A stretch of DNA of 64,000 bases from a bacterium (lineage in GTDB: Bacteria > SZUA-79 > Acidulodesulfobacterales > Acidulodesulfobacteraceae): assembly GCA_021777135.1 (NCBI GenBank), contig JAJYDX010000005.1:62001-126000 (forward strand), given 5' to 3'. The notes under the pieces are model-generated. The model did no database searches. It was not told where the DNA came from and saw nothing but the letters and a program-made list of their open reading frames with translations. Positions 1 to 64,000 of this stretch are shown here, piece after piece. Each line of letters opens with the position of its first letter. Position 1 is the stretch's first letter. Position numbers and translations under genes: made by a program.

Positions 1-105
1 CTTGCCTTCCTTCTGCGCCTCTTCGGAAAAAATCATATACTTAACGTGAGCCTGGCTTTCGCCGGCAAAAGCAGCTTTTAAATCTTCTTCCGTCATGCTT
101 CTCAT
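1..105 (-). CDS. rbr: Rubrerythrin / ferritin-like protein, N-terminal fragment
   Basis: Only the first 35 codons lie in the window; the gene runs off the left edge. The segment MTEEDLKAAFAGESQAHVKY matches the start of rubrerythrins, where the Glu of AGES(Q)A is a ligand of the di-iron centre. Rubrerythrins are cytoplasmic peroxide reductases of anaerobes. The start at 105 is chosen because a strong GGAGGG lies 7 bases upstream; the ATG three codons later (96) is the alternative. A good sigma-70-type promoter sits directly upstream. The family call rests on this short segment only. Confidence 0.8.
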   Translation of the reverse strand, partial: MRSMTEEDLKAAFAGESQAHVKYMIFSEEAQKEGK

Positions 106-128
106 GTTCAAACCCTCCGCATTTTAGG

Positions 129-156
129 TTTATATGTATTAAACTAAAAATATCAA
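129..156 (-). promoter_or_regulatory. Probable sigma-70 promoter of the rubrerythrin gene
   Basis: Reading the minus strand, TTGATA (151-156) and TATAAA (129-134) are separated by 16 bases. The start site would fall near 122, just before the GGAGGG ribosome site (113-118) and the ATG at 105. The -35 box overlaps the last codons of the upstream DUF3857 gene, so rubrerythrin can probably be expressed on its own. Confidence 0.5.
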
Positions 157-2114
157 TAAAAATAAACGTTCGATACGGCTATAAAATAATTTTTCAAATA
201 TGCCGCGTAAGTTCTTATGATTTTCCTGTATTTTTTATAGTCTTTAACCGGTATTTCGGGCTTTTTCGATTCAAATTTATATACGCAGTCCAGCTCATAT
301 TTATTTTCTGAAAAAGAACAACCGGAACTTGCGGAAACCGTTTTATCATAATATTTTAAAGGGGACGGCAAATAGTATATGCCGGATTTTTCAGGCAATT
401 TTATTTTTATTTTGTCTATATGCTCAAACGGATAGCCTATTATTAAAGGATAAATTCTTTTTTGCTTTAAAACGAGATTTACAAGGCTCATATCTATGGG
501 GGTCACAGAATGAAATACTAATTTATCCCCCTTTAATACTCCGTAATTACCGTCAATAAATTTTATCTCAAGCCTTACGTTTTTAGTAATTTTTTTAATA
601 TTTTTATATCTATATTTTTTTATATCGGCTCCGGGAATAAAATCATACAAAAAATTAGACGCCGCAATTTTTTTATTATAATTATCTTTGTTTTTCAGGG
701 AAGACCTTTCAAAATTAGAATATAATCCTTTATAAACTATTTCCGCATTTCCGGTAAGGTTTCCGTCCTTATCGAGCCTGCCTTTAAATAAAAAAATTTT
801 TTCGTTACTGTTGGGCTTTTCCGAAGGCGTGGAAATAAATTTAAAACCGTCCGGCTTCAGAAGGGCTACGCCTTTTCTGCCTGCCAAGACGAAAGGTATC
901 TGAAAAGCTTTATAAGAAGATGAATCCGGGTATAAATAATATCTTTGCATCTTGCCTTTTTCTTTCAGGTTTAAACCTACTAAAACCGAATCGAACTGCT
1001 TTGGGGAAACGTTATTAACGTTTAAACCGGCGACATTTAAAGACGGCATGAGAACCGGATACGCATAAATTCCTTCAGTTTTCAACATAGTTATAAGGAG
1101 TGCCGCCAACGACTTTGAATCGCCGTAACCGTTTGAAAACGTCAGGGCGGCAGGCTCAGGCTTGTAGCCGTTTAGACCGTAACCTACCCCTATATACCTA
1201 AAAGACTTTACAAAGCTGTAATAAATTGAAGCTGCTTTACGCTTAACGTTCCCGCTTTTATCATCCTTAACGGAAGATTCAACAAATTGCTTTATTTTTT
1301 CTGACGGTTTTCCGGCTCCAGCAAATAATGCGTTTATCCTGCCGCTCAAACCTTTCCATGACGTATAAGTGGAAACCGATATATATTTTCTTAAATTTTT
1401 TGTAGGCGGCATATATGATTCTTTTTTTATCGCGGGTATATTGTCAAGCGATATGCCTATTTCTATAAATTTTTTATTTTTAACATAAATTAATTTTCTT
1501 GAAACCGCGTTTCCGCCTAATTTATTTAAATATACATTGAGCTTTAGGCTGGCAGGATATATAAGCGAAAAGCTAATTTTTTTTACAGGTATGGTATAGG
1601 AAAAATAATTTGTATAAAAAACGCCGTTTTTAATAAGCGGCTTAAAATTATCCACCTCGTAAGAAAAATTTATTACCGAGCCGTTTTCCACAGCCGGCAT
1701 CGAAAGGGTCAGATATTTTATGTCGGAATAAGCCGGATAATTAACTGCGAATTCCGGAGAAACGATATTAACCGCGTGCTTTCCGACGGGAACTTTAAAC
1801 ATTCCCTTAAGCAGTGTATATGCGTAACGCAATTTAATTTTTTGATATTTCTCGGAAAAAGGTATGACGACCTCGGAATATTTATTTATTCCTCTTTGCG
1901 AAAGGATTTTTACGGATTCTGTCACGTATGTTTTTAATTCATATTTTTTATTTAATTTTAAAAAAACCTGTTTTTTTATTATGTATGCCCCGTAATTTTT
2001 GCCGCCGGAAACGTAAGCGTAAGAATCAGGCGGGGTTAAAAGACTTAGTAGGGTAATAATCCCGTAAGCGTAAAAAACAAACGTTACCAATAATTTTAAT
2101 TGCGCCTTTTTCAT
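153..2114 (-). CDS. DUF3857 / transglutaminase-like protein, catalytic residues missing
   Basis: 653 aa, exported: residues about 8-27 form a signal or anchor segment, so it probably acts in the periplasm or is membrane-tethered. Residues about 45-250 resemble the DUF3857 beta domain and about 290-400 the transglutaminase-like domain that usually follows it. In active relatives the core reads GDCKDKA...FNH...LDPT. Here the equivalent places read GDSKS (Ser333 in place of Cys), FDS (Ser376 in place of His) and YPDSS, so all three catalytic positions look lost. The C-terminal third is beta-rich with no recognised domain. It lies 32 bases downstream of the TIGR02757 gene and may share its transcript. 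Function is unknown; a structural or substrate-binding role is inferred from the dead site. Confidence 0.7.
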   Translation of the reverse strand: MKKAQLKLLVTFVFYAYGIITLLSLLTPPDSYAYVSGGKNYGAYIIKKQVFLKLNKKYELKTYVTESVKILSQRGINKYSEVVIPFSEKYQKIKLRYAYTLLKGMFKVPVGKHAVNIVSPEFAVNYPAYSDIKYLTLSMPAVENGSVINFSYEVDNFKPLIKNGVFYTNYFSYTIPVKKISFSLIYPASLKLNVYLNKLGGNAVSRKLIYVKNKKFIEIGISLDNIPAIKKESYMPPTKNLRKYISVSTYTSWKGLSGRINALFAGAGKPSEKIKQFVESSVKDDKSGNVKRKAASIYYSFVKSFRYIGVGYGLNGYKPEPAALTFSNGYGDSKSLAALLITMLKTEGIYAYPVLMPSLNVAGLNVNNVSPKQFDSVLVGLNLKEKGKMQRYYLYPDSSSYKAFQIPFVLAGRKGVALLKPDGFKFISTPSEKPNSNEKIFLFKGRLDKDGNLTGNAEIVYKGLYSNFERSSLKNKDNYNKKIAASNFLYDFIPGADIKKYRYKNIKKITKNVRLEIKFIDGNYGVLKGDKLVFHSVTPIDMSLVNLVLKQKRIYPLIIGYPFEHIDKIKIKLPEKSGIYYLPSPLKYYDKTVSASSGCSFSENKYELDCVYKFESKKPEIPVKDYKKYRKIIRTYAAYLKNYFIAVSNVYFY

Positions 2115-2146
2115 TAATAATCCCTTTTAAAATATTAATATTTTAT

Positions 2147-3307
2147 TTATCCTTTTAAATTGCAAATATCATAAATATCACATTTCTCGCAGTCTGTTTC
2201 GTTCCTGTTTTTTTTGCATAAATTTAATATTCCAAGCCTTGTAATCGCGAAATCATACTTTACCGGGTCGTAATAATCGAGTTTTTTAAGACTTTCCGTT
2301 ATTTCTTCCGCCATTTTAAAAGTCGGATTTTTACGGGAGGTTAAACCTATGTACCGGCTGATTCTGCCTATGTGGGTATCTACAGGCATTATGAGCTGAT
2401 AAGGCTGGACTACGCCCTGCCATATTCCGAAATCGAGGTTATCGGAATTTCTTACCATCCACCTTAAATATAAATTTATCCTTTTGCAGGGGCTGTTTTC
2501 CGCGGGTGAAGTAAAAAAGAAGCGCACCATTGAATACCCGGGAGGCGTCGCGGTACCGTAAACAGGCGAAAAATCAATTATTTCGAGGGCTCTTTTTGAA
2601 AAACTTATTAAAGCGTTTTTCAAATTTAGTTCCGACGGATTATAGCCCTTTAAAAAAAAATTTTCTATGGAACCATATTTTTTTAATATTTCGCTTAAAA
2701 TTAAAAATAAGGCTACGACGTCTTTCTCTTTTATGAACCGGTAGTAAAAACCTTTAAAAAGTTTAAATCCTTCGTCAACATCAAAATTCAAAGTAAATTC
2801 ATAGAACTTGTGATTTACCGCTTTATCTATTTTATCTAAAATTTTAAGTATCTGGCTTACCCCGCCGAATGCAAATCCAGACGCTATGAAACCAGCAATC
2901 TCTATATCTTTCGGGTCGGAGAATTTATGAACGAAACCTAGCGGGTCGGAATAAAGATACGATTCTTCAAATTTATTATATAAATCTTCTAAGCATTCCT
3001 TTAATTTTAACGTTTTATTTCCTTCGCCGAAGGATTTAACCTGACTGATAATTCCGCCTTTGTAAACGAATGTTTTTCCCCCGGGCAAAGACCAGCAGTC
3101 GCCCTCTTCGAGGGGATAAGGAACGTTCATTCCCCTGCCTATAAAAACCTCTTTCCCGTCTATTTTCGTATAAAAATTAAAATCGTTGTCTTCCCAAATT
3201 AAAGACCCGCCGGAAATTGAAGGTTTTCCGTCAGATTTCTTTGCGGAATTTAACTCGTTTAATTTATGCTCCGGCGTTTCTTCGCCTTTTTTATGTTCAA
3301 AGCTCAT
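2147..3307 (-). CDS. TIGR02757 (DUF2400) family protein with N-terminal extension and Fe-S-like cysteine loop
   Basis: 386 aa. Residues about 105-386 match the TIGR02757/DUF2400 family: LYSDPLGFVHKFSDP, then GFIASGFAFGGVSQI, then MPVDTHIGRISRYIGL. That last stretch and the C-terminal cysteine set C364-X8-C373-X2-C376-X5-C382 recall HhH-GPD DNA glycosylases of the endonuclease III type, which carry C-X6-C-X2-C-X5-C around a [4Fe-4S] cluster. A nucleic-acid role is therefore plausible but unproven. The family is usually near 250 residues; the first ~100 here are extra, with a compact-looking part at 34-90. The start at 3307 has no clear ribosome site, so part of the extension could be mis-called. 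Confidence 0.72.
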   Translation of the reverse strand: MSFEHKKGEETPEHKLNELNSAKKSDGKPSISGGSLIWEDNDFNFYTKIDGKEVFIGRGMNVPYPLEEGDCWSLPGGKTFVYKGGIISQVKSFGEGNKTLKLKECLEDLYNKFEESYLYSDPLGFVHKFSDPKDIEIAGFIASGFAFGGVSQILKILDKIDKAVNHKFYEFTLNFDVDEGFKLFKGFYYRFIKEKDVVALFLILSEILKKYGSIENFFLKGYNPSELNLKNALISFSKRALEIIDFSPVYGTATPPGYSMVRFFFTSPAENSPCKRINLYLRWMVRNSDNLDFGIWQGVVQPYQLIMPVDTHIGRISRYIGLTSRKNPTFKMAEEITESLKKLDYYDPVKYDFAITRLGILNLCKKNRNETDCEKCDIYDICNLKG

Positions 3308-3387
3308 TGCAAATATATATATTGTTATGTTTAAAAAATTATAAAATTTTCCTGATTGGTTTTATTTTGTAACGTTTCGATTGCCTA

Positions 3388-4593
3388 CTAATCCTGGGTT
3401 ATTTTATAAGCAAAATCCAATCCGAATTTTTCGCAGTTTAGCAAATCTTCTTCAAACGGAGTCATTTGAATTTTCAATCCTTCCTGAACTATAACAAACC
3501 TAAGGCTTTTAAGAATATCCTGAACCATCTGAACCGCTTCTCCGCTCCATCCGTAACAGCCGAAAACGGCGGCTCTTTTATTTTTTACGTTAAGCATGAC
3601 CAAAGACGATATCATATCGAATATGGGTTTAGGCGGTTTAGCGTTTAACGTCGGCGAACCTACTATTACGGCATCGGCTCTTTCAATATTATCTACGACG
3701 TCTTTAATATCGCTTTCGACGAGGTTTATTAAAGAAACCTCGGTCAGTCCGTCTATGTTTGCGCCTTTTGCGATATGTTTCGCCATTTCTTCGGTATTGC
3801 CGTAAGCAGAAGCATAAATTACCGCTATTTTTTTAACGGTTGAATCTGGGTTTGACGCCTTGCTTGCTTCCATATACCAGTCTATATATTTTTTCAAATC
3901 TTTTCTTAAAACAGGACCGTGCGACGGGGCTATTATTTCTATATCGTAATTTTTAAGCTTATCGAGAGCGCTTAAAGAATAATTCTTAAAAGGTCGCATT
4001 ATATGGGTAAAATAAAATTTGAAAGCCTCGAAAGCCTCGTCTTTGTCTGCCAATAAATCGTTAAAAACATTTGCGTCGCAGTAATGCGCCCCGAAGAAAT
4101 CGCATGGAAAGAGGATTTTATCTTCTTTTAGATAACTGAACATTGTATCGGGCCAGTGCAGGAAAGGAGCGCTGATAAACTCCAGCGTTTTCCCGCCCAA
4201 ATCTAACGAATCTCCGTCTCCTACCGTGATATTATTGTAATCTTTTTTTATTATATGCTTGACGAAATGATGGGCATTTTTAGAATAAACCAAAGTCGCG
4301 TCTTTCGCAATTTCTTTAATCAGGTGAAGCGAGCCGGAATGGTCAGGCTCCGTATGGTTAATAACTATATAATCTATTTTTGATATATCGGTAAGACCGC
4401 TTAATTTACTTATCAGCTGGTCTTTAGTATTTAGTTTTACGGTGTCAATAAGAGCTGATTTTTCGCTCCCCTGAATAAAATAAGAATTATAGGTCGTACC
4501 GTGCGCGGTTGGAATAACTATATCGAAAACTCTCAAATCCGGGTCGAAAGCGCCGGTATAAAACACGCCGTCTTTTATTTTAAGACCTTCCAT
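3388..4593 (-). CDS. Flavodiiron protein (A-type flavoprotein, O2/NO reductase)
   Basis: Cytoplasmic enzyme reducing O2 to water and/or NO to N2O. The N-terminal metallo-beta-lactamase-like domain keeps all di-iron ligand motifs: H80-x-E82-x-D84-H85 (NHTEPDHSGS), the His of FLHWPD, the Asp of PCDFFGAHY and the His of PSHGPV. The C-terminal third is a flavodoxin domain beginning IYASAYGNTEEMAKHI, the FMN phosphate loop. No rubredoxin domain is fused. The frame stays open to a TTG at 4641, but ATG 4593 has a GGGAGG 9 bases upstream and gives 401 aa, the family norm, so it is preferred. With the nearby rubrerythrin it suggests oxygen and peroxide defence in an anaerobe. Confidence 0.92.
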   Translation of the reverse strand: MEGLKIKDGVFYTGAFDPDLRVFDIVIPTAHGTTYNSYFIQGSEKSALIDTVKLNTKDQLISKLSGLTDISKIDYIVINHTEPDHSGSLHLIKEIAKDATLVYSKNAHHFVKHIIKKDYNNITVGDGDSLDLGGKTLEFISAPFLHWPDTMFSYLKEDKILFPCDFFGAHYCDANVFNDLLADKDEAFEAFKFYFTHIMRPFKNYSLSALDKLKNYDIEIIAPSHGPVLRKDLKKYIDWYMEASKASNPDSTVKKIAVIYASAYGNTEEMAKHIAKGANIDGLTEVSLINLVESDIKDVVDNIERADAVIVGSPTLNAKPPKPIFDMISSLVMLNVKNKRAAVFGCYGWSGEAVQMVQDILKSLRFVIVQEGLKIQMTPFEEDLLNCEKFGLDFAYKITQD

Positions 4594-4682
4594 AGACTTA
4601 AACCTCCCATTTAAGTTTAAGGTTTTATAAAAATTAGGCAAACTAATAAATTCAATTCAATTCAATCAATATGCTTTTTATG

Positions 4683-4691
4683 ATTATATCA
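4683..4691 (-). promoter_or_regulatory. Possible extended -10 promoter of the flavodiiron gene
   Basis: The minus strand reads TGATATAAT, a perfect -10 hexamer (4683-4688) with the TG of an extended -10. No good -35 is seen; TTATAA lies at the correct distance. The start would be about 80 bases upstream of ATG 4593. The surroundings are very AT-rich, so chance matches are likely. Confidence 0.35.
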
Positions 4692-4751
4692 TATATAATA
4701 ATCAATTATAAGGGCGTAACTTAAATAAGCATATACTACTTAGCAAAAAAA

Positions 4752-5927
4752 ATGAGAGAATTAAGCATATATACGCATATACCCTTCTGTAAAAGCAAAT
4801 GCAATTACTGCAATTTTTATTCTATACCTTTGCCGGGGCTAAAACCGATACGCAATTATGACGTTTTTAAAGAATATGGCGGACTTTTAATAAAAGAAAT
4901 AGAAACCGAGTCCGAAAAATATTCTTTTGCGGGTTCTTATGTAAAAAGCATATATTTCGGCGGAGGCACGCCCTCAATTATGCCCGAAAATTTTTTTAAA
5001 GAATTTACATCATATATATACAAAAATTTTAAGTTATCCGGCGACGCCGAAATCACCGCGGAGATAAACCCTGAAAGCGCTAGCCTTGAGAAGCTGTCGG
5101 CATTTAAATACTTAGGCATAAACCGCCTGTCGATAGGCGCGCAAAGTTTTAACGATAAGGTTTTAAAGACGGCGGGCAGAATACATACGGCTAAAAATAT
5201 TTTCGATGCCGTAAACAATGCAAAAAAAGCCGGTTTCAAAAATATTTCGCTCGATTTAATATTGGGACTTCCGGAACAAATCGAAGATATTTTTTACGAA
5301 GACGCAAAAGCCTTATTGGATATGGAGCCGGCTCATATTTCCGCCTATATGTTAAGCGTCGAAAAGGGAACTAAATTTTACGAAATTTATAGCGATAAAA
5401 ATAAAGACGCCGGATTTATTAATGAGGAAAAAATAGCGGAATATTATGAAATACTATGTAAAATATTAAGCGAAAAAGGCTACGACCGTTATGAAATATC
5501 TAATTTTGCAAAAAAAGGGTATGAAAGCAGGCATAATATTAATTACTGGAAAAGAGGCGAATATTTGGGGCTGGGACCTTCGGCATCTTCTTTTTTTAAA
5601 CTTGAAGACGGAAAAGAAATAAGAAAAACAAACGTATCGGATTTGAATAGTTTTGCGGATAGTATTTTAAATAAAACGAACGGCAAAAAAACGGAAAAAA
5701 ATTCAATAGAAATTTTGACTGAAAAAGATAAAATAAACGAAGAGATATTTTTATCCTTAAGAACGGCTTACGGAATTAACGCAAAAAGACTATATGAATT
5801 AACCGGTCGGGAAACTATCGATATATTCATAAATGAAGGGCTTATGCAAAATTTTAAGGAAAATATCATACTCACTTTAAAAGGCATACTTTTATCTTCT
5901 GAAATATTTGCGCGCATTATGGTTTAG
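4752..5927 (+). CDS. hemW: Radical SAM protein HemW (coproporphyrinogen III oxidase-like)
   Basis: 391 aa. The radical SAM cluster is C13-X3-C17-X2-C20 in HIPFCKSKCNYCNF, followed by GGGTPS and INPES, then RLSIGAQSFND...LKTAGRIHTA, all typical of HemW/HemN-like proteins. The C-terminal HemN domain (about 305-385) has a winged-helix look. HemW is a heme chaperone rather than a true oxygen-independent CPO. True HemN enzymes have an extra N-terminal segment that is missing here, which favours HemW. The gene stands alone on the plus strand, divergent from the flavodiiron gene; no strong ribosome site precedes the ATG. Confidence 0.88.
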   Translation: MRELSIYTHIPFCKSKCNYCNFYSIPLPGLKPIRNYDVFKEYGGLLIKEIETESEKYSFAGSYVKSIYFGGGTPSIMPENFFKEFTSYIYKNFKLSGDAEITAEINPESASLEKLSAFKYLGINRLSIGAQSFNDKVLKTAGRIHTAKNIFDAVNNAKKAGFKNISLDLILGLPEQIEDIFYEDAKALLDMEPAHISAYMLSVEKGTKFYEIYSDKNKDAGFINEEKIAEYYEILCKILSEKGYDRYEISNFAKKGYESRHNINYWKRGEYLGLGPSASSFFKLEDGKEIRKTNVSDLNSFADSILNKTNGKKTEKNSIEILTEKDKINEEIFLSLRTAYGINAKRLYELTGRETIDIFINEGLMQNFKENIILTLKGILLSSEIFARIMV

Positions 5928-5947
5928 TTTAGTCCGGCAGTTTTCTA

Positions 5948-5976
5948 TTGCAATAATAGGAATCAATATTTATAAT
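5948..5976 (+). promoter_or_regulatory. Probable sigma-70 promoter of tRNA-Ser
   Basis: TTGCAA (5948-5953), a 17-base spacer and a perfect TATAAT (5971-5976) lie in the gap between hemW and the tRNA. The start site would be near 5983, leaving about 45 bases of 5' leader for processing. Confidence 0.6.
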
Positions 5977-6028
5977 ATTACGATAACATTTTTTGGTCTG
6001 CAAAAGCTAAAGAAGTATTATTATTTTA

Positions 6029-6117
<89 letters not shown>

Positions 6118-6166
6118 GTTTATTTGTAACGCAAAGTAATTTTATTACAGGTTTTAGATACGGCAG

Positions 6167-6189
6167 GCGAGAGGGGTTCGAACCCACGG
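6167..6189 (-). pseudogene. Inverted remnant of a tRNA-Ser 3' end
   Basis: Reading the minus strand, this piece follows the T-arm and 3' acceptor side of the intact tRNA-Ser (CCGxGGGTTCGAAxCCC, then CTCTCxC) with only a few mismatches. Just upstream on the same strand GCGCGCTTCGCGC could be a variable arm. There is no acceptor 5' half, D-arm or anticodon arm, and no CCA. It is probably a degenerate copy left by a rearrangement next to the tRNA. Confidence 0.4.
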
Positions 6190-6223
6190 TAAGCGCGAAG
6201 CGCGCAAGGGGAAGTTCGGACTT

Positions 6224-6481
6224 AAGCTAAGTTATCAAGGGAGTTCTGGGTTTTTAGCTCCCCTCCTTTTTAATGAGAAGTTGTATATCTAAAGCTAAGT
6301 TATCAAGGGAGTTAGGGTTTTTAGCTCCCCTCCTTTTTAAGGAGGGGTTGTATATCTAAAGCTAAGTTGTCAAGGGAGTTAGGGTTTTTAGCTCCCCTCC
6401 TTTTTAAGGAGGGGTTGTATATCTAAAGCTAAGTTGTCAAGGGAGTTAGGGTTTTTAGCTCCCCTCCTTTTTAAGGAGGGG
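6224..6481. repeat. Four tandem 67-68 bp units with an internal hairpin
   Basis: Units start at about 6224, 6292, 6359 and 6426, each beginning AAGCTAAGTTxTCAAGGGAG and then GTTTTTAGCTCCCCTCC. Units 2-4 carry a near-perfect hairpin with a 9-bp stem (CCCCTCCTT against AAGGAGGGG) and loop TTT; unit 1 has lost the right stem (TTAATGAGAAG). Units 2, 3 and 4 are almost identical, suggesting recent amplification. No reading frame is conserved through the array, and there are no variable spacers, so it is not CRISPR. Confidence 0.9.
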
Positions 6482-6509
6482 TGGCAGGCAAAGCCTGCCG
6501 GGGTGGTTT
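6457..6509. repeat. Left arm of 53-bp inverted repeat
   Basis: Runs from AGCTCCCCTCC through GGCAGGC-AAA-GCCTGCC to GGGGTGGTTT. It is the reverse complement of 6906-6958 apart from the AAA/TTT loop of the second hairpin. Its last base is also the first base of the DUF559 stop codon (TGA on the minus strand). Confidence 0.9.
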
Positions 6510-6898
6510 CAGGGTAACGCGGACGTCTTCCCAAATTCTTTTTTTATGCAATCAATCAAGTTCTCAAGATTTTCAAAAACTGCTTTATTTTCAAAGCGCA
6601 AAACTTTTATCCCATAATGAAATAAAAACAAATCGCGCTCATTGTCGTATTCAGCCTGCGTCTCTATATTATGAACTTCACCGTCTAATTCAATAGCCAA
6701 TTTTTCGGACGGGCAATAAAAATCCAATATATAATTATTGACGCTATGCTGTCTCCGAAATTTCCTGCCGTCTAATTGCTTATTTTGTAAATATCTCCAG
6801 AGTTTGGATTCCGCGGGCGTTAAATTTTTACGTAATCGCCTGCGGAATGTTTTTAATATTTTTTTATTGTTTATAAGATTATCAACTTTATTTTGCAT
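6509..6898 (-). CDS. DUF559 endonuclease-like protein (Vsr/restriction-nuclease fold)
   Basis: 129 aa from ATG 6898. The family signature is complete: NLTPAESKLWRYL (26-38), GRKFRRQHSVNNYILDFYCP (44-63), LAIELDG (67-73), the D..R helix near 85-89 and GIKVLRFEN (96-104). D59, E70 and D72 fit the metal-binding positions of the PD-(D/E)XK-type fold shared with very-short-patch-repair endonucleases. The frame is open to an ATG at 6934, but those 12 residues (MAGFACRGGFGI) are just a translation of the inverted repeat, so 6898 is preferred. The gene fills the gap between the two inverted repeats. Function of DUF559 is not established; a nuclease acting on its own flanking hairpins is speculation. 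Confidence 0.85.
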   Translation of the reverse strand: MQNKVDNLINNKKILKTFRRRLRKNLTPAESKLWRYLQNKQLDGRKFRRQHSVNNYILDFYCPSEKLAIELDGEVHNIETQAEYDNERDLFLFHYGIKVLRFENKAVFENLENLIDCIKKEFGKTSALP

Positions 6899-6905
6899 TA
6901 TACCA

Positions 6906-6958
6906 AAACCACCCCGGCAGGCAAAGCCTGCCACCCCTCCTTAAAAAGGAGGGGAGCT
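6906..6958. repeat. Right arm of 53-bp inverted repeat
   Basis: Starts AAACCACCCCGGCAGGC and ends AAGGAGGGGAGCT, the reverse complement of 6457-6509. It lies just upstream of the DUF559 start, so its hairpins would be in the 5' leader of that gene's mRNA. Confidence 0.9.
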
Positions 6959-7071
6959 AAAAAACCAAACTCCTAAACCCTAGAACTATCAAACCCAAAC
7001 TACCAAACCCAAACTCGAACTCTAGAATTCCAGAACTACCGAACTCACGAACTCCTAAACTCTCGAACTCC
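6959..7071. repeat. Degenerate short tandem repeat, about 8-12 bp motif (A)AACTC/GAACTACC
   Basis: About 110 bases rich in A and C made of loosely repeated words such as AAACTCCTAAACCC, CAAACCCAAACTACC, GAACTCGAAC and GAACTCACGAACTCC. It interrupts what would otherwise be an inverted copy of the 67-bp unit, between its AGCTAAAAA part and its ACTCCCTTG part. No coding potential is apparent on either strand. Confidence 0.65.
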
Positions 7072-7130
7072 CTTGGCAGATTAGCTTTAGATATACAACT
7101 TCTCATTAAAAAGGGGATTGGCTAAAAACT
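7066..7130. repeat. Inverted, diverged copy of the 67-bp unit
   Basis: On the minus strand this reads AGTTTTTAGCC, CCCCTTTTTAATGAGAAG, TTGTATATCTAAAGCTAA, then CAAGGGAGT, which is unit 1 of the left array (6224-6291) joined to the start of the next unit. It has the same TTAATGAGAAG variant as unit 1. The whole 6.2-7.1 kb island is thus framed by inverted copies. Positions 7131-7203 beyond it show nothing recognisable. Confidence 0.75.
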
Positions 7131-7203
7131 CGAATGCTTTAAGCGATACGCGACTTGATATAAGCCTATAAGTTCCATAAGATTAAGAATTAACCCAAAT
7201 TAT

Positions 7204-8097
7204 TTAAGCTATATCCTTACTCGCAAATATTAACGACGATATAACGAACAGCAGGGCGGTATAGCAAATGCCGTAAATAATACGATAGGATATTCCCCCG
7301 CCGGAAACCGATATTTTGTAAGCCGCTTCCGAACTTATATTGAATAAGGAAAAGTTCGGCAGGACGGTATAAATAAAATGGACTATCGCAGCAAGAGTAT
7401 GGTTTGCCTGATGCACCGTTACGGTTTTGCCATTTATAACCTTTCTTACCGGCTTTATTAAATCGTTCATCCTGCTCGAAACATTGCCTATGAAAAAAAC
7501 GAGTATGGCAAATATCGACGCTAAAGCTTTTGAGGTTACCAACGAAAAAAGTAACGCAGCCGCGGAAATAAATACCGATTCTATTATTATAAAAAAACCC
7601 TGAATTATTAAAGGCTGGGGCAGCGAATAAAGGGTAAAGGGCATTGAACCCGCAAGGGGCGGTTTAATTGCATGACGGACGGTTTTTACAACGGGCATTG
7701 CCGGAACTATAAATTTATGCATAATCAAAAGAACGAAGTAAAAAATAAGCATCATTATAATAGTAGAGAATATTATTGCCGCGGCAAGCCCCAAAAAACG
7801 CCCTATTAAATATTGCGTTCTTCTTATAGGTCTTGTCAGCGCAAGAAAAACGCTTTTCTTTTCTATGTCGTCGTAAACTACTGAAGAACCTATGAAAATA
7901 CCGATAAAAATATTGAAAATAGATATGGCGAATATGGAAAAATCTACCATAATCCTTCCCTGGTTTATAAAACTTGTCTGCGAAACAAAATAACTCCCGG
8001 ATATAAGAATTAACGCAAATATTAAAAAAGAATAAAAAATCTTGGAGCTTTTTATTTCCTTAAAAGAATACATGGCGCCGTATAAAATTTTTTCCAT
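7204..8097 (-). CDS. ABC-2 type transporter permease
   Basis: 297 aa, about six hydrophobic segments (near 20-38, 55-75, 100-130, 165-185, 190-205 and 270-292). The motif KKSVFLALTRPIRRTQYLIGRFLG is typical of ABC-2 permeases after the first loop. A long loop between TM3 and TM4 (about 130-160) probably faces outwards. It follows the ATPase gene by 21 bases, so the two form an exporter or a membrane-protein-handling complex. The substrate cannot be read from sequence. Confidence 0.85.
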   Translation of the reverse strand: MEKILYGAMYSFKEIKSSKIFYSFLIFALILISGSYFVSQTSFINQGRIMVDFSIFAISIFNIFIGIFIGSSVVYDDIEKKSVFLALTRPIRRTQYLIGRFLGLAAAIIFSTIIMMLIFYFVLLIMHKFIVPAMPVVKTVRHAIKPPLAGSMPFTLYSLPQPLIIQGFFIIIESVFISAAALLFSLVTSKALASIFAILVFFIGNVSSRMNDLIKPVRKVINGKTVTVHQANHTLAAIVHFIYTVLPNFSLFNISSEAAYKISVSGGGISYRIIYGICYTALLFVISSLIFASKDIA

Positions 8098-8118
8098 TAG
8101 AATACCCCGCTAATTTTT

Positions 8119-8898
8119 CTAATTTTTACCGCTTTTAAGCATTAAATCGTAAAGATAGATTTCTAAGGGCGTATTATACTCTCCCGTCAGACTATTATCT
8201 TTTCTCTCTTCCGAGTAGGCTTCCGCCTCCTTCTCGATTTCGGCTACATCTTTATTTTTTATCAATCTTCCGTTCACGAGAACGGCAATTCTGTCGCATA
8301 ATTCCTTGCTGTCCGCCAGCACGTGCGAAGAGAAAAATATCGTTTTTTTTCTTTCCTTAAGTTTAAATATTATATCCTTAAATTCTTTCCGTCCGATAGG
8401 GTCCAGTCCGGACAACGGTTCGTCGAAAATTAAAATTTCAGGGTCGCCTAAAATAGAAATAGCAAGCGCCAGCCTTTGCGTCATTCCTTTGGAATATTTA
8501 TGCGCTTGAATATTTTTTGCGTGAAAAATTCCGGCAGATTTTAATGCCTCGTCAATTGCATCTTTACTAGCCCTGATATTTAACAGATTAGAATAATAGC
8601 TTATAATTTCTATCCCTTTAAGCCCTCGCGGAAAACTTGGACTTTCAGGCAAATAACCAAGTTTGAGCCTAGCCCTGTAATCAGACGCGTCGTAACCGTT
8701 TATTTTAATCCCTCCGACGGAAGGATTAATTAATCCGACAATCATCTTAATAGTCGTGGATTTGCCTGCGCCGTTAGGACCAAAAAAACCTGTAACCTGT
8801 CCTTCTTCGATATTTAAGGAGAGGTCTTTCACGGCATTTTTCTTGTTTCCAAAAAAGCCTACCCTGAAGTATTTAGTTACGTTTTTTAATTCAATCAT
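8119..8898 (-). CDS. ABC transporter ATP-binding protein
   Basis: 259 aa. Walker A is GPNGAGKST (about 40-48), the signature motif is the variant YSKGMTQRLALA, Walker B is ILIFDEPLSGLDP and the switch His is in SSHVLAD. The C-terminal tail beyond the ATPase core (about 210-259) is charged, as in CcmA/NatA-type exporter ATPases that pair with ABC-2 permeases. It lies upstream of the permease and downstream of the TPR-protein gene, all on the same strand. Confidence 0.9.
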   Translation of the reverse strand: MIELKNVTKYFRVGFFGNKKNAVKDLSLNIEEGQVTGFFGPNGAGKSTTIKMIVGLINPSVGGIKINGYDASDYRARLKLGYLPESPSFPRGLKGIEIISYYSNLLNIRASKDAIDEALKSAGIFHAKNIQAHKYSKGMTQRLALAISILGDPEILIFDEPLSGLDPIGRKEFKDIIFKLKERKKTIFFSSHVLADSKELCDRIAVLVNGRLIKNKDVAEIEKEAEAYSEERKDNSLTGEYNTPLEIYLYDLMLKSGKN

Positions 8899-8957
8899 AA
8901 TTTTCCGTCAATTTTTAATAATAAATATGTTTATATAATAAATTATAAATTATCCGT

Positions 8958-9707
8958 TTAACGCTTTGGCAAAAATATTTTTAAAGAATATGGAATTTTA
9001 TAATTTTTATGTTCTTTTTTGAATTCTATCTCTTTTTTTACGGCGTTTATCCTGTATTTTATTATACGCTTTACATAAGGATTTTTATTATTTTTATACA
9101 TGTCATCAAGAAAGCCCAGCGCCTTTTTAAGGCTCCCCGATTTATTAAGAAGTTTGGCGTATAAAAACTCTAAATATTTAGGGCTGCCTTTCATATTAAC
9201 GGCATATTTAAGGTAATAAGCGGCTTTTTTATAGTCGCCTAAGCTGTAAAAATAGTTGAAGGATATAAGAAACGGTATATTCCAGTTTCCTTTTAGGTGA
9301 TTCATTCCCATTTTTAATAATTTTATAGCTCTCCTCGGCTTGCCCGCCAAACCAAGGAGCGTTCCCCCTGCCTGATAAGCATAATTAAAATCCGGATTAA
9401 GTGAAACCGCGATGGACGAAATCTTATACATATAAGGATAATGCAGTTTTGCGAGCCTAAAGGACGAAGCTTCCTGAACGAAAAGCGTCCAGAAATAATC
9501 CGAAGCCAGCGTATTGAAGTTCAGGTCTATAAATTTTAAAAATTCTGGTTTTATAGACGAATATTTTAAAAATGAAATAAGCCTGAATTTTAAATTTTTT
9601 TTTGAAGAAACCGCCGCGTTAAATGAATAAAATATAAAATAAGCCAATAATAAAACAGCTATAATCGTTCCAAACCATTTTAGCAGTCTATAAACGCTTG
9701 TTTTCAT
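8958..9707 (-). CDS. Membrane-anchored TPR-like protein
   Basis: 249 aa. A single hydrophobic segment at about 12-31 anchors it, with the rest probably outside the cytoplasm. Helical repeat pairs at about 105-215 (YQAGGTLLGLAGKPRRAIKLL, FNYFYSLGDYKKAAYYLKYA, LYAKLLNKSGSLKKALGFL) look like tetratricopeptide repeats. The tail is Lys-rich. It lies 60 bases upstream of the ABC pair and 7 bases after the glycosyltransferase gene. Such proteins next to ABC-2 exporters may act as partners, but that is only context. Confidence 0.65.
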   Translation of the reverse strand: MKTSVYRLLKWFGTIIAVLLLAYFIFYSFNAAVSSKKNLKFRLISFLKYSSIKPEFLKFIDLNFNTLASDYFWTLFVQEASSFRLAKLHYPYMYKISSIAVSLNPDFNYAYQAGGTLLGLAGKPRRAIKLLKMGMNHLKGNWNIPFLISFNYFYSLGDYKKAAYYLKYAVNMKGSPKYLEFLYAKLLNKSGSLKKALGFLDDMYKNNKNPYVKRIIKYRINAVKKEIEFKKEHKNYKIPYSLKIFLPKR

Positions 9708-9713
9708 ATGTTT

Positions 9714-10844
9714 TTATCGGCATTTTAATAAATCAATGTAAAACATGGCTGTTTCGCTGGCAATCGTTTTTGCGTCGAACTTTTTAACGACTTCATTATA
9801 GCAGTTTAAACCAAGCTTTTCAATTAACCCGGGTTTATCGATAAGATAAATAATTTTATCGGCAAGACCCTTATAATCTTCGTTTTTAAATAAAAGCCCC
9901 GTTTCGTCATTTACAATTATTTCAGGAATTCCTCCAACGTTTGACGCGATAACCGCTTTTTTGAGAGCGCATGATTCTATTATAATACTGCCCATGCCTT
10001 CAAGACCGGACGGCACGGTAATTAAATCGGAGGCGGCTATAAATTTTTCGATGTTCTCCTTGAAACCGCTTATTATAAAATAATTTCCTAATTTCTTTTT
10101 GTTTATCAAATCGACGATTTGGGAATAAAGTTCGCCTTCACCGATAATAACGAATTTTATATCGTTTCTGGCTTTTACTATTAGTTCCGCCGCCTTTATA
10201 AATACCTCGTGCCCTTTTTCTTTGGAAAGCCTGCCTATAAGCGAAATCATTTTTTCTTCATGCCTGATGCCGAGTTCATTTCTCGCGTCATTTTTTTCGG
10301 TTGCATATAATGCTGTTTCATTATAAATCCGGGGGCTGTAAATGATTTTTATTTTCTGCGGGTCAATTTTAATATCCTTAACCAGCCTTTTTTTTATGAA
10401 ACCGGATATGACTATAAATCTGTCGGTTAAAAACCTGAATATTAAAAATCCTTTAAAAAAATCTACCTTATATGCTACGTGACGCGTTAGAATTTTAATT
10501 ATCTTTCTTTTAAAAATGGAAGATGCGGCAATACCGCCAAGAAAATGGTCTAAAGACGAGTGAAAATTTATTAAGTCTATATTTTGGCTTTTTAAAAAAC
10601 GTCTTATTTTCAGTACGGCAAAGATATCTATAAAATTCGTCATTTTGACGGAAAAATTAGGGATTTCTAATTTATCTAATTCTGTTTTTAATCTTTCGTT
10701 ATTATTGTGAATAACGCAGACGTTAAAATCTTCGGCATGGTATTTCTTCATAAATTGCAGCAGTATGACGATATCGTTCTGCGCTCCGCCGAAGCCTTTG
10801 AAGCCGTCTATATGCAATATGTTAAATTTATTTTTTTTATTCAT
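9714..10844 (-). CDS. Family 4 glycosyltransferase (GT-B)
   Basis: 376 aa. An N-terminal Rossmann-like half with the GGAQN acceptor-side motif (about 18-22) is followed by a C-terminal nucleotide-sugar-binding half: ISLIGRLSKEKGHEVFIKAAEL, FVIIGEGEL and the retaining E-x7-E motif in GLEGMGSIIIESCALKKAVI. This is the GT4 pattern of LPS, capsule and glycolipid glycosyltransferases. No membrane segment. The donor and acceptor sugars are unknown. It is first in a probable operon with the TPR and ABC genes, so a cell-surface glycan role is possible. Confidence 0.85.
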   Translation of the reverse strand: MNKKNKFNILHIDGFKGFGGAQNDIVILLQFMKKYHAEDFNVCVIHNNNERLKTELDKLEIPNFSVKMTNFIDIFAVLKIRRFLKSQNIDLINFHSSLDHFLGGIAASSIFKRKIIKILTRHVAYKVDFFKGFLIFRFLTDRFIVISGFIKKRLVKDIKIDPQKIKIIYSPRIYNETALYATEKNDARNELGIRHEEKMISLIGRLSKEKGHEVFIKAAELIVKARNDIKFVIIGEGELYSQIVDLINKKKLGNYFIISGFKENIEKFIAASDLITVPSGLEGMGSIIIESCALKKAVIASNVGGIPEIIVNDETGLLFKNEDYKGLADKIIYLIDKPGLIEKLGLNCYNEVVKKFDAKTIASETAMFYIDLLKCR

Positions 10845-10910
10845 AAGATTTATATTATAATACTATATTATATCTATATCTATTTAAAACAATTAAGCGG
10901 GTAAAAACCG

Positions 10911-11546
10911 GTGTCCAGCGTTATCATAATTTTTTTTAAAAATATATTCCTTGCTTTAATCCCGTTATTCGTAGCAATAGACATATTCGGCGTGCTGCCT
11001 ATATATTTGGATTTCGTAAGGGATACCAACTTAAAAGAAGAAAAACAAATCAGGAAAAACTCTTTAATTACGGCTTTTAGCGTCGGCATAGGTTTTCTTT
11101 TACTCGGCAAATCACTTTTCGACGTTATGGGAATTTCAATATATGATTTTGAAATGGCAGGGGGCATACTACTGCTTATAATATCTATCAATAACCTGCT
11201 GTCCGAAAAACCTAAGATTTATTCATCCGCCGACAGGACCGATTTAGGAGTCGTCCCTATAGGTGTCCCTTTAATAGTCGGTCCGGGAGTTTTAACAACG
11301 CTACTGATAATTACCGGAATATACGGATATTTAGTCGTAACGATTGCGTTTATTATTAATCTTTTTGTAGTTTATATCGTTTTAAAAAATACCAGGCTTA
11401 TTTTAAAATATCTCGGAAAGACGGGGTCTGGTGCTGCCGGAAAGATTGCGGCGCTTTTGCTTGCCGCGTACGCGGTAATGATGATGAGGGTCGGGATTAT
11501 AAATACCGTATCGTTTTATATTAAAAGCGGCGGATTTAAACATTAA
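10911..11546 (+). CDS. MarC family integral membrane protein (UPF0056)
   Basis: 211 aa with six predicted membrane helices. Family motifs include the N-terminal ALIPLFVAIDIFGVLPIYL, then GIGFLLLGKSLFDVMGISIYDFEMAGGILL and VPIGVPLIVGPGVLTTLLI. Function of the family is unknown; early links of MarC to antibiotic resistance were not upheld. Starts at GTG 10911 with only a weak ribosome site, in an AT-rich gap divergent from the glycosyltransferase. Its 3' end overlaps the end of convergent ychF by 11 bases. Confidence 0.87.
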   Translation: MSSVIIIFFKNIFLALIPLFVAIDIFGVLPIYLDFVRDTNLKEEKQIRKNSLITAFSVGIGFLLLGKSLFDVMGISIYDFEMAGGILLLIISINNLLSEKPKIYSSADRTDLGVVPIGVPLIVGPGVLTTLLIITGIYGYLVVTIAFIINLFVVYIVLKNTRLILKYLGKTGSGAAGKIAALLLAAYAVMMMRVGIINTVSFYIKSGGFKH

Positions 11547-12636
11547 ACCTGAAATGCATTATATCTCCGTCCTTTACGACATAATCTTTTCCTTCTAACC
11601 TTAAAAGCCCCATTTTTGCGGCATTGGCTTCAGAACCGGCTTTAATAAAATCGTCGTAAGAAATAACTTCAGCCCTTATAAAGCCTTTTTCAAAATCGGT
11701 ATGGATTGTTCCGGCGGCTTGCGGCGCCTTGCAGCCGTTTTTTATCTCCCAAGCCCTGACCTCCTGTTTGCCTGCCGTAAAAAACGAAATTAAACCTAAG
11801 AGCCTGAAACTGACAGAAGCTACCGTATCTAACGCGGAAGATTCCAATCCGTAGTCTTTAAGAAAAACATCCCTGTCTTCTTCGCCTAGCGTAGATAATT
11901 CCTCTTCCAGTTTTGCGCATAATCTTATAACCGGTATATTTTTGGGCTCGGCAATATTCATTATATCTTCTATATCTTTATTTGAAAAACTTTCGGAAAG
12001 CATATCTTCATCTACGTTAAGAACATATACCGCTGGTTTAGCGGATATTATGCCCAGGGATTTCAGCAGGATTTTTTCCGTTTCGCCGAATTCTTTGTTT
12101 ATTATAGTTCCGGTATCGGAGAGCTGGGCGTTTATTTTTTTTAAAAAATCGAGGCTCGATGCCGCCGCCTTATCACCGCTTCTTGCTATTTTTTCTAACT
12201 TTTGCGTATGTTTGGAAAGAATTTCTATATCGCTAAGCGCAAGTTCTGTATTAATGATATCCAAATCTCTCGACGGATTAATTCCTCCCTCAACGTGAAC
12301 CACCGAGTTTTCTTTAAATACTCTTATGACATGTATGATTAAATCTACGTTTCTAATGTGAGAAAGAAATTTATTGCCTAAGCCTTCGCCTGCCGACGCC
12401 CCTTTTACTAAACCTGCAATATCTACAAATTCCACATAGGTAGGGGTAAATTTTTCAGGCGCGAGAATATCACGCAGTTTTTCCAGCCTTTTATCTTTTA
12501 CCGGCTTTATGCCTACATTGGGTTCGATAGTACAAAACGGATAGTTGCTGGCTTCTGCCGCTCCAGATGTAATAGCGTTAAATATTGTGGATTTACCTAC
12601 GTTTGGAAGTCCTACTATACCGCATTTAAGTCCCAT
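11536..12636 (-). CDS. ychF: Redox-regulated ATPase YchF (Obg family, OLA1-type)
   Basis: 366 aa. G1 motif GLPNVGKST, G3 DIAGLVKGAS with EGLGNKFLSHIR, and a G4 position reading NVDE instead of NKxD, the change that gives YchF its ATP over GTP preference. A helical insertion (about 130-195) and a C-terminal TGS domain (about 280-366, ending DYVVKDGDIMHFRFNV) are present. It associates with ribosomes and stress responses. It is last in the rplY-pth-ychF run, a common order in bacteria. Confidence 0.95.
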   Translation of the reverse strand: MGLKCGIVGLPNVGKSTIFNAITSGAAEASNYPFCTIEPNVGIKPVKDKRLEKLRDILAPEKFTPTYVEFVDIAGLVKGASAGEGLGNKFLSHIRNVDLIIHVIRVFKENSVVHVEGGINPSRDLDIINTELALSDIEILSKHTQKLEKIARSGDKAAASSLDFLKKINAQLSDTGTIINKEFGETEKILLKSLGIISAKPAVYVLNVDEDMLSESFSNKDIEDIMNIAEPKNIPVIRLCAKLEEELSTLGEEDRDVFLKDYGLESSALDTVASVSFRLLGLISFFTAGKQEVRAWEIKNGCKAPQAAGTIHTDFEKGFIRAEVISYDDFIKAGSEANAAKMGLLRLEGKDYVVKDGDIMHFRFNV

Positions 12637-12663
12637 TTTTTATTATTTCCTTTGATTAGCAAG

Positions 12664-13263
12664 TTACTTGCGGTTATAATTGTTCATAGTTTTCGCAAGA
12701 CCATCAGATATAAACGATAATAAAATTTCATTCATAATTCTTAATATATCCGGCAACATTTTAACTTCGTCTTTCGAAAAATTGGACAGGACATAGTCCG
12801 CGCCGGTATTAAATCTTGCTCTTTCCGGGGAATTAATGCCTAATTTCAGGCGTATAAAATTTTTGCTTTGAATAGAATTTATAACCGAATTAACTCCATT
12901 ATGCGAGCCGCCGCTTCCGCCGAATTTAATTTTATAGTTTCCGAAAGAAAGGTCAAGATCGTCGTGTATTAAAACAATGTTTGAAGCGGCTTCGTTTTCT
13001 TCGATTTTAAAAACGCCGTTTTTGTTTAACGCCTCTTTTACGGCTTTGCCGCTTAAATTCATAAAAGTAAGCGGCTTGATTAAAAATACATTTTTACCGG
13101 AAATGTTTTTACCTGAAATCAAATAATTTTTCTTGCCGGTAAACTGCGGAAAAACATTCTCTTCCAAAAAATAATCCAATACCGTAAAACCAAAATTGTG
13201 TCTTGAAAAACGGTATTCCTGACCCGGATTTCCAAGTCCGAAAATAAATATATCCTCAGGCAT
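12664..13263 (-). CDS. pth: Peptidyl-tRNA hydrolase
   Basis: 199 aa. It cleaves peptidyl-tRNAs released from stalled ribosomes. FGLGNPGQEYRFSRHNFGF holds the conserved Asn and the catalytic His (RHN), and KPLTFMNLSG, IHDDLDL and FGGSGGSHNGVNSVI are the remaining Pth signatures. Length fits the family. It lies 18 bases after rplY and 27 bases before ychF on the same strand, so the three are probably co-transcribed. Confidence 0.95.
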   Translation of the reverse strand: MPEDIFIFGLGNPGQEYRFSRHNFGFTVLDYFLEENVFPQFTGKKNYLISGKNISGKNVFLIKPLTFMNLSGKAVKEALNKNGVFKIEENEAASNIVLIHDDLDLSFGNYKIKFGGSGGSHNGVNSVINSIQSKNFIRLKLGINSPERARFNTGADYVLSNFSKDEVKMLPDILRIMNEILLSFISDGLAKTMNNYNRK

Positions 13264-13281
13264 TTTAATAAAATAGAAATT

Positions 13282-13920
13282 TTAGCCTTTCTGTGCCGGT
13301 GCCGGAGCAGACGCTGCAGAAGCGGTTTCGCCTTCGGCGGCAGGAGCGGCCGCAGAGGTTTCTTCAACCGTAGGCTCGGCAACGGTTACTATAGCCGCAT
13401 CTTCTTCAGCCATTATTTCGATGTTTTTGCCCAGGTTCAAATCCCTGACGTGTATAATATCCCCTATTCCGAGTCCGGCAACATCGATGTTTATAGTATC
13501 GATTATGTCTTTTGGATAACCTTTTATAGTAATGTGCCTCATTAACGGTTCAAGAATTCCGCCCAGTTTAACGCCTTCGGGTTTACCGACAAAGTGAACG
13601 ACCGCTTCTATCTCAATTTTTTCATCCATCGATATTTCATGCAAATCGATATGAATAATATTATCTGTAACGGGGTCTTTCTGAATTTCTTTTATGACGG
13701 CGGTTTTACCGTTTACGCTGTCTTCCTTGCTCACTATGTTGACAAATGAAGATATGGAATGTTTCGCAAAAGTTTTAAGAAATTCTTTGTAATTAAGCAA
13801 AACTATGAACGGGTCTATTTTTTTACCGTATAGGACTCCTGGTATAAATCCCTGCTTCCTTAATGTTTTAAGATTGTTTTCTTTCTTTCTTGCTTCAATG
13901 TTTAAATTAATTATTTCCAA
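13282..13920 (-). CDS. rplY: Ribosomal protein bL25, Ctc-type
   Basis: 212 aa. Two-domain long form: the 5S rRNA-binding L25 domain (about 1-90, RKQGFIPGVLYGKK) and the C-terminal TL5/Ctc beta domain (about 95-185, VHFVGKPEGVKLGGILEPLMRHI). The last ~25 residues are an Ala/Pro/Glu-rich flexible tail (AAAPAAEGETASAASAPAPA), common in long L25 forms. It follows prs by 28 bases, the standard prs-rplY-pth order. Confidence 0.93.
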   Translation of the reverse strand: MEIINLNIEARKKENNLKTLRKQGFIPGVLYGKKIDPFIVLLNYKEFLKTFAKHSISSFVNIVSKEDSVNGKTAVIKEIQKDPVTDNIIHIDLHEISMDEKIEIEAVVHFVGKPEGVKLGGILEPLMRHITIKGYPKDIIDTINIDVAGLGIGDIIHVRDLNLGKNIEIMAEEDAAIVTVAEPTVEETSAAAPAAEGETASAASAPAPAQKG

Positions 13921-13948
13921 TGAAAATCTCCTTTTTTATATAAATTTT

Positions 13949-14896
13949 TTAAATAAACAGCGAACTGACAGAATCCTCGTCGTGAATTCTTTTAACAGCT
14001 TCACCTAAGATATTAGCAACGCTTAATATTTTAATCTTCTTTGAAAACACCTGCCTGTTTTTTTGATTTATAGTATCGGTTATTATAAGTTCTTTTATAG
14101 GAGAACTGTCTATTTTGCTCATTGCTTCGCCGGATAATACGCCGTGCGCCGCCATTGCTATTACTTCGCTTGCGCCGTTATTGGAAATAGCCGCCGCACC
14201 CTGAGTTATAGTTCCGGCAGTATCTATCATGTCGTCTAACATAATGGCTATTTTATTTTTGACGTCGCCTATGACGGTCATTATTTCTGCAACATTTGCT
14301 TTAATCCTTCTTTTATCTATTATGGCAAGATTTGAGCCTAAATGCTTGGCAAAAGACCTTGCTCTTTCAACCGCTCCAGCGTCTGGAGAAACTACTACTA
14401 TATCTTCCGGCTTATAATTTTTTTCTTTTATATATTGGAGCAACACGGGCGCCGCATATAAATGGTCAACTGGGATATTAAAAAAACCCTGTATCTGACC
14501 CGCGTGCAAATCCATGGATAACATCCTGTCGGCTCCAGCAGTCGTAATTATATCCGCTACCAGTTTAGCGGTTATCGGTACTCTTGAGGCGGTTTTTCTA
14601 TCCTGCCTAGCGTAGCCGTAATATGGGATAACGGCGGTTATCCTGTTTGCCGACGCCCTTTTCATGGCATCTATCATTATCAGCAATTCCATTAGATTTT
14701 TATCAACAGGATTAGAGGTTGACTGCATAAGGAAAATATCGCATCCCCTGACGTTTTCGTTAATATTGATAAATGTTTCCCCGTCGCTGAAATTGTAAAC
14801 CTCGGCGTCTCCCAATGGTATGCCGAGATAGCCTGCCATCTTTTCAGCAAGTTCCTTGTTGGAATTGCCCGTAAATAATTTTAATTTATTCGTCAT
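13949..14896 (-). CDS. prs: Ribose-phosphate pyrophosphokinase (PRPP synthase)
   Basis: 315 aa, the usual class I length. It makes PRPP from ribose 5-phosphate and ATP for nucleotide, His, Trp and NAD synthesis. Visible signatures: YYGYARQDRK, the DLHAGQIQGFF metal/ribose loop, VVVSPDAGAVERAR, and the PRPP-binding loop MLDDMIDTAGTI. The start at 14896 begins MTNKLKLFTGNSNKELAE, as in homologues. First gene of the prs-rplY-pth-ychF run. Confidence 0.96.
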   Translation of the reverse strand: MTNKLKLFTGNSNKELAEKMAGYLGIPLGDAEVYNFSDGETFININENVRGCDIFLMQSTSNPVDKNLMELLIMIDAMKRASANRITAVIPYYGYARQDRKTASRVPITAKLVADIITTAGADRMLSMDLHAGQIQGFFNIPVDHLYAAPVLLQYIKEKNYKPEDIVVVSPDAGAVERARSFAKHLGSNLAIIDKRRIKANVAEIMTVIGDVKNKIAIMLDDMIDTAGTITQGAAAISNNGASEVIAMAAHGVLSGEAMSKIDSSPIKELIITDTINQKNRQVFSKKIKILSVANILGEAVKRIHDEDSVSSLFI

Positions 14897-14988
14897 ATTG
14901 TTAATTATATTTACTGCCGAGGATGACTCGCACGCTTCGCATGCTCATGATCGCCTACCCTGCCGTATTGTTAATTTTATTTACTGCC
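14896..14988. repeat. Pair of 23-bp direct repeats upstream of prs
   Basis: Copies at 14896-14918 and 14966-14988 (TATTGTTAATTxTATTTACTGCC) differ at one base and are 70 bp apart. The interval is a short GC-richer stretch (GATGACTCGCACGCTTCGCATGC) unlike its surroundings. The first copy overlaps the prs start codon. They may mark a small insertion or duplication between prs and tRNA-Gln. Confidence 0.7.
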
Positions 14989-15005
14989 TTTGTCTTACAT
15001 TCTGC

Positions 15006-15080
15006 TGGCTGGGGCGGGAGGATTCGAACCTCCGAATGCAGGAATCAAAATCCTGTGACTTGCCGCTTGTCGACGCCCCA
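15006..15080 (-). tRNA. tRNA-Gln (UUG)
   Basis: Cloverleaf on the minus strand: acceptor TGGGGCG/CGCCCCA, discriminator G, encoded CCA (15006-15008). The anticodon stem CAGGA/TCCTG closes a TTTTGAT loop with anticodon TTG. The T-arm GGAGGTTCGAATCCTCC is perfect. It lies between spoVG and prs, a placement seen in other Deltaproteobacteria. Confidence 0.95.
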
Positions 15081-15123
15081 ATTTATATATCCGCAACACA
15101 AAGACAAGAGGATACCGTCTTTA

Positions 15124-15387
15124 TTATTCCTGACTGTTCATAGCGGCTTCGTATGCCGCAAGTACAGCCGATTCTATCATATCCCTCGTTTCATTGTTTA
15201 AAGGGTGCGCAGTGTCTTTAAAGGTGCCGTCCTTCCTTTTTTTACTAGGCATCGCTACAAATAAGCCGTCCTTTCCGTTAATTATTTTGAGGTCTCTTAC
15301 AACAAAACAGTTATCAAACGTTATTGTAACATAAGCTTTTAACTTCTCTTCGTCTACGGGAAAAACGTTAACTTCAGTAACTTGCAT
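15124..15387 (-). CDS. spoVG: Septation / RNA-binding regulator SpoVG
   Basis: 87 aa. Begins MQVTEVNVFPVDEEKLKAYV and contains VVRDLKIINGKDGLFVAMPS and FKDTAHPLN, the SpoVG signature in full. In Gram-positives and Borrelia SpoVG binds nucleic acid and affects septation and gene expression; its role in Gram-negatives is poorly known. A GGAGGGA site precedes the ATG. It follows ispE by 35 bases and precedes tRNA-Gln, so it probably shares the ispE transcript. Confidence 0.93.
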   Translation of the reverse strand: MQVTEVNVFPVDEEKLKAYVTITFDNCFVVRDLKIINGKDGLFVAMPSKKRKDGTFKDTAHPLNNETRDMIESAVLAAYEAAMNSQE

Positions 15388-15422
15388 AATAAAATCCCTC
15401 CAAAAATAAATTGAGTAATAGT

Positions 15423-16316
15423 TTATAAAGTTTCTGTTAAATAACTCATGCGTATCCTGTCATAAAAACTAAACGATTTCAAGTCTTTAAGGTATGAATT
15501 TGCACCGGTCAAGCTCTTAAACGCGCCGAACATGGCGGAACCGCTTCCAGATAAAAGAGATACCTCGGCTCCATTTAAAATTAACGATTCTTTTATATCC
15601 ATAAGAACCGGATATTTTTTAAATATTGCCTTCTCAAAATCATTTTCAAACTCTAAATCTTTAAAGCCTAAGTATTGAATATTATAATAATTTATATTAT
15701 TTGTCAACAAAAAATCATCATAGTCGGCATATGCTTCCTTGGTGCTTATTCCAAAATCAGGTATAATTAATACTATGTGGTACTTCGGCAATGCGCCAAT
15801 TTCAATTTCCTCGATATTTTCTCCGAAACCGCTTACTAAAGCATCGCTTTCCGCTAAAAAAAACGGCAGGTCCGAACCGGTTTCCAATGCAAGATTCCTT
15901 AATTCAAAATTATCTAATATGTTATCGTATGCATTGTTTAGCTTTAGCAGTAAACCTGCTCCGTCACTTGAGCCGCCGCCAAGCCCCGCGTTGAACGGTA
16001 TGTTTTTTTCTATCAGGACGTCTATAGCTTTATCTTTTATTTTTAATTTATTAAAAAAATTTTTTGCCGCCTTAACGACTATGTTGTTTTCGTTTGAAAT
16101 CGATTCCAGTTCGGCTTCTATGGCGGTATATTTTGAAATTGAACCAGGGATTACTTTAACATTATAACCGTTTTCCGTAATCTTAAAAGAAATTTTATCG
16201 GCTATCCCGATTCTTCTCATTAAGGAATGAATTTTATGGAGACCCGCCGGCTCTTTTCTGCCGATTCTCAGGGAAAAATTAATCTTTGCGGGAGCATAAT
16301 AATTTATATTCTCCAT
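15423..16316 (-). CDS. ispE: 4-diphosphocytidyl-2-C-methyl-D-erythritol kinase
   Basis: 297 aa GHMP kinase of the MEP isoprenoid pathway. YAPAKINFSLRIG carries the Lys of the substrate site, IPFNAGLGGGSSDGAGLLL is the ATP loop with the following Asp, and LSGSGSAMFGAF is the third GHMP motif. Its 5' end overlaps the end of nuoN by 13 bases, so translation may be coupled to the nuo message. It is thus probably expressed from the nuo promoter or from a site inside nuoN. Confidence 0.94.
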   Translation of the reverse strand: MENINYYAPAKINFSLRIGRKEPAGLHKIHSLMRRIGIADKISFKITENGYNVKVIPGSISKYTAIEAELESISNENNIVVKAAKNFFNKLKIKDKAIDVLIEKNIPFNAGLGGGSSDGAGLLLKLNNAYDNILDNFELRNLALETGSDLPFFLAESDALVSGFGENIEEIEIGALPKYHIVLIIPDFGISTKEAYADYDDFLLTNNINYYNIQYLGFKDLEFENDFEKAIFKKYPVLMDIKESLILNGAEVSLLSGSGSAMFGAFKSLTGANSYLKDLKSFSFYDRIRMSYLTETL

Positions 16317-17857
16317 AAAAAACCGGCAGAATTATTAGCAAAATTGATAAATATTTGAGGAAATATTCCCATAAAAAGCGTTAAAATTAAACAAATTATA
16401 ATAGTAATCATTATTCCTTCATCTATCGCGCCGCCGGCAATTTCAGGAATATTGCCCTGGACGGATGAATTTGAAGAAGCGGCGGCAGGCTCTTTATCGG
16501 GCATATACATTTTCACGATTATCTTAATATAATAAAATGCCGCAAAGGCGCTGTTTAATAAAGCTATTATCACTAGCCAGTTATAACCGGACTTGACGGC
16601 TGAAGAAAATACGTAAAATTTCCCCATAAATCCGGAAGTTATCGGTATTCCGGCAAACGACAGCAAAAAAAACGACATGGAAGCGGCAATAAACGGATAT
16701 TTATATCCTATACCGGAATATTTTTTAATATCTAACGAAATTAAATTTGAATTTTCAAATATTATGACGACGGAAAATGCTCCCGCGGTCATAAAAATAT
16801 AAGACAGCAAATAAAACAGTGTCCCGGAATAACCATAAAAACCGCCGCCTATAATACCCGTTAAAATATAACCCGCCTGCGCTATCGATGAATACGCGAG
16901 AAGCCTTTTAATATTTGTGGACAAAAGCGCCGCTATATTTCCGAACGTCATGGAAAAAACCGCGAGAAGCCATAATATATCGTTAAAATTCATAACATTA
17001 AAATCGTAAATAAGAGAATAAATCCTTAAGAAAATTGCGAAAGCGGCTAATTTTATTCCGGTAGCCATAAAATTCGTAACCGGCGTAGGAGCGCCGTCGT
17101 AAGCATCCGGCGTCCAAGAATGAAACGGAAACAAAGACATTTTAAAAGCGAGTCCAATTAAAAATAAAATTAATCCCGCCGAAATATACACTTTAATTCC
17201 TATACTGCCGCCACTGCCGGCAACGCCTAAATAAGAAACATTTTGTAAAAATGAATGTATGCCGTACAAGTTTAAGCGTCCGGTAGAAGCATAAATAAAA
17301 ACCGAACCGAAAAGTAAAAAAGCGGACGCGAACGCGCCGAGTACGAAATATTTAAGAGCCGCTTCCGTGCTTCTAGTATTGTCTTTAATATATCCCGTAA
17401 GTATATAGGCGCATATAGACATAAACTCTAAGGATAAAAAAACCATTATTAAATTATTGGACGATACTAAAAACATCATCGCCGACAGCCCGAAAAGAAT
17501 AAGGCTGTAATATTCAGGCGCGGGCATTCCGGAATTTTCAATATAATCTTTTGACATTAAAACCGTAAATAAACCTGAAAATAAAATAGCTATAAATAAA
17601 AACGCGTCAAAACCGTTAAAAACGAAAGACCCGTAAAAACCGGATATATTCCTGCCGGCAAGCATCAATACATAAAGAATGGAAAAAACTATGCCTATCA
17701 AAGAAAGATAATAAGAGTTATTTCTTTTTGCAAGTTTTTCAAAAAATGCAAGAAAAAGTACAAAAAAAGCAAATATTATAATTACGGTTTCCGGGATAAT
17801 GCCGAGCATGCTTTTTTCCAAGAAATTCATCCCGTATATAGAAGGCATATTATGCAT
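16304..17857 (-). CDS. nuoN: NADH-quinone oxidoreductase subunit N
   Basis: 517 aa, about 14 membrane helices, antiporter-like proton-pumping subunit of complex I. The motif FPFHSWTPDAYDGAPTPVTNFMATGIKLAAF is the proton channel half-site with the conserved Lys/Pro, and KYFVLGAFASAFLLFG holds the TM7 Lys. Last gene of the nuo operon; overlaps nuoM by 8 bases and ispE by 13. A small soluble loop near residues 455-475 is Ala/Ser-rich. Confidence 0.95.
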   Translation of the reverse strand: MHNMPSIYGMNFLEKSMLGIIPETVIIIFAFFVLFLAFFEKLAKRNNSYYLSLIGIVFSILYVLMLAGRNISGFYGSFVFNGFDAFLFIAILFSGLFTVLMSKDYIENSGMPAPEYYSLILFGLSAMMFLVSSNNLIMVFLSLEFMSICAYILTGYIKDNTRSTEAALKYFVLGAFASAFLLFGSVFIYASTGRLNLYGIHSFLQNVSYLGVAGSGGSIGIKVYISAGLILFLIGLAFKMSLFPFHSWTPDAYDGAPTPVTNFMATGIKLAAFAIFLRIYSLIYDFNVMNFNDILWLLAVFSMTFGNIAALLSTNIKRLLAYSSIAQAGYILTGIIGGGFYGYSGTLFYLLSYIFMTAGAFSVVIIFENSNLISLDIKKYSGIGYKYPFIAASMSFFLLSFAGIPITSGFMGKFYVFSSAVKSGYNWLVIIALLNSAFAAFYYIKIIVKMYMPDKEPAAASSNSSVQGNIPEIAGGAIDEGIMITIIICLILTLFMGIFPQIFINFANNSAGFLWRI

Positions 17858-19391
17858 TAGACAACCCCGTCTTTAATTTAATTACGTTATAAACAATATT
17901 ATGATGGTTTAGCATGGAAACAAAATGTAAAACGGTAGGATCTATTCTTTCCAAAAAAGGCATGGGGTAAAACCCTATTAAAAACATAAGGATAATCAAA
18001 GGCAAAACGGTTATGATTTCCCTTAAATTCATATCTTCGAAGTTTTCTGCCGCAGGGTTCGTAACGCCCTGGAACATGACTCTTTGAAACATCCATAATA
18101 AATAAACGGCGGCAAAAATAATACCGCTTGTAGCTATAACCGTTAAAACGGGGTAGCTATGGAACGAACCTATCAATATTAAAAATTCTCCTATGAATCC
18201 GTTCAATCCGGGAAGCCCAACCGACGCTAAAACGGAAATCATAAAAAGCGCCGTAAACACGGGAGCTTTTTTTGCTATACCCCCAAAATCTTTAATTTGT
18301 CTGGTATGCATTCTTTCATAAAGCATTCCGACGAATAAAAAAAGCGCTCCTGTCGCTATTCCGTGGTTCAATAACTGTAAAACTGCCCCGTTTATGCTAA
18401 TTACAGACATCGCAAATAATCCTAACATTATAAAACCCATATGGGAAACGCTGGAAAAGGCGACTAATCTTTTTAAATCCTTCTGGACTATAGAAACAAA
18501 AGCGCCGTAAAGAATACCTATGACCCCAAGGATAATAACAAACGGAGCAAGCGTAAAAGCTGCTTCCGGCAAAAGAGGGATGGCAAACCTGAAAAATCCG
18601 TAAACGCCGAACTTCAACAAAACGCCAGCAAGTATAACGCTGCCGGCGGTAGGTGCTTCTGTATGCGCGTCTGGAAGCCATGTATGAAATGGAAAAAGCG
18701 GTATTTTTATGGCAAAACCTAAAAATAAAGCTATAAACAATATCAGCTGAAGACCGCTTGGAATATTTGTATTATATAGCCTTAATATATTAAACGTGAA
18801 ATTTCCTGTCTGGTTATAATGCATTATAAATATATATATTAATCCGAAAAGCATAATCAAAGAACCCGAAAGGGTGTAAAGGACAAACTTGACCGCTGAA
18901 TAAACCCTTTTTCCTGTCCCCCACATACCTATGATAAAATACATGGGTATAAGCATAAATTCCCAGAAAAGATAAAAAAGCAAAACGTCTAAAGACGCAA
19001 AAGTCCCAATCATAAACGTTTCCAGCAAAAGCATCAGTATAACAAATTCCTTAACGTGTTCTTTTATATATCTATAGCTCGATAATAAAGAAATAAACGT
19101 TAATAGCGTGGTCAATAAAATTAAAAAAAGGCTGACCCCGTCAATTCCTAAGAAATATGATGCTCCGAAAGAAGGAATCCAGCTTGATTTTTCCACAAAC
19201 TGAAATTTATATGTATCCTGTTTAAAATAAACAAAAAGATAAAACGAAAAAATAAGTTCCACCAACGATAAGAAAGTGGAAAGATTTCTTAATACGCCTT
19301 GGTTCTTTTTATTTATCGGAAGCAATAAAAAAATAGAAGCAGCCGGAAAAAAAATCAATACAGACAGCAGATGTTTTATGAAAAAATCCAT
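17850..19391 (-). CDS. nuoM: NADH-quinone oxidoreductase subunit M
   Basis: 513 aa from ATG 19391, with about 14 membrane helices. FPFHTWLPDAHTEAPTAGSVILAGVLLKFGVYG is the antiporter signature, and FWEFMLIPMYFIIG holds the TM5 Glu of the proton channel. The frame extends upstream to a TTG at 19448 inside nuoL, but those 19 residues are not family-like, and ATG 19391 has an AAGGGA about 11 bases upstream. That start gives the normal N-terminus MDFFIKHLLSVLIFFPA. Confidence 0.95.
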   Translation of the reverse strand: MDFFIKHLLSVLIFFPAASIFLLLPINKKNQGVLRNLSTFLSLVELIFSFYLFVYFKQDTYKFQFVEKSSWIPSFGASYFLGIDGVSLFLILLTTLLTFISLLSSYRYIKEHVKEFVILMLLLETFMIGTFASLDVLLFYLFWEFMLIPMYFIIGMWGTGKRVYSAVKFVLYTLSGSLIMLFGLIYIFIMHYNQTGNFTFNILRLYNTNIPSGLQLILFIALFLGFAIKIPLFPFHTWLPDAHTEAPTAGSVILAGVLLKFGVYGFFRFAIPLLPEAAFTLAPFVIILGVIGILYGAFVSIVQKDLKRLVAFSSVSHMGFIMLGLFAMSVISINGAVLQLLNHGIATGALFLFVGMLYERMHTRQIKDFGGIAKKAPVFTALFMISVLASVGLPGLNGFIGEFLILIGSFHSYPVLTVIATSGIIFAAVYLLWMFQRVMFQGVTNPAAENFEDMNLREIITVLPLIILMFLIGFYPMPFLERIDPTVLHFVSMLNHHNIVYNVIKLKTGLSNA

Positions 19392-19416
19392 ATAATAATA
19401 TCCCTTAAGTTCAATT

Positions 19417-21300
19417 TTATCTAATAAAATAATAGAAAAGAAGAGCAACGGCGCCTATCGACAAAGTTAAGATATAGCTCATCAACATTCCGTTTTGAAT
19501 TTTTCGCGCTTTAACCGAAAAAAAAGAAAAAGCCGAAGCCGTGCCGTTGACGGCGCCGTCTATAATTTTTATATCTACGACCCTCCAAAGGAAATCAAAA
19601 AAAACCAGCATCGGCTTTACTATCAAAAAATTATATATCTCGTCTATATAAACTTTATTATAGGACAGCGCATATAAGGGCTTAAATATCGATTTTATTT
19701 TTTCCGGGCTTACCGTTTTTTTAATATATAAAATGTATGCGGCATAAATACCGGATAATCCCATTAAAACGGATATTAAGCTCAAAATATACCATGGAAC
19801 ATTATTCACTGCCGGCGCGAATACTGCCGCATTTTTAAAATCCGTATGCAAAAAGCCGTAAAATAAAGATTCGTTAAAAGGAGGCATACCCAGAAAGCCT
19901 ATTATTACTGCTAACGAAGCCAGTATTATCATGGGAACCGTCATAATTTTAGAAGATTCATGGACATGCTTGGCGGGGTCAAGCTTGGATTCCGAAAAAA
20001 ATGCCAGAAATATTAATCTGAAAATATAAAAAGCTGTCATTAACGCGGTTATTTCACCTATCGCCCAGGCAAAATAAAAACCCTTGTTATAAATATCGGC
20101 AAGTATCGCGTCTTTCGAGAAAAAACCGGAAAACGGAGGAATGCCGGATAACGCGAGCCCGCCGACTATAAACGTAACGGCGGTAGTTTTCATTTTTGAA
20201 TAAAGCCCGCCCATTTTCCTTAAATCCAGCTCTCCGGAAAGCCCGTGCATCACGCTTCCGGCGGTTAGAAATAACAGCCCTTTAAAAACAGCGTGGGAAA
20301 TCAGGTGAAATATACCGGCGGTATAGGAACCTATTCCGACCGCCATAAACATATATCCTAACTGGCTTATGGTAGAATAGGCGATAATTCTTTTAATATC
20401 GAACTGCGTAAGAGCTATAAACGCTGCAAAAAAAGCTGTAAATGTACCTACCGCAAGCACTACTTCGGAAGCGGCGGGAGAATATGAGAATATAATATGA
20501 AACCTTGCAATCATATATACTCCGGCGGTAACCATTGTCGCGGCATGTATGAGCGCGCTAACCGGAGTGGGTCCTTCCATGGCGTCCGGCAGCCATACAT
20601 GCAAAGGGAACTGGGCAGACTTTCCGACTGCGCCCGCAAACAAAAGCAAAGCAATAGCTGTCGTCGTGTAAACAGGCATAGAAGGAATAAATGTGAATAC
20701 CGTTTCGTAATTAAGCGTTTTTGTAGTAGCGAATAAAAGGAAAATGCCTGCCGCAAAACCAAAATCCCCTATCCTGTTAACTATAAATGCTTTTTTTCCG
20801 GCATCTGAAGCAGATTTTTTTTCGTACCAGAATCCTATAAGAACATAAGAACAGAATCCTACCGCCTCCCAAAATACGTATAGAAGCAAAAGATTATTTG
20901 AAATTACGAGCATTATCATAGAAAAAACAAAAAGGTTCAGAAACGAAAAATACCTCGAAAAACCTTTTTCGCCTTCCATATATCCGATTGAATATATATG
21001 GACTAACGTGCTGACGCCGGTAACCATAACCAGCATAACCACCGAAAGCCGGTCTATAACGGCTGATACGCCGGCTTTAAATATTCCGGCATGAACCCAA
21101 GGATAAAGGGTATCGGTAAACCCGTGCGAATATGCAACTATAAAGAAAAGTACGACCGACAAGATAAAAGATACGCCTACAAAACCTGAGGCAATATATC
21201 CGGATAAACCCTTAAAATATTTTCCGAATAAACCCCATAGCAACCAGCCTGAAAGCGGAAATAAAGGAATTAGCCATGTAATTAGTATTTTTATATCCAT
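19417..21300 (-). CDS. nuoL: NADH-quinone oxidoreductase subunit L
   Basis: 627 aa, about 16 membrane helices plus the lateral amphipathic helix region near the C-terminus (about 520-600). FWEAVGFCSYVLIGFWYEKKSASDAGKKAF carries the TM5 Glu, FPLHVWLPDAMEGPTPVSALIHAATMVTAGVYM is the antiporter signature, and Lys residues of the central axis are present. Distal proton-pumping subunit. It is followed by nuoM after about 25 bases. Confidence 0.96.
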   Translation of the reverse strand: MDIKILITWLIPLFPLSGWLLWGLFGKYFKGLSGYIASGFVGVSFILSVVLFFIVAYSHGFTDTLYPWVHAGIFKAGVSAVIDRLSVVMLVMVTGVSTLVHIYSIGYMEGEKGFSRYFSFLNLFVFSMIMLVISNNLLLLYVFWEAVGFCSYVLIGFWYEKKSASDAGKKAFIVNRIGDFGFAAGIFLLFATTKTLNYETVFTFIPSMPVYTTTAIALLLFAGAVGKSAQFPLHVWLPDAMEGPTPVSALIHAATMVTAGVYMIARFHIIFSYSPAASEVVLAVGTFTAFFAAFIALTQFDIKRIIAYSTISQLGYMFMAVGIGSYTAGIFHLISHAVFKGLLFLTAGSVMHGLSGELDLRKMGGLYSKMKTTAVTFIVGGLALSGIPPFSGFFSKDAILADIYNKGFYFAWAIGEITALMTAFYIFRLIFLAFFSESKLDPAKHVHESSKIMTVPMIILASLAVIIGFLGMPPFNESLFYGFLHTDFKNAAVFAPAVNNVPWYILSLISVLMGLSGIYAAYILYIKKTVSPEKIKSIFKPLYALSYNKVYIDEIYNFLIVKPMLVFFDFLWRVVDIKIIDGAVNGTASAFSFFSVKARKIQNGMLMSYILTLSIGAVALLFYYFIR

Positions 21301-21338
21301 TGAGAAAATTACCCTTACGTATTAACCTCTATTATTTA

Positions 21339-21632
21339 TTAATTTTTCAGTTCGTTTGCCCTGTCTATATCAAGCGTTCCTTTTTCCCTGTAAAAAGCGA
21401 TAGCGATGCCAAGGGCTATAGCAGCCTCGGCGGCTGCCACTACTATAATAAAAATTACGAATATATCTCCCGAGATAAGATTAAGATAATTGGACGCAGC
21501 TACAAACCCAAGATTAGCGGCATTAAACATAAGTTCCAAGCTCATAAAAACTACTATCAAGTTTTTTCTGGTAATTACTCCTAAAGCTCCTATGCAGAAA
21601 ATAATACTTGCAACCGTTAAATAATTATTCAT
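21339..21632 (-). CDS. nuoK: NADH-quinone oxidoreductase subunit K
   Basis: 97 aa with three membrane helices. FMSLELMFNAANLG and VVAAAEAAIALGIAIAFYR contain the two conserved membrane Glu residues of NuoK that connect the E-channel to the antiporter arm. Length matches the family (about 100). Standard place between nuoJ and nuoL. Confidence 0.96.
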   Translation of the reverse strand: MNNYLTVASIIFCIGALGVITRKNLIVVFMSLELMFNAANLGFVAASNYLNLISGDIFVIFIIVVAAAEAAIALGIAIAFYREKGTLDIDRANELKN

Positions 21633-21658
21633 AGATTTATCGCGCCCGCATTTAAAAT

Positions 21659-22162
21659 TTAATATTTCTTCTTCGCAAATAAATAAGCCCCTACTATCGC
21701 GACCAATAAAAGAACGGAAGCGATTTCAAAAGGCAGCATATAAACCGTAAATAAAAACTGTCCTATAATTTTGGTATTTCCTACTTTTTTAATTAATGCT
21801 TCGGTAAAAATACCGGTAGGATTTTTTTGCGCTCCGTTGTATATATAAACAATAATTTCAATAAATAAAATTAAGGCAATTAATATGCCTATAATTTTTT
21901 GATGCAAGTCTGATTTAACATTTTTTATTCTAGAAATATTTAACAGCATTATAACCAAAACAACGAGAACCATTATTGCCCCTGCATAGACAAGTATCTG
22001 CATAGCCGCTAAAAACTGCATATCCAGCATTACGTAAAGACCGGCAAGAGCAAAAAAGCATAAAATAAGGTAAAGTGCAGAAGTCAGGGGATTTCTCATG
22101 ATTACAACCATTAAAGCGGAAAAAATTGCGATAAACGAAAAAATATAAAAAAGTTCTTCCAA
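21659..22162 (-). CDS. nuoJ: NADH-quinone oxidoreductase subunit J
   Basis: 167 aa, five membrane helices. NPLTSALYLILCFFALAGLYVML and LAAMQILVYAGAIMVLVVLVIMLLN are the NuoJ hallmarks; the helix containing YAG includes the pi-bulge region involved in coupling. It is slightly shorter than E. coli NuoJ. Position between nuoI and nuoK agrees. Confidence 0.96.
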   Translation of the reverse strand: MEELFYIFSFIAIFSALMVVIMRNPLTSALYLILCFFALAGLYVMLDMQFLAAMQILVYAGAIMVLVVLVIMLLNISRIKNVKSDLHQKIIGILIALILFIEIIVYIYNGAQKNPTGIFTEALIKKVGNTKIIGQFLFTVYMLPFEIASVLLLVAIVGAYLFAKKKY

Positions 22163-22196
22163 AGTTATCCTCTTTATCTAAAATTTTGTCTTTAAT

Positions 22197-22712
22197 TTAC
22201 CTTGATTTAATTAATTTTTCTATTCCGTATATGCCTTCGTCGCGCGTATAAAATGCGACTTCGTAATTGCTGCCCATACTAATAGCTTCTTCGGGACAAA
22301 TCTCCTCGCAGTACCCGCAGCAAATGCACCTTAGGAGGTCTATCTCAAATGAGGAGGGATGCCTTCTCCCGTCGTTAAAAGTTTCTTCTTTAATCTTATC
22401 TAAACTGTGATTATGTTTCTGTCTTTCGGTAAGTTCATGTCCCTCTCCGTAATCGACATAGCCGGATATTATTTTAATGGCTTCCGAAGGGCATACCGTC
22501 TGGCATAAAAAACACGCCACGCACCTCAAAGAACCGTCTCCGTTAACGTTAAGATGCGGAAAAGCCCTGAACCTTTCGGCTATAGGAATCCTTTCTTTCG
22601 GATATTGAAAGGTTACAGGCTTGCGAAAAAAAGTTTTAACGGTCGTTTTAAGTCCGATTAAAAAATTTTTAGAGATTTCTATAATAGAATTTTCCTGTTT
22701 TTCCGTATCCAT
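22197..22712 (-). CDS. nuoI: NADH-quinone oxidoreductase subunit I (2 [4Fe-4S])
   Basis: 171 aa peripheral subunit carrying clusters N6a and N6b. The two motifs are RCVACFLCQTVCPSEAI and RCICCGYCEEICPEEAI, each C-X2-C-X2-C-X3-CP. It passes electrons to NuoB and the quinone site. An N-terminal amphipathic stretch (GLKTTVKTFFRKPVTFQYP) probably lies on the membrane surface. Sits 13 bases after nuoH. Confidence 0.96.
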   Translation of the reverse strand: MDTEKQENSIIEISKNFLIGLKTTVKTFFRKPVTFQYPKERIPIAERFRAFPHLNVNGDGSLRCVACFLCQTVCPSEAIKIISGYVDYGEGHELTERQKHNHSLDKIKEETFNDGRRHPSSFEIDLLRCICCGYCEEICPEEAISMGSNYEVAFYTRDEGIYGIEKLIKSR

Positions 22713-22725
22713 ATATTACTGGTAT

Positions 22726-23712
22726 TTACCCTTTAATTAAAATCATTATAAAACCGGTAACTACAATATTCGCTAAAGCTAAAGGCAATAAAACTTTCCA
22801 TCCTAAATCCATAAGTTCGTCGTACCTGAGTCTGGGATATGTCCATCTGAGCCATAAATATATTAAAATTACAAAAAAAACTTTGATTAAAAACCATAAA
22901 ACTGACGGAAGAAACGGTCCCTGCCAGCCGCCCAGAAATAAAGTGACTATTATGGCGCTGTTAACGACCATTTGCGCATATTCCCCTATGAAATAAAACG
23001 CAAATTCCATGCTTGAGTATTCCGTATGAAAACCAGCTACAAGTTCTCCTTCCGCTTCGCCCAAATCAAAAGGAACCCTGTTCATTTCCGCTGTAGAAGC
23101 AATTAAATAAATTATGAATCCTACGGGCTGATATACCACGAACCAGATATTAGATTGTTCGGAAACAATTTTTGACAGGCTTAAATCTCCGGCAATCATA
23201 ATTACGCCAATTATTGAAAGGACAAGGGGGATTTCGTAACTAATCATCTGGGCGGCGGTCCTAATGGCGCCCAGCAAGGAATATTTACTATTGGACGCCC
23301 ATCCGCCTAAAACTACCCCGTAAACGCCCAGCGAAGTTAATGCCAGAATAAAAAGTATGCCTATATTTACGTCGGCGACTTGAAGAGGCACGATATGCCC
23401 CATAATTTTTACCGGAGCGCCGAAAGGTATAACGGCAAAAGTCGTGAGTGCTGGAATAACTACAATTATTGGAGCTAAAAAAAATAAAAGCCTGTTGGCT
23501 CCCGACGGTATTATGTCTTCCTTAAAGAAAAGCTTTATACCGTCTGCTATAGGTTGCAGCAGCCCATGAAAACCGGCTTCCATCGGACCCATTCTGTTTT
23601 GTATTCTAGCGGCTATCTTGCGCTCCAGAAGCGTAAGATAAGCTGCGGACATAAGCAGTCCGGCAAAAACGATTAAAATTTTAATAATATCTGCTATAAG
23701 ACCGAATAACAT
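22726..23712 (-). CDS. nuoH: NADH-quinone oxidoreductase subunit H
   Basis: 328 aa with eight or nine membrane helices. LLERKIAARIQNRMGPMEAGFHGLLQPIADGIKLFFKED forms the quinone-chamber loop, and RVPFDLGEAEGELVAGFHTEYSSMEFAFYF is the conserved Glu-rich segment of the E-channel entry. Slightly shorter than enterobacterial NuoH but complete at both ends. Confidence 0.96.
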   Translation of the reverse strand: MLFGLIADIIKILIVFAGLLMSAAYLTLLERKIAARIQNRMGPMEAGFHGLLQPIADGIKLFFKEDIIPSGANRLLFFLAPIIVVIPALTTFAVIPFGAPVKIMGHIVPLQVADVNIGILFILALTSLGVYGVVLGGWASNSKYSLLGAIRTAAQMISYEIPLVLSIIGVIMIAGDLSLSKIVSEQSNIWFVVYQPVGFIIYLIASTAEMNRVPFDLGEAEGELVAGFHTEYSSMEFAFYFIGEYAQMVVNSAIIVTLFLGGWQGPFLPSVLWFLIKVFFVILIYLWLRWTYPRLRYDELMDLGWKVLLPLALANIVVTGFIMILIKG

Positions 23713-23729
23713 AAATGCAAAATTAAAAG

Positions 23730-25838
23730 TTAATAAATTTTTTTAGTTTTATCGTTATAATAGAATACGCTTCTGGATTTAATTTTATTATAATATATCA
23801 TATCTTTAGCCTTTAATGAATTAATAAAATCCGATGTTTCTTGTTTTATATAATTAAAAGAATACCCAAGCCTGCTCGATAATTCAATTAAAAGGGACGG
23901 AATATCGTATCTGTATTCTCCTAAATTAAACTCGTTATTTACGTTAATTATTTTACCTTCCGAATTTTCATAAAAGGAACCTCTGCTTTCAAGAAAGTCC
24001 TTGACCGGTATAACTACATCCGCCATATTTGAAAGAATACTTGTTTTAGACGAAAAAACTGCTAAAAATTCCATATCCGACGCATATTTAATTATATCTT
24101 TAGACGCGGCATCGTTGACTATATCGCCTATATATATAATATTCTTAATCTTACCGCCGCTTAATCCTGAATTTATAGCGCCGAAACCTGAAAAGTCATC
24201 TTCCGGATTAACCCCCGCATTTATAAGCCCCCGATAATTAAAAGGTTTAATTAAAGGATTGATATATAATGTTTTTTGATGGTCTTTTAAAAACTCGACT
24301 ATTTCTCTTAATATTAAAATATCGGAACCCATATCGTATGCCGACAAAAAACCGTCTCCCAAAACAATGGAAATAGAACCTGCTTCAAGCATATTTTTTG
24401 CAATTTCATTATTGTTTTTAAATCCGTTATCGTAAATATCGGACCGCAAACTGCTTAAAAAATCATGCATAAAGGGTACGCCGACGTCTTTCCTTACATG
24501 GGCTATATCTTCAAATCTGGTTAATAAAGGGGTGTTGTCTTTTTTTACGTTTATCAATAAAAGTTTTCCGCTGTGTTCCCTGTGCGTTTTCATTATATTG
24601 TATGAAACATAGGGAATCTCGTCTTCTATATTTCCAAAATAAAGTATAACTTCGGAGTTCTCAAGAGCTTTAATATCGAATACGTCTTCGTCCTTAAATA
24701 TTGTCTTAAATTTATTAAGGTTTCTCCTGTAAAATTCCGGCTCAGCTATATCAAAATACGACGGTTTAAGAACATTTTTTACGAAACCGGCTATTGCAAA
24801 ACCGTCGTCTGAAGAAACGTTAGGAGAAACCAAAACGGCTGTATTTTGCATACCGCCTTTTTCAGAAATCTTCTGAACCCTTAACCCGAATTCCTTAAGG
24901 GCGTTTTCGGCAGAAACCTCTTCAGGCGCTGATTTCTTTTTTACGTATGGCGACAAAATATAGTATCCGCTGTTTTTTCCTATGCCTTCGTAAAAAAAAC
25001 CTTGCTTGCAAAGATACCCGCCAAATATTGATTCGGTCCTGACCAATGATTCTTCTTTATCATATCTGTAATATTCTGTTCTGCAGGCGGCTGAGCACTT
25101 ATCGCAAACCGATGAAAAAGGCGACTCCAACCAGTATCTTTCTTTAAATTTCGACGGTTTGGAAAGAAGGGCGCCTACCGGACAGACTTCTATGCAATTT
25201 CCGCAATAATAGCAATCTAAGTAATTAACTTCGGGCTTAATTTCAGTAAATCCGCAGTTCTCTGAAGGAATTGCCCCCATTTGCAATTTATGGTCTTGTT
25301 TTAAACCTATATAACCGTTATATCCTTTGTTCTTAATTTGGTAAAACGGATCTCCGTACATATCCGTGCAAACCCTGATACATCTTGAACATAGAACGCA
25401 CCTCGTAGCATGATATTCAATCAGGTCGCTTTTAAAAATATTAGTCCTGTCCGGAAAAACCTTTTTATTTTTCTGCGTTGTAATACCGAATTCAAAAGAA
25501 AGGTCCTGCAAAGTGCATTTGCCGGATTTATCACAAACCGGACAATCTAGCGGGTGGTCAAGCAGAAGATGCGATATTACTTCTTTTCTAACCTTCCACA
25601 GTTTTTCGGTATCCGTTAAAATTTCATACCCTTCTTTTACCCTCGCAACACAAGACGGCAGAGGATTTTTAATCCCTTTAACCTCGACTACGCAAATTCT
25701 GCAAGAACCTACGGGTCTTAGCCTTCTAATATAGCAAAGCGTCGGTATTTTTATACCATTTTGGGCGGCAGCCTCAAGAATGGTAGCACCCGATTTAGTC
25801 ATTAGTTTTTTGCCGTTTATCGTAATTTCTATATCCAT
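23730..25838 (-). CDS. nuoG: Complex I NuoG-like subunit with extra [4Fe-4S] cluster
   Basis: 702 aa. Visible cofactor sites in order: [2Fe-2S] N1b at C35, C46, C49, C63; HC3 cluster N5 at H95, C99, C102, C108; two ferredoxin-type sets C147-X2-C150-X2-C153-X3-C157 and C209-X2-C212-X2-C215-X3-C219-P; and an N7-type set C245, C248, C252, C277. The eight-cysteine ferredoxin pair is the form seen in Fe-hydrogenases and formate dehydrogenase subunits; typical NuoG has only the four ligands of N4 there. Residues about 240-702 form the molybdopterin-oxidoreductase-like fold without clear pterin-binding residues. It directly follows the NuoF/GltD fusion gene. Confidence 0.93.
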   Translation of the reverse strand: MDIEITINGKKLMTKSGATILEAAAQNGIKIPTLCYIRRLRPVGSCRICVVEVKGIKNPLPSCVARVKEGYEILTDTEKLWKVRKEVISHLLLDHPLDCPVCDKSGKCTLQDLSFEFGITTQKNKKVFPDRTNIFKSDLIEYHATRCVLCSRCIRVCTDMYGDPFYQIKNKGYNGYIGLKQDHKLQMGAIPSENCGFTEIKPEVNYLDCYYCGNCIEVCPVGALLSKPSKFKERYWLESPFSSVCDKCSAACRTEYYRYDKEESLVRTESIFGGYLCKQGFFYEGIGKNSGYYILSPYVKKKSAPEEVSAENALKEFGLRVQKISEKGGMQNTAVLVSPNVSSDDGFAIAGFVKNVLKPSYFDIAEPEFYRRNLNKFKTIFKDEDVFDIKALENSEVILYFGNIEDEIPYVSYNIMKTHREHSGKLLLINVKKDNTPLLTRFEDIAHVRKDVGVPFMHDFLSSLRSDIYDNGFKNNNEIAKNMLEAGSISIVLGDGFLSAYDMGSDILILREIVEFLKDHQKTLYINPLIKPFNYRGLINAGVNPEDDFSGFGAINSGLSGGKIKNIIYIGDIVNDAASKDIIKYASDMEFLAVFSSKTSILSNMADVVIPVKDFLESRGSFYENSEGKIINVNNEFNLGEYRYDIPSLLIELSSRLGYSFNYIKQETSDFINSLKAKDMIYYNKIKSRSVFYYNDKTKKIY

Positions 25839-25887
25839 TTAAATAATTCCTGCAAATAAATACAAAATATTAAAAATTTTCCTAAAT

Positions 25888-27795
25888 TTAATTTTTGAAC
25901 TTAACCAGCATAAGAAAATAACACCTCATGCACCTTGTCGCTTCATAAACAACATCGTCGGCGGTTAAACCTTTATCGACCTCCATGAAATTACACACGC
26001 GCTTTTCGACTTCTTCTTCAATCTGCTTCGCCGGCGGATTTCCTGCCGGAAAATCGGTGTAGTCTATTATTTCTTTTTTGTCGTACACGCCTATATTTTC
26101 AAGCAAATATTCAAAAATACAATCGTCCGTCGCTTCGAAAGAACCGGTTCTTATATACTGGTCTATTCTTCTTGCCGCATTCTTGCCGTCGCGGTTTGAA
26201 GCTACGATGCTTAGGGGTCCCGTAAACGCGTCGCCGCCCGCAAATACGCCGGGCATATCCGTCATATGGGTAAAACCGTCAGCCATAATTATTTTGCCCC
26301 TGTCAGTTTTAATTTCCGGCGAATCTTTTAAAAAATCAAAATCAGGAACCTGTCCTACCGCCATAATAAACGAATCGCATTCTATTTCGAAATCGGAACC
26401 CGATACTTCTATGGGGCTTCTTCTACCGCTTTCATCGGGTTCGCCAAGCTTCATTTTTCTGCACTTGACGCCTTTGACTGCGCCGTTTTCCTGAATAATA
26501 CTTACAGGGTTAGTTAAAAATTCAAATTTAACGCCTTCTTTAATGGCGGTGTCTATTTCGTACGGCGCCGCGGGCATTTGCTCCCTAGCCCTTCTATACG
26601 CTACGATAACTTCTTTAAACCCTAATCTGATTGCGGTCCTGCAACAATCTATGGCTACGTTGCCGCCGCCTTCTATGATAACTTTCTTTCCGATTTCAAC
26701 TTTATTGCCAAGAGAAACATCCCTTAAAAATTTAACCCCTTCATAAAAACCTTTAAGATTGTCGTTCTCTCCGGGCAGTCCAATATTTTGACCTTTGTGT
26801 GCGCCGACCGCAAGAAAAACTGCCTTAAAATCACGTTCAAAAAGATCCTGAATCCTAAAATCGCTTCCAAGTTTTTGGTTTAATTTATAATCTATTCCAG
26901 TGGAAAGAATATAGTCAATTTCCTTATCTAAAAATTCTTTAGGCAACCTGTACTTTGGTATGCCTACATTAAGCATTCCACCTAAAACTGGCAACGATTC
27001 AAATATTACCGGTTTATAGCCCATCAAACGCAAATAATATGCGCAGCTTAAGCCGGCTGGACCGGAACCTACTATCGCTACCTTGATACCGTTGTCTTTT
27101 ATTGCAAACTTAGGCTTAATATCGGAATCAAATTCATTGTCAGCCGCAAATCTTCTGATTAAACATATCTGGATAGGCTCATCGACGTTAGCCCTGCGGC
27201 AATTATCCTGACAGGGATGAAAACATGTCCTTCCTAAAATTCCCGCTAACGGAGTATTTCTTCTCGCCGATTCCAGCGCATCCTCAAATCTGCCGTCTCT
27301 AACCTTTTCTATCCAGTTTGGAATATCAAGTTTTGACGGACAGCCGTTAATGCAAGGAGCGGTTACCTTTGTAATATAATCTCCTTTAGGGATAATTTCT
27401 TTATTTACTATGGCATTTTCAAAATCTTCTTTAAAATTATCTATTAGTTCTGTAACAGCCAACGGTCCCATAGTTCCAACGGTACATTTAGAAGAAGATA
27501 AAATCCATTCGCATTGGTTCTTTAGCCTGTCCAAATCTTCTAAAATAGCATGACCGTTACATATATGCTCAAGAATTTCGGAAGCAACCGATGTTCCAAT
27601 CATGCACGGAGTACAAACCCCGCATGAAATCTTTTGAAGCTCCTGCATATAACAACGCGCGAGGTCAACTTTATTATCCTCGTCGTCAAGCAATGCTACG
27701 CCTTTCCAATTAAGTATTGAAGATATTTCGTTATGACCGGTTCTTTTAAAAAACGAAGTATCTAATTTTGAACCAATTTTATTGATAATTTTCAT
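25888..27795 (-). CDS. Fusion of NuoF-type [4Fe-4S] domain with GltD-like FAD/NAD(P) oxidoreductase
   Basis: 635 aa, standing where nuoE-nuoF normally lie. Residues about 45-125 match the C-terminal cluster N3 domain of NuoF (SCGVCTPCMIGT: C58, C61, C64, with C104 in SKCTVGTMGPLA). The FMN/NADH-binding Rossmann domain and SLBB domain of NuoF are missing. Residues about 145-225 are the GltD N-terminal Fe-S domain (C148, C152, C191, C195, C199), about 238-270 the FAD site (VGSGPAGLS), and near residue 370 a second dinucleotide site (EGGGNVAIDCCR) followed by AYRRAREQMPA, a pattern of NADPH-using GltD/NfnB relatives. The C-terminus ends shortly after a CMRC motif. Likely the electron-input module of this complex I, oxidising NAD(P)H; the donor is inferred, not shown. 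Confidence 0.88.
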   Translation of the reverse strand: MKIINKIGSKLDTSFFKRTGHNEISSILNWKGVALLDDEDNKVDLARCYMQELQKISCGVCTPCMIGTSVASEILEHICNGHAILEDLDRLKNQCEWILSSSKCTVGTMGPLAVTELIDNFKEDFENAIVNKEIIPKGDYITKVTAPCINGCPSKLDIPNWIEKVRDGRFEDALESARRNTPLAGILGRTCFHPCQDNCRRANVDEPIQICLIRRFAADNEFDSDIKPKFAIKDNGIKVAIVGSGPAGLSCAYYLRLMGYKPVIFESLPVLGGMLNVGIPKYRLPKEFLDKEIDYILSTGIDYKLNQKLGSDFRIQDLFERDFKAVFLAVGAHKGQNIGLPGENDNLKGFYEGVKFLRDVSLGNKVEIGKKVIIEGGGNVAIDCCRTAIRLGFKEVIVAYRRAREQMPAAPYEIDTAIKEGVKFEFLTNPVSIIQENGAVKGVKCRKMKLGEPDESGRRSPIEVSGSDFEIECDSFIMAVGQVPDFDFLKDSPEIKTDRGKIIMADGFTHMTDMPGVFAGGDAFTGPLSIVASNRDGKNAARRIDQYIRTGSFEATDDCIFEYLLENIGVYDKKEIIDYTDFPAGNPPAKQIEEEVEKRVCNFMEVDKGLTADDVVYEATRCMRCYFLMLVKFKN

Positions 27796-27845
27796 ATAAT
27801 CTCGTTAATTAATATATGGCTAAATTTAATTTATAATAATTAAAG

Positions 27846-29045
27846 TTACCTGTCCACTTCTCCAAGCAATATATCTACGCTTCCCATGATAGCTATTAAA
27901 TCGGCTACCATATGTCCTTTAACCATTTTATTTAAAGCGCTTATATTGCAGAATGACGGCGGTCTCACTCTCATTCTGTATGGAAATGCAGAACCGTCCG
28001 ATACCAGATAAAAGCCTAATTCTCCTCTTGGGTTTTCTATGGAAACGTAAGCTTCTCCCTTAGGAGGCTTTATGCCTTCCATACCATATTTAAAAAGAGA
28101 AATCATACCCTCCATAGTTGTTAAAGCCCTCTTTTTTGGCGGAATGACGTAGTGCGGATATTCATCGTAACTTAAATATTCCCCTTCAGGAACATTCTCC
28201 ACCGCCTGCGAAATTATTTTAAGGCTCTGGCGCATTTCTTCCATTCTGACTAAATACCTGTCGTAAACATCTCCTGTTTCTCCCGTAGGTATCTCAAAAT
28301 CGAAATCCTCATAGCTAGAATATGGATTTGCCCTTCTGACGTCGTATTTTACACCGCTTCCCCTGAGCGACGGTCCGGTTAACGCAAAACCTATGGCATC
28401 TTCGGCAGAAATTATTCCTAAATTTTTCGTCCTTTCCAGCCATATTTTATTTTTTGTAAGCAAAGCTTCATATTCGCTTATTTTATCCGGAAAAATTTTA
28501 ATAAAGCTGCGGGTTTTATCGAAAAAATCTTTATGCGCGTCCATCGCAAGGCCGCCGACGCGGTAAAAGGAAGGGGTCATTCTGGCGCCGGTAACAGTTT
28601 CTATTATGTCTAATATAAGCTCTCTTTCACGGAAGCAGTATAAAAACTCGGTTAACGCTCCAAGGTCAACGGCATGCGTCGCAAGCCATACCAAATGCGA
28701 GCTAATCCTTGTAAATTCCGCAAGAATTACTCTTATGTATTCGGCTCTTTTAGGGGCTTTGACTCCGCAGAGTTTTTCAACCGCGAGTATATAGCCGAGA
28801 TTATTAGAAGCTCCGGCAACATAGTCCATCCTGTCGGTAATTGTTTCCGCCTGATGATATGTCTTAAATTCCGCGTATTTTTCCATGCTGGTATGCAGGT
28901 AGCCTATTATAGGCTCTGCATTGACGACGGTTTCTCCGTCTAGCTGGACTAAAACCCTTAGAACGCCATGAGTGGCAGGATGGGAAGGGCCTATATTTAA
29001 CGAAAACTTATCAGTTTCTATAAGAAAATCTTTATATTCGAACAT
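27846..29045 (-). CDS. nuoD: NADH-quinone oxidoreductase subunit D
   Basis: 399 aa, the 49-kDa homologue and quinone-site subunit. NIGPSHPATHGVLRV holds the conserved quinone-loop His, followed by GYLHTSMEKYAEFKTYHQAETITDRMDYV and the C-terminal GEVDR. It is separate from NuoC (fused in enterobacteria). Evolutionarily it derives from the NiFe-hydrogenase large subunit, but the metal-binding cysteines are absent as expected. Confidence 0.97.
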   Translation of the reverse strand: MFEYKDFLIETDKFSLNIGPSHPATHGVLRVLVQLDGETVVNAEPIIGYLHTSMEKYAEFKTYHQAETITDRMDYVAGASNNLGYILAVEKLCGVKAPKRAEYIRVILAEFTRISSHLVWLATHAVDLGALTEFLYCFRERELILDIIETVTGARMTPSFYRVGGLAMDAHKDFFDKTRSFIKIFPDKISEYEALLTKNKIWLERTKNLGIISAEDAIGFALTGPSLRGSGVKYDVRRANPYSSYEDFDFEIPTGETGDVYDRYLVRMEEMRQSLKIISQAVENVPEGEYLSYDEYPHYVIPPKKRALTTMEGMISLFKYGMEGIKPPKGEAYVSIENPRGELGFYLVSDGSAFPYRMRVRPPSFCNISALNKMVKGHMVADLIAIMGSVDILLGEVDR

Positions 29046-29091
29046 CTGCCGATTACGCTTAAGTTGTTATATTTTTTTAAAAGTCTATGTA

Positions 29092-29595
29092 TTATTCTAT
29101 ATATCCCGGAGCGTCCATTTTAATTTCTTCAGGCTCCGGTCTTTTTCTTAAAGGATAATCTTTAAGAAGGGGGTGTCCGTCCCAGTCGTCGGGATTTAAT
29201 ATTCTTTTTAAGTCCGGATGATTTTTAAATTTTAAACCGAACATATCGTACACTTCTCTTTCAAACCAGTCAGCGGAATCATAAAGCGGCGTTAGACTAG
29301 GATATTCCGTTTCTTCTACTTTACTAGAAACCTTAACAAAAATCCTGAAGTTATTTTTCATCGAGTATAAATTATAAATCACTTCTACCCTTTCCGCTTT
29401 TTTTGGATAATCTACGGCAAATAAATCGGACAGCATATCAAATTCTAATCTGGTATCCGACTTTAAAAAGGAGGCAAATTCTATTAAATCCTCTTTTTTA
29501 ATCTGTATATGGGCGTCGCCGTTAACGGTATCCGTAGAAACGATAGATTTAGGCTTGGCTTCTTTTATGACTGTCAGTGCAAACATTAAGTCCAT
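29092..29595 (-). CDS. nuoC: NADH-quinone oxidoreductase subunit C
   Basis: 167 aa, 30-kDa subunit. PLYDSADWFEREVYDMFGLKFKNHPDLKRIL followed by WDGHPLLKDYPL is the family signature. Peripheral arm, no cofactor. It is 10 bases downstream of nuoB and 46 upstream of nuoD. Confidence 0.96.
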   Translation of the reverse strand: MDLMFALTVIKEAKPKSIVSTDTVNGDAHIQIKKEDLIEFASFLKSDTRLEFDMLSDLFAVDYPKKAERVEVIYNLYSMKNNFRIFVKVSSKVEETEYPSLTPLYDSADWFEREVYDMFGLKFKNHPDLKRILNPDDWDGHPLLKDYPLRKRPEPEEIKMDAPGYIE

Positions 29596-29605
29596 ATTTA
29601 AATAT

Positions 29606-30100
29606 TTATCTTATAAGTTTAGGAGGTTCCTCATTTTTGATAGTTCCCTTTTCTATCTTTTCCTGAAGCTTAACTATGCCGTAAATAAGAGCTTCCGGTC
29701 TTGGAGGACAGCCCGGTATATAGACGTCGACCGGAATTATCCTGTCTACGCCCTGAACTACGCTGTAAACATTAAAAAGTCCTCCGGACGACGCACAGTC
29801 GCCCATTGCGATAACCCACTTAGGGTTGGGCATCTGATCGTAAATTCTCTTAACCATTGGAGCCATTTTATATGAAACCCTGCCGGATACGATAATTAAA
29901 TCGGATTGCCTGGGGCTCGACCTGAAAATTAATCCCAATCTGTCGAAATCGTATCTTGAGGAAGCGACGGTCATCATCTCGATAGCACAGCATGCAAGAC
30001 CGAAAGTAGCAGGCCATATAGACCATTTTCTGCCCCACGAAACTATTTTATCTAAAGAAGCCGTGATGATATTATCGCCTAAATGCTCTTCTATTCCCAT
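29606..30100 (-). CDS. nuoB: NADH-quinone oxidoreductase subunit B
   Basis: 164 aa, holds terminal cluster N2. [11 protein letters not shown] gives the tandem cysteines, and GDCASSGG and [12 protein letters not shown] the other two ligands. SRYDFDRLG and GRVSYKMAP line the quinone cavity. Its start overlaps the end of nuoA by 10 bases. Confidence 0.97.
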
Positions 30101-30447
30101 CTCAGCGCTCCTTTAAGCCATACATACATTAAACCTAAAACTAGTATTATAATAAAAAAGAACATTTCTATAAAACCTAAAAAACCTAATTTATAAAAAA
30201 TTACTGCCCAAGGAAATAAAAAAAGAGCTTCGACGTCGAATAAAAGAAAAAAAATAGCGACGAGATAAAATTTAATATCAAATCTTATATGGGGTTCGCC
30301 GGTCGGCTCCACCCCGCATTCGTAAGCTTTTAACTTTCCGGCTTCAAAAGTTTTTTTTCCAATAAAATTAGAGGCTATTATAGTAAAAACCGCAAATAAA
30401 ATTGCTACGGCGAGCATTATAAGAATAGGCAGAAAAGAATTCAACAA
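30091..30447 (-). CDS. nuoA: NADH-quinone oxidoreductase subunit A
   Basis: 118 aa, three membrane helices. [42 protein letters not shown] is unmistakable, with the ECG cysteine loop and the conserved membrane acids. The start is a TTG: two adjacent TTG codons (30447 and 30444) follow a GGGAG by 2 and 5 bases, so the second (117 aa) is the better-spaced one. First gene of the nuo operon. Confidence 0.95.
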
Positions 30448-30497
30448 AACTCCCTTAATTTTTAAATTTTTTATTAATTAAAAATTACCTAATATGA

Positions 30498-30526
30498 AAT
30501 ATATCATAGGAAAACTGCTTAATCAA
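30498..30526 (-). promoter_or_regulatory. Probable promoter of the nuo operon
   Basis: On the minus strand TTGATT (30521-30526), 17 bases, then TATATT (30498-30503) preceded by TGA, giving an extended -10. The start would be near 30491, about 45 bases before nuoA. It is the only good promoter seen between pepA and nuoA and would serve the 13-gene operon and possibly ispE-spoVG. Confidence 0.6.
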
Positions 30527-30575
30527 CAAAAACTTTCATTTTGCGGTAAATTGTAAAACCATAAAAAATATATCT

Positions 30576-32123
30576 TTAAATTTTGTGCTGACTCAAATAG
30601 TAAAGCAAAGTTCTAGCTCCTACGCCGGTAGCTCCTTTCGTATTATAATTGAAACCGGTTTTTGTGAATGAGGGACCGGCTATATCTATGTGGCACCATT
30701 TGATTTTTTCCGGAACAAATTCCTCGAGAAACATTCCTGCCGTAATAGCCCCGCCGTACCTGTTGCCTACGTTTTTTAAATCTGCCACCGGACTAGACAG
30801 CTTTTCCCTCATATTGTCGTCGAAAGGGAGTTCCCACATTCTTTCGCCGGAAATATTGCTTACGGATATTATACTATTTATTAAATCTTTATCGTTGCCC
30901 ATAACGCCCGATGTATATTCTCCAAGCGCGATAACGCAGGCTCCTGTTAAAGTAGCAAGGTCTATTATTTCGTCGACGCCAAGATCCGACGCGAACGCTA
31001 AAGCATCCGCGAGAGTAAGCCTGCCTTCGGCATCGGTGTTTTCTATTTCTATAGTTTTTCCGTTAAGAGCTTTAACTACGTCGTCCGGTCTTTGCGCTCC
31101 TCCGTCAGGCATATTTTCGCACGCGGCTATAATACCGTGAACTTCTATGTCTATATCAAATTTCTCTATGTATTTCATAACGCCTAGGACCGCACAGGCT
31201 CCGGACTTATCGGATTTCATGGTGGTCATAAAGTCCGCGGGCTTAAGGGAAAGTCCGCCGCTGTCAAATGTTATTCCTTTTCCTATGATAGCTATCTTTT
31301 TTATTTTTTTGTTTTTTGATTTATTTTCGGGTCTATAGGTCAAATGTATGAACCTCGGCGGATTTTTAGACCCCTGCCCCACGCCGTAAAAAGCGTTCAT
31401 TCCTTTTTTGACTATTTCTTTCTCGTTAAATATTTCACATTTTATTTTTGTTCCGGCGGATATATCTTTGGCAATTTCAGATAAGTATTCCGGCGTAACT
31501 ACGTTTCCGGGTTCGTTGACTATGTCGCGCGCGAAATTAGCGGCGGAGGCAGTTTTTCTGCCGAAATCAAAACCGCTTTCCAGAGTGTTAATTATATCCC
31601 TGGTTACTTTTAAGCCGTCAAAATAAACGCTTACGTTTTCAGGATGAACAGTTTTATTATTATTTTTATCTTTGGAAATATATTTTTTAAATTCGTATAG
31701 CCCTAATTCTGCCCCTTCCGCTATAGACGCGGATAAATAAAAAAGTCCGCTTTTAATGTAATATTCTTTTGAAGGCAATTCGGGAATTATAAAAATCACG
31801 TCTTTAATTTTATTTGTTCTGGCTATTCTTGAAGCTCCGGATATAAAACTTCTAATGCAATCGTAATCAAACCTGTTTTTTTTATCAAGTCCGTAAACTA
31901 AAGAATAAAGCGGGAATTCTACAGCCAAGCTTTTACCTTTTTTTGCCTTAAAATCAAGCTGTTTAATTCTTTTATAGATAAAATCAAATTTCTTAAGATT
32001 CTTATTCCGCAAAAAATTATTTTCTTCTCCCTGAAAAACTCCGAATACAAAAATACGGTCAAATTCCTTTGACTTTTTTTCTTCCAAAACCGGTTCTATA
32101 GAATCTATAATTTTAAATTTCAA
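30576..32123 (-). CDS. pepA: Leucyl aminopeptidase (M17)
   Basis: 515 aa. Cytoplasmic di-zinc exopeptidase. The catalytic half keeps all signatures: GKGITFDSGGLSLKP (Lys/Asp), MKSDKSGACAVLG, and the family motif NTDAEGRLTLADAL with the metal-binding Asp/Glu and catalytic Arg. The N-terminal ~170 residues are a diverged macro-like domain. Some PepA also bind DNA; nothing here proves it. 38 bases after acs. Confidence 0.94.
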   Translation of the reverse strand: MKFKIIDSIEPVLEEKKSKEFDRIFVFGVFQGEENNFLRNKNLKKFDFIYKRIKQLDFKAKKGKSLAVEFPLYSLVYGLDKKNRFDYDCIRSFISGASRIARTNKIKDVIFIIPELPSKEYYIKSGLFYLSASIAEGAELGLYEFKKYISKDKNNNKTVHPENVSVYFDGLKVTRDIINTLESGFDFGRKTASAANFARDIVNEPGNVVTPEYLSEIAKDISAGTKIKCEIFNEKEIVKKGMNAFYGVGQGSKNPPRFIHLTYRPENKSKNKKIKKIAIIGKGITFDSGGLSLKPADFMTTMKSDKSGACAVLGVMKYIEKFDIDIEVHGIIAACENMPDGGAQRPDDVVKALNGKTIEIENTDAEGRLTLADALAFASDLGVDEIIDLATLTGACVIALGEYTSGVMGNDKDLINSIISVSNISGERMWELPFDDNMREKLSSPVADLKNVGNRYGGAITAGMFLEEFVPEKIKWCHIDIAGPSFTKTGFNYNTKGATGVGARTLLYYLSQHKI

Positions 32124-32161
32124 CTTAAATCCTCCGTCTTAATCATAATTAGTTTATCGTA

Positions 32162-34093
32162 TTATTCTTCTTCTATAGTGGATAAATCGCCCTCGTCTAT
32201 TCCCATTTCCCTCGCCTTTAATACCCTTCTCATAATCTTTCCGCTTCTGGTTTTTGGGAGGGAGGCTACAAATTCTATTTCATCTGGTTTTGCAATTGGA
32301 CCCAATGTTTTGCCGACATTGGCTTTAATATCGTCCAAAAGGGCGTCGTTTTGCTCGATGCCCGGTTTAAGGACTACAAAAGCTTTAATGGAATTGCCTT
32401 TAACGTCGTGGGGCTTGCCTATAACGGCGGACTCGGCCACAGATTCATGGGTTATTATGGCGCTTTCTATTTCGGCTGTACCCAGCCTGTAACCTGAAAC
32501 TTTTATTACGTCGTCTATTCTTCCCATAACGTAAAAATATCCGTCTTCGTCACGCTTTGCGGTATCTCCGGCAAGATATACCCCGCTAAATTTAGAAAAA
32601 TACGTGTCCTTATATCTGTTTTCGTCTTTATAAATAGTTCTCATCATTGCTGGCCAAGGTTTTTTTACTACAAGATATCCGCCTTTGTCAGCTTTAACGC
32701 TTTTACCGTTTTCGTCGAATATATCGGCATCTATTCCAAGAAATGGCTTTCCGCAAGAACCAGGCTTTAAAGACATAGTAGGAACAGGGGTTATTAAGAA
32801 CATCCCTGATTCCGTCTGCCACCATGTATCCATTATAGGACATCTTTCTTTGCCGATATGCTTGTAATACCAGCGCCATACTTCAGGATTTATCGGTTCG
32901 CCTACGCTGCCTAATATTTTAAGGGAACTAAGATTATGCCTGTTAGGCCAGTTTTCCCCGAATCGCATAACGCCTCTTATCGCGGTTGGAGAAGTATAAA
33001 AAATATTGACTCCGTGCTTTTCGACTATTTTCCACCATCTATCAGGATATGGATAATAAGGGGAACCTTCGACCATAAGGGTCGTCGCGCCGTTTATTAA
33101 AGGTCCGTATATAATGTAAGAATGTCCCGTTATCCATCCCGGGTCGGCGGCACACCAGTAAGTATCGTTATCTTTAATGTTGAAAACATACTTGGAAGTT
33201 ATATAAGTCCCTACCGAATACCCGCCGTGGACATGAAGGATTCCTTTGGGCTTACCTGTCGTTCCAGACGTATAAAGTATGAAGAGAGGGTCCTCGGAAT
33301 CTAGTTCTTCAGTTTTTAAGTACGGATTTGCTATAGGCAGTTTCATAAGTTCGTCGTAGTAAAAATCTCTGGAATTGTCCATGGCAACATTATGGTATGT
33401 TCTTTTAACGACGATTACGGTTTGGACAACGGGTGATTTAGTTACGGCCTCATCCGCTATTTTTTTTAGTTCTATTATCTTGCCTCCCCTTAAAGCGCCG
33501 TCCGCTGTAATAAGCAGTTTGCTCTGCGCGTCGAGTATTCTGTCCTTTAACGCCAAAGCTGAAAATCCGGCATATACGACGCTGTGAATCGCGCCTATTT
33601 TTGCGCACGCAAGCATGCTAATTGCGATTTCCGGTATATTAGGAAGATATATGGTAACGGTATCGCCTTTTTTTATTCCAAAGCTTTTAAGAACGTTTGC
33701 AAATTTATTAACTTCTTTATATAAAGAAAAATATGTATAAACCCTTTCCTTGCCATCCTCGCCTTCCCATATAATAGCAAGCTTGTTTTTGCGGAATGTC
33801 GTTATATGCCTGTCTAACGCATTATGAACGATATTTGTTTTTCCTCCGGTAAACCACTTATAAAAGGGAGGGTTAGACGCGTCAAGAACCTTGTCGTAGC
33901 GTTTAAACCAGTCTAACTGCTTTGCCGTTTCGTCCCAAAACTTTTCATTTTCATTTATGGAATATTCGTAAAGCTTATCGTAGTCTTCCAAATAGCTGTT
34001 TTTTAAAGTTTCCTTAGATGGCGCGTATATGTCTTTCGTATTCGCTAAACTGTCAAAAGTCGATTTGCGGGAACCCCCTTCGTTGTTATTCAA
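32162..34093 (-). CDS. acs: Acetyl-CoA synthetase (AMP-forming)
   Basis: 643 aa, full length. Makes acetyl-CoA from acetate, ATP and CoA via acetyl-AMP. Core motif YTSGTTGKPKGILHVHGGY binds ATP, then DTWWQTESGMFLITP, AGDTAKRDEDGYFYVMGR, and the A10 motif LPKTRSGKIMRR with the Lys that is acetylated in regulated Acs enzymes. It lies between the heme chemoreceptor gene and pepA with short gaps, which suggests co-transcription. Confidence 0.96.
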   Translation of the reverse strand: MNNNEGGSRKSTFDSLANTKDIYAPSKETLKNSYLEDYDKLYEYSINENEKFWDETAKQLDWFKRYDKVLDASNPPFYKWFTGGKTNIVHNALDRHITTFRKNKLAIIWEGEDGKERVYTYFSLYKEVNKFANVLKSFGIKKGDTVTIYLPNIPEIAISMLACAKIGAIHSVVYAGFSALALKDRILDAQSKLLITADGALRGGKIIELKKIADEAVTKSPVVQTVIVVKRTYHNVAMDNSRDFYYDELMKLPIANPYLKTEELDSEDPLFILYTSGTTGKPKGILHVHGGYSVGTYITSKYVFNIKDNDTYWCAADPGWITGHSYIIYGPLINGATTLMVEGSPYYPYPDRWWKIVEKHGVNIFYTSPTAIRGVMRFGENWPNRHNLSSLKILGSVGEPINPEVWRWYYKHIGKERCPIMDTWWQTESGMFLITPVPTMSLKPGSCGKPFLGIDADIFDENGKSVKADKGGYLVVKKPWPAMMRTIYKDENRYKDTYFSKFSGVYLAGDTAKRDEDGYFYVMGRIDDVIKVSGYRLGTAEIESAIITHESVAESAVIGKPHDVKGNSIKAFVVLKPGIEQNDALLDDIKANVGKTLGPIAKPDEIEFVASLPKTRSGKIMRRVLKAREMGIDEGDLSTIEEE

Positions 34094-34123
34094 GATAAAC
34101 CGCCCTCCTTTTTTAAATAAGTT

Positions 34124-35911
34124 TTAATATTTAAATTTCTTTAAGATTCCAATTAATTTTTCTAACTCTCCGTAAATAGAAGCAGCTTCCTGAGCTGTAT
34201 TAGAAGACTTTTCAGAATTAGCCACCGAAAGATTAGATACCGATTCGATATTTTGTGATATTTCGTTGGTTGCGGCAGTCTGTTCCTCCGATGCGGCTGC
34301 TATCGAGCTAATCTGGTCTGTTAAGCTCATTATGCTTTTTTCAATGCCGTCTAAGGATTCGCCTGCTTTAGAAGCATAATTAACCGAAGAATCGACTTCG
34401 CTTAGCGTTTTATCCATTGAAGTTTTAGTATCCTGCGTGCTCTGCTGCATAGTCTGGACCTTTGACACTATTTCCTTAGTGGCTTTAACGGTTCTTTCAG
34501 CTAATTTTCTTACCTCGTCTGCTACCACGGCAAATCCCCTGCCCGATTCTCCGGCGCGGGCAGCCTCGATTGCGGCGTTAAGGGCAAGAAGGTTGGTCTG
34601 GTCGGCTATATCGTTAATAACGGAAATAATCTCTCCTATCTCAAAAGAACTTTTTTCAAGTCCGCTTATCAGGCTGCCTAACTGCTTCGTGAGGACGGCG
34701 ACGTTTTTAATGCCGGAAATAGATTTTTCTACTATGTCGAAACCGTCTTTGGCGCTGTCAGACGCTTCTTTTGCTATAGAGCTAACGTTTTGGGTGTTCT
34801 TGGCGATTTCTTTTATAGTCTGGGACATTTCTTCCGAAGCCGCGGCTACGTGTGTAGCAATTTCCGCCTGTTCCTGAGCCTTACTGCTTATTTCGTCGAC
34901 ATGCCCTTCTATCGTCGTACTGACATCGACAATGGTCATTGCCTCTTCCGTTATCGATTTTACTATTTCCCTTATATCTATAATGAACTTATTGAATTCA
35001 TTGACAACCGAGGTTATCTCGTCATAAACAGAATTTTTATAAACATTACACTTTACGCAAATTTGCTCTCCTTTATCTCCATACCTTTCAATCTGCTTAT
35101 CCCAGCATCTAGTTTCAAGTTCTGATTCTTCCAGCATACATTTTTTATAACGTTTGTCCATGATAGCTTTCTTATCGTAACAATCCATAGGGATTAGCTT
35201 GCTTAAATCGCCTTCCCCTTTAGATATGTCCCTGACTCTGTGGTAGAAAACAGTGATAGGCTTGATAAATGCTTGCCTAAGAAGAACATATATTATAAAT
35301 ATAGATAAAATAATAAGTATAATCGAGAAAATAATAATATTTCTCATGAAAAAATTTGAAGCGTTTATCGTGTTCTTCAAAGAATAAACCAGCTCGACTC
35401 CGCCCAAGACCGTTCCTGCCTTAACGGTATGGCACATAAGGCAGTCTATGCCGCGGGACATTTTTTCAGCCGTAAATGGAACTCCTACTTTTAAATATTT
35501 CTGCCCGTTTTTTTCATAAACTTCCGTAATCTCTTTTTTAGAATTAAGTATTTCCTGGTCAAATTTAGACGTTGGGACTTCCTGCTTTAAACCTGCGCCG
35601 AATTCTTTATTAACGGCGCTGCCCCTTACCACTTTAAAATATTTAATTCCTTTAATTTTTTGATATATGCCGAATAACTGCCGCCTGTCAGATTTTTTAG
35701 CGATAGTGCCGTTAAGCATCATGCCGTTCATACTTGACAGCATGGTCTTAGCGGTAACTACGGCATCGAAAGACGTAGTTTTTACGGACATTTTATTCTG
35801 GTAAAATACCGCGTAATATGTCAAAAAAGAAAGCATTAAAACTAATATTACAAAAATTAAAACTAGTAGTTTGGTCTTAATAGAAACCTTTTTCATCCTT
35901 GAAAAGTCCAT
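34124..35911 (-). CDS. Methyl-accepting chemotaxis protein with periplasmic heme-c site
   Basis: 595 aa. TM1 is about 13-34 and TM2 about 190-212. The periplasmic sensor (35-189) has a c-type heme motif C157-L-M-C160-H161, as in DUF3365/Tll0287-like heme PAS sensors of Geobacter chemoreceptors. After TM2 the HAMP region carries an insertion with five cysteines (C244, C258, C269, C285, C288), then the signalling hairpin with [18 protein letters not shown] (tip). No C-terminal CheR pentapeptide is seen. Likely a redox, O2 or NO sensor feeding CheA. A GGGGGG site precedes ATG 35911. The 96 bases upstream hold no clear promoter. Confidence 0.9.
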
Positions 35912-36007
35912 ATAACAACCCCCCAGCGTTAAATTAAAAAAAATATATACCGCATTACCTACTCGTATTTTATCAATTTTAAATCAAGTAGATAAAAAAA
36001 TAAATGA

Positions 36008-37354
36008 TTAAATTTTTATTGTCGAAAGTTTTCTGTAGACCGATCTTTCGCTTTCTCCTATTACCTTGGCAATTTCTAATTTCGTAAGCCCTTTAGAAAG
36101 AAGATAGCTTATATATTTTTCTTCTATTTCTTTTAAGGATAAATTTTTCTCAAAAATTTCAAAATTATTTCCGGCATTGAAACCTTTACCTCTTGAAACT
36201 TCAAGCTGTATTGCTTCTTCAGGAATCTCGTCTTTTCCTTCCGACAATACGATTCCCCTTTCTATGACGTTTTTTAATTCTCTTACGTTCCCTGGCCATT
36301 CATAATTCATAAGTTTATCCATAGCTGAATGCGAAATAGGCTTGGAAAATTGAATCTTATTTTCTTTAGTCATAAAATAGTGCGCTAAATGAGGGATATC
36401 CTCCTTTCTTTCTCTTAGCGGGGGCAATTCTATCATAAAACCGCTTATCCTATAAAATAAATCCCCTCTGAAACGGCCTTCGTCGACCATTTTCTTAAGG
36501 TTTTTATTAGTGGCAGTTATAATTCTGGTGTCAATAAAAATATTTTTGGAAGAACCGACTCTCCTGAAGCTTTTAGTGTCTATTATTCTTAAAAGTTTGC
36601 TTTGTATTATGCCGCTTACTTCTCCAATTTCGTCTATAAAAAGCGTTCCCTTGTCGGCGTATTCTAAAAGCCCTTTTTTTAGTGCATCCGCGCCGGTAAA
36701 AGAACCCCTTTCGTGCCCGAATAGCTCTGATTCGAAAAGATTTTCGGACAAATTGCAGGAATCTACTATTATAAAAGGATTATCCCTTCGGGGAGAGAGC
36801 CTGTGAAGGAGGTTTGCGCTAAGCTCCTTGCCGGTGCCGGACTCTCCGGATATAAGAACGTTAAGATTGGATTTTGCGGCAACCGTAATGTCTTCTATAA
36901 CTTTTGCGGCAGCTTTCGATTTGCCTATAAAAAACCTTTTAAAAATTTCGCGTTTAAAATAAGACGCATAATTTTTAAGATTTATTTTTTCAACGAGCCT
37001 TTTTATCGTTATACTTAGTTCTTCCAGGCTTAAAGGTTTGACTAGATAATCGCATGCTCCTATCTTTAAAGCCGCAACGGCGGAATCGACACTCCCGAAA
37101 GCCGTAAGTATAATCATTTCTACTTCTTTAGACCTTGATTTTACGGTCTTTAATAGGTCTATGCCGGATTTTTCAGGCAGCTTAAGGTCGGATACAATAA
37201 TATTAAAAAAATCTTTTTCCAGTTTATCTACGGCTTCTTCGGCAGAACCTGCGGAACCTACGTCGTAACCTTCGTTTTTTAAATAGTCGCAAAGAATTGT
37301 CCTGTAATTAATATCGTCATCGACTATTAATATTGAAATAGAATTGTTATCCAT
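36008..37354 (-). CDS. NtrC-family sigma-54-dependent response regulator
   Basis: 448 aa. Receiver domain 1-120 with phospho-acceptor Asp in IIVSDLKLP and the Lys of YLVKPLS. Central AAA+ domain about 140-370: Walker A GESGTGKE, the sigma-54-contacting loop as GSFTGA, Walker B GTLFIDEIGE. C-terminal Fis-type helix-turn-helix (LTKLEIAKVIGESERSVYRKL). It follows its cognate histidine kinase by 20 bases. Targets are unknown; no -24/-12 promoter was noticed nearby. Confidence 0.95.
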   Translation of the reverse strand: MDNNSISILIVDDDINYRTILCDYLKNEGYDVGSAGSAEEAVDKLEKDFFNIIVSDLKLPEKSGIDLLKTVKSRSKEVEMIILTAFGSVDSAVAALKIGACDYLVKPLSLEELSITIKRLVEKINLKNYASYFKREIFKRFFIGKSKAAAKVIEDITVAAKSNLNVLISGESGTGKELSANLLHRLSPRRDNPFIIVDSCNLSENLFESELFGHERGSFTGADALKKGLLEYADKGTLFIDEIGEVSGIIQSKLLRIIDTKSFRRVGSSKNIFIDTRIITATNKNLKKMVDEGRFRGDLFYRISGFMIELPPLRERKEDIPHLAHYFMTKENKIQFSKPISHSAMDKLMNYEWPGNVRELKNVIERGIVLSEGKDEIPEEAIQLEVSRGKGFNAGNNFEIFEKNLSLKEIEEKYISYLLSKGLTKLEIAKVIGESERSVYRKLSTIKI

Positions 37355-37374
37355 ATTTAAATATATTAAAAAAT

Positions 37375-38556
37375 TTATTCGATTTGGTTTTTTACATGTT
37401 CTTTTATGGCTTTATTTTCTGAGAAATTTCTTTTAACCGGAATTTTTACGACGAATTTTGTGCCCAGGTCTTTTTTCGACCTTACTTCTATGGACCCCCC
37501 TAGGGACTGAATTATACTTAGGGATATCGAAAGACCAAGCCCGGTACTATTAGAATTTTTATTTTTGGAAAAAAATGGATTAAAAATTTTTTTAATATCT
37601 TCCTGCTCGATGCCATGTCCGTTGTCTATTATCATTATGTATATATATTCGTTAACTTTTTTGGTTATAAAATAAACTATGCCGGAATTTTCTTCGACGG
37701 CTTGCATGGCGTTTAGCCCTATGTTTAACAAGACCTGCCTCAATCCCGCCTCCGAAAAACTTATCAAGGGGATATCCTGCACGAGATTTTTTCTAATCAT
37801 GATATTTTTTTTATTTGCAGTAAAAGATAAAAGTGCAATACTTTCTTCGAGGGAATTATTAACGTTGACTATATCCGTGGAATTGGAAACCGGGCTGGAT
37901 AATATAAGGAGTTTTTTTGTAATATCTTTACATCTTTCAATTTCCTGCTTCATTAGTTCGAAATATTTCTTTAAATCGCAGCCGCCTTCTTTCATTACGT
38001 TTGATATTTCGGTATTTTGAACAAAACCGCCTTCGCTAAAACACATTTTTATCATATCTATGGAGGCAATAATATTGTTAAGCGGATTATTTATCTCATG
38101 CGCGACGCCTTCAGCTAAAAGCCCCACTTCGGAAAGCCTCTGTGAAAGGTTAAATTTAAGATGGGCGTTAGAGCCGTTTCCTAAACACCTTAAAACCTCT
38201 ACGGCATATTTTTTTCCGGTTTTGCTATCGTAAAAAGGCGACGAATTTATTTCTACCGCAATCTCTTTGTTAAGACGTCCGTAATGACCGTGTATGACTT
38301 TAACTGTTTTCCCTTTTTTAATGACTTCCTCTATGGAACATGATTCTAGTAACGGATCGCACGGTTCGTCCCGAAAATGGCTTACTTTATAACAATAACC
38401 GCCTATAACTTCAGCTGAAGGGATACCCGCATCGTCCAAAAAACGTTTATTAGCGTAAACTATTTTATAATTTTCGTCTATTACTATCACACCGTCGCTT
38501 ATTGTGTCTAAAATATCGGTAGCGTTGAGAGGCAGGTTAATATTTTGATTTGTCAT
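37375..38556 (-). CDS. PAS-domain sensor histidine kinase
   Basis: 393 aa, soluble (no membrane helix). PAS domain about 10-125 with three cysteines in GGYCYKVSHFRDEPCDPLLESC, a pattern common in deltaproteobacterial PAS kinases. HisKA phospho-His in GVAHEINNPLNN, N-box LLNIGLNAMQAV, G1 IDNGHGIEQ and G2 GLGLSIS. NtrB-like partner of the NtrC-type regulator downstream. Begins 49 bases after rho. Confidence 0.93.
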   Translation of the reverse strand: MTNQNINLPLNATDILDTISDGVIVIDENYKIVYANKRFLDDAGIPSAEVIGGYCYKVSHFRDEPCDPLLESCSIEEVIKKGKTVKVIHGHYGRLNKEIAVEINSSPFYDSKTGKKYAVEVLRCLGNGSNAHLKFNLSQRLSEVGLLAEGVAHEINNPLNNIIASIDMIKMCFSEGGFVQNTEISNVMKEGGCDLKKYFELMKQEIERCKDITKKLLILSSPVSNSTDIVNVNNSLEESIALLSFTANKKNIMIRKNLVQDIPLISFSEAGLRQVLLNIGLNAMQAVEENSGIVYFITKKVNEYIYIMIIDNGHGIEQEDIKKIFNPFFSKNKNSNSTGLGLSISLSIIQSLGGSIEVRSKKDLGTKFVVKIPVKRNFSENKAIKEHVKNQIE

Positions 38557-38605
38557 AGTAATAATAATATATCATATTAGACTAATTTAAATAAATTTAA
38601 ATTAA

Positions 38606-39871
38606 TTACTGGTTCATAAGATTTAAAAAATCTGCGTTAGATTTGGTGTTTTTAATTTTGTCTATTAAAAATTCCATTGCATCCGTAGTATCCATTCCCG
38701 ACAAAACCTTTCTTAAAATCCATATTTTTTTCAAATGGTCTTTATCTACGAGAAGCTCTTCTTTTCTTGTGCCTGATTTATTAATATCTATAGCGGGAAA
38801 AACTCTCTTCTCCGATAATTTCCTGTCCAGATTAACCTCAAGGTTGCCTGTTCCCTTAAACTCTTCGAAAATTACCTCGTCCATTCTAGAACCGGTATCT
38901 ATTAAAGCCGTGGCGATTATAGTAAGACTGCCTCCTTCTTCGATGTTTCTTGCCGCGCCGAAAAACCTTTTAGGCTTATGCAGGGCGTTTGAATCGACGC
39001 CGCCCGACAAGACCTTTCCCGAAGACGGTATGGTAACGTTATAGGCGCGCGCGAGCCTCGTAATAGAGTCAAGTAAAATAACGACGTCTTTACCGGTTTC
39101 TACTAATCTTTTCGCTTTTTCTATAACTATTTCGGCAATCTGTATATGCCTCTGCGGCGGTTCGTCGAATGTAGAGCTGATTACTTCGCCGTTAACCGAC
39201 CTCTGCATATCGGTAACCTCTTCCGGTCTTTCGTCTATAAGAAGAACCATGAGGAAAATTTCCTTATGGTTTGTATTTATGGCATGGGCGATGTCTTTTA
39301 ATAGCATCGTTTTTCCGGTTCTCGGAGGGGCGACTATTAAGCCTCTCTGCCCTTTTCCTATAGGAATTAAAAGGTCCATAAGCCTTGTAGATAAATTTTT
39401 AGGATCAAATTCAAGCTTTATTTTTTCTTCGGGGTATAAAGGCGTTAAGTTGTCGAATAAAATTTTCTCTTTCGCTATTTCAGGGTCTTCAAAATTTATG
39501 CTTTCGACTTTTAACAGGGCGTAAAATCTTTCGCTGTCTTTAGGCGGTCTTATTACGCCTCTTATGGTATCCCCCGTTCTTAAGCCGAATTTTCTTATCT
39601 GCGACGGAGATACGTAAATATCGTCGGGACCGTGAAGATAGTTTGCTTCAAGCGACCTTAAAAAACCGTATTGGTCCGGCAGAATTTCCAGGACTCCTTC
39701 CCCTGAGATTAAGCCGTTTTTTTCCGTCTGCTGGTTTTTTTCGGTTTCTGCCTGAAGCAAGGCATATATAAGGTCTTGTTTCCGCATACCTGATGCGCCG
39801 TCTATATTATAGTCCTTTGCTATTTGCAGTAATTCATTAATTTTTTTTACCGATAATTCTTTAATGTTCAT
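38606..39871 (-). CDS. rho: Transcription termination factor Rho
   Basis: 421 aa RNA-dependent ATPase hexamer. Rho_N SAP-like start ([26 protein letters not shown]), cold-shock RNA-binding domain with [14 protein letters not shown]-loop [20 protein letters not shown], the Q-loop and R-loop ([10 protein letters not shown]) are all present. No N-terminal insertion. Situated between the GGDEF-like gene and the two-component pair. Confidence 0.97.
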
Positions 39872-39895
39872 AAATGCTCCTTTAATTTTTTATTT

Positions 39896-40900
39896 TTACA
39901 GGCATACCCACCTGTCCATTCTTCTTGCGTCTATACGGCGTCCTTCCGCTATGTCCAAAATAGTGCGCTCGTTATTGCCGTCGTCCGGAAATGTTGAAAT
40001 TCCGGCGTTAAGAGATAAAATTGACTGATTTTCTTTTTTAAATATGTTTTCGGTTTCCGATAATATGGACGTTATTATATCTTTTGCGGCATCCCTTCCT
40101 ATGTTTGGAAATAAAATTATAAACTTATTGCCGTATCTAGATGCCGTATCAAAAGCCCTTATATTTTTTTTTATAATGTTTGCAATTATTCCTATATTTT
40201 TGTCTCCAGCCTGATGACCGTTCATTGAATTTAATTTATTTAATTGGTTAATAGAGATTAATGAAACTGATAAGCGGCTTTTTTCATTAGTTGACTTTTG
40301 CATTTCCTGAAAAAGCTTCTCATGGAAATATTTAAAATTGTTGAGTCCTGAAACGTAATCTATCTGCGAGCAGTCTCTCATAGTCTGTACGCATTTATTA
40401 GAGTTTAAAATATAAGCTATTACCGAAAAAATAGTATCAAAAACCTCCGTTTTGTCTGTTTCGCAATTTTTAAATCCCGCAACTGAATATATTATTACGG
40501 AGTAAGAGTCGGTATACGCAGTTTTTAATTCGTAAGCATAAAACTCGGATACGTTTTCGTGTTCGAATAAATAGCTGTATTTATCGTATTTATCGACATC
40601 TTTTCTAAAATCTATATATAATCCGTCTTTTAACGGCGCTATTTCCTGAAGCAGCGCCGACGGCGGCGTTTCATTGGTTTTTTTAACGAATTCGTGCGAA
40701 AAGCCCCTGGAAATTTCGACCCTTTCTTCGGCGTTATACTTTCTATAAACAAACATTATCGCCGTTGCTCCAAAAGTAAATTCAAAGCCTATATTAACAA
40801 AATGCAACACCTCTTCGACGGTTTTTTTCTGGAATGCGAAATTCAACAACTCTTTAATGAAGTTATATCCGAGGTCTGCGCACTTTATATTTTCTTCCAT
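39896..40900 (-). CDS. Degenerate GGDEF-domain protein
   Basis: 334 aa from ATG 40900, which has GGGGGAA 8 bases upstream; the frame is open to 40954, but those 18 residues lack a ribosome site. An N-terminal ~165-residue GAF-like sensory part precedes a GGDEF fold (DYVSGLNNFKYFHEKL, then HQAGDKNIGII). The active-site loop reads YGNKF instead of GG(D/E)EF, and the metal-binding Asp of the first strand is replaced (ISINQLNKLN), so it is probably not a diguanylate cyclase. The last residues (AEGRRIDARRMDRWVCL) are unlike the usual ALYxAK end. It may bind c-di-GMP/GTP or act as a scaffold. Confidence 0.78.
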   Translation of the reverse strand: MEENIKCADLGYNFIKELLNFAFQKKTVEEVLHFVNIGFEFTFGATAIMFVYRKYNAEERVEISRGFSHEFVKKTNETPPSALLQEIAPLKDGLYIDFRKDVDKYDKYSYLFEHENVSEFYAYELKTAYTDSYSVIIYSVAGFKNCETDKTEVFDTIFSVIAYILNSNKCVQTMRDCSQIDYVSGLNNFKYFHEKLFQEMQKSTNEKSRLSVSLISINQLNKLNSMNGHQAGDKNIGIIANIIKKNIRAFDTASRYGNKFIILFPNIGRDAAKDIITSILSETENIFKKENQSILSLNAGISTFPDDGNNERTILDIAEGRRIDARRMDRWVCL

Positions 40901-40978
40901 AAACGATATTCCCCCTTGTTTTAATGGGACGGACCTAAATTTGTCCACGAACAATATGATTTTTTTGAATTATTTATT

Positions 40979-41587
40979 TTATTCCGGAACGGGAAAATTA
41001 ATTTTATATAATTTATTTAAAAAGTGTACAAATGAGTTAATTTGAGGAATTAAGAATTTAAATCCGTAGTTGTTGCTAATAATAAAGTCTGATTTTTTAA
41101 TTTTTTCTTTTTCGTTTAATTGATTTTTATTTCGTTTAATAAAATCTTCAAAATCGAATTTTTTATATGCCCTTTTAACCCTCATGGAAAAATCGCAGGC
41201 GACAAGAACGGTTTTATCCAATTCAAGATAATATCCAGATTCTATAATTACCGCTCCTTCGATTACCGCGACCGGTCTGCGGCTAGCCTTAAGCATACCG
41301 TTAATATTGGCTCTTAAAGGCGGATAGATTATGTCTTCCAATGCCTTTTTCTTAAGAAAATCGGAAAAAACTATTCCGGCAAGAACTTTGCGATCTATCT
41401 CATATTCACTATTTAAAATGTTTTTACCGAAAAAATCAACAATTTTTTTATATTCCGAGCTATTTTTTTTTATAATCTTATTTGCTTCTTCGTCAAGATT
41501 CACGGTTAAAAAATCGTAATTTTTGAATAAACCAAGCACTGTGGTTTTTCCGGAACCTATTGACCCTGTCAGTCCTATCTTTAACAT
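40979..41587 (-). CDS. coaE: Dephospho-CoA kinase
   Basis: 202 aa. Last step of CoA synthesis. P-loop GLTGSIGSGKTT, NLDEEANKII, the IIYPPLR segment and AVIEGAVIIESG follow the CoaE pattern. The C-terminus is a little diverged. 27 bases downstream of the pseudouridine synthase gene. Confidence 0.9.
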   Translation of the reverse strand: MLKIGLTGSIGSGKTTVLGLFKNYDFLTVNLDEEANKIIKKNSSEYKKIVDFFGKNILNSEYEIDRKVLAGIVFSDFLKKKALEDIIYPPLRANINGMLKASRRPVAVIEGAVIIESGYYLELDKTVLVACDFSMRVKRAYKKFDFEDFIKRNKNQLNEKEKIKKSDFIISNNYGFKFLIPQINSFVHFLNKLYKINFPVPE

Positions 41588-41613
41588 CTTATTAAAACAC
41601 CCATTAATTTATA

Positions 41614-42558
41614 TTATAAAAGGATGTCTGGATTATCCGAACCGAAAGCCCAGAGCATATCTTCCGGCACTTTTGCTTTTAAAACTATTTTTTTGTTTGT
41701 TGCCGGATGTCTAAATTCAAGCATATATGCATGCAGCATCTGTCTTTTGACAAAATTTAAGCTTTTGTATTTATCTGAAATATCTTTTCTCTTATAAAGC
41801 TTATCTCCTACAATAGGATAACCTTTTTCAAAAAGAGATACCCTTATTTGATGGGTTCTCCCTGTTTCCGGCATTACCTTAAGAAGGGTTGCGGCGCCTC
41901 TTACCGATTTTACTTTCTCAAAACGGGTAACGCAATATTTTCCGCCTTCTTCTTTATCTATTTCCATTTTAACCCTGCTTTTTGGGTCTCTTTTTATAAA
42001 CCCTTCTATGCATCCGCTTTCTTGAGAAATATTACCGTAAGTTACGGCAAGATAAGTTTTTTTAATTTCCCTGTTTTTAAAACTTGACGAAATGGCATTA
42101 TGAGAAAAATCGTTTTTTGCTATTAACATTATGCCGGAAGTATCTTTGTCCAGCCTGTGCACTATTCCCGGTCTTTCGACGCCGCCTATGCCTGAAAGAT
42201 TAGATATCTTTCCTATTAAAATATTTACCAGCGTATTGTTATAATTTCCCTTCCCAGGATGAGCCGCAATTCCTGCGGGTTTGTTTACCGCCGCGATATA
42301 CTCGTCTTCATAAATTATCTCTATATCGTAATCAAAGAACTCTATGCCGGACTTTATAATCTCCGGCTCTTTAAAAGTTATCAGGCAGCCTTCTTTTATC
42401 GCGTAAGAAGGTTTATTAACGACAACACCGTTAATTTCGACGCCTCCGCTTAGTATCTGCTTTTTAATAAACGACCTTGTTTTTCCGGGCAGGTTAGCCG
42501 TTAAAAAAATATCCAGTCTTATATCCTTACCGGTATGAGCAAATGAAACTATTCCCAT
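41614..42558 (-). CDS. rluD: RluA-family 23S rRNA pseudouridine synthase (RluD-like)
   Basis: 314 aa. N-terminal S4 domain (about 14-75, DIFLTANLPGKTRSFIKKQILSGGVEING) and the catalytic domain with HRLDKDTSGIMLIAKN carrying the nucleophilic Asp. GRTHQIRVSLFEKGYPIVGDKLY is the third motif. RluD is the best guess because of the S4 domain and length; RluC is the alternative. Overlaps gpmI by 10 bases. Confidence 0.88.
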   Translation of the reverse strand: MGIVSFAHTGKDIRLDIFLTANLPGKTRSFIKKQILSGGVEINGVVVNKPSYAIKEGCLITFKEPEIIKSGIEFFDYDIEIIYEDEYIAAVNKPAGIAAHPGKGNYNNTLVNILIGKISNLSGIGGVERPGIVHRLDKDTSGIMLIAKNDFSHNAISSSFKNREIKKTYLAVTYGNISQESGCIEGFIKRDPKSRVKMEIDKEEGGKYCVTRFEKVKSVRGAATLLKVMPETGRTHQIRVSLFEKGYPIVGDKLYKRKDISDKYKSLNFVKRQMLHAYMLEFRHPATNKKIVLKAKVPEDMLWAFGSDNPDILL

Positions 42559-44093
42559 AAAATGCGTCCGGTCATCTCCTCCGGTATATCAACACCCAGC
42601 AGTTTAAGAATAGTAGGGGCAATATCGGCAAGCCTGCCGGGTCTTAACTGCGGAATTTCTTTTGCGTAATTCGATACTATGATAAACGGTACCGGATTTA
42701 AGGTATGGTTTGTCATAGGCTTTCCGTTTTCGTCAGTCATTGTTTCGGCATTTCCGTGGTCTGCGGTTATTATGCAAGCGCAGTCTAGTCCTAATGCAAC
42801 GGGTATTATTTCGCTTATAACGGAATTAACCGCCTTAACTGCTTTTATAGCGGCGTCATAGTTTCCGGTATGGCCTACCATATCGCAGTTGGCAAAATTA
42901 CAAACTATTAATTCGTATGCCGCGGTCTTTATTTTTTCGATAAGCGCGTCTTTAATTTTAAAAGCGCTCATCTCCGGCGCCAAGTCGTAAGTCTTGAATT
43001 CCCTGGGAGAAGGTATAAGCAGCCTATCCTCGTTTTTGAAAGGCTCCTCCCTCCCGCAGTTAAAAAAATAAGTTACATGGGCGTATTTTTCGGTTTCGGC
43101 TATCCTGAACTGCTTAAAACCTAGATTAGATACGACTTCTCCAAGAATATTTGAATAATTTTGAGGCTCAATAATATATTTATTTTTAAATGAATCATCG
43201 TATTTGGTCATAGTAATAAAATTTCTTACCGGTTTAAAATCTTCTCTTGGAAATTTATCGAAACCGTCAAAAGTAAGCGCCATAGTCAACTGTTTAGCCC
43301 TGTCTGCCCTAAAATTGAAAAAAAGCACGCCATCGTTTTCTTTAATCCTTCCGTCGTTTTCCACCCCGTTATCTATAACTATAGCGGGCATAAATTCGTC
43401 TGTTGTATCGTTTGCGTAAAATTTTTTAACAGCGCCTTCCGGCTCGTCAAACTTCTCACCTTTTAACCTTGTCAATAAATTAAAGGCTACTTCGACTCTA
43501 TCCCACCGCGTATCCCTGTCCATCGAGTAAAATCTTCCGCAAACAGTCGAGATAAACACCCTGTCGGCAAAATTCTTTATATGCGAGGTTAACTTATCAA
43601 GAAAAACCGGTGCGCTTCGCGGCGGAGAATCCCTGCCGTCTAAAAACGGATGAATGTAAATTTTTTTTACTCCGTTATGATAAAAAAAATCAATTAAATA
43701 TAATAAATGCCGAAGCTCGGAGTGGACTCCGCTCTCCGAGAGCAGCCCCATAAGGTGGACCGGCGCGTTTTCTTCTTTAACTTTTTTTAGAAATTCCAGT
43801 AAGATTTCATTGTTTTTAAGATTATCGTCTTTTATAAGCAGGTCTATTTTCGTTAAGTCCTGCATTATTACACGCCCAGCGCCTATATTTGAATGGCCGA
43901 CTTCGGAATTCCCCATAGTGTTTTCCGGCAGACCTACATCTAATCCATAGGCTTTTAAAACGGTAAATGGGTGATTTTCAAAGAGCGAGTTTATAAACTC
44001 CGGCTTTGCGTCAATTATTGCATTGCCTTCAACTTTAGAAGACATTCCAAAGCCGTCTAAAATAATTAAGACGGCGTTTTTAAATTTTTTCAT
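42549..44093 (-). CDS. gpmI: 2,3-bisphosphoglycerate-independent phosphoglycerate mutase
   Basis: 514 aa, glycolysis/gluconeogenesis. Metal site begins ILDGFGMSS; NTMGNSEVGHSNIGAGRVI carries the catalytic Ser; DGRDSPPRSA, FFNFRADRAKQL and ITADHGNAETM complete the alkaline-phosphatase-superfamily metal ligands. Full length. Confidence 0.96.
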   Translation of the reverse strand: MKKFKNAVLIILDGFGMSSKVEGNAIIDAKPEFINSLFENHPFTVLKAYGLDVGLPENTMGNSEVGHSNIGAGRVIMQDLTKIDLLIKDDNLKNNEILLEFLKKVKEENAPVHLMGLLSESGVHSELRHLLYLIDFFYHNGVKKIYIHPFLDGRDSPPRSAPVFLDKLTSHIKNFADRVFISTVCGRFYSMDRDTRWDRVEVAFNLLTRLKGEKFDEPEGAVKKFYANDTTDEFMPAIVIDNGVENDGRIKENDGVLFFNFRADRAKQLTMALTFDGFDKFPREDFKPVRNFITMTKYDDSFKNKYIIEPQNYSNILGEVVSNLGFKQFRIAETEKYAHVTYFFNCGREEPFKNEDRLLIPSPREFKTYDLAPEMSAFKIKDALIEKIKTAAYELIVCNFANCDMVGHTGNYDAAIKAVKAVNSVISEIIPVALGLDCACIITADHGNAETMTDENGKPMTNHTLNPVPFIIVSNYAKEIPQLRPGRLADIAPTILKLLGVDIPEEMTGRILWE

Positions 44094-44101
44094 ATCGGTT
44101 T

Positions 44102-45475
44102 TTATTCGGAAATTAAATGGGGTATATTTTTTGTTTCGTCTTTTACGCCGGTTTCATAGAGAGTTCCCGATGTTTTTATATTAAAGGTATTCCAGAGATT
44201 ACACGAAGGACATATTGAAGAATAATTATATGAAACAAACCCGCAGTTTGAACAGACGAAAGGCAGTTTAACGGGATATTTGGTTTTAAGCGCTTTTCTG
44301 AAATTAACCGAGGCGTCGTTATATTTTCCTCTTTTAAAATAACATTCGGCAAGCAGCATGTTCAAAGAATTGTCTTTAAATATATTAGCGGGTATCAAAG
44401 ACAAGTTTGATAGAGCTTCGTCTATCATCTCCAGCCTTATATATAATTTTCCAAGAAAAAGCCTGTATTCCCATTTTTCAGGATTATCGTATATAAGCTC
44501 TTGATAAAATCTGATTATATTTTCAGGATGGTTTGTTTTTATGGAAATATCTTCTATTTTTATAATTAAAACAAGATTGCCGGTTTTCAGGAAAGCCTTT
44601 TCCCATAGCTCGAACGCCTCGTTAATTTTTCCCTTTTTCACTAATGCGTCTCCGAGGGATATATATGCCGGCACAAAATTTTTATTCTGTCCAAGTACCT
44701 GGTTGAAGCGTTTTACAGATCTTTCAGTATCGTTTTCCGATTCCAAAAGATATTTTCCGAATTCATATTTGAGTCCAAGCATAACCTGTTCTTCTTTTTT
44801 GTTTATTTCTTTGTCTTTAGACTGGGAAAGAAATAATTTTGACATCCTGTAAGCATTTTTCCACTCTTCTTTCTTAATAAATATATCTTTCAGCTGCGTT
44901 ATGGCATAAAGGTCGTCTGGCGAATATTCCAGCGCTTTATTCAGGTAAAAAACAGCTTTATCGTAGTCCTTATTAAGCTTATAAAGATTACCGGCTTCGT
45001 TAAGCGCCGTAATATTTTCTTTTTCTATTTCTAACGCCTTATTAAGGGCATTTTCGGATTCCTTTAATTTTCCTTTATGCTTATATATTTTCGCAAGAAG
45101 AAGATAAGCGCTAAGATTATTGGGATAATTCAACAGATATTTCTTGATAAGGTCTATTCCTTTATCGTATTGTCCTTTAATGTATGCATCGAATGCCCTG
45201 TTGACCGAGTTGTCTAATTCCGTTTTTATATATTGCTTTCTTTTATATATCAGGTTCTTTATCTGAGAAATCGAATCCTTCAATACGTTTATAATCAGGA
45301 TAAGCGCTATGCCCGTTAAAAAAGCTGAAAACACGTAAATTATGAGATAGCTGTTAAGTATATGGTGCTGTCCGGGGGCGTAATGTAAAATAACTCTCTG
45401 CGGGTTAAGCGCATAAAGATACTCGAAGAACGCAATAAGTATCAGTATCGCTATGATTACTGTGATTATATACAT
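44102..45475 (-). CDS. LapA-LapB-like fusion: two-TM domain, TPRs and rubredoxin-like zinc ribbon
   Basis: 457 aa. Residues 1-80 resemble LapA (DUF1049): TM1, then ALNPQRVILHY, then TM2 (about 41-66, VFSAFLTGIALIL) and a basic cytoplasmic helix. Residues about 88-395 hold eight or more TPR pairs. The C-terminus has C408-X2-C411 and C422-X2-C425, the rubredoxin-like metal site that defines LapB/YciM. In E. coli LapA and LapB are separate inner-membrane proteins, with LapB controlling LpxC turnover and LPS assembly. Here both look joined in one chain. Lies between gpmI and rsfS, away from the lpx block. The LapB part is the firmer call. Confidence 0.75.
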   Translation of the reverse strand: MYIITVIIAILILIAFFEYLYALNPQRVILHYAPGQHHILNSYLIIYVFSAFLTGIALILIINVLKDSISQIKNLIYKRKQYIKTELDNSVNRAFDAYIKGQYDKGIDLIKKYLLNYPNNLSAYLLLAKIYKHKGKLKESENALNKALEIEKENITALNEAGNLYKLNKDYDKAVFYLNKALEYSPDDLYAITQLKDIFIKKEEWKNAYRMSKLFLSQSKDKEINKKEEQVMLGLKYEFGKYLLESENDTERSVKRFNQVLGQNKNFVPAYISLGDALVKKGKINEAFELWEKAFLKTGNLVLIIKIEDISIKTNHPENIIRFYQELIYDNPEKWEYRLFLGKLYIRLEMIDEALSNLSLIPANIFKDNSLNMLLAECYFKRGKYNDASVNFRKALKTKYPVKLPFVCSNCGFVSYNYSSICPSCNLWNTFNIKTSGTLYETGVKDETKNIPHLISE

Positions 45476-45498
45476 AAGGAGATAAGTATATGTTAAAA

Positions 45499-45783
45499 TT
45501 AAGTTTTATCTATCGAAGCTTCAACGGTTAGCTCTTTTGCCTCCGGCCACAACCCCTCGATATTATAGTAAGACCTTAAATCGTCGTGAATTAAATGTAT
45601 CATCATGCTGCCGTAATCTATAACTATCCATCTCGAACCGGGAGCAGAAAAACCTTCCTGCCCAAGAGGCTTCTGTTTGAAAGATTTAAGCAGGTTATCG
45701 GCTATCGCATTTAGCTGCCTGTCGGAAGAACCTCCGGCTATAATTATAAAATCGGTTATGCCTGAAATTTTCCTTACGTCCAA
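45499..45783 (-). CDS. rsfS: Ribosome silencing factor RsfS (Iojap family); true N-terminus probably upstream
   Basis: The segment given starts at a TTG (94 aa) and contains ISGITDFIIIAGGSSDRQLNAIADNLL and WIVIDYGSMMIHLIHDDLRSYYNIEGLW, the core of RsfS, which binds bL14 and blocks subunit joining. The reading frame remains open for 36 more codons upstream and still matches the family (DIRSVINFLLEKKAHNILVLDV). A complete protein would start there, at a non-standard codon (ATC 45888, ATA 45837 or ATA 45825). No ATG, GTG or TTG is available before the TGA at 45894-45892. Placed after nadD, its usual neighbour. Confidence 0.9.
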   Translation of the reverse strand: MDVRKISGITDFIIIAGGSSDRQLNAIADNLLKSFKQKPLGQEGFSAPGSRWIVIDYGSMMIHLIHDDLRSYYNIEGLWPEAKELTVEASIDKT

Positions 45784-45855
45784 AACTAAAATATTATGAG
45801 CCTTTTTCTCTAAAAGAAAATTTATGACCGACCTTATGTCCTTATTTGTTCTTTT

Positions 45856-45874
45856 AAGCGGCTTCCTGCCGCTT
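45856..45874 (-). other. Hairpin in the 5' part of rsfS
   Basis: On the minus strand AAGCGGC-AGGAA-GCCGCTT forms a perfect 7-bp stem with an AGGAA loop. It lies between the nadD stop and the conserved part of rsfS. The loop resembles a Shine-Dalgarno sequence. On the plus strand it is followed by TTTTT, but no plus-strand gene is present to terminate. Confidence 0.5.
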
Positions 45875-45900
45875 TTTAAAGTATCGATTTTTCAACCGCC

Positions 45901-46548
45901 TTAATATAGTTTATTTTTTATTATATAATTAATAACCTCGTTTGGCAACAAAAAGAGATTAGAAACATTATTTTTAAAATTCTTTCTTATTTCCGTGGAA
46001 GAAATATCCATCCTGGTTATTTTAAGAAAATATACAAACCTGTTATTACCCAAAATAAGCCTGTTTTCTCCATAGTCTAATTTTACGCCTTCTTTTAATT
46101 TATCGGGCAAAAATTGGATAAGCTTTATTAAATTTTTCAAGCCGGATTTTTTATTGGACCTGTTGACTACTAAAAAATTAATTTTATCGAAAATCTCTTC
46201 GGCGTTTTTCCAACTTTTTACGTCAAGGTAAGCGTCCATTCCCGCAATAAAATATAATTCGTCAGACGGATATATTTTTTGAAGCTGGACTACGGTATCG
46301 TATGAATAAGAAAAACCGCCTCTTCTTATTTCTATATCAGACGACTCAAATTTTTTATTGTTTTTAATTGCCATATTAAGCATCTTCATTCTGTGCTCCG
46401 GAACAATACCCGTCATTTTTTTATTAGAGGTTATATTGGTAGGTATAAAAACGACCTTATCTAAAAATGTCTGCGAAACTTCTTCCGCAGCCCTCAGATG
46501 CCCAAAATGAACCGGATTGAATGTGCCGCCGAAAATTCCTATCTTCAT
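45901..46548 (-). CDS. nadD: Nicotinate-nucleotide adenylyltransferase
   Basis: 215 aa. NAD synthesis. GGTFNPVHFGHLRAAEE is the nucleotidyltransferase (T/H)xGH motif, and DISSTEIRKN the second ATP motif; FIAGMDAYLDVKSW fits NadD. Starts 11 bases after proA. Confidence 0.94.
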   Translation of the reverse strand: MKIGIFGGTFNPVHFGHLRAAEEVSQTFLDKVVFIPTNITSNKKMTGIVPEHRMKMLNMAIKNNKKFESSDIEIRRGGFSYSYDTVVQLQKIYPSDELYFIAGMDAYLDVKSWKNAEEIFDKINFLVVNRSNKKSGLKNLIKLIQFLPDKLKEGVKLDYGENRLILGNNRFVYFLKITRMDISSTEIRKNFKNNVSNLFLLPNEVINYIIKNKLY

Positions 46549-46559
46549 AATCTATGACC

Positions 46560-47837
46560 TTATAGCCTTTTCTGATAATTTCCAAGCACTATAAATTTAG
46601 AGGTGGTAAGTTCTTTGGCTCCCATAGGTCCAAACGCATGAATTTTTGAAGTAGATATGCCGATTTCGGCGCCGAGTCCAAGCTCAAAACCGTCGTTGAA
46701 TCTTGTCGAAGCGTTAACTAAAACACATGAGGAATTTACTTTTTTTATGAATTCCAAAGCCCGGGAATAGTTCTCGGTCATTATAGATTCGGTATGATTA
46801 GAGCCGTGCAGTTTTATATGGCTTATCGCATCGTTCATGTTTTTAACGGCTTTTATAGACAAAGTGAGATTCAGATATTCGGCGTCCCAGTCGGAATCTT
46901 TTGCTTCTGCTATAAAATTAAATTTATTCTTAAAAATATTTAATATCTCTCCGTCGACCCTGGTTTCAACGTTGTTTTTTTTAAGTTCGTTAAGCATAAC
47001 CGGCATAAATTTTTCCAATATTTCGGAATGGACGAGCAATGTTTCCAAGGCATTGCATACCGAAGGACGCTGAACTTTAGAGTTAATAATTACTCCTGCC
47101 GATTCTTTGATATCCGCGTATTTATCTACGTATATATGACATACTCCTTTATCGTGTTTTATTACGGGAATTTTAGAATTTTCAGTGACAAATGAAATAA
47201 GGCCTTCCCCGCCTCTGGGAATTATTAAGTCTATATATTTTTTCTGGGAAATTAATTCGGTTATCGCAGACCTGTCGGTATAGGGAACTATCGAAACAAT
47301 CTCTGGGGGGAGTCCGTTAATTTCCAAGCTTTCAGAAATAATAGAAGCAAGTATTTTATTGGAATTAATAGCCTCGGAACCTCCGCGTAAAATCACGGCA
47401 TTTCCGGAAAGCAGGCACAATATTGACGCATCGACAGTAACATTTGGTCTTGATTCGTAAATTATGCCTATTACGCCCAGAGGTATACGCATCCTGCCTA
47501 CCATAAGGCCGTTTGGTCTTGTGGTTATATTTTCTATCTCCCCTACCGGGTCCTTTATTTTCATTACGTCTTCAATTGAATTAATCATTGAACCGAAGGT
47601 TTTTTCGGATATAAAAAGCCTGTCCACCATAGGTCCGCTAAGACCCGCCGATTTTGCGTTTTCTATATCTTTAGAGTTCTCGGCGTCAATTTGTTTTTTA
47701 TGCTTAATTAAAAGATCTTTAAGGGTCTTTAATATATTAAGTTTTACTTCCTGACCGGCGTTAGCGATTTCGCCGCTGGCTTTGTAAGCCTTTCCGGCAA
47801 TTTCTTCTATGGAAGATTTTATGTCGTTTTTGTTCAT
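46560..47837 (-). CDS. proA: Glutamate-5-semialdehyde dehydrogenase
   Basis: 425 aa. Second step of proline synthesis, reduces glutamyl phosphate with NADPH. Motifs: GVIGIIYESRPNVTVDA, ILRGGSEAINSNK, VQRPSVCNALETLLVH with the catalytic Cys, and GAEIGISTSKIHAFGPMG. 16 bases downstream of proB, a standard pair. Confidence 0.96.
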   Translation of the reverse strand: MNKNDIKSSIEEIAGKAYKASGEIANAGQEVKLNILKTLKDLLIKHKKQIDAENSKDIENAKSAGLSGPMVDRLFISEKTFGSMINSIEDVMKIKDPVGEIENITTRPNGLMVGRMRIPLGVIGIIYESRPNVTVDASILCLLSGNAVILRGGSEAINSNKILASIISESLEINGLPPEIVSIVPYTDRSAITELISQKKYIDLIIPRGGEGLISFVTENSKIPVIKHDKGVCHIYVDKYADIKESAGVIINSKVQRPSVCNALETLLVHSEILEKFMPVMLNELKKNNVETRVDGEILNIFKNKFNFIAEAKDSDWDAEYLNLTLSIKAVKNMNDAISHIKLHGSNHTESIMTENYSRALEFIKKVNSSCVLVNASTRFNDGFELGLGAEIGISTSKIHAFGPMGAKELTTSKFIVLGNYQKRL

Positions 47838-47853
47838 AGTTAAAGCTCCATTA

Positions 47854-49002
47854 TTATACGGAAACAGCCATTTTATCTTTATGTACGACTAAAGACGATA
47901 TTTTTTCCTTGCCGAATTTTGATTTTATTTCTCCGGAACTTAATCCTTTTATTTTTTTTATATCTTCAGAGTCAAGGTTGGCTATGCCTTTAGAAAATAC
48001 TATCCCTTTTTCGTTTACTATATATATGCCGTCGCCTTTTTTAAAATCGCCTTTTATTTTAACGATACCGCTTGCGAGAAGGCTTTTATTTTGATAAGTA
48101 ATCGCTTTAAGCGCGCCTTCGTCCGCGACTATTTCTCCTGCCTTTTCCATGCCGAACAAAAGCCAGTGCTTTTTCTTATTTATTTTATCAATAGATGAGC
48201 TAACCAGGGTTCCTTTTAAATTTCCAGTTATCAAAGCGTTAAGGCTTTTTTTATCCTTTCCCGACATAATAAGCGTATCTATGCCTGCGCTCGAAGCAAT
48301 GAAAGAAGCATAAAGCTTAGATTTCATTCCTCCGGTACCATGAAGGCTTTTGGTGTTTTCTTTAAAATTTTTAACATAATTTTTAATATCGCCAATTATT
48401 TTTACCGGTTTTGCGTCTTTATAAAGATTTGGATTTTTATCAAAAACGCCGTTTACGTTGGAAAGAATTATTAATAAGTCGGCGCATACCAAGTTTAAAA
48501 CAAGTGCGGATAAATGGTCGTTATCTGAAAATTTTATTTCCTCGTATGAAACAGTGTCGTTCTCGTTTATTATCGGAACCACGTTGTTTTTTAATAATTC
48601 GTATATAGTGTTTCTTGCGTTAGTAAATCTTTTTCTGACGGATATATCTTCTTTAGTTAAAAGAATTTGCGCGGTTTTGATTCCAAGGCGTTTGAAACAG
48701 GAATCGTAATTATCCATCAATAGCGGTTGTCCGCATGCGGCAAAAGCCTGTTTCTGGGGAATTGAAAAATTATTTAAACCCGGGTTTATATCCAATAAAT
48801 CTTTTCCTGCGGCAACGGCTCCGGAAGAAACAAGGATTACCTCTTTTTTTTGACCGATTAACGCGGAAGAGAAGTCGCAAATATTTTTAAAAGCGGCTAA
48901 AGACGGCTTTCCTTCTTTATTTAAAAGCACCTGCGTGCCTATTTTTATAACTATTCTCTTTTTGGAATCTAAATATTTTTTAAAATTATTCGGTTCTTCC
49001 AC
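47854..49002 (-). CDS. proB: Glutamate 5-kinase with PUA domain
   Basis: 382 aa. First step of proline synthesis. Amino acid kinase domain about 1-265 (VIKIGTQVLL, VSSGAVAAG, INENDTVS, GTGGMKSKL) and C-terminal PUA domain about 285-372. ProB is usually feedback-inhibited by proline. Lies between obg and proA. Confidence 0.96.
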   Translation of the reverse strand: MEEPNNFKKYLDSKKRIVIKIGTQVLLNKEGKPSLAAFKNICDFSSALIGQKKEVILVSSGAVAAGKDLLDINPGLNNFSIPQKQAFAACGQPLLMDNYDSCFKRLGIKTAQILLTKEDISVRKRFTNARNTIYELLKNNVVPIINENDTVSYEEIKFSDNDHLSALVLNLVCADLLIILSNVNGVFDKNPNLYKDAKPVKIIGDIKNYVKNFKENTKSLHGTGGMKSKLYASFIASSAGIDTLIMSGKDKKSLNALITGNLKGTLVSSSIDKINKKKHWLLFGMEKAGEIVADEGALKAITYQNKSLLASGIVKIKGDFKKGDGIYIVNEKGIVFSKGIANLDSEDIKKIKGLSSGEIKSKFGKEKISSLVVHKDKMAVSV

Positions 49003-49049
49003 TTATTTGTAATATCTTTAATAGGTTAATCGTTTTTTTTAATTATATC

Positions 49050-50066
49050 TTAATCCTTTTTTTTATTCAAAGCAGAATTTAAAATTTTTTTAAGCCCGCT
49101 TATGCCTGAGCCGTTATAGGCGGAAATAAAATATACCGGAATATTTTTTTTCTTAAAAAACTTTTCAGTTCCTTTCATAATCTTATTTAATTCTTTATCA
49201 TCGGTTATTAAATCTATCTTATTTATAACCGCTATCTGTTCTTTATTTAATATTTCTTCCTTATATCCGGCTATTTCTTTTACTATCATATCATATCTGT
49301 CCGTAATTTCTTTTAAGGTTCCTATTTCTATCAAGTGCAACAGCATATTAGACCTTTCTATATGGCTTAAAAACCTCAAACCTAAGCCCGCCCCTTCAGA
49401 AGCACCCTCGATAATGCCCGGTATATCTATTAGGGTTAAAGTCTTGTCCGAGGCGGCGTCCATAAAAACGCCCAAATTAGGAGTCTTAGTAGTAAAAGGA
49501 TAGGAAGCTATTTTTGGGCGGGAACCGGTTAATATGGAAATAAGCGAAGATTTGCCGGCGTTTGGAAGACCTATTATGCCTATGTCGCCAAGGCTTTTAA
49601 GGATAAGCCTGACTTTTTTGGTTTTACCGGGCGTTCCCGTCTGGGCAAAACGGGGTATCCTGTTTGTAGAAGTTTTAAAAAAAGAATTTCCTTTGCCGCC
49701 TACTCCGCCCCTTAACAAAACTTCTTCTTCCTCGTCTGCCGCGAGGTCCGCCATAATCTCGCCCGATTCCAAATCGATAACCGTCGTGCCTATTGGAACG
49801 GCAATTATAATATCTTTTCCGTCCCTGCCTTTTTTATTGTTACCCTGTCCGTTGCCGCCTTTTTCCGCGATATATCTTGGTTTGTACCTAAAATCAAGCA
49901 GGCTTGTTATGTTATGGGAGGCTTTAAAAATTACATCTCCTCCTTCTCCGCCGTCGCCGCCGTCCGGTCCTCCCTTAGGAATAAATTTCTCCCTTCTAAA
50001 ACTGACGGCGCCTCTGCCCCCGTTGCCGGAAGCAATGGTAATCACGGCATTATCGACAAATTTCAT
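49050..50066 (-). CDS. obg: GTPase Obg/CgtA
   Basis: 338 aa. N-terminal glycine-rich Obg fold (KGGPDGGDGGEGGDV, GNGQGNNKKGRDGKD), G1 GLPNAGKSSLI, G3 DIPGIIEGASEGAGLG, G4 INKID. No C-terminal OCT domain, as in most Gram-negative forms. Works in late 50S assembly. Follows rpmA after about 120 bases that hold a hairpin. Confidence 0.96.
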   Translation of the reverse strand: MKFVDNAVITIASGNGGRGAVSFRREKFIPKGGPDGGDGGEGGDVIFKASHNITSLLDFRYKPRYIAEKGGNGQGNNKKGRDGKDIIIAVPIGTTVIDLESGEIMADLAADEEEEVLLRGGVGGKGNSFFKTSTNRIPRFAQTGTPGKTKKVRLILKSLGDIGIIGLPNAGKSSLISILTGSRPKIASYPFTTKTPNLGVFMDAASDKTLTLIDIPGIIEGASEGAGLGLRFLSHIERSNMLLHLIEIGTLKEITDRYDMIVKEIAGYKEEILNKEQIAVINKIDLITDDKELNKIMKGTEKFFKKKNIPVYFISAYNGSGISGLKKILNSALNKKKD

Positions 50067-50160
50067 ATAGATTGGTTTTTGTTGTAAATAAATACTTCGT
50101 TATCGTGCGAAAATGATTTAATGGCGGGAACTTAAGCGGAATGTTCTTTTTAGAAAGACG

Positions 50161-50181
50161 GCAGGCGCGCAAGCCGCCTGC
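50161..50181 (-). terminator. Hairpin between rpmA and obg (attenuator or weak terminator)
   Basis: Minus strand reads GCAGGCG-GCTTGCG-CGCCTGC, a 7-bp GC-rich stem 6 bases after the rpmA stop, followed by CGTCTTTCT rather than a clean U-tract. It may trim or partly terminate the rplU-rpmA message before obg, letting ribosomal proteins be made in excess. Confidence 0.4.
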
Positions 50182-50186
50182 TTATA

Positions 50187-50450
50187 TTATTGTTCTTCCG
50201 CGGGTATAATGCTTACGAATCTTCTGTTATTTTTTCCGGCATGAAATTTAACAAATCCCTTTATTATGGAATATAATGTGTAATCCTTGCCTTCCTTGAC
50301 GTATTTTCCGGGATGGAACGAAGAACCCACCTGTCTTACTATAATCTCTCCGGGTTTGACTAGTTGACCGCCGAATCTTTTAACCCCTCTTCTCTGTCCC
50401 TGACTGTCTCTTCCGTTTCTTGAACTTCCTCCGGCTTTTTTGTGCGCCAT
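50187..50450 (-). CDS. rpmA: Ribosomal protein bL27
   Basis: 87 aa. [29 protein letters not shown] is the conserved N-terminus that reaches the peptidyl transferase centre. It starts with MAHKK directly, so no Firmicute-type cleaved leader. 61 bases after rplU. Confidence 0.97.
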
Positions 50451-50511
50451 AGTATATCACCTTAATTATTTATTTTTACTAAGTTATAATTTAATTGAAC
50501 TAAAAAATATT

Positions 50512-50823
50512 TTACGAAATGCCGGTTATCCTGACTTCCGTAAAATTCTGCCTGTGCCCTCTTTTCTTTCTTTCGTCTTTGCGGCGTTTCATCTTGAATA
50601 CTATTATCTTTTTAGCCCTTCCGTTTCTAACCACGGTACCAGTAACGTTCTTATCCTTTAAAGCCTGCTTGTCTGTAAGCAGCACGCCGTCATTCTTAAG
50701 GGCTATGGGCTTAAATGTTATTTCTTCGCCTTTTTCTTTGCCTAAGGTTTCGACCCTGACAATATCTCCAGCGGCAACAACGTATTGCTTAGAGCCTGCG
50801 GCTATAATCGCGTAATTGTTCAT
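50512..50823 (-). CDS. rplU: Ribosomal protein bL21
   Basis: 103 aa. YAIIAAGSKQYVVAAGDIVRVE start and KRRKDERKKRGHRQNFTEVRITGI end are diagnostic. First gene of the rplU-rpmA-obg unit, with a strong promoter upstream and an AGAGGA ribosome site. Confidence 0.97.
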   Translation of the reverse strand: MNNYAIIAAGSKQYVVAAGDIVRVETLGKEKGEEITFKPIALKNDGVLLTDKQALKDKNVTGTVVRNGRAKKIIVFKMKRRKDERKKRGHRQNFTEVRITGIS

Positions 50824-50890
50824 TAATAATCCTCTTTCCTTGAATTAAAATATAATATACATATCAGGCATATTAAAACTTGAATAAATT

Positions 50891-50919
50891 ATTTTAATAG
50901 GTTTTATTGATATTGTCAA
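50891..50919 (-). promoter_or_regulatory. Strong sigma-70 promoter of rplU-rpmA-obg
   Basis: Consensus TTGACA (50914-50919), exactly 17 bases, then TAAAAT (50891-50896) on the minus strand. The start would be near 50884, leaving a leader of about 60 bases before rplU. This is the best-scoring promoter by eye in the window, fitting a ribosomal protein operon. Confidence 0.75.
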
Positions 50920-50968
50920 CCTATTTTTATGTTTAAAAATTACAGGCGTAAATTTATTTATTGCTTTG

Positions 50969-50989
50969 CGCGAAAGTTCTACTCTCGCG
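50969..50989 (-). terminator. Hairpin across the waaA stop codon
   Basis: CGCGAGAG-TAGAA-CTTTCGCG on the minus strand forms an 8-bp stem with one G-U pair; the stop codon TAG lies in its loop. There is no U-tract after it, so it may protect the 3' end or aid Rho-dependent ending of the envelope operon rather than act as a classical terminator. Confidence 0.35.
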
Positions 50990-52319
50990 TTAAGTATCCC
51001 GATAAATAACTAAAGTTAAGCTGCGATGAGCCTTTGTTTCTAGATATAAGCTCTAATCCGTTTTTGCCTGCTATTGCCGATGCTTTTACGTCGTATAGAT
51101 ATGAAGCTAACGCATCATATAATTCATCGGAAGAATTCACGGATAAGCCGGACTTAGTTTCAGTAATCTCCTCGGCTATCTCCAAAAAATTTTGGACATA
51201 TTTGCCAAAAATAACAGGTTTTCCGAAAATTAAAGGCTCAAGAAGGTTATGCCCTCCGGAGTTCACCATGCTCCCCCCTACGAAGGCGGCATCGCATATG
51301 CTATAAACGGTTAGCAATTCTCCGATTATATCTACCAGTATAACAATGGTTTCAGGCTCTGACGGTTTGCAATAGTCTGAATTAAAATCTGCCGAATACA
51401 CCGAAGAGAGCCTGTAAATTTTAATTCCGGTTTTCGCGACAAAATTATAAACTTCTTCGAATCTTTCTGGATGTCTGGGCGCGATAAATAAGAATATTCT
51501 ATCCTCTTTAAAACTTTTACTTAATAAGATTGCAATATTAAGAATCATATTTTCTTCGCCTTCATGGGTGCTTCCGGCCGCTATAATTTTTCCGCAACTG
51601 AAAATTCTTTTTAATTTATCGCTTTTTTCCTTTATTCCTCCCGAGATAAGCTCTACGTTCAAATCGAATTTCATATTGCCCGTTATATGTATATTTTCAG
51701 GATATACTCCAAGGCTTGCGAATTTTTTGCGGTAATTTTCGGATATACATAAGACCGTATCTATTTTTTTAAAAACATGCTTGAAAAAAAAACTGAAATT
51801 TAAGTAATTTTTATAAGATTTGTCGGATATCCTAGCGTTTATTACCGCAATAGGAATATTTTTTTTATTTAGCATATTAAATAAATTGGGCCATATCTCG
51901 GTTTCTATTGAAATAAATAATGCGGGTGTTATATGCCGCAAAATACTTTTAACCGAAAAGTAAAAATCGTACGGAAAATAAAATATTAATATGTCGTCTT
52001 TATTTTTATAAAGATTTTTAGCGAAATCATAGCCGGTTTTAGTAGTAGAGGACAGAATTATTTTTCTTTCTGAATTACCGCGAATAAGCTCTATAAAATT
52101 GACCGACGCCCGTATCTCTCCTAAAGATACGGCATGTATCCAAATGCCGTTTTCCCGGGCATTATTTTTAAACCCGTGATAAGCAAAAGGAAACAGCTTA
52201 TAAAAAAAACCCTGGCTTTTTTTATTTTTCGTAAGGCTGAATAAGATTAACGCGACAAAAAAAAGGGGGAATAAACACAATAAAAAAATATTATAAAAAA
52301 AGAATAAAGCTTTTTCCAT
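50979..52319 (-). CDS. waaA: 3-deoxy-D-manno-octulosonic acid (Kdo) transferase
   Basis: 446 aa. N-terminal membrane anchor (about 5-27), then the donor/acceptor GT-B fold: IWIHAVSLGEIRA, ISIETEIWPNLF, IAAGSTHEGEE and GGSMVNSGGHNLLEPLIFGKPVIFG. Adds Kdo to lipid IVA at the inner face of the inner membrane. Follows msbA by about 60 bases. No lpxK is seen next to it. Confidence 0.94.
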   Translation of the reverse strand: MEKALFFFYNIFLLCLFPLFFVALILFSLTKNKKSQGFFYKLFPFAYHGFKNNARENGIWIHAVSLGEIRASVNFIELIRGNSERKIILSSTTKTGYDFAKNLYKNKDDILIFYFPYDFYFSVKSILRHITPALFISIETEIWPNLFNMLNKKNIPIAVINARISDKSYKNYLNFSFFFKHVFKKIDTVLCISENYRKKFASLGVYPENIHITGNMKFDLNVELISGGIKEKSDKLKRIFSCGKIIAAGSTHEGEENMILNIAILLSKSFKEDRIFLFIAPRHPERFEEVYNFVAKTGIKIYRLSSVYSADFNSDYCKPSEPETIVILVDIIGELLTVYSICDAAFVGGSMVNSGGHNLLEPLIFGKPVIFGKYVQNFLEIAEEITETKSGLSVNSSDELYDALASYLYDVKASAIAGKNGLELISRNKGSSQLNFSYLSGYLTRE

Positions 52320-52379
52320 ATATAAACATAACTTTTAATTAACTTTAGAATCCAGCGTGCGAAACTGTTATTTTATTTG

Positions 52380-54152
52380 CTACTCCATCTGTTTCAAAAG
52401 AAGATTTTTATAAATCCCGTTCCGTTTTATAAGCTCTTCATGCGTTCCGCTCTCCGCTATTTCGCCTTTCTCTAAAACATAAATAATATCGGCATGCTTT
52501 ACGGTAGAAAGTTTATGGGCTATAATTAATGCTATTTTATTGCCGCACAAACCGTTTCGATTTTCTTCCGATCCGAATAACGCGTTCTGAATCTGCTTTT
52601 CGGACTCGCCGTCCAAAGACGATGTAGCCTCGTCTAGAATTAATACGGGGGAATTTTTCAAGAAAGCCCTGGCGATAAGAATTCTTTGTTTCTCTCCCCC
52701 CGATAATCTTAAACCTGATTCATCAACTACCGTATCATATCCGTCGGGAAGGCTCATTATAAAATTATGCGCGAACGCTAATTTTGCGGCGTTTACAACT
52801 TCGTCGATGCTTTTATTGCTGCTTCCGTATTCTATATTGAATCTTATAGACTCGTTGAATAATACTACATTCTGGGAAACATAAGAGATGGCGTCCCTTA
52901 AATCCTTTAAGCGGAATTTTTTTATGTTTATCCCGTTAAATTTTATTTCTCCGTCATCAGGTTCGTAAAAACGAGGAATTAGCATTGAAACTGTAGTCTT
53001 GCCGGCCCCTGAATAACCCGCTATTGCGGCAATTTGTCCTTTTTTAACTTTTATATTTATATTCTTTAAGTCGTAATTTTCGTCTTTACCTTTATCATAA
53101 TTAAAATAAAGACCGCTAATTTCAAGGGACGTAATTTCATTAGGGACAGGGGTCGTTCCGCTTTCATCTTCAGGTTTTTCATCTAATATTTCAAAAATTC
53201 TTGTTCCGGCGGCTATGCCTTCCTGCAGGCTGTTATTAAGCCGCGACAAGCTTTTAACCGGCTCGTAAAGAAGAAGCATCGCCGTTAAGAAAGAAAAAAA
53301 ATTGCCTGGGGTATATCCGAATTTGATTACCTGAAGTCCGCCTATAAATATAATTACCGCGACTGAAACACCGCCTATAAGTTCAACGAAAGGTACGGTA
53401 AGTCCTCTTATTTTAGTCATTCTCATAAAAAACCTGTAAAGGTTGTCGGATAATTTTTTAAACCTTCCGATTTCCAACTCTTCCATATTATAAGATTTAA
53501 CCGTTCTAAGGTTGGAAATAGTTTCGTCCAGAAATTTGGTTATATTGCCCATTTCGGTCTGGGTATCCGTGCTAGTTTTTCTTGCTTTTTTACCTAGCTT
53601 TGTTACTGGCAAAATTACGACTGGAAATAACGCCAAAACGGCTATTGCGAGGTAAAAATCCATATAAATCACTACGGCTAATAGTACCGTAATAGTAAGA
53701 ACGTCTTTCATGACCGCGCTTACCGAATCGGAAACAGTCCTCTGGATTATGTTTATATCGTATGTAATCCTTGCGATTAAAACGCCGGTAGGAATTTTAT
53801 TTAGTCTTGAAACGGGCAATTTTACTACGGCGGAATAAACTTCATCCCTTATGGATCTTATAATATTCTGACCAACGGAACCTATATAGTAAAATTCTGC
53901 ATAATAAAAGATATTTTTCACTAAAAATATCAGGATTACAAGGAACGGTATCATCATAAGCCCTGTGTAACTTTTAGTTACAAATATATTATTTATAAGC
54001 GGTTTAACTATATACGCCAGCGCGCCGGTAAGAGCCGAAACTACCGCCATGCTTATTACCGCCATAATAAGCCTTTTTTTATATGGCAGAATATAAGGCA
54101 GAAGTCTTTTTAAAACCGATAAATCTTTTTTTATATTTTTTTTATTAAACAT
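52380..54152 (-). CDS. msbA: Lipid A export ABC transporter MsbA
   Basis: 590 aa: six-helix membrane domain (about 20-310) fused to an ATPase (about 340-590). Walker A GYSGAGKTT, signature LSGGEKQRILIARAF, Walker B VLILDEATSSLD, switch His in IIAHKLSTVKHAD. Flips core-lipid A across the inner membrane as a homodimer. Overlaps lpxB by 8 bases. Confidence 0.93.
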   Translation of the reverse strand: MFNKKNIKKDLSVLKRLLPYILPYKKRLIMAVISMAVVSALTGALAYIVKPLINNIFVTKSYTGLMMIPFLVILIFLVKNIFYYAEFYYIGSVGQNIIRSIRDEVYSAVVKLPVSRLNKIPTGVLIARITYDINIIQRTVSDSVSAVMKDVLTITVLLAVVIYMDFYLAIAVLALFPVVILPVTKLGKKARKTSTDTQTEMGNITKFLDETISNLRTVKSYNMEELEIGRFKKLSDNLYRFFMRMTKIRGLTVPFVELIGGVSVAVIIFIGGLQVIKFGYTPGNFFSFLTAMLLLYEPVKSLSRLNNSLQEGIAAGTRIFEILDEKPEDESGTTPVPNEITSLEISGLYFNYDKGKDENYDLKNINIKVKKGQIAAIAGYSGAGKTTVSMLIPRFYEPDDGEIKFNGINIKKFRLKDLRDAISYVSQNVVLFNESIRFNIEYGSSNKSIDEVVNAAKLAFAHNFIMSLPDGYDTVVDESGLRLSGGEKQRILIARAFLKNSPVLILDEATSSLDGESEKQIQNALFGSEENRNGLCGNKIALIIAHKLSTVKHADIIYVLEKGEIAESGTHEELIKRNGIYKNLLLKQME

Positions 54153-55314
54153 TTTTTAATATTTTGCTATAAATAATATCGGCTGCCGCGTCAAACGGAT
54201 CTACGCCGGCATCAAGAGTGGAAATTATGCCTGATATTTTATTTAATACGGATTTCTTATATTCGCCGTTCTTTAAAAATTTATCGACCTCATTAAATAC
54301 ATTCAGCGGAGTAAATTTTGATTCTATAAGTTCGGGGACTATTAAATCGTTCCCAAGTATATTTATTAGTCCTGCATATTTTATTCTGACTAATATTTTA
54401 GCTAAAATATAAGTAAGATAGTTTAAGTAATAAACTATTATTATCGGCTTTCCATAAAAACAGGCTTCCAGGGAAGCAGTTCCGCTGGCTACTACTATTA
54501 CGTCGCTAGATGACAAAGCAATATTCATAGAGTCCGTGAAAAAATACCATTCTTCGGGTATATTGCTATTTTTTAAAACCGTTTCAAAATAAGACGAATT
54601 TATTTCTTTCCTGAAAGGGAAAATAAAAAAAGCGTCTTTATATTCTGACTTTATTAATGAAATTGATTCAATTATTCGTTTTGAATGATATTTCAATTCG
54701 GTTTTTCTAGAACCGGGCAAAAACGCGATAACCGGATATTTTCCGTTTACCTTCATTTTAATTTTTTCTGCGCCTTTAATATCGGCGCCGCTGGAAAATA
54801 CACCGTCTTTTTTATTTAAAACATATAACGGATTGCCGAAATAGTAAGATTCTACGCCTTCATTATTATAAATTTTCTGCTCGAACGGAAAAATATTTAT
54901 AACGAATTTTATATATTTTTTAATAAAATTTATTCTGCCGTATCTCGATGCCCATATTTTAGGCGGAATGAAATATACGGTAGGAATTCCTAATTCATAA
55001 GCAAATTTTGCTATTTTAAAATTAAAAGACGGAAAATCAACCAAAATAATTACTTCCGGTTTGTTTAACTTAATCCATTCTAAAACTTTATTTAACAGTT
55101 TTTTTATTGTTTTTAATTTAAAAAGAACTTCGATAAAACCCATAACCGATAATTCTTTAATGTCCGCAATTAACTCCGCGCCTGCCTCAGCGCAGTTTTT
55201 GCCTCCCATGGCATAAAAATAAATGCTTTCGTTTAGCTTTTTTAAGGGCGGTATTAAACCGGCGGCAAATACGTCTCCGGAAGGTTCTCCCGAAACTATA
55301 AGTACTTTCGGCAT
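54145..55314 (-). CDS. lpxB: Lipid-A-disaccharide synthase
   Basis: 389 aa, GT19 family. ILIVSGEPSGDVFAAGLI, FYAMGGKNCAEAGAELI, ILVDFPSFNFKIAKFA, YFIPPKIWAS, FLPGSRKTEL and VASGTASLEACFYGKPIIIVY are conserved. Joins UDP-diacylglucosamine and lipid X. Follows lpxI by 21 bases. Confidence 0.96.
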   Translation of the reverse strand: MPKVLIVSGEPSGDVFAAGLIPPLKKLNESIYFYAMGGKNCAEAGAELIADIKELSVMGFIEVLFKLKTIKKLLNKVLEWIKLNKPEVIILVDFPSFNFKIAKFAYELGIPTVYFIPPKIWASRYGRINFIKKYIKFVINIFPFEQKIYNNEGVESYYFGNPLYVLNKKDGVFSSGADIKGAEKIKMKVNGKYPVIAFLPGSRKTELKYHSKRIIESISLIKSEYKDAFFIFPFRKEINSSYFETVLKNSNIPEEWYFFTDSMNIALSSSDVIVVASGTASLEACFYGKPIIIVYYLNYLTYILAKILVRIKYAGLINILGNDLIVPELIESKFTPLNVFNEVDKFLKNGEYKKSVLNKISGIISTLDAGVDPFDAAADIIYSKILKNV

Positions 55315-55335
55315 ATAATCGTTTAAAATTTTATA

Positions 55336-56139
55336 TTAAAAAACATATAAGGCAATTGAAGCCGAATCGGCTCTTTTTATAAATTCTTCTTTGCGCAGAA
55401 CTATAGTGTTAGGCTCAAAAGCAAGGCACGTAGCATTAGTCGAAATAATAGCTTCTATGGTATCGAGTCCGACAGCCGGAACGTCGAATCTTAAATCTTG
55501 ATTGGGCTTGTTAACTTTTACTACCACGGCGCCTCCGTTTGCAAGCTTTCCTCCTCTTATTATCGCTTCATCAGTTCCCTCTATGGCTTCTAGCGCCATA
55601 ACGGATTTATCTTTTATTACCGCCGTCTGCCCGATATCCGCTCCGGCTATTAACAGTGCTGCGTTTCTGCCGAATTCTATGTCTTCCATTTCTTTTTTTG
55701 TAGGAGTTCTTTTGGACGCGATGCCGGAAGGCAAAAAAACCGAAGAGATATACTTAATCTGGGGGATTATTGTTATGCCCTCTTTTTCTAAAAATTTACA
55801 TATGGCGTTTAATATAGTATCGTCTTTTTTGTCTTTAAGGGACAAAAAAAGGGTGATGGCTTTTATATCAGGTTTTATTTTTTTAAACATCAGGGTTTTG
55901 CGGACTTTTCCCGCCATTATTACTTCTTTCACGCCTTCCTTTTTAAAAAAATTTACCAATTTGCCGAGCTGACCTACGCTTATATAAATAATCGAATCTG
56001 CGCGTTCGGAAAGAGATTGAGCGGCTTCTTCTTCTATCGCGCAGACTTTTACGGAATAACCGGCGGATTTTAATTCATCGATATAAATTAACGGAAATTC
56101 TCCGTATCCGGCAATTATACCTATATTTTTACTTTCCAT
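55336..56139 (-). CDS. lpxI: UDP-2,3-diacylglucosamine pyrophosphatase LpxI
   Basis: 267 aa (DUF1009). GIIAGYGEFPLIYIDE at the start, VIMAGKVRKTLMFKKIKPD, and the C-terminal catalytic LpxI_C domain with GADIGQTAVIKDKSVMALEAIEGTDEAIIRGG. It replaces LpxH of enterobacteria in making lipid X. Position between lpxA and lpxB is the standard one for LpxI-using bacteria. Confidence 0.96.
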   Translation of the reverse strand: MESKNIGIIAGYGEFPLIYIDELKSAGYSVKVCAIEEEAAQSLSERADSIIYISVGQLGKLVNFFKKEGVKEVIMAGKVRKTLMFKKIKPDIKAITLFLSLKDKKDDTILNAICKFLEKEGITIIPQIKYISSVFLPSGIASKRTPTKKEMEDIEFGRNAALLIAGADIGQTAVIKDKSVMALEAIEGTDEAIIRGGKLANGGAVVVKVNKPNQDLRFDVPAVGLDTIEAIISTNATCLAFEPNTIVLRKEEFIKRADSASIALYVF

Positions 56140-56270
56140 ATTTAATCTGGATGAGCCGTCTAAAAGACGACGGCTTTAAACCGTACCCGCCTGCGCGGGA
56201 ATGACAAAGTTTGTTTATTTTTATTGACGCCGCCTGCGCGGGAATAACAACATGAAGTTTTATATGTTCC
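56140..56270. repeat. REP-like palindromes between lpxA and lpxI
   Basis: This 131-base gap holds a hairpin AGCCGTC/GACGGCT (56154-56175) and two copies of CGCCTGCGCGGGAATxAC (within 56186-56205 and 56229-56248), the first forming a CCCGC-CTGC-GCGGG stem. Sequences of this kind are widespread intergenic repeats in Proteobacteria. They interrupt an otherwise tightly packed operon. Confidence 0.7.
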
Positions 56271-57041
56271 TTATCTTGTAATACCCCTTTTGGAACTTGC
56301 TATAAAAGAAGTGAATTGCTCTATTTTATCGGTTTTGCCTAATTCTTCTTCTATCCGTCCAACCGCTATTTTAAGGGTAACTTTAGACCTGTATAAAATT
56401 TTATAGGCATTTTTTATTTTTTCTATGTCTTCTTTGCTGAAACCTCTTCTTTCAAGCCCTATCCTATTGATGCCGTAAATTTTAGCCCTATCTCCAGAGG
56501 CAACCAGATAAGGCGGTATATCCTGAACGACCATAGAACCGCCGGCGATAAGAGCTGATTCGCCTATACGCACAAACTGGTGTATCGCGCAAAGACCGCC
56601 TAATATAACATAATCCTGTATTTCAATATGTCCGGCTAAAGTCGCGTTATTAGCAAGAATATTTCTGTTGCCTATTACGCAGTCGTGTGCAATATGTACG
56701 TGCATCATAAACAGGTTAAAATCGCCTACGGTAGTAACCCCGTTTCCTGTGACAGTCCCCGGATTCATAGTAACATATTCCCTTATTGTATTATTATTAC
56801 CGATAATAAGGCCCGTATTTTCTCCTTTATATTTGAGGTCCTGCGGCGGCGAGCCTATAGAAGCAAACTGAAATATTTTATTACCGTCGCCTATTTTCGT
56901 ATTTCCTTCTATTACCACATGGGAAGCGATTTGATTGTTTTTTCCTATTTTTACGCCGCTTTTTATTATACTATACGGACCAACGTCGGTTGATTCGTCA
57001 ATTTCGGCTCCGGGATAAATTATAGCAGTTTTGTCAATCAT
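56271..57041 (-). CDS. lpxA: UDP-N-acetylglucosamine O-acyltransferase
   Basis: 256 aa. First step of lipid A synthesis. Left-handed beta-helix of hexapeptide repeats (IIKSGVKIGKNNQIASHVVIEGNTKIG and on), with the catalytic His region MMHVHIAHDCVIGNRNI, and the C-terminal helical domain INRIGLERRGFSKEDIEKI. Follows fabZ by about 35 bases. Confidence 0.96.
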   Translation of the reverse strand: MIDKTAIIYPGAEIDESTDVGPYSIIKSGVKIGKNNQIASHVVIEGNTKIGDGNKIFQFASIGSPPQDLKYKGENTGLIIGNNNTIREYVTMNPGTVTGNGVTTVGDFNLFMMHVHIAHDCVIGNRNILANNATLAGHIEIQDYVILGGLCAIHQFVRIGESALIAGGSMVVQDIPPYLVASGDRAKIYGINRIGLERRGFSKEDIEKIKNAYKILYRSKVTLKIAVGRIEEELGKTDKIEQFTSFIASSKRGITR

Positions 57042-57076
57042 AAATTTTATTACCGCATTATAAGTAACGCACGTTA

Positions 57077-57568
57077 TTATTTTTCGGAATTATTTTTAGG
57101 AATAAAAGTTGCCATAAGTTCTGCTTCTGCGCAAAGTTTTCCTTCAACTTCCGCTCTTCCGGCAAAAACCCATACGAACTGCTTTTTTTTAATAAGTTCG
57201 ACCTTGAGAAATATGGTATATCCGGGCAGTATAGGTTTTCTAAATCTTGCTTTGTCTATGCCCATAAAATAGGTAAGTTTGTCTCTTAAATCGTCTGCTT
57301 CTTCCGTCTTATAAGCAAGTATGCCTCCAGCCTGTGCAAGAGCCTCGAGAATAAGAACTCCCGGCATAACTGGATAATTTGGAAAATGACCTTGAAAAAA
57401 GGGTTCGTTTATAGTGGTATTTTTGATTGCCGTAATAGATTTTCCTTTTTCTAGCGATACTACTTTGTCTATCATCAAAAAAGGATACCTATGGGGAAGC
57501 AGGTTTAAAATTTCTCCTATGCCGATTATCTCGCCTTCTCCTAAAGTTTCTTTGTTTTCTTTGCCCAT
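57077..57568 (-). CDS. fabZ: (3R)-hydroxyacyl-ACP dehydratase FabZ
   Basis: 163 aa hot-dog fold. LLPHRYPFLMIDKV and FFQGHFPNYPVMPGVLILEALAQAGG hold the catalytic His and Glu. Its place inside the lpx cluster balances hydroxyacyl-ACP use between fatty acid and lipid A synthesis. 4 bases after lpxD. Confidence 0.96.
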   Translation of the reverse strand: MGKENKETLGEGEIIGIGEILNLLPHRYPFLMIDKVVSLEKGKSITAIKNTTINEPFFQGHFPNYPVMPGVLILEALAQAGGILAYKTEEADDLRDKLTYFMGIDKARFRKPILPGYTIFLKVELIKKKQFVWVFAGRAEVEGKLCAEAELMATFIPKNNSEK

Positions 57569-57572
57569 TTGG

Positions 57573-58610
57573 TCAGTCCTTTGTTTTAGAGATTTCCCTT
57601 AACTTTTTAAATAACTCGGGGAGCCTTTTAAAAAGCACTACGGAGTTACGCCATTCTTTTATAGGAAAAGCTGGCGAACCGGATATTATCTCTTTGTCTT
57701 TTACGTTATTGGACACTCCCGACTGGGCAGCTATCATAACGCCGTTTCCTATTGAAATATGTCCGGCTATGCCTACCTGACCGCCGATAGTAACATTATC
57801 GCCTATTTCCGAACTTCCGGCTATGCCGGTTTGCGCGGCGATTACGCAGTTTTTTCCTATTATTACGTTATGCGCGACCTGCACTAAATTATCTATTTTA
57901 GTTCCTGAGCCTATTTTAGTAAAATCTACCGCCCCTCTGTCAATAGTAGTATTTGCGCCTATTTCTACGTTATCTTCAAGCTCGGCATATCCTGAATGAA
58001 TTATTTTAACGTAACCCGCCTTGCCTCTTGCGTAGCCAAAGCCATCGCTGCCCACTGCCGAACCGGCATGAAGAATACATCCGCTGCCTATTTTAGAATT
58101 ATCGTAAACAGTAACATTGGGATATATAATTACGTTATCGCCTATAACTACGTTTTTGCCTATCGAAGAATTAGACATTATTCTGCAATTATCACCGATA
58201 GAGCAGCCCTCGTCTATAAAAACACCCGGAAAAATAACCGTTTCTTTTCCTTTAACCGAAGTTTTGCCGATAAAATAAAGACCATCAAAACTTGCGCGGG
58301 GGCTTAAAGCATTTTTTGAAACGTCTTTGAATATTTGCGTAGTTTCCGCAAATGACAAATATGGATTTTTAGAATCCAGTATAACAAAGCCAACATTTAA
58401 AGGAAGTTCCGGCTTTAAAGATTCGTAATCCATTATTACCGCGCAGGCTTTTGTTTCCGCGAGCTGCTTAACATATTTGGCACTTGCAATAAAAGAAATC
58501 TCGTTTTTTTTAGCAGACTCCAGCGAGCCTATGCCGGAAACGTCCAAATTTTCCGGGAATACGCCTATAATGCTAACCGATAGCTTTGAAATAAGGTCTT
58601 TTAAAAGCAT
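57573..58610 (-). CDS. lpxD: UDP-3-O-acylglucosamine N-acyltransferase
   Basis: 345 aa. N-terminal uridine-binding domain about 1-100, then a hexapeptide beta-helix with GSDGFGYARGKAGYVKI and the catalytic-His segment NLVQVAHNVIIGKNCVIAAQTGIAGSSEIG. Third step of lipid A synthesis. Confidence 0.96.
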   Translation of the reverse strand: MLLKDLISKLSVSIIGVFPENLDVSGIGSLESAKKNEISFIASAKYVKQLAETKACAVIMDYESLKPELPLNVGFVILDSKNPYLSFAETTQIFKDVSKNALSPRASFDGLYFIGKTSVKGKETVIFPGVFIDEGCSIGDNCRIMSNSSIGKNVVIGDNVIIYPNVTVYDNSKIGSGCILHAGSAVGSDGFGYARGKAGYVKIIHSGYAELEDNVEIGANTTIDRGAVDFTKIGSGTKIDNLVQVAHNVIIGKNCVIAAQTGIAGSSEIGDNVTIGGQVGIAGHISIGNGVMIAAQSGVSNNVKDKEIISGSPAFPIKEWRNSVVLFKRLPELFKKLREISKTKD

Positions 58611-58623
58611 AACTGGATTTGTA

Positions 58624-59151
58624 CTATTTTGAGTTCATCCTGTTTAATACTTCATTAGTTATATTTATAGAGTTAGCCCTATATACAACGCTTGGTCTGT
58701 CTATGACCAGAATGTAACCGTCTTTTTTTGCTATAGAATTAATAATAGATGTGGCTTTGTCTACTATGCCTTTTAAAAGCTCAAATCTCTTTTGCGACAT
58801 AACGCCCTGAACGCGTTTTTCTTCAGTCGTAAAATTAGATATATCTGTTTCAAATTCTTTAGTTTTTTTGGCTTTTTCGGTTGCGGACATAATAGACCCG
58901 TTATTTTTTAAATCTGCCTGGACAGCCGCAATTTTTTTTCTCATTGTAAGAAGTTTTGCGTTATATTTGGAAACTAAAGTTTTTAAACTGCTCTGCGCCG
59001 CTTTGCCCTGATTAGACATGGAAATTACTTTTTGCATATTAACTACCGCTATATTGGAACCTGCGGCATATGCGTTCGACTGGCTTAAAATTGCGTATGC
59101 GGCTATAATTAAAAAAGCTGCAAGGCTTAAATTTAAAATAGATTTTTTCAT
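58624..59151 (-). CDS. OmpH/Skp-family periplasmic chaperone
   Basis: 175 aa. Signal peptide about 1-29 (cleavage after SNAYA), a short beta part (IAVVNMQKVI), a coiled-coil pair (about 50-135) and the C-terminal return to the body domain (GYILVIDRPSVVYRA). It holds unfolded outer-membrane proteins for BamA. Located between bamA and lpxD as in many Proteobacteria. Confidence 0.9.
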   Translation of the reverse strand: MKKSILNLSLAAFLIIAAYAILSQSNAYAAGSNIAVVNMQKVISMSNQGKAAQSSLKTLVSKYNAKLLTMRKKIAAVQADLKNNGSIMSATEKAKKTKEFETDISNFTTEEKRVQGVMSQKRFELLKGIVDKATSIINSIAKKDGYILVIDRPSVVYRANSINITNEVLNRMNSK

Positions 59152-59216
59152 TGATAAATCTCCTTATTTTTTTATTTATATTAACTATTTTTAATATTTA
59201 ATCTTTATTTTTTGAT

Positions 59217-61964
59217 TTAAAGTCCCGGCATACCCGCGCCCAAACTAAACTGTATCCTGGTCGGGTTGTTTCCGTTTATAGCCGTTCCTAATATTTTACC
59301 GTAAGTGATTGTAATCGGTCCGAAAGGCGAATACCAGTTAAATCCTATACCTGCCGCCTGAACAAGATTTATAGGGAATACAGGCTCGCTTTGCAGCCAG
59401 GCGTTACCGGCATTCCACCATAAAAATCCGTAAAACTTCATCCTTTTAAGTATAGGAATGAAATATTTAGCCTGAACCGTAAACATCTTTGTTCCGCCCA
59501 TTATATTTCCGTTTTCGGAAGGACCCACGGAATCATACATAAATCCTAATAGAGGATAGTTATTCATTATGCCGCCCACAAAAAACCTCTGATAAACCGG
59601 AAGCGGTTGTGAGGAGTTCGTTCCCGTAATATAACCTAACTGCGCACCCTGCATAAAAGAAGTACCCCACCACAGCGGAATATAATGATTAGCTTGAGCC
59701 ACATATTTAACAAAATCGTCGTTTCCGCCTATAGGAGACCCCGCATAACTTATCCTAAAGCTGTCCATATCTCCGGCAGTGGGAACTATCGGGCTGTTAA
59801 GAGTATTATAAACCGTGGTCAAAGAAACTTCGCTAGTGGTAACTTCGCCCTGCGGCAATATATTGGCAAGTCCGGGAATTATTACCGAATTATCCTGTTC
59901 TATAAGATATCTGAAATATTCTGTCAATACGTTTCCGTATAATGGATAGCCCAAGGTTATCGAACCGCCTACGGAACGGTAGGCAAACTCGTAATATAAC
60001 GAGTTAAAAGTGTCGTAGAGTGAAAGATTGAAGGACACCGGTCTTGCAAAAAGATAAGTAAGATAAGGCTGGAGTATATTAAGGCTGTAAGATTGATAAG
60101 GTCCTCCCGCCTGAACGTTGAAAGACGCAGAAATTCCGGTTCCGAAAAGGTTAGACTCGGAAATAGACGATATAGCCATAAAAGAAGTTGCCGAACTATA
60201 GCCGCCGCCTATGGTAAATTTACCGGTGCCCTGCTCTTTAACATGCACCTTAACGTTTAATATGCTCCTGCCCGGAACTTTTTCGGTAGTTATCGTAACA
60301 TGCTTGAAATACATCAGGTTTTTTAAGTTTTGCCTGGATATTTTGATAAGCTTCGGATTATATTTTTCGCCGGGATATATTACGATTGCCCTCAGTATGA
60401 CATAGCTGTATGTAACGTCGTTTCCTGTTATCGTGATTTTGCCGAATTTTGCAATCTTACCTTTATGGACTATAAGGGATACCGCCACCGAACTAGTCTT
60501 TCGCCTAATTTTAATCGACGGCTCTACGTTTGCGAATGCGTATCCTTTATCGGTAAAATATTTTGTTATGCTTAAAATTTCTTTTTCTATATTTTTTCTG
60601 TTAAAAATAACGCCTACTTTTGTAATTATAAGTTTATGGGCTTCTTGATATTCTTTAGAATTCCGTTTTGCTCCTTTTATTATTAATTTTAATTTAGAAA
60701 TCCTGTATTGGGGACCTTCAATTATTCTTATTAAGATAGCAACGTATTTTTTATTTTTGGAAAATGAAAATTCAGGCTTTTTTACGCTTACGTTTATATA
60801 TCCGTGATTATAATAAAAGCTTAATAGTTTAATAATCTGGGAATTCAACTTTGCTTTCTTGAATTTTCCAGCGCCGGTTATCCATGTAAGAAGGTTGACC
60901 GTTTTAACCCCCATAACCGATTCCAGTTTGCCTGCGGAAAAAGAACTGTTTCCACTGAATTTAATATTCTTTACCATTACCGGCGAATTTTCGCTAATGA
61001 TAAAATGTAAGGCTATATAGTTTCCGGGGAAATGCTTCGTTTTTACATTTATTTTTGCGTTATAATAACCTTCCGCCGAATATATAAATTTTAATATTCT
61101 GACCGCCCTGTCTATTTCAAAAGAGCTGTAAGGTTTATCGACTCTAAGGTTAATAACTTTTTTGATTTTTTTTACGGAAACAGAACCGTTTCCGGTATAT
61201 TTAATTGACTTAATTAAAGGTCTTTCCGAAACTATAAACGTAACGACCAGCTTTCTGTCTAAGGAAGCCACGTCTACTAAAATATTTTTAAAATATCCCG
61301 TCTTGTATAGCTTCTTAACGCTTTCGTTAATTTTGGATATTGAATAGGCGCCGCCTTTTTTTATTTTAATGCGGTCCATTATAAACCCGGCACCGACTCT
61401 TATGTTTCCCTTAACCCTAACGGCATAAATCTTTTTATTAAAAGAGCGGTTCCGCCTGCTTGCGGCTTTGGCAGCACGCGTTCCGTATATAAAACTCGCT
61501 ACTTTATCAGAAAGCTTATTAATGTCTTTTGCTAGGAAAGAATTGCCAGCACCCGAGTAATTAAGCGTCTTTGACTTATATACGTCAGTAACGTCTATCA
61601 GCATTGCGTGAACGGTAAAATTTGAACCTAGCCTTGAAATACTTCCCGTGATTATATAATTTGAATGATAAACTAATCCGAGTTTTTTTATACGCACAAG
61701 ATTTATTTTTTTATCGAAATTGAAATACGGGAGGGGTTTAATAGCGGTATACGCAAAAACAAAATAAGGCTTTCCGGAATTAAGGTAATTTTTAAAAGCG
61801 GAGGAAAAAGATTTTTTTATTGAATCCGAAGACGGAGAGCCCTTTTGATGAAAAGCCCCAGTCCATACGTTTCGGTTATTTAAAGCGGCATAAACGTTAA
61901 ACGCGTTTAAAATTAAAACGCCGGATACTATAATTCCTAAAAGTAACGATTTTAAAAATTTCAT
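59217..61964 (-). CDS. bamA: Outer membrane assembly factor BamA with extra N-terminal domain
   Basis: 915 aa, longer than the usual ~800. Signal peptide 1-26. Residues about 30-165 form an extra TolB/CsgG-like domain (LGLVYHSNYIITGSISRLG, HAMLIDVTDVYKSKTL). Five POTRA repeats span about 178-585, each ending near ...GYFKNI, ...EGYYNAKI, ...HGYINVSV, ...KGYAFANV, ...LMYFKHV. The barrel fills the rest (GGGYSSATSF to the C-terminal IQFSLGAGMPGL). In loop 6 the conserved (V/I)RG(F/Y) reads LLGF, so the usual Arg is missing, although QRFFVGGI before and VGPSENG after are conserved. It inserts beta-barrel proteins. Following lolD after about 30 bases. Confidence 0.94.
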   Translation of the reverse strand: MKFLKSLLLGIIVSGVLILNAFNVYAALNNRNVWTGAFHQKGSPSSDSIKKSFSSAFKNYLNSGKPYFVFAYTAIKPLPYFNFDKKINLVRIKKLGLVYHSNYIITGSISRLGSNFTVHAMLIDVTDVYKSKTLNYSGAGNSFLAKDINKLSDKVASFIYGTRAAKAASRRNRSFNKKIYAVRVKGNIRVGAGFIMDRIKIKKGGAYSISKINESVKKLYKTGYFKNILVDVASLDRKLVVTFIVSERPLIKSIKYTGNGSVSVKKIKKVINLRVDKPYSSFEIDRAVRILKFIYSAEGYYNAKINVKTKHFPGNYIALHFIISENSPVMVKNIKFSGNSSFSAGKLESVMGVKTVNLLTWITGAGKFKKAKLNSQIIKLLSFYYNHGYINVSVKKPEFSFSKNKKYVAILIRIIEGPQYRISKLKLIIKGAKRNSKEYQEAHKLIITKVGVIFNRKNIEKEILSITKYFTDKGYAFANVEPSIKIRRKTSSVAVSLIVHKGKIAKFGKITITGNDVTYSYVILRAIVIYPGEKYNPKLIKISRQNLKNLMYFKHVTITTEKVPGRSILNVKVHVKEQGTGKFTIGGGYSSATSFMAISSISESNLFGTGISASFNVQAGGPYQSYSLNILQPYLTYLFARPVSFNLSLYDTFNSLYYEFAYRSVGGSITLGYPLYGNVLTEYFRYLIEQDNSVIIPGLANILPQGEVTTSEVSLTTVYNTLNSPIVPTAGDMDSFRISYAGSPIGGNDDFVKYVAQANHYIPLWWGTSFMQGAQLGYITGTNSSQPLPVYQRFFVGGIMNNYPLLGFMYDSVGPSENGNIMGGTKMFTVQAKYFIPILKRMKFYGFLWWNAGNAWLQSEPVFPINLVQAAGIGFNWYSPFGPITITYGKILGTAINGNNPTRIQFSLGAGMPGL

Positions 61965-61995
61965 TTTAATAAACTATCAAATATTAAGTATTATG

Positions 61996-62709
61996 TCAAT
62001 TTATATGTTGGATAATTCCTGCTGTAATTTTAATTTTACGGTTCATCATATTCGAAAATTCTTTATCATGAGTAACTATTACCAAAGTTTTACCATATTT
62101 TTTGTTAAGGTCTATTATTATGCTATGCAACAGCCCGGCATGCCGGGGGTCAAGGTTACCGGTAGGTTCATCCATTAATATAACGTCTGGCGAACAAACC
62201 AGCGCTCTCGCTATGGCTGCCCTTTGCTGTTCGCCGCCGGAAAGCATATAAGGCTTAAAATTAAGCCTGCTTTCAAGCCCCATTTCGCATAGATAATCCC
62301 TGGCAATCTTTAACGCCTTTTCTTTAGGCTCTCCCTTAATAAACAAAGGCATAGCGGCATTTTCCAAGCAGCTAAACTCGTTTAAAAGATAGTGAAACTG
62401 AAAAACAAAGCCGATGTTATTATTTCTAAACCTGGCAAGTCCCGCATCTGAAAAACTATATATATCGGCATCGCCGAAATACCGCACCTGTCCGGAATCC
62501 GGTTTTAAAAGCGTGCCTATTATATGAAGGAGGGTGCTTTTGCCGGTGCCGGACTCGCCTGTTACCGCAAAAGTATCCCCTTTTTTTATTTCAAGGTTCG
62601 CTTCATTTAAAATTTTAACAGTTTCGTCTCCCGCAGTAAATGTTTTACTTACATTATTTAAAGAAACGGCTAAATCGTTGTTATTTTTTCCGGTCATATT
62701 TTCATTCAT
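61996..62709 (-). CDS. lolD: Lipoprotein-releasing ABC ATPase LolD
   Basis: 237 aa. Walker A GESGTGKST, signature MLSGGEQQRAAIARAL, Walker B VILMDEPTGNLD, and the MacB/LolD-type FQFHYLLNEFSCLEN Q-loop. Powers LolC/E extraction of lipoproteins. Starts inside the end of lolC (8-base overlap). Confidence 0.92.
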   Translation of the reverse strand: MNENMTGKNNNDLAVSLNNVSKTFTAGDETVKILNEANLEIKKGDTFAVTGESGTGKSTLLHIIGTLLKPDSGQVRYFGDADIYSFSDAGLARFRNNNIGFVFQFHYLLNEFSCLENAAMPLFIKGEPKEKALKIARDYLCEMGLESRLNFKPYMLSGGEQQRAAIARALVCSPDVILMDEPTGNLDPRHAGLLHSIIIDLNKKYGKTLVIVTHDKEFSNMMNRKIKITAGIIQHIN

Positions 62710-63937
62710 ATCTTACGCCTTCCGCGGGATCTATTTTACCCGCTTTATAAGACGGGTAAAGGGTTGCCGCAAAACTCAAAAAAAGGGCGGATGACCCTAT
62801 GACTATAAACTCGCCGGCGGTCATCCTTACCGGTAAAGTAGTTATATAATAAACCGACGATGGAAGGCTTATTATATGGTATGTCTTTTCTAAATAACAT
62901 ATTAGGAATCCGGATAAAAGTCCCAGAGAAGTGCCGATAGCTCCAATTATAATGCCTTGCGCTATGAAAATAATCATTATATCTTTAGAACTAGCGCCTA
63001 TGGATTTTAATATCGCTATATCCTTCCTTTTTTCCATAACTACCATTATAAGGGTTGAAATAATATTAAATGCGGCTACAAGCACGATAAGGAATAGAAT
63101 TACGAACATGGTAAGCTTTTCCAGTTTTATCGCTGAAAATAAATTTTTGTTAAGTTCTTCCCAGCTTAGAGCGTAGTAAGATGAAGAAGTTTTATTTTTA
63201 TTTAGTTTATCTGCTATATTTTTTGCAAAACTATTCGCGAAGCTGAGATTATCCAACTTAACCTCGATTCCAGTAACGGAACCTGCCGGCAAACCTAGAA
63301 AAGACTGGGCATTTTTAAGAGAAATAAAAGAAAGCGTAGAGTCGTAATTATACATTCCGCTGTTTATTATGCCGCAAACAATAAACCTTTCGGTTTTAGG
63401 CATAATGCCGAAAGGGGTAACTTCTCCGGAAGGAGAAATTATGGTCACCCTGTCTCCTAGAGAAACTCCAAGATTACGGGCTAAAACTTTGCCTAAAACT
63501 ATCTCGTTTTTATTTATATTATTTAAGCCCGTTAAATTTCCTTTAACTATAAATTTTTTTAAATCGGAAACTTTCTCTTCGGTTTTTACGTCTATTCCCC
63601 TTAAAACGCTTCCGGTAGATGTTGACGCGGAAGATATCATGACATCCGTATATATAAACGGAGAAACATTTTTTACGCCTTTAACGGAATATATTTTTTT
63701 AACCGCCTTTTTATGGTTATTTATAAAACCGTTATAGTTTAAAACTATAATCTGTGATTCAATTCCTATAACTTTTTTTTCCAAAGCATGATCAAAACCG
63801 CTCATAACAGATATAACGACTATAAGCGCCATAACCCCTATCGTTATTCCCATTATCGATATAAAACTCAATAAAGATATAAACGAATTATTTTTAGGCT
63901 TTAAATAATGAAGGGCGATTTTAGTATGAAAATTCAT
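62702..63937 (-). CDS. lolC: Lipoprotein-releasing permease LolC/LolE-type
   Basis: 411 aa. One N-terminal helix (about 22-46), a large periplasmic MacB_PCD-like domain (about 47-265), then three helices within the FtsX domain (about 270-400) with KRKDIAILKSIGASSKDI. Only one permease gene is seen, so it probably works as a homodimer (LolF-like). It follows lysS by 16 bases. Confidence 0.92.
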   Translation of the reverse strand: MNFHTKIALHYLKPKNNSFISLLSFISIMGITIGVMALIVVISVMSGFDHALEKKVIGIESQIIVLNYNGFINNHKKAVKKIYSVKGVKNVSPFIYTDVMISSASTSTGSVLRGIDVKTEEKVSDLKKFIVKGNLTGLNNINKNEIVLGKVLARNLGVSLGDRVTIISPSGEVTPFGIMPKTERFIVCGIINSGMYNYDSTLSFISLKNAQSFLGLPAGSVTGIEVKLDNLSFANSFAKNIADKLNKNKTSSSYYALSWEELNKNLFSAIKLEKLTMFVILFLIVLVAAFNIISTLIMVVMEKRKDIAILKSIGASSKDIMIIFIAQGIIIGAIGTSLGLLSGFLICYLEKTYHIISLPSSVYYITTLPVRMTAGEFIVIGSSALFLSFAATLYPSYKAGKIDPAEGVRYE

Positions 63938-63953
63938 ATTTTAGATATACTTT

Positions 63954-64000
63954 CTACTTCAAAGGTTTAAGCAAGGGAAATAATATCACGTCCCTGATAG
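63954..64000 (-). CDS. lysS: Lysyl-tRNA synthetase, C-terminal fragment
   Basis: The last 15 or so codons read (S)IRDVILFPLLKPLK and a TAG stop, which is the C-terminal motif of class II LysRS. The gene enters from the right edge. Order lysS-lolC-lolD is common in Deltaproteobacteria. Confidence 0.8.
   Translation of the reverse strand, partial: IRDVILFPLLKPLK

Follow-up and report, generated by a model that had tools for sequence, protein, structure and literature searches.

Gene content of the locus and architecture of the fusion protein

The analysed window is a stretch of 64,000 nucleotides (G000:C9:62001-126000) from a 2.12 Mb MAG of 92 contigs with a completeness of 100% and a contamination of 2.11%, and its minus strand carries an operon with the gene order nuoA-B-C-D-fusion-G-H-I-J-K-L-M-N. 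The canonical complex I core subunits A-D and H-N are all encoded in this one operon, and neither NuoE nor a Complex1_51K-type NuoF was found in it among the open reading frames or by Pfam. The first genes are nuoA (30091..30447), recognised by its orthologues in family loci, and nuoB (29606..30100), nuoC (29092..29595) and nuoD (27846..29045), all three with Pfam support, the N2 motif of NuoB (CC ... C ... PGCPP) being intact by eye. They are followed by the gene of a 635-residue fusion protein (25888..27795, called with an ATG start), which is separated by about 50 bp from nuoD on one side and from nuoG on the other. The latter gene (23730..25838) encodes 702 residues, and according to Pfam and a ligand check this predicted partner of the fusion has the ligands of N1b, N5, two [4Fe-4S] clusters in the Nqo3 ferredoxin domain (8 Cys) and N7 all present. 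The remainder consists of nuoH (22726..23712), nuoI (22197..22712; assigned by Pfam and with two CxxCxxCxxxC motifs for N6a and N6b), nuoJ (21659..22162), nuoK (21339..21632), nuoL (19417..21300), nuoM (17850..19448) and nuoN (16304..17857), which apart from nuoI were recognised by orthologues in family loci; those of nuoM align from residue 20, and its true start is probably some 19 codons downstream of the called one. In four other genomes the canonical order is nuoD-E-F-G, and the fusion gene sits exactly in their E-F slot.

The fusion protein joins the N3-cluster domain of NuoF to a GltD/NfnB-like module with Fe-S, FAD and NADP(H) sites. Its N3 [4Fe-4S] domain, which corresponds to the C-terminal part of NuoF, spans residues 26-136 (27388..27720) and is identified by Pfam PF10589 (NADH_4Fe-4S, residues 44-127, 3.4e-18) and by matches to HydB/NuoF chains in the PDB. 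A Fer4_20 domain follows at residues 145-223 (27127..27363; 2.6e-20) with C148, C152, C191, C195, C199 and, in the C7-ligand position, R214, and the FAD and NADP(H) sites lie within a Pyr_redox_2 match at residues 238-535 (26191..27084; 1.6e-29), with the triplet YRR at 400-402. Finally, a CxxC segment at residues 622-625 (25921..25932) completes the GltD-type Fe-S set; it is N-terminal in NfnB but C-terminal in the fusion, as in StnC. The N3 cysteines C58, C61, C64 and C104 are kept in 18 of 18 family rows of the alignment, and all seven of the cysteines 148, 152, 191, 195, 199, 622 and 625 are invariant across the sampled fusions. Since the fusion protein has no Pfam match to Complex1_51K, the FMN/NADH domain is absent. 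The sequence-only reading of this DNA, which described a nuo operon without nuoE and nuoF, a 635-residue fusion in their slot and the retention of nothing but the N3 domain from NuoF, is in these respects borne out by ORFs, Pfam, alignment and the comparison with canonical operons.

Among solved proteins the fusion is most closely related to the chains that bear GltD in Thermococcus NfnABC, Caldicellulosiruptor NfnABC and Sporomusa StnC, followed by NfnL and GltD, and an AlphaFold model obtained with 36 homologues as input scored a pLDDT of 89 and a pTM of 0.88. The presence of NADH_4Fe-4S, Fer4_20 and Pyr_redox_2 in one chain of about 640 residues is an SfrB-like build, and the NuoG/SfrA-like partner encoded next to it is likewise an SfrB-like layout. 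The fusion would on these grounds be a member of a wider SfrB-like adaptor family, Geobacter SfrB having been compared by description only. Against NCBIfam PRK12771 it scores 470.5 bits, which is below the cut-off of 516, as is the score of a stand-alone pair (L193, 459.1). In a plasmid collection only distant or differently built relatives were found.

Occurrence of the fusion within and outside the phylum

When GTDB species genomes were scanned for the fusion, relatives turned up at 70-93% identity in Candidatus Acididesulfobacter AP1, SZUA-79 and further MAGs, and the window is therefore placed in Candidatus Acidulodesulfobacteriota, an uncultured phylum of acid-mine bacteria. Comparison of nuo operons in related genomes, named as a check by the sequence-only reading, gave the order nuoD-fusion-nuoG in 24 of 24 family loci examined. 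Of 30 family genomes 28 have the fusion, and the two that lack it are MAGs with a completeness of 86% and 59%. Recurring at this frequency and level of identity, the arrangement is not a product of chance or misassembly. The describing paper of the order reported nuoE, nuoF and nuoG to be missing and still inferred NADH-linked respiration (PMC6776010), whereas nuoG is present here and the fusion occupies the EF slot.

Fusions of the same build are also found outside the phylum, both beside nuo operons and in other company. A Syntrophobacterales MAG (L076) has nuoA-B-C-D-fusion-G-H, an order as in the window, and 16 genomes of its Thermodesulfobacteriota class carry such a fusion, which in nearly all of them stands between a preceding nuoD and a following nuoG; Nitrospinota MAGs have fusion-nuoG-ABCD-HIJ, and further nuo-linked fusions occur in other families (L185, L186, L187, L192, L194). 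Elsewhere the fusion lies beside genes for selenocysteine-containing formate dehydrogenases (L189, L191 and L208, and similarly L207, where the selenocysteine test was not applied), with a stand-alone NuoG-like partner in the SfrAB layout (L188, L190, L193, L195, L196), beside an [FeFe] hydrogenase (Collinsella, Olsenella) or next to the genes of a 2-oxoacid oxidoreductase, there together with a short ferredoxin as partner (L203, L204). The element common to the examined contexts is that the product of the next gene has a NuoG-type N-terminal ferredoxin domain.

Several of these loci have peculiarities of their own. In L187 (G421, 5063-13410) the nuo operon reads ABCD-fusion-X-HIJ..LM, X being a formate dehydrogenase with a NuoG-type N-terminus in the position of nuoG. 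Its gene has a TGA codon in frame at the U of the motif HCARLUHSST, which corresponds to ARVCH in the Cys enzymes. The same pair of fusion and formate dehydrogenase precedes nuoH in L185 (G283). Such an arrangement suggests a formate-linked complex I in which a selenocysteine formate dehydrogenase would act as NuoG. In L203 (5647-8317) and L204 (7361-10060) the fusion and a ferredoxin of about 240 residues with a NuoG-type N-terminus come directly after the 2-oxoacid:ferredoxin oxidoreductase genes, which suggests an NADP-linked 2-oxoacid oxidoreductase. L147 (G166:C8) has nuoC-nuoD-fusion and then directly nuoH with no nuoG between, and this may reflect a missing gene, a relocation or an assembly gap. 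The third N3 cysteine is replaced by glycine (CxxC..G..C) in the Nitrospinota loci L075, L197, L198 and L182 and in four stand-alone pairs, the N3 cluster of which may have a non-Cys ligand or lack one. A GltD match beside a complex I-like operon in L043 was rejected as a member of the family, its N-terminus being NuoI and not the N3 domain; this locus (G036, 7984-17790) encodes an Mrp/Mbx-like relative of complex I with a NuoI-like subunit fused to a GltD module (609 residues), seemingly a parallel route for joining such a module to a complex I-like enzyme, and a neighbouring ORF (7984-8544) resembles a Hint/intein fragment.

In the fusion tree, which comes from a fast search and contains long branches, the nuo-linked groups of Acidulodesulfobacteriota, of the Thermodesulfobacteriota class and of Nitrospinota are separated from each other. 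With groups named from gene context, AU tests rejected a single clade of all nuo-linked fusions (p = 0.0017) as well as one origin for Acidulodesulfobacteriota and the Thermodesulfobacteriota class (p = 4e-6), but not one origin for Acidulodesulfobacteriota and Nitrospinota (p = 0.51). Rejection of a single origin points to at least two recruitments of the fusion into complex I in bacteria. In the NuoG tree five canonical NuoGs form one clade with no fusion-linked NuoGs inside, and those of the Thermodesulfobacteriota cluster with formate dehydrogenases, a topology that parallels that of the fusion tree. The second [4Fe-4S] set of the window NuoG is absent from E. coli NuoG and four other canonical NuoGs, and could be taken as proof that NuoG had been swapped; this idea was dropped, since the best PDB match, Aquifex NuoG, has the aligned cysteines and since grouping the window NuoG with canonical NuoGs was not rejected (p = 0.33).

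Proposed function and alternative explanations

We consider it probable that the fusion is the electron-input subunit of complex I, replacing NuoE and NuoF in an NADP(H):menaquinone complex I. NADP(H) would bind the GltD-like site and exchange a hydride with FAD, from which single electrons would pass by way of the two [4Fe-4S] clusters of the Fer4_20 part to the N3-type [4Fe-4S] cluster, and further through NuoG (N1b, N5, N4 and the extra [4Fe-4S]), NuoI (N6a, N6b) and NuoB (N2) to menaquinone, the electron transfer being coupled to proton pumping by NuoHJKLMN. In known structures the N3 domain is the part of NuoF that touches NuoG, and docking of the fusion to NuoG through its N3 domain is the most economical assumption, because the contexts examined share a neighbour with the NuoG-type ferredoxin domain that N3 contacts in complex I. 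Both directions would fit this scheme, i.e. oxidation of NADPH or reduction of NADP+ driven by the proton motive force in cells that grow autotrophically on sulfide or Fe(II) under acid conditions.

The alternative that survives best is that the same complex works mainly in reverse, the proton motive force of the acid habitat driving electrons from the quinol pool to NADP+ and so supplying NADPH for the rTCA cycle and biosynthesis. The order has been described from acid mine drainage with rTCA autotrophy, N2 fixation and possible oxidation of sulfide and Fe(II) (PMC6776010), and the transhydrogenase subunit PntB was found in none of 19 family genomes searched. Since the phylum has been described as autotrophic and acid-living and no PntB was found in these genomes, formation of NADPH driven in this way appears as credible as its oxidation. 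However, the sequence fixes no direction, other sources of NADPH such as NADP-dependent dehydrogenases or Nfn are possible, and the same fusion also occurs in the Thermodesulfobacteriota class, and mainly reverse operation is hence a reasonable possibility but not the one we favour.

Use of NADH instead of NADPH by the GltD-like site is unlikely. Some GltD-like enzymes do use NADH, among them E. coli PreT, which is annotated as NAD-dependent, but PreT has ARE where the second Rossmann motif of the fusion (GGGNVAID...YRR) has YRR, and this triplet is shared by the NADPH-dependent E. coli GltD and by all 56 fusion relatives sampled. The pattern, one motif weighed against one NAD-dependent counter-example, supports a preference for NADP(H), and the reading of YRR as an NADPH cue in the earlier note has therefore gained ground.

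Rather less likely still is the notion that the fusion pairs with NuoG in a soluble NADPH oxidoreductase of the SfrAB type that is merely encoded in the nuo operon, the membrane part then being an 11-subunit enzyme with another donor such as ferredoxin. The five loci with a stand-alone fusion and NuoG-like partner show that such pairs are encoded on their own, but this is in poor agreement with the nuoD-fusion-nuoG order kept across the phylum and in the Thermodesulfobacteriota class and with the position of nuoG in the window, which is that of canonical operons.

An Nfn-like bifurcation, in which FAD would send one part of the electrons through NuoG to quinone and the other part to ferredoxin or NAD+, might be considered from the 37-40% identity of the GltD module to NfnL/StnC in a fold alignment and from the presence of R283, which matches StnC R239. 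In StnC, however, K170 is a ligand to the FAD-proximal cluster where bifurcating NfnB has Glu, bifurcation is lost, and a K170R variant keeps about half of the activity (PMC10482914). The Glu ligand is replaced in the fusion as well, the K170 position being Arg (R214) in 18 of 18 family rows and Lys in all other fusion relatives, and since this is as in non-bifurcating StnC it argues against bifurcation and for plain electron transfer. The nuo operon furthermore encodes no NfnA-type partner. Bifurcation is on these grounds very improbable, and the ferredoxin-linked flavoprotein that the earlier note had offered as a possible donor has become less likely for the same two reasons.

NuoE and NuoF domains do occur elsewhere in the source genome, namely joined to each other in two NuoE-NuoF proteins, one encoded on contig C92 and one on C54, so that the earlier statement that these subunits are missing holds for the nuo operon but not for the genome. 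Neither lies beside nuo; each directly adjoins the gene of a formate dehydrogenase catalytic protein of about 990 residues with a NuoG-type N-terminus and an FdsD-like tail, and both loci are accordingly annotated as putative Fds-type NAD formate dehydrogenases. A NuoG-like formate dehydrogenase gene is likewise visible beside NuoEF in 9 of 11 family loci examined, the other two being cut by contig ends. Among 19 family genomes a NuoF domain was found in 11 and not in the remaining 8, which include genomes that are 91-99% complete, and 7 of these 8 still carry the nuo-linked fusion. That the C92 and C54 proteins, complete as their NuoE and NuoF domains are, should join complex I as hidden subunits for NADH input was rejected as the least probable explanation of all, in view of this formate dehydrogenase context and of the near-complete relatives that keep nuo and fusion with no NuoF. 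The objection that normal nuoE and nuoF elsewhere in the genome might serve this complex consequently does not apply, and the exact nuoE-nuoF slot together with the NuoF-less relatives speaks for the earlier view of a replacement. It should also be mentioned that next to the NuoEF-formate dehydrogenase on C54 (L009, G000:C54:109000-128999, 9650-19943) lies a Hyf/Ehr-like energy-converting complex with a NuoCD-like chain lacking evident NiFe CxxC ligands, a NuoB-like, a NuoH-like and several NuoL/M-like subunits, possibly a formate-linked membrane complex.

In favour of an NADP(H)-linked input subunit we thus count the slot and its conservation in 24 loci, YRR, the StnC/NfnABC chains as closest solved relatives, the model scores, the NuoF-less relatives, the lack of PntB, and the description of SfrAB as an NADPH oxidoreductase (PMC7483475, PMC7894505). 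The presence of Arg and not Lys at the predicted cluster-ligand position in Acidulodesulfobacteriota would count against it.

Relation to known systems and implications

Replacement of NuoEF is already known from Campylobacterota, where NuoX and NuoY take the same slot; these are thought to serve flavodoxin or ferredoxin, whereas the fusion is an NAD(P)-binding flavoprotein (PMC6682613). SfrB-type NADPH subunits are likewise known from soluble enzymes, i.e. SfrAB, the NADPH:Fe(III)/viologen oxidoreductase of Geobacter, and SfrB-like hydrogenase partners in Pelobacter (PMC7483475, PMC3543383). SfrAB combines a GltD-like NADPH subunit with a NuoG-like one in the layout of the stand-alone pairs L193 and L196, but is soluble, whereas the pair in the window is encoded within a complete operon for a proton-pumping complex I. 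The StnABC and NfnABC transhydrogenases share the GltD module with C-terminal CxxC, Lys or Arg at the StnC K170 position and electron transfer to NuoG-type clusters, but have GltD inserted in the NuoG chain and retain NuoE/NuoF (FMN) subunits (StnA/StnB in Stn); in the fusion the module is instead joined to an N3 domain, NuoG is separate and the operon is devoid of NuoE and NuoF. Compared to canonical complex I (E. coli, Aquifex) subunits A, B, C, D and G-N and their cluster motifs are the same, but the FMN/NADH domain and NuoE are not encoded in the operon. The 11-subunit complex I of Desulfitobacterium also has no NADH module, but it lacks NuoG and an encoded input protein, both of which the window provides. 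What appears to be new is the SfrB-type subunit in a complex I operon, no description of which was found in the open-licence literature, although this is weak evidence of absence.

A more far-reaching proposal, which we hold with slightly less than even confidence, is that a proton-pumping complex I specific for NADP(H) has arisen by exchange of the NADH input for an interchangeable SfrB-like adaptor in at least two independent recruitments, and that a selenocysteine formate dehydrogenase takes the place of NuoG in some lineages, giving a complex I that is both formate- and NADPH-linked.

The NADH module is what defines complex I, and the NADP(H) pool in cells is usually more reduced than the NAD(H) pool. 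If the proposed function is true, an NADP(H) flavoprotein acting as N-module couples the proton pump to the other nucleotide pool, which would change the energy yield with menaquinone or, in autotrophs, the cost of NADPH. The finding also bears on what feeds complex I-like enzymes without NuoEF and would make the input end of complex I a plug-in module, one that genome pipelines logging just 'nuoEF absent' would overlook. For the phylum itself, it would correct the published inference of NADH-linked respiration (PMC6776010).
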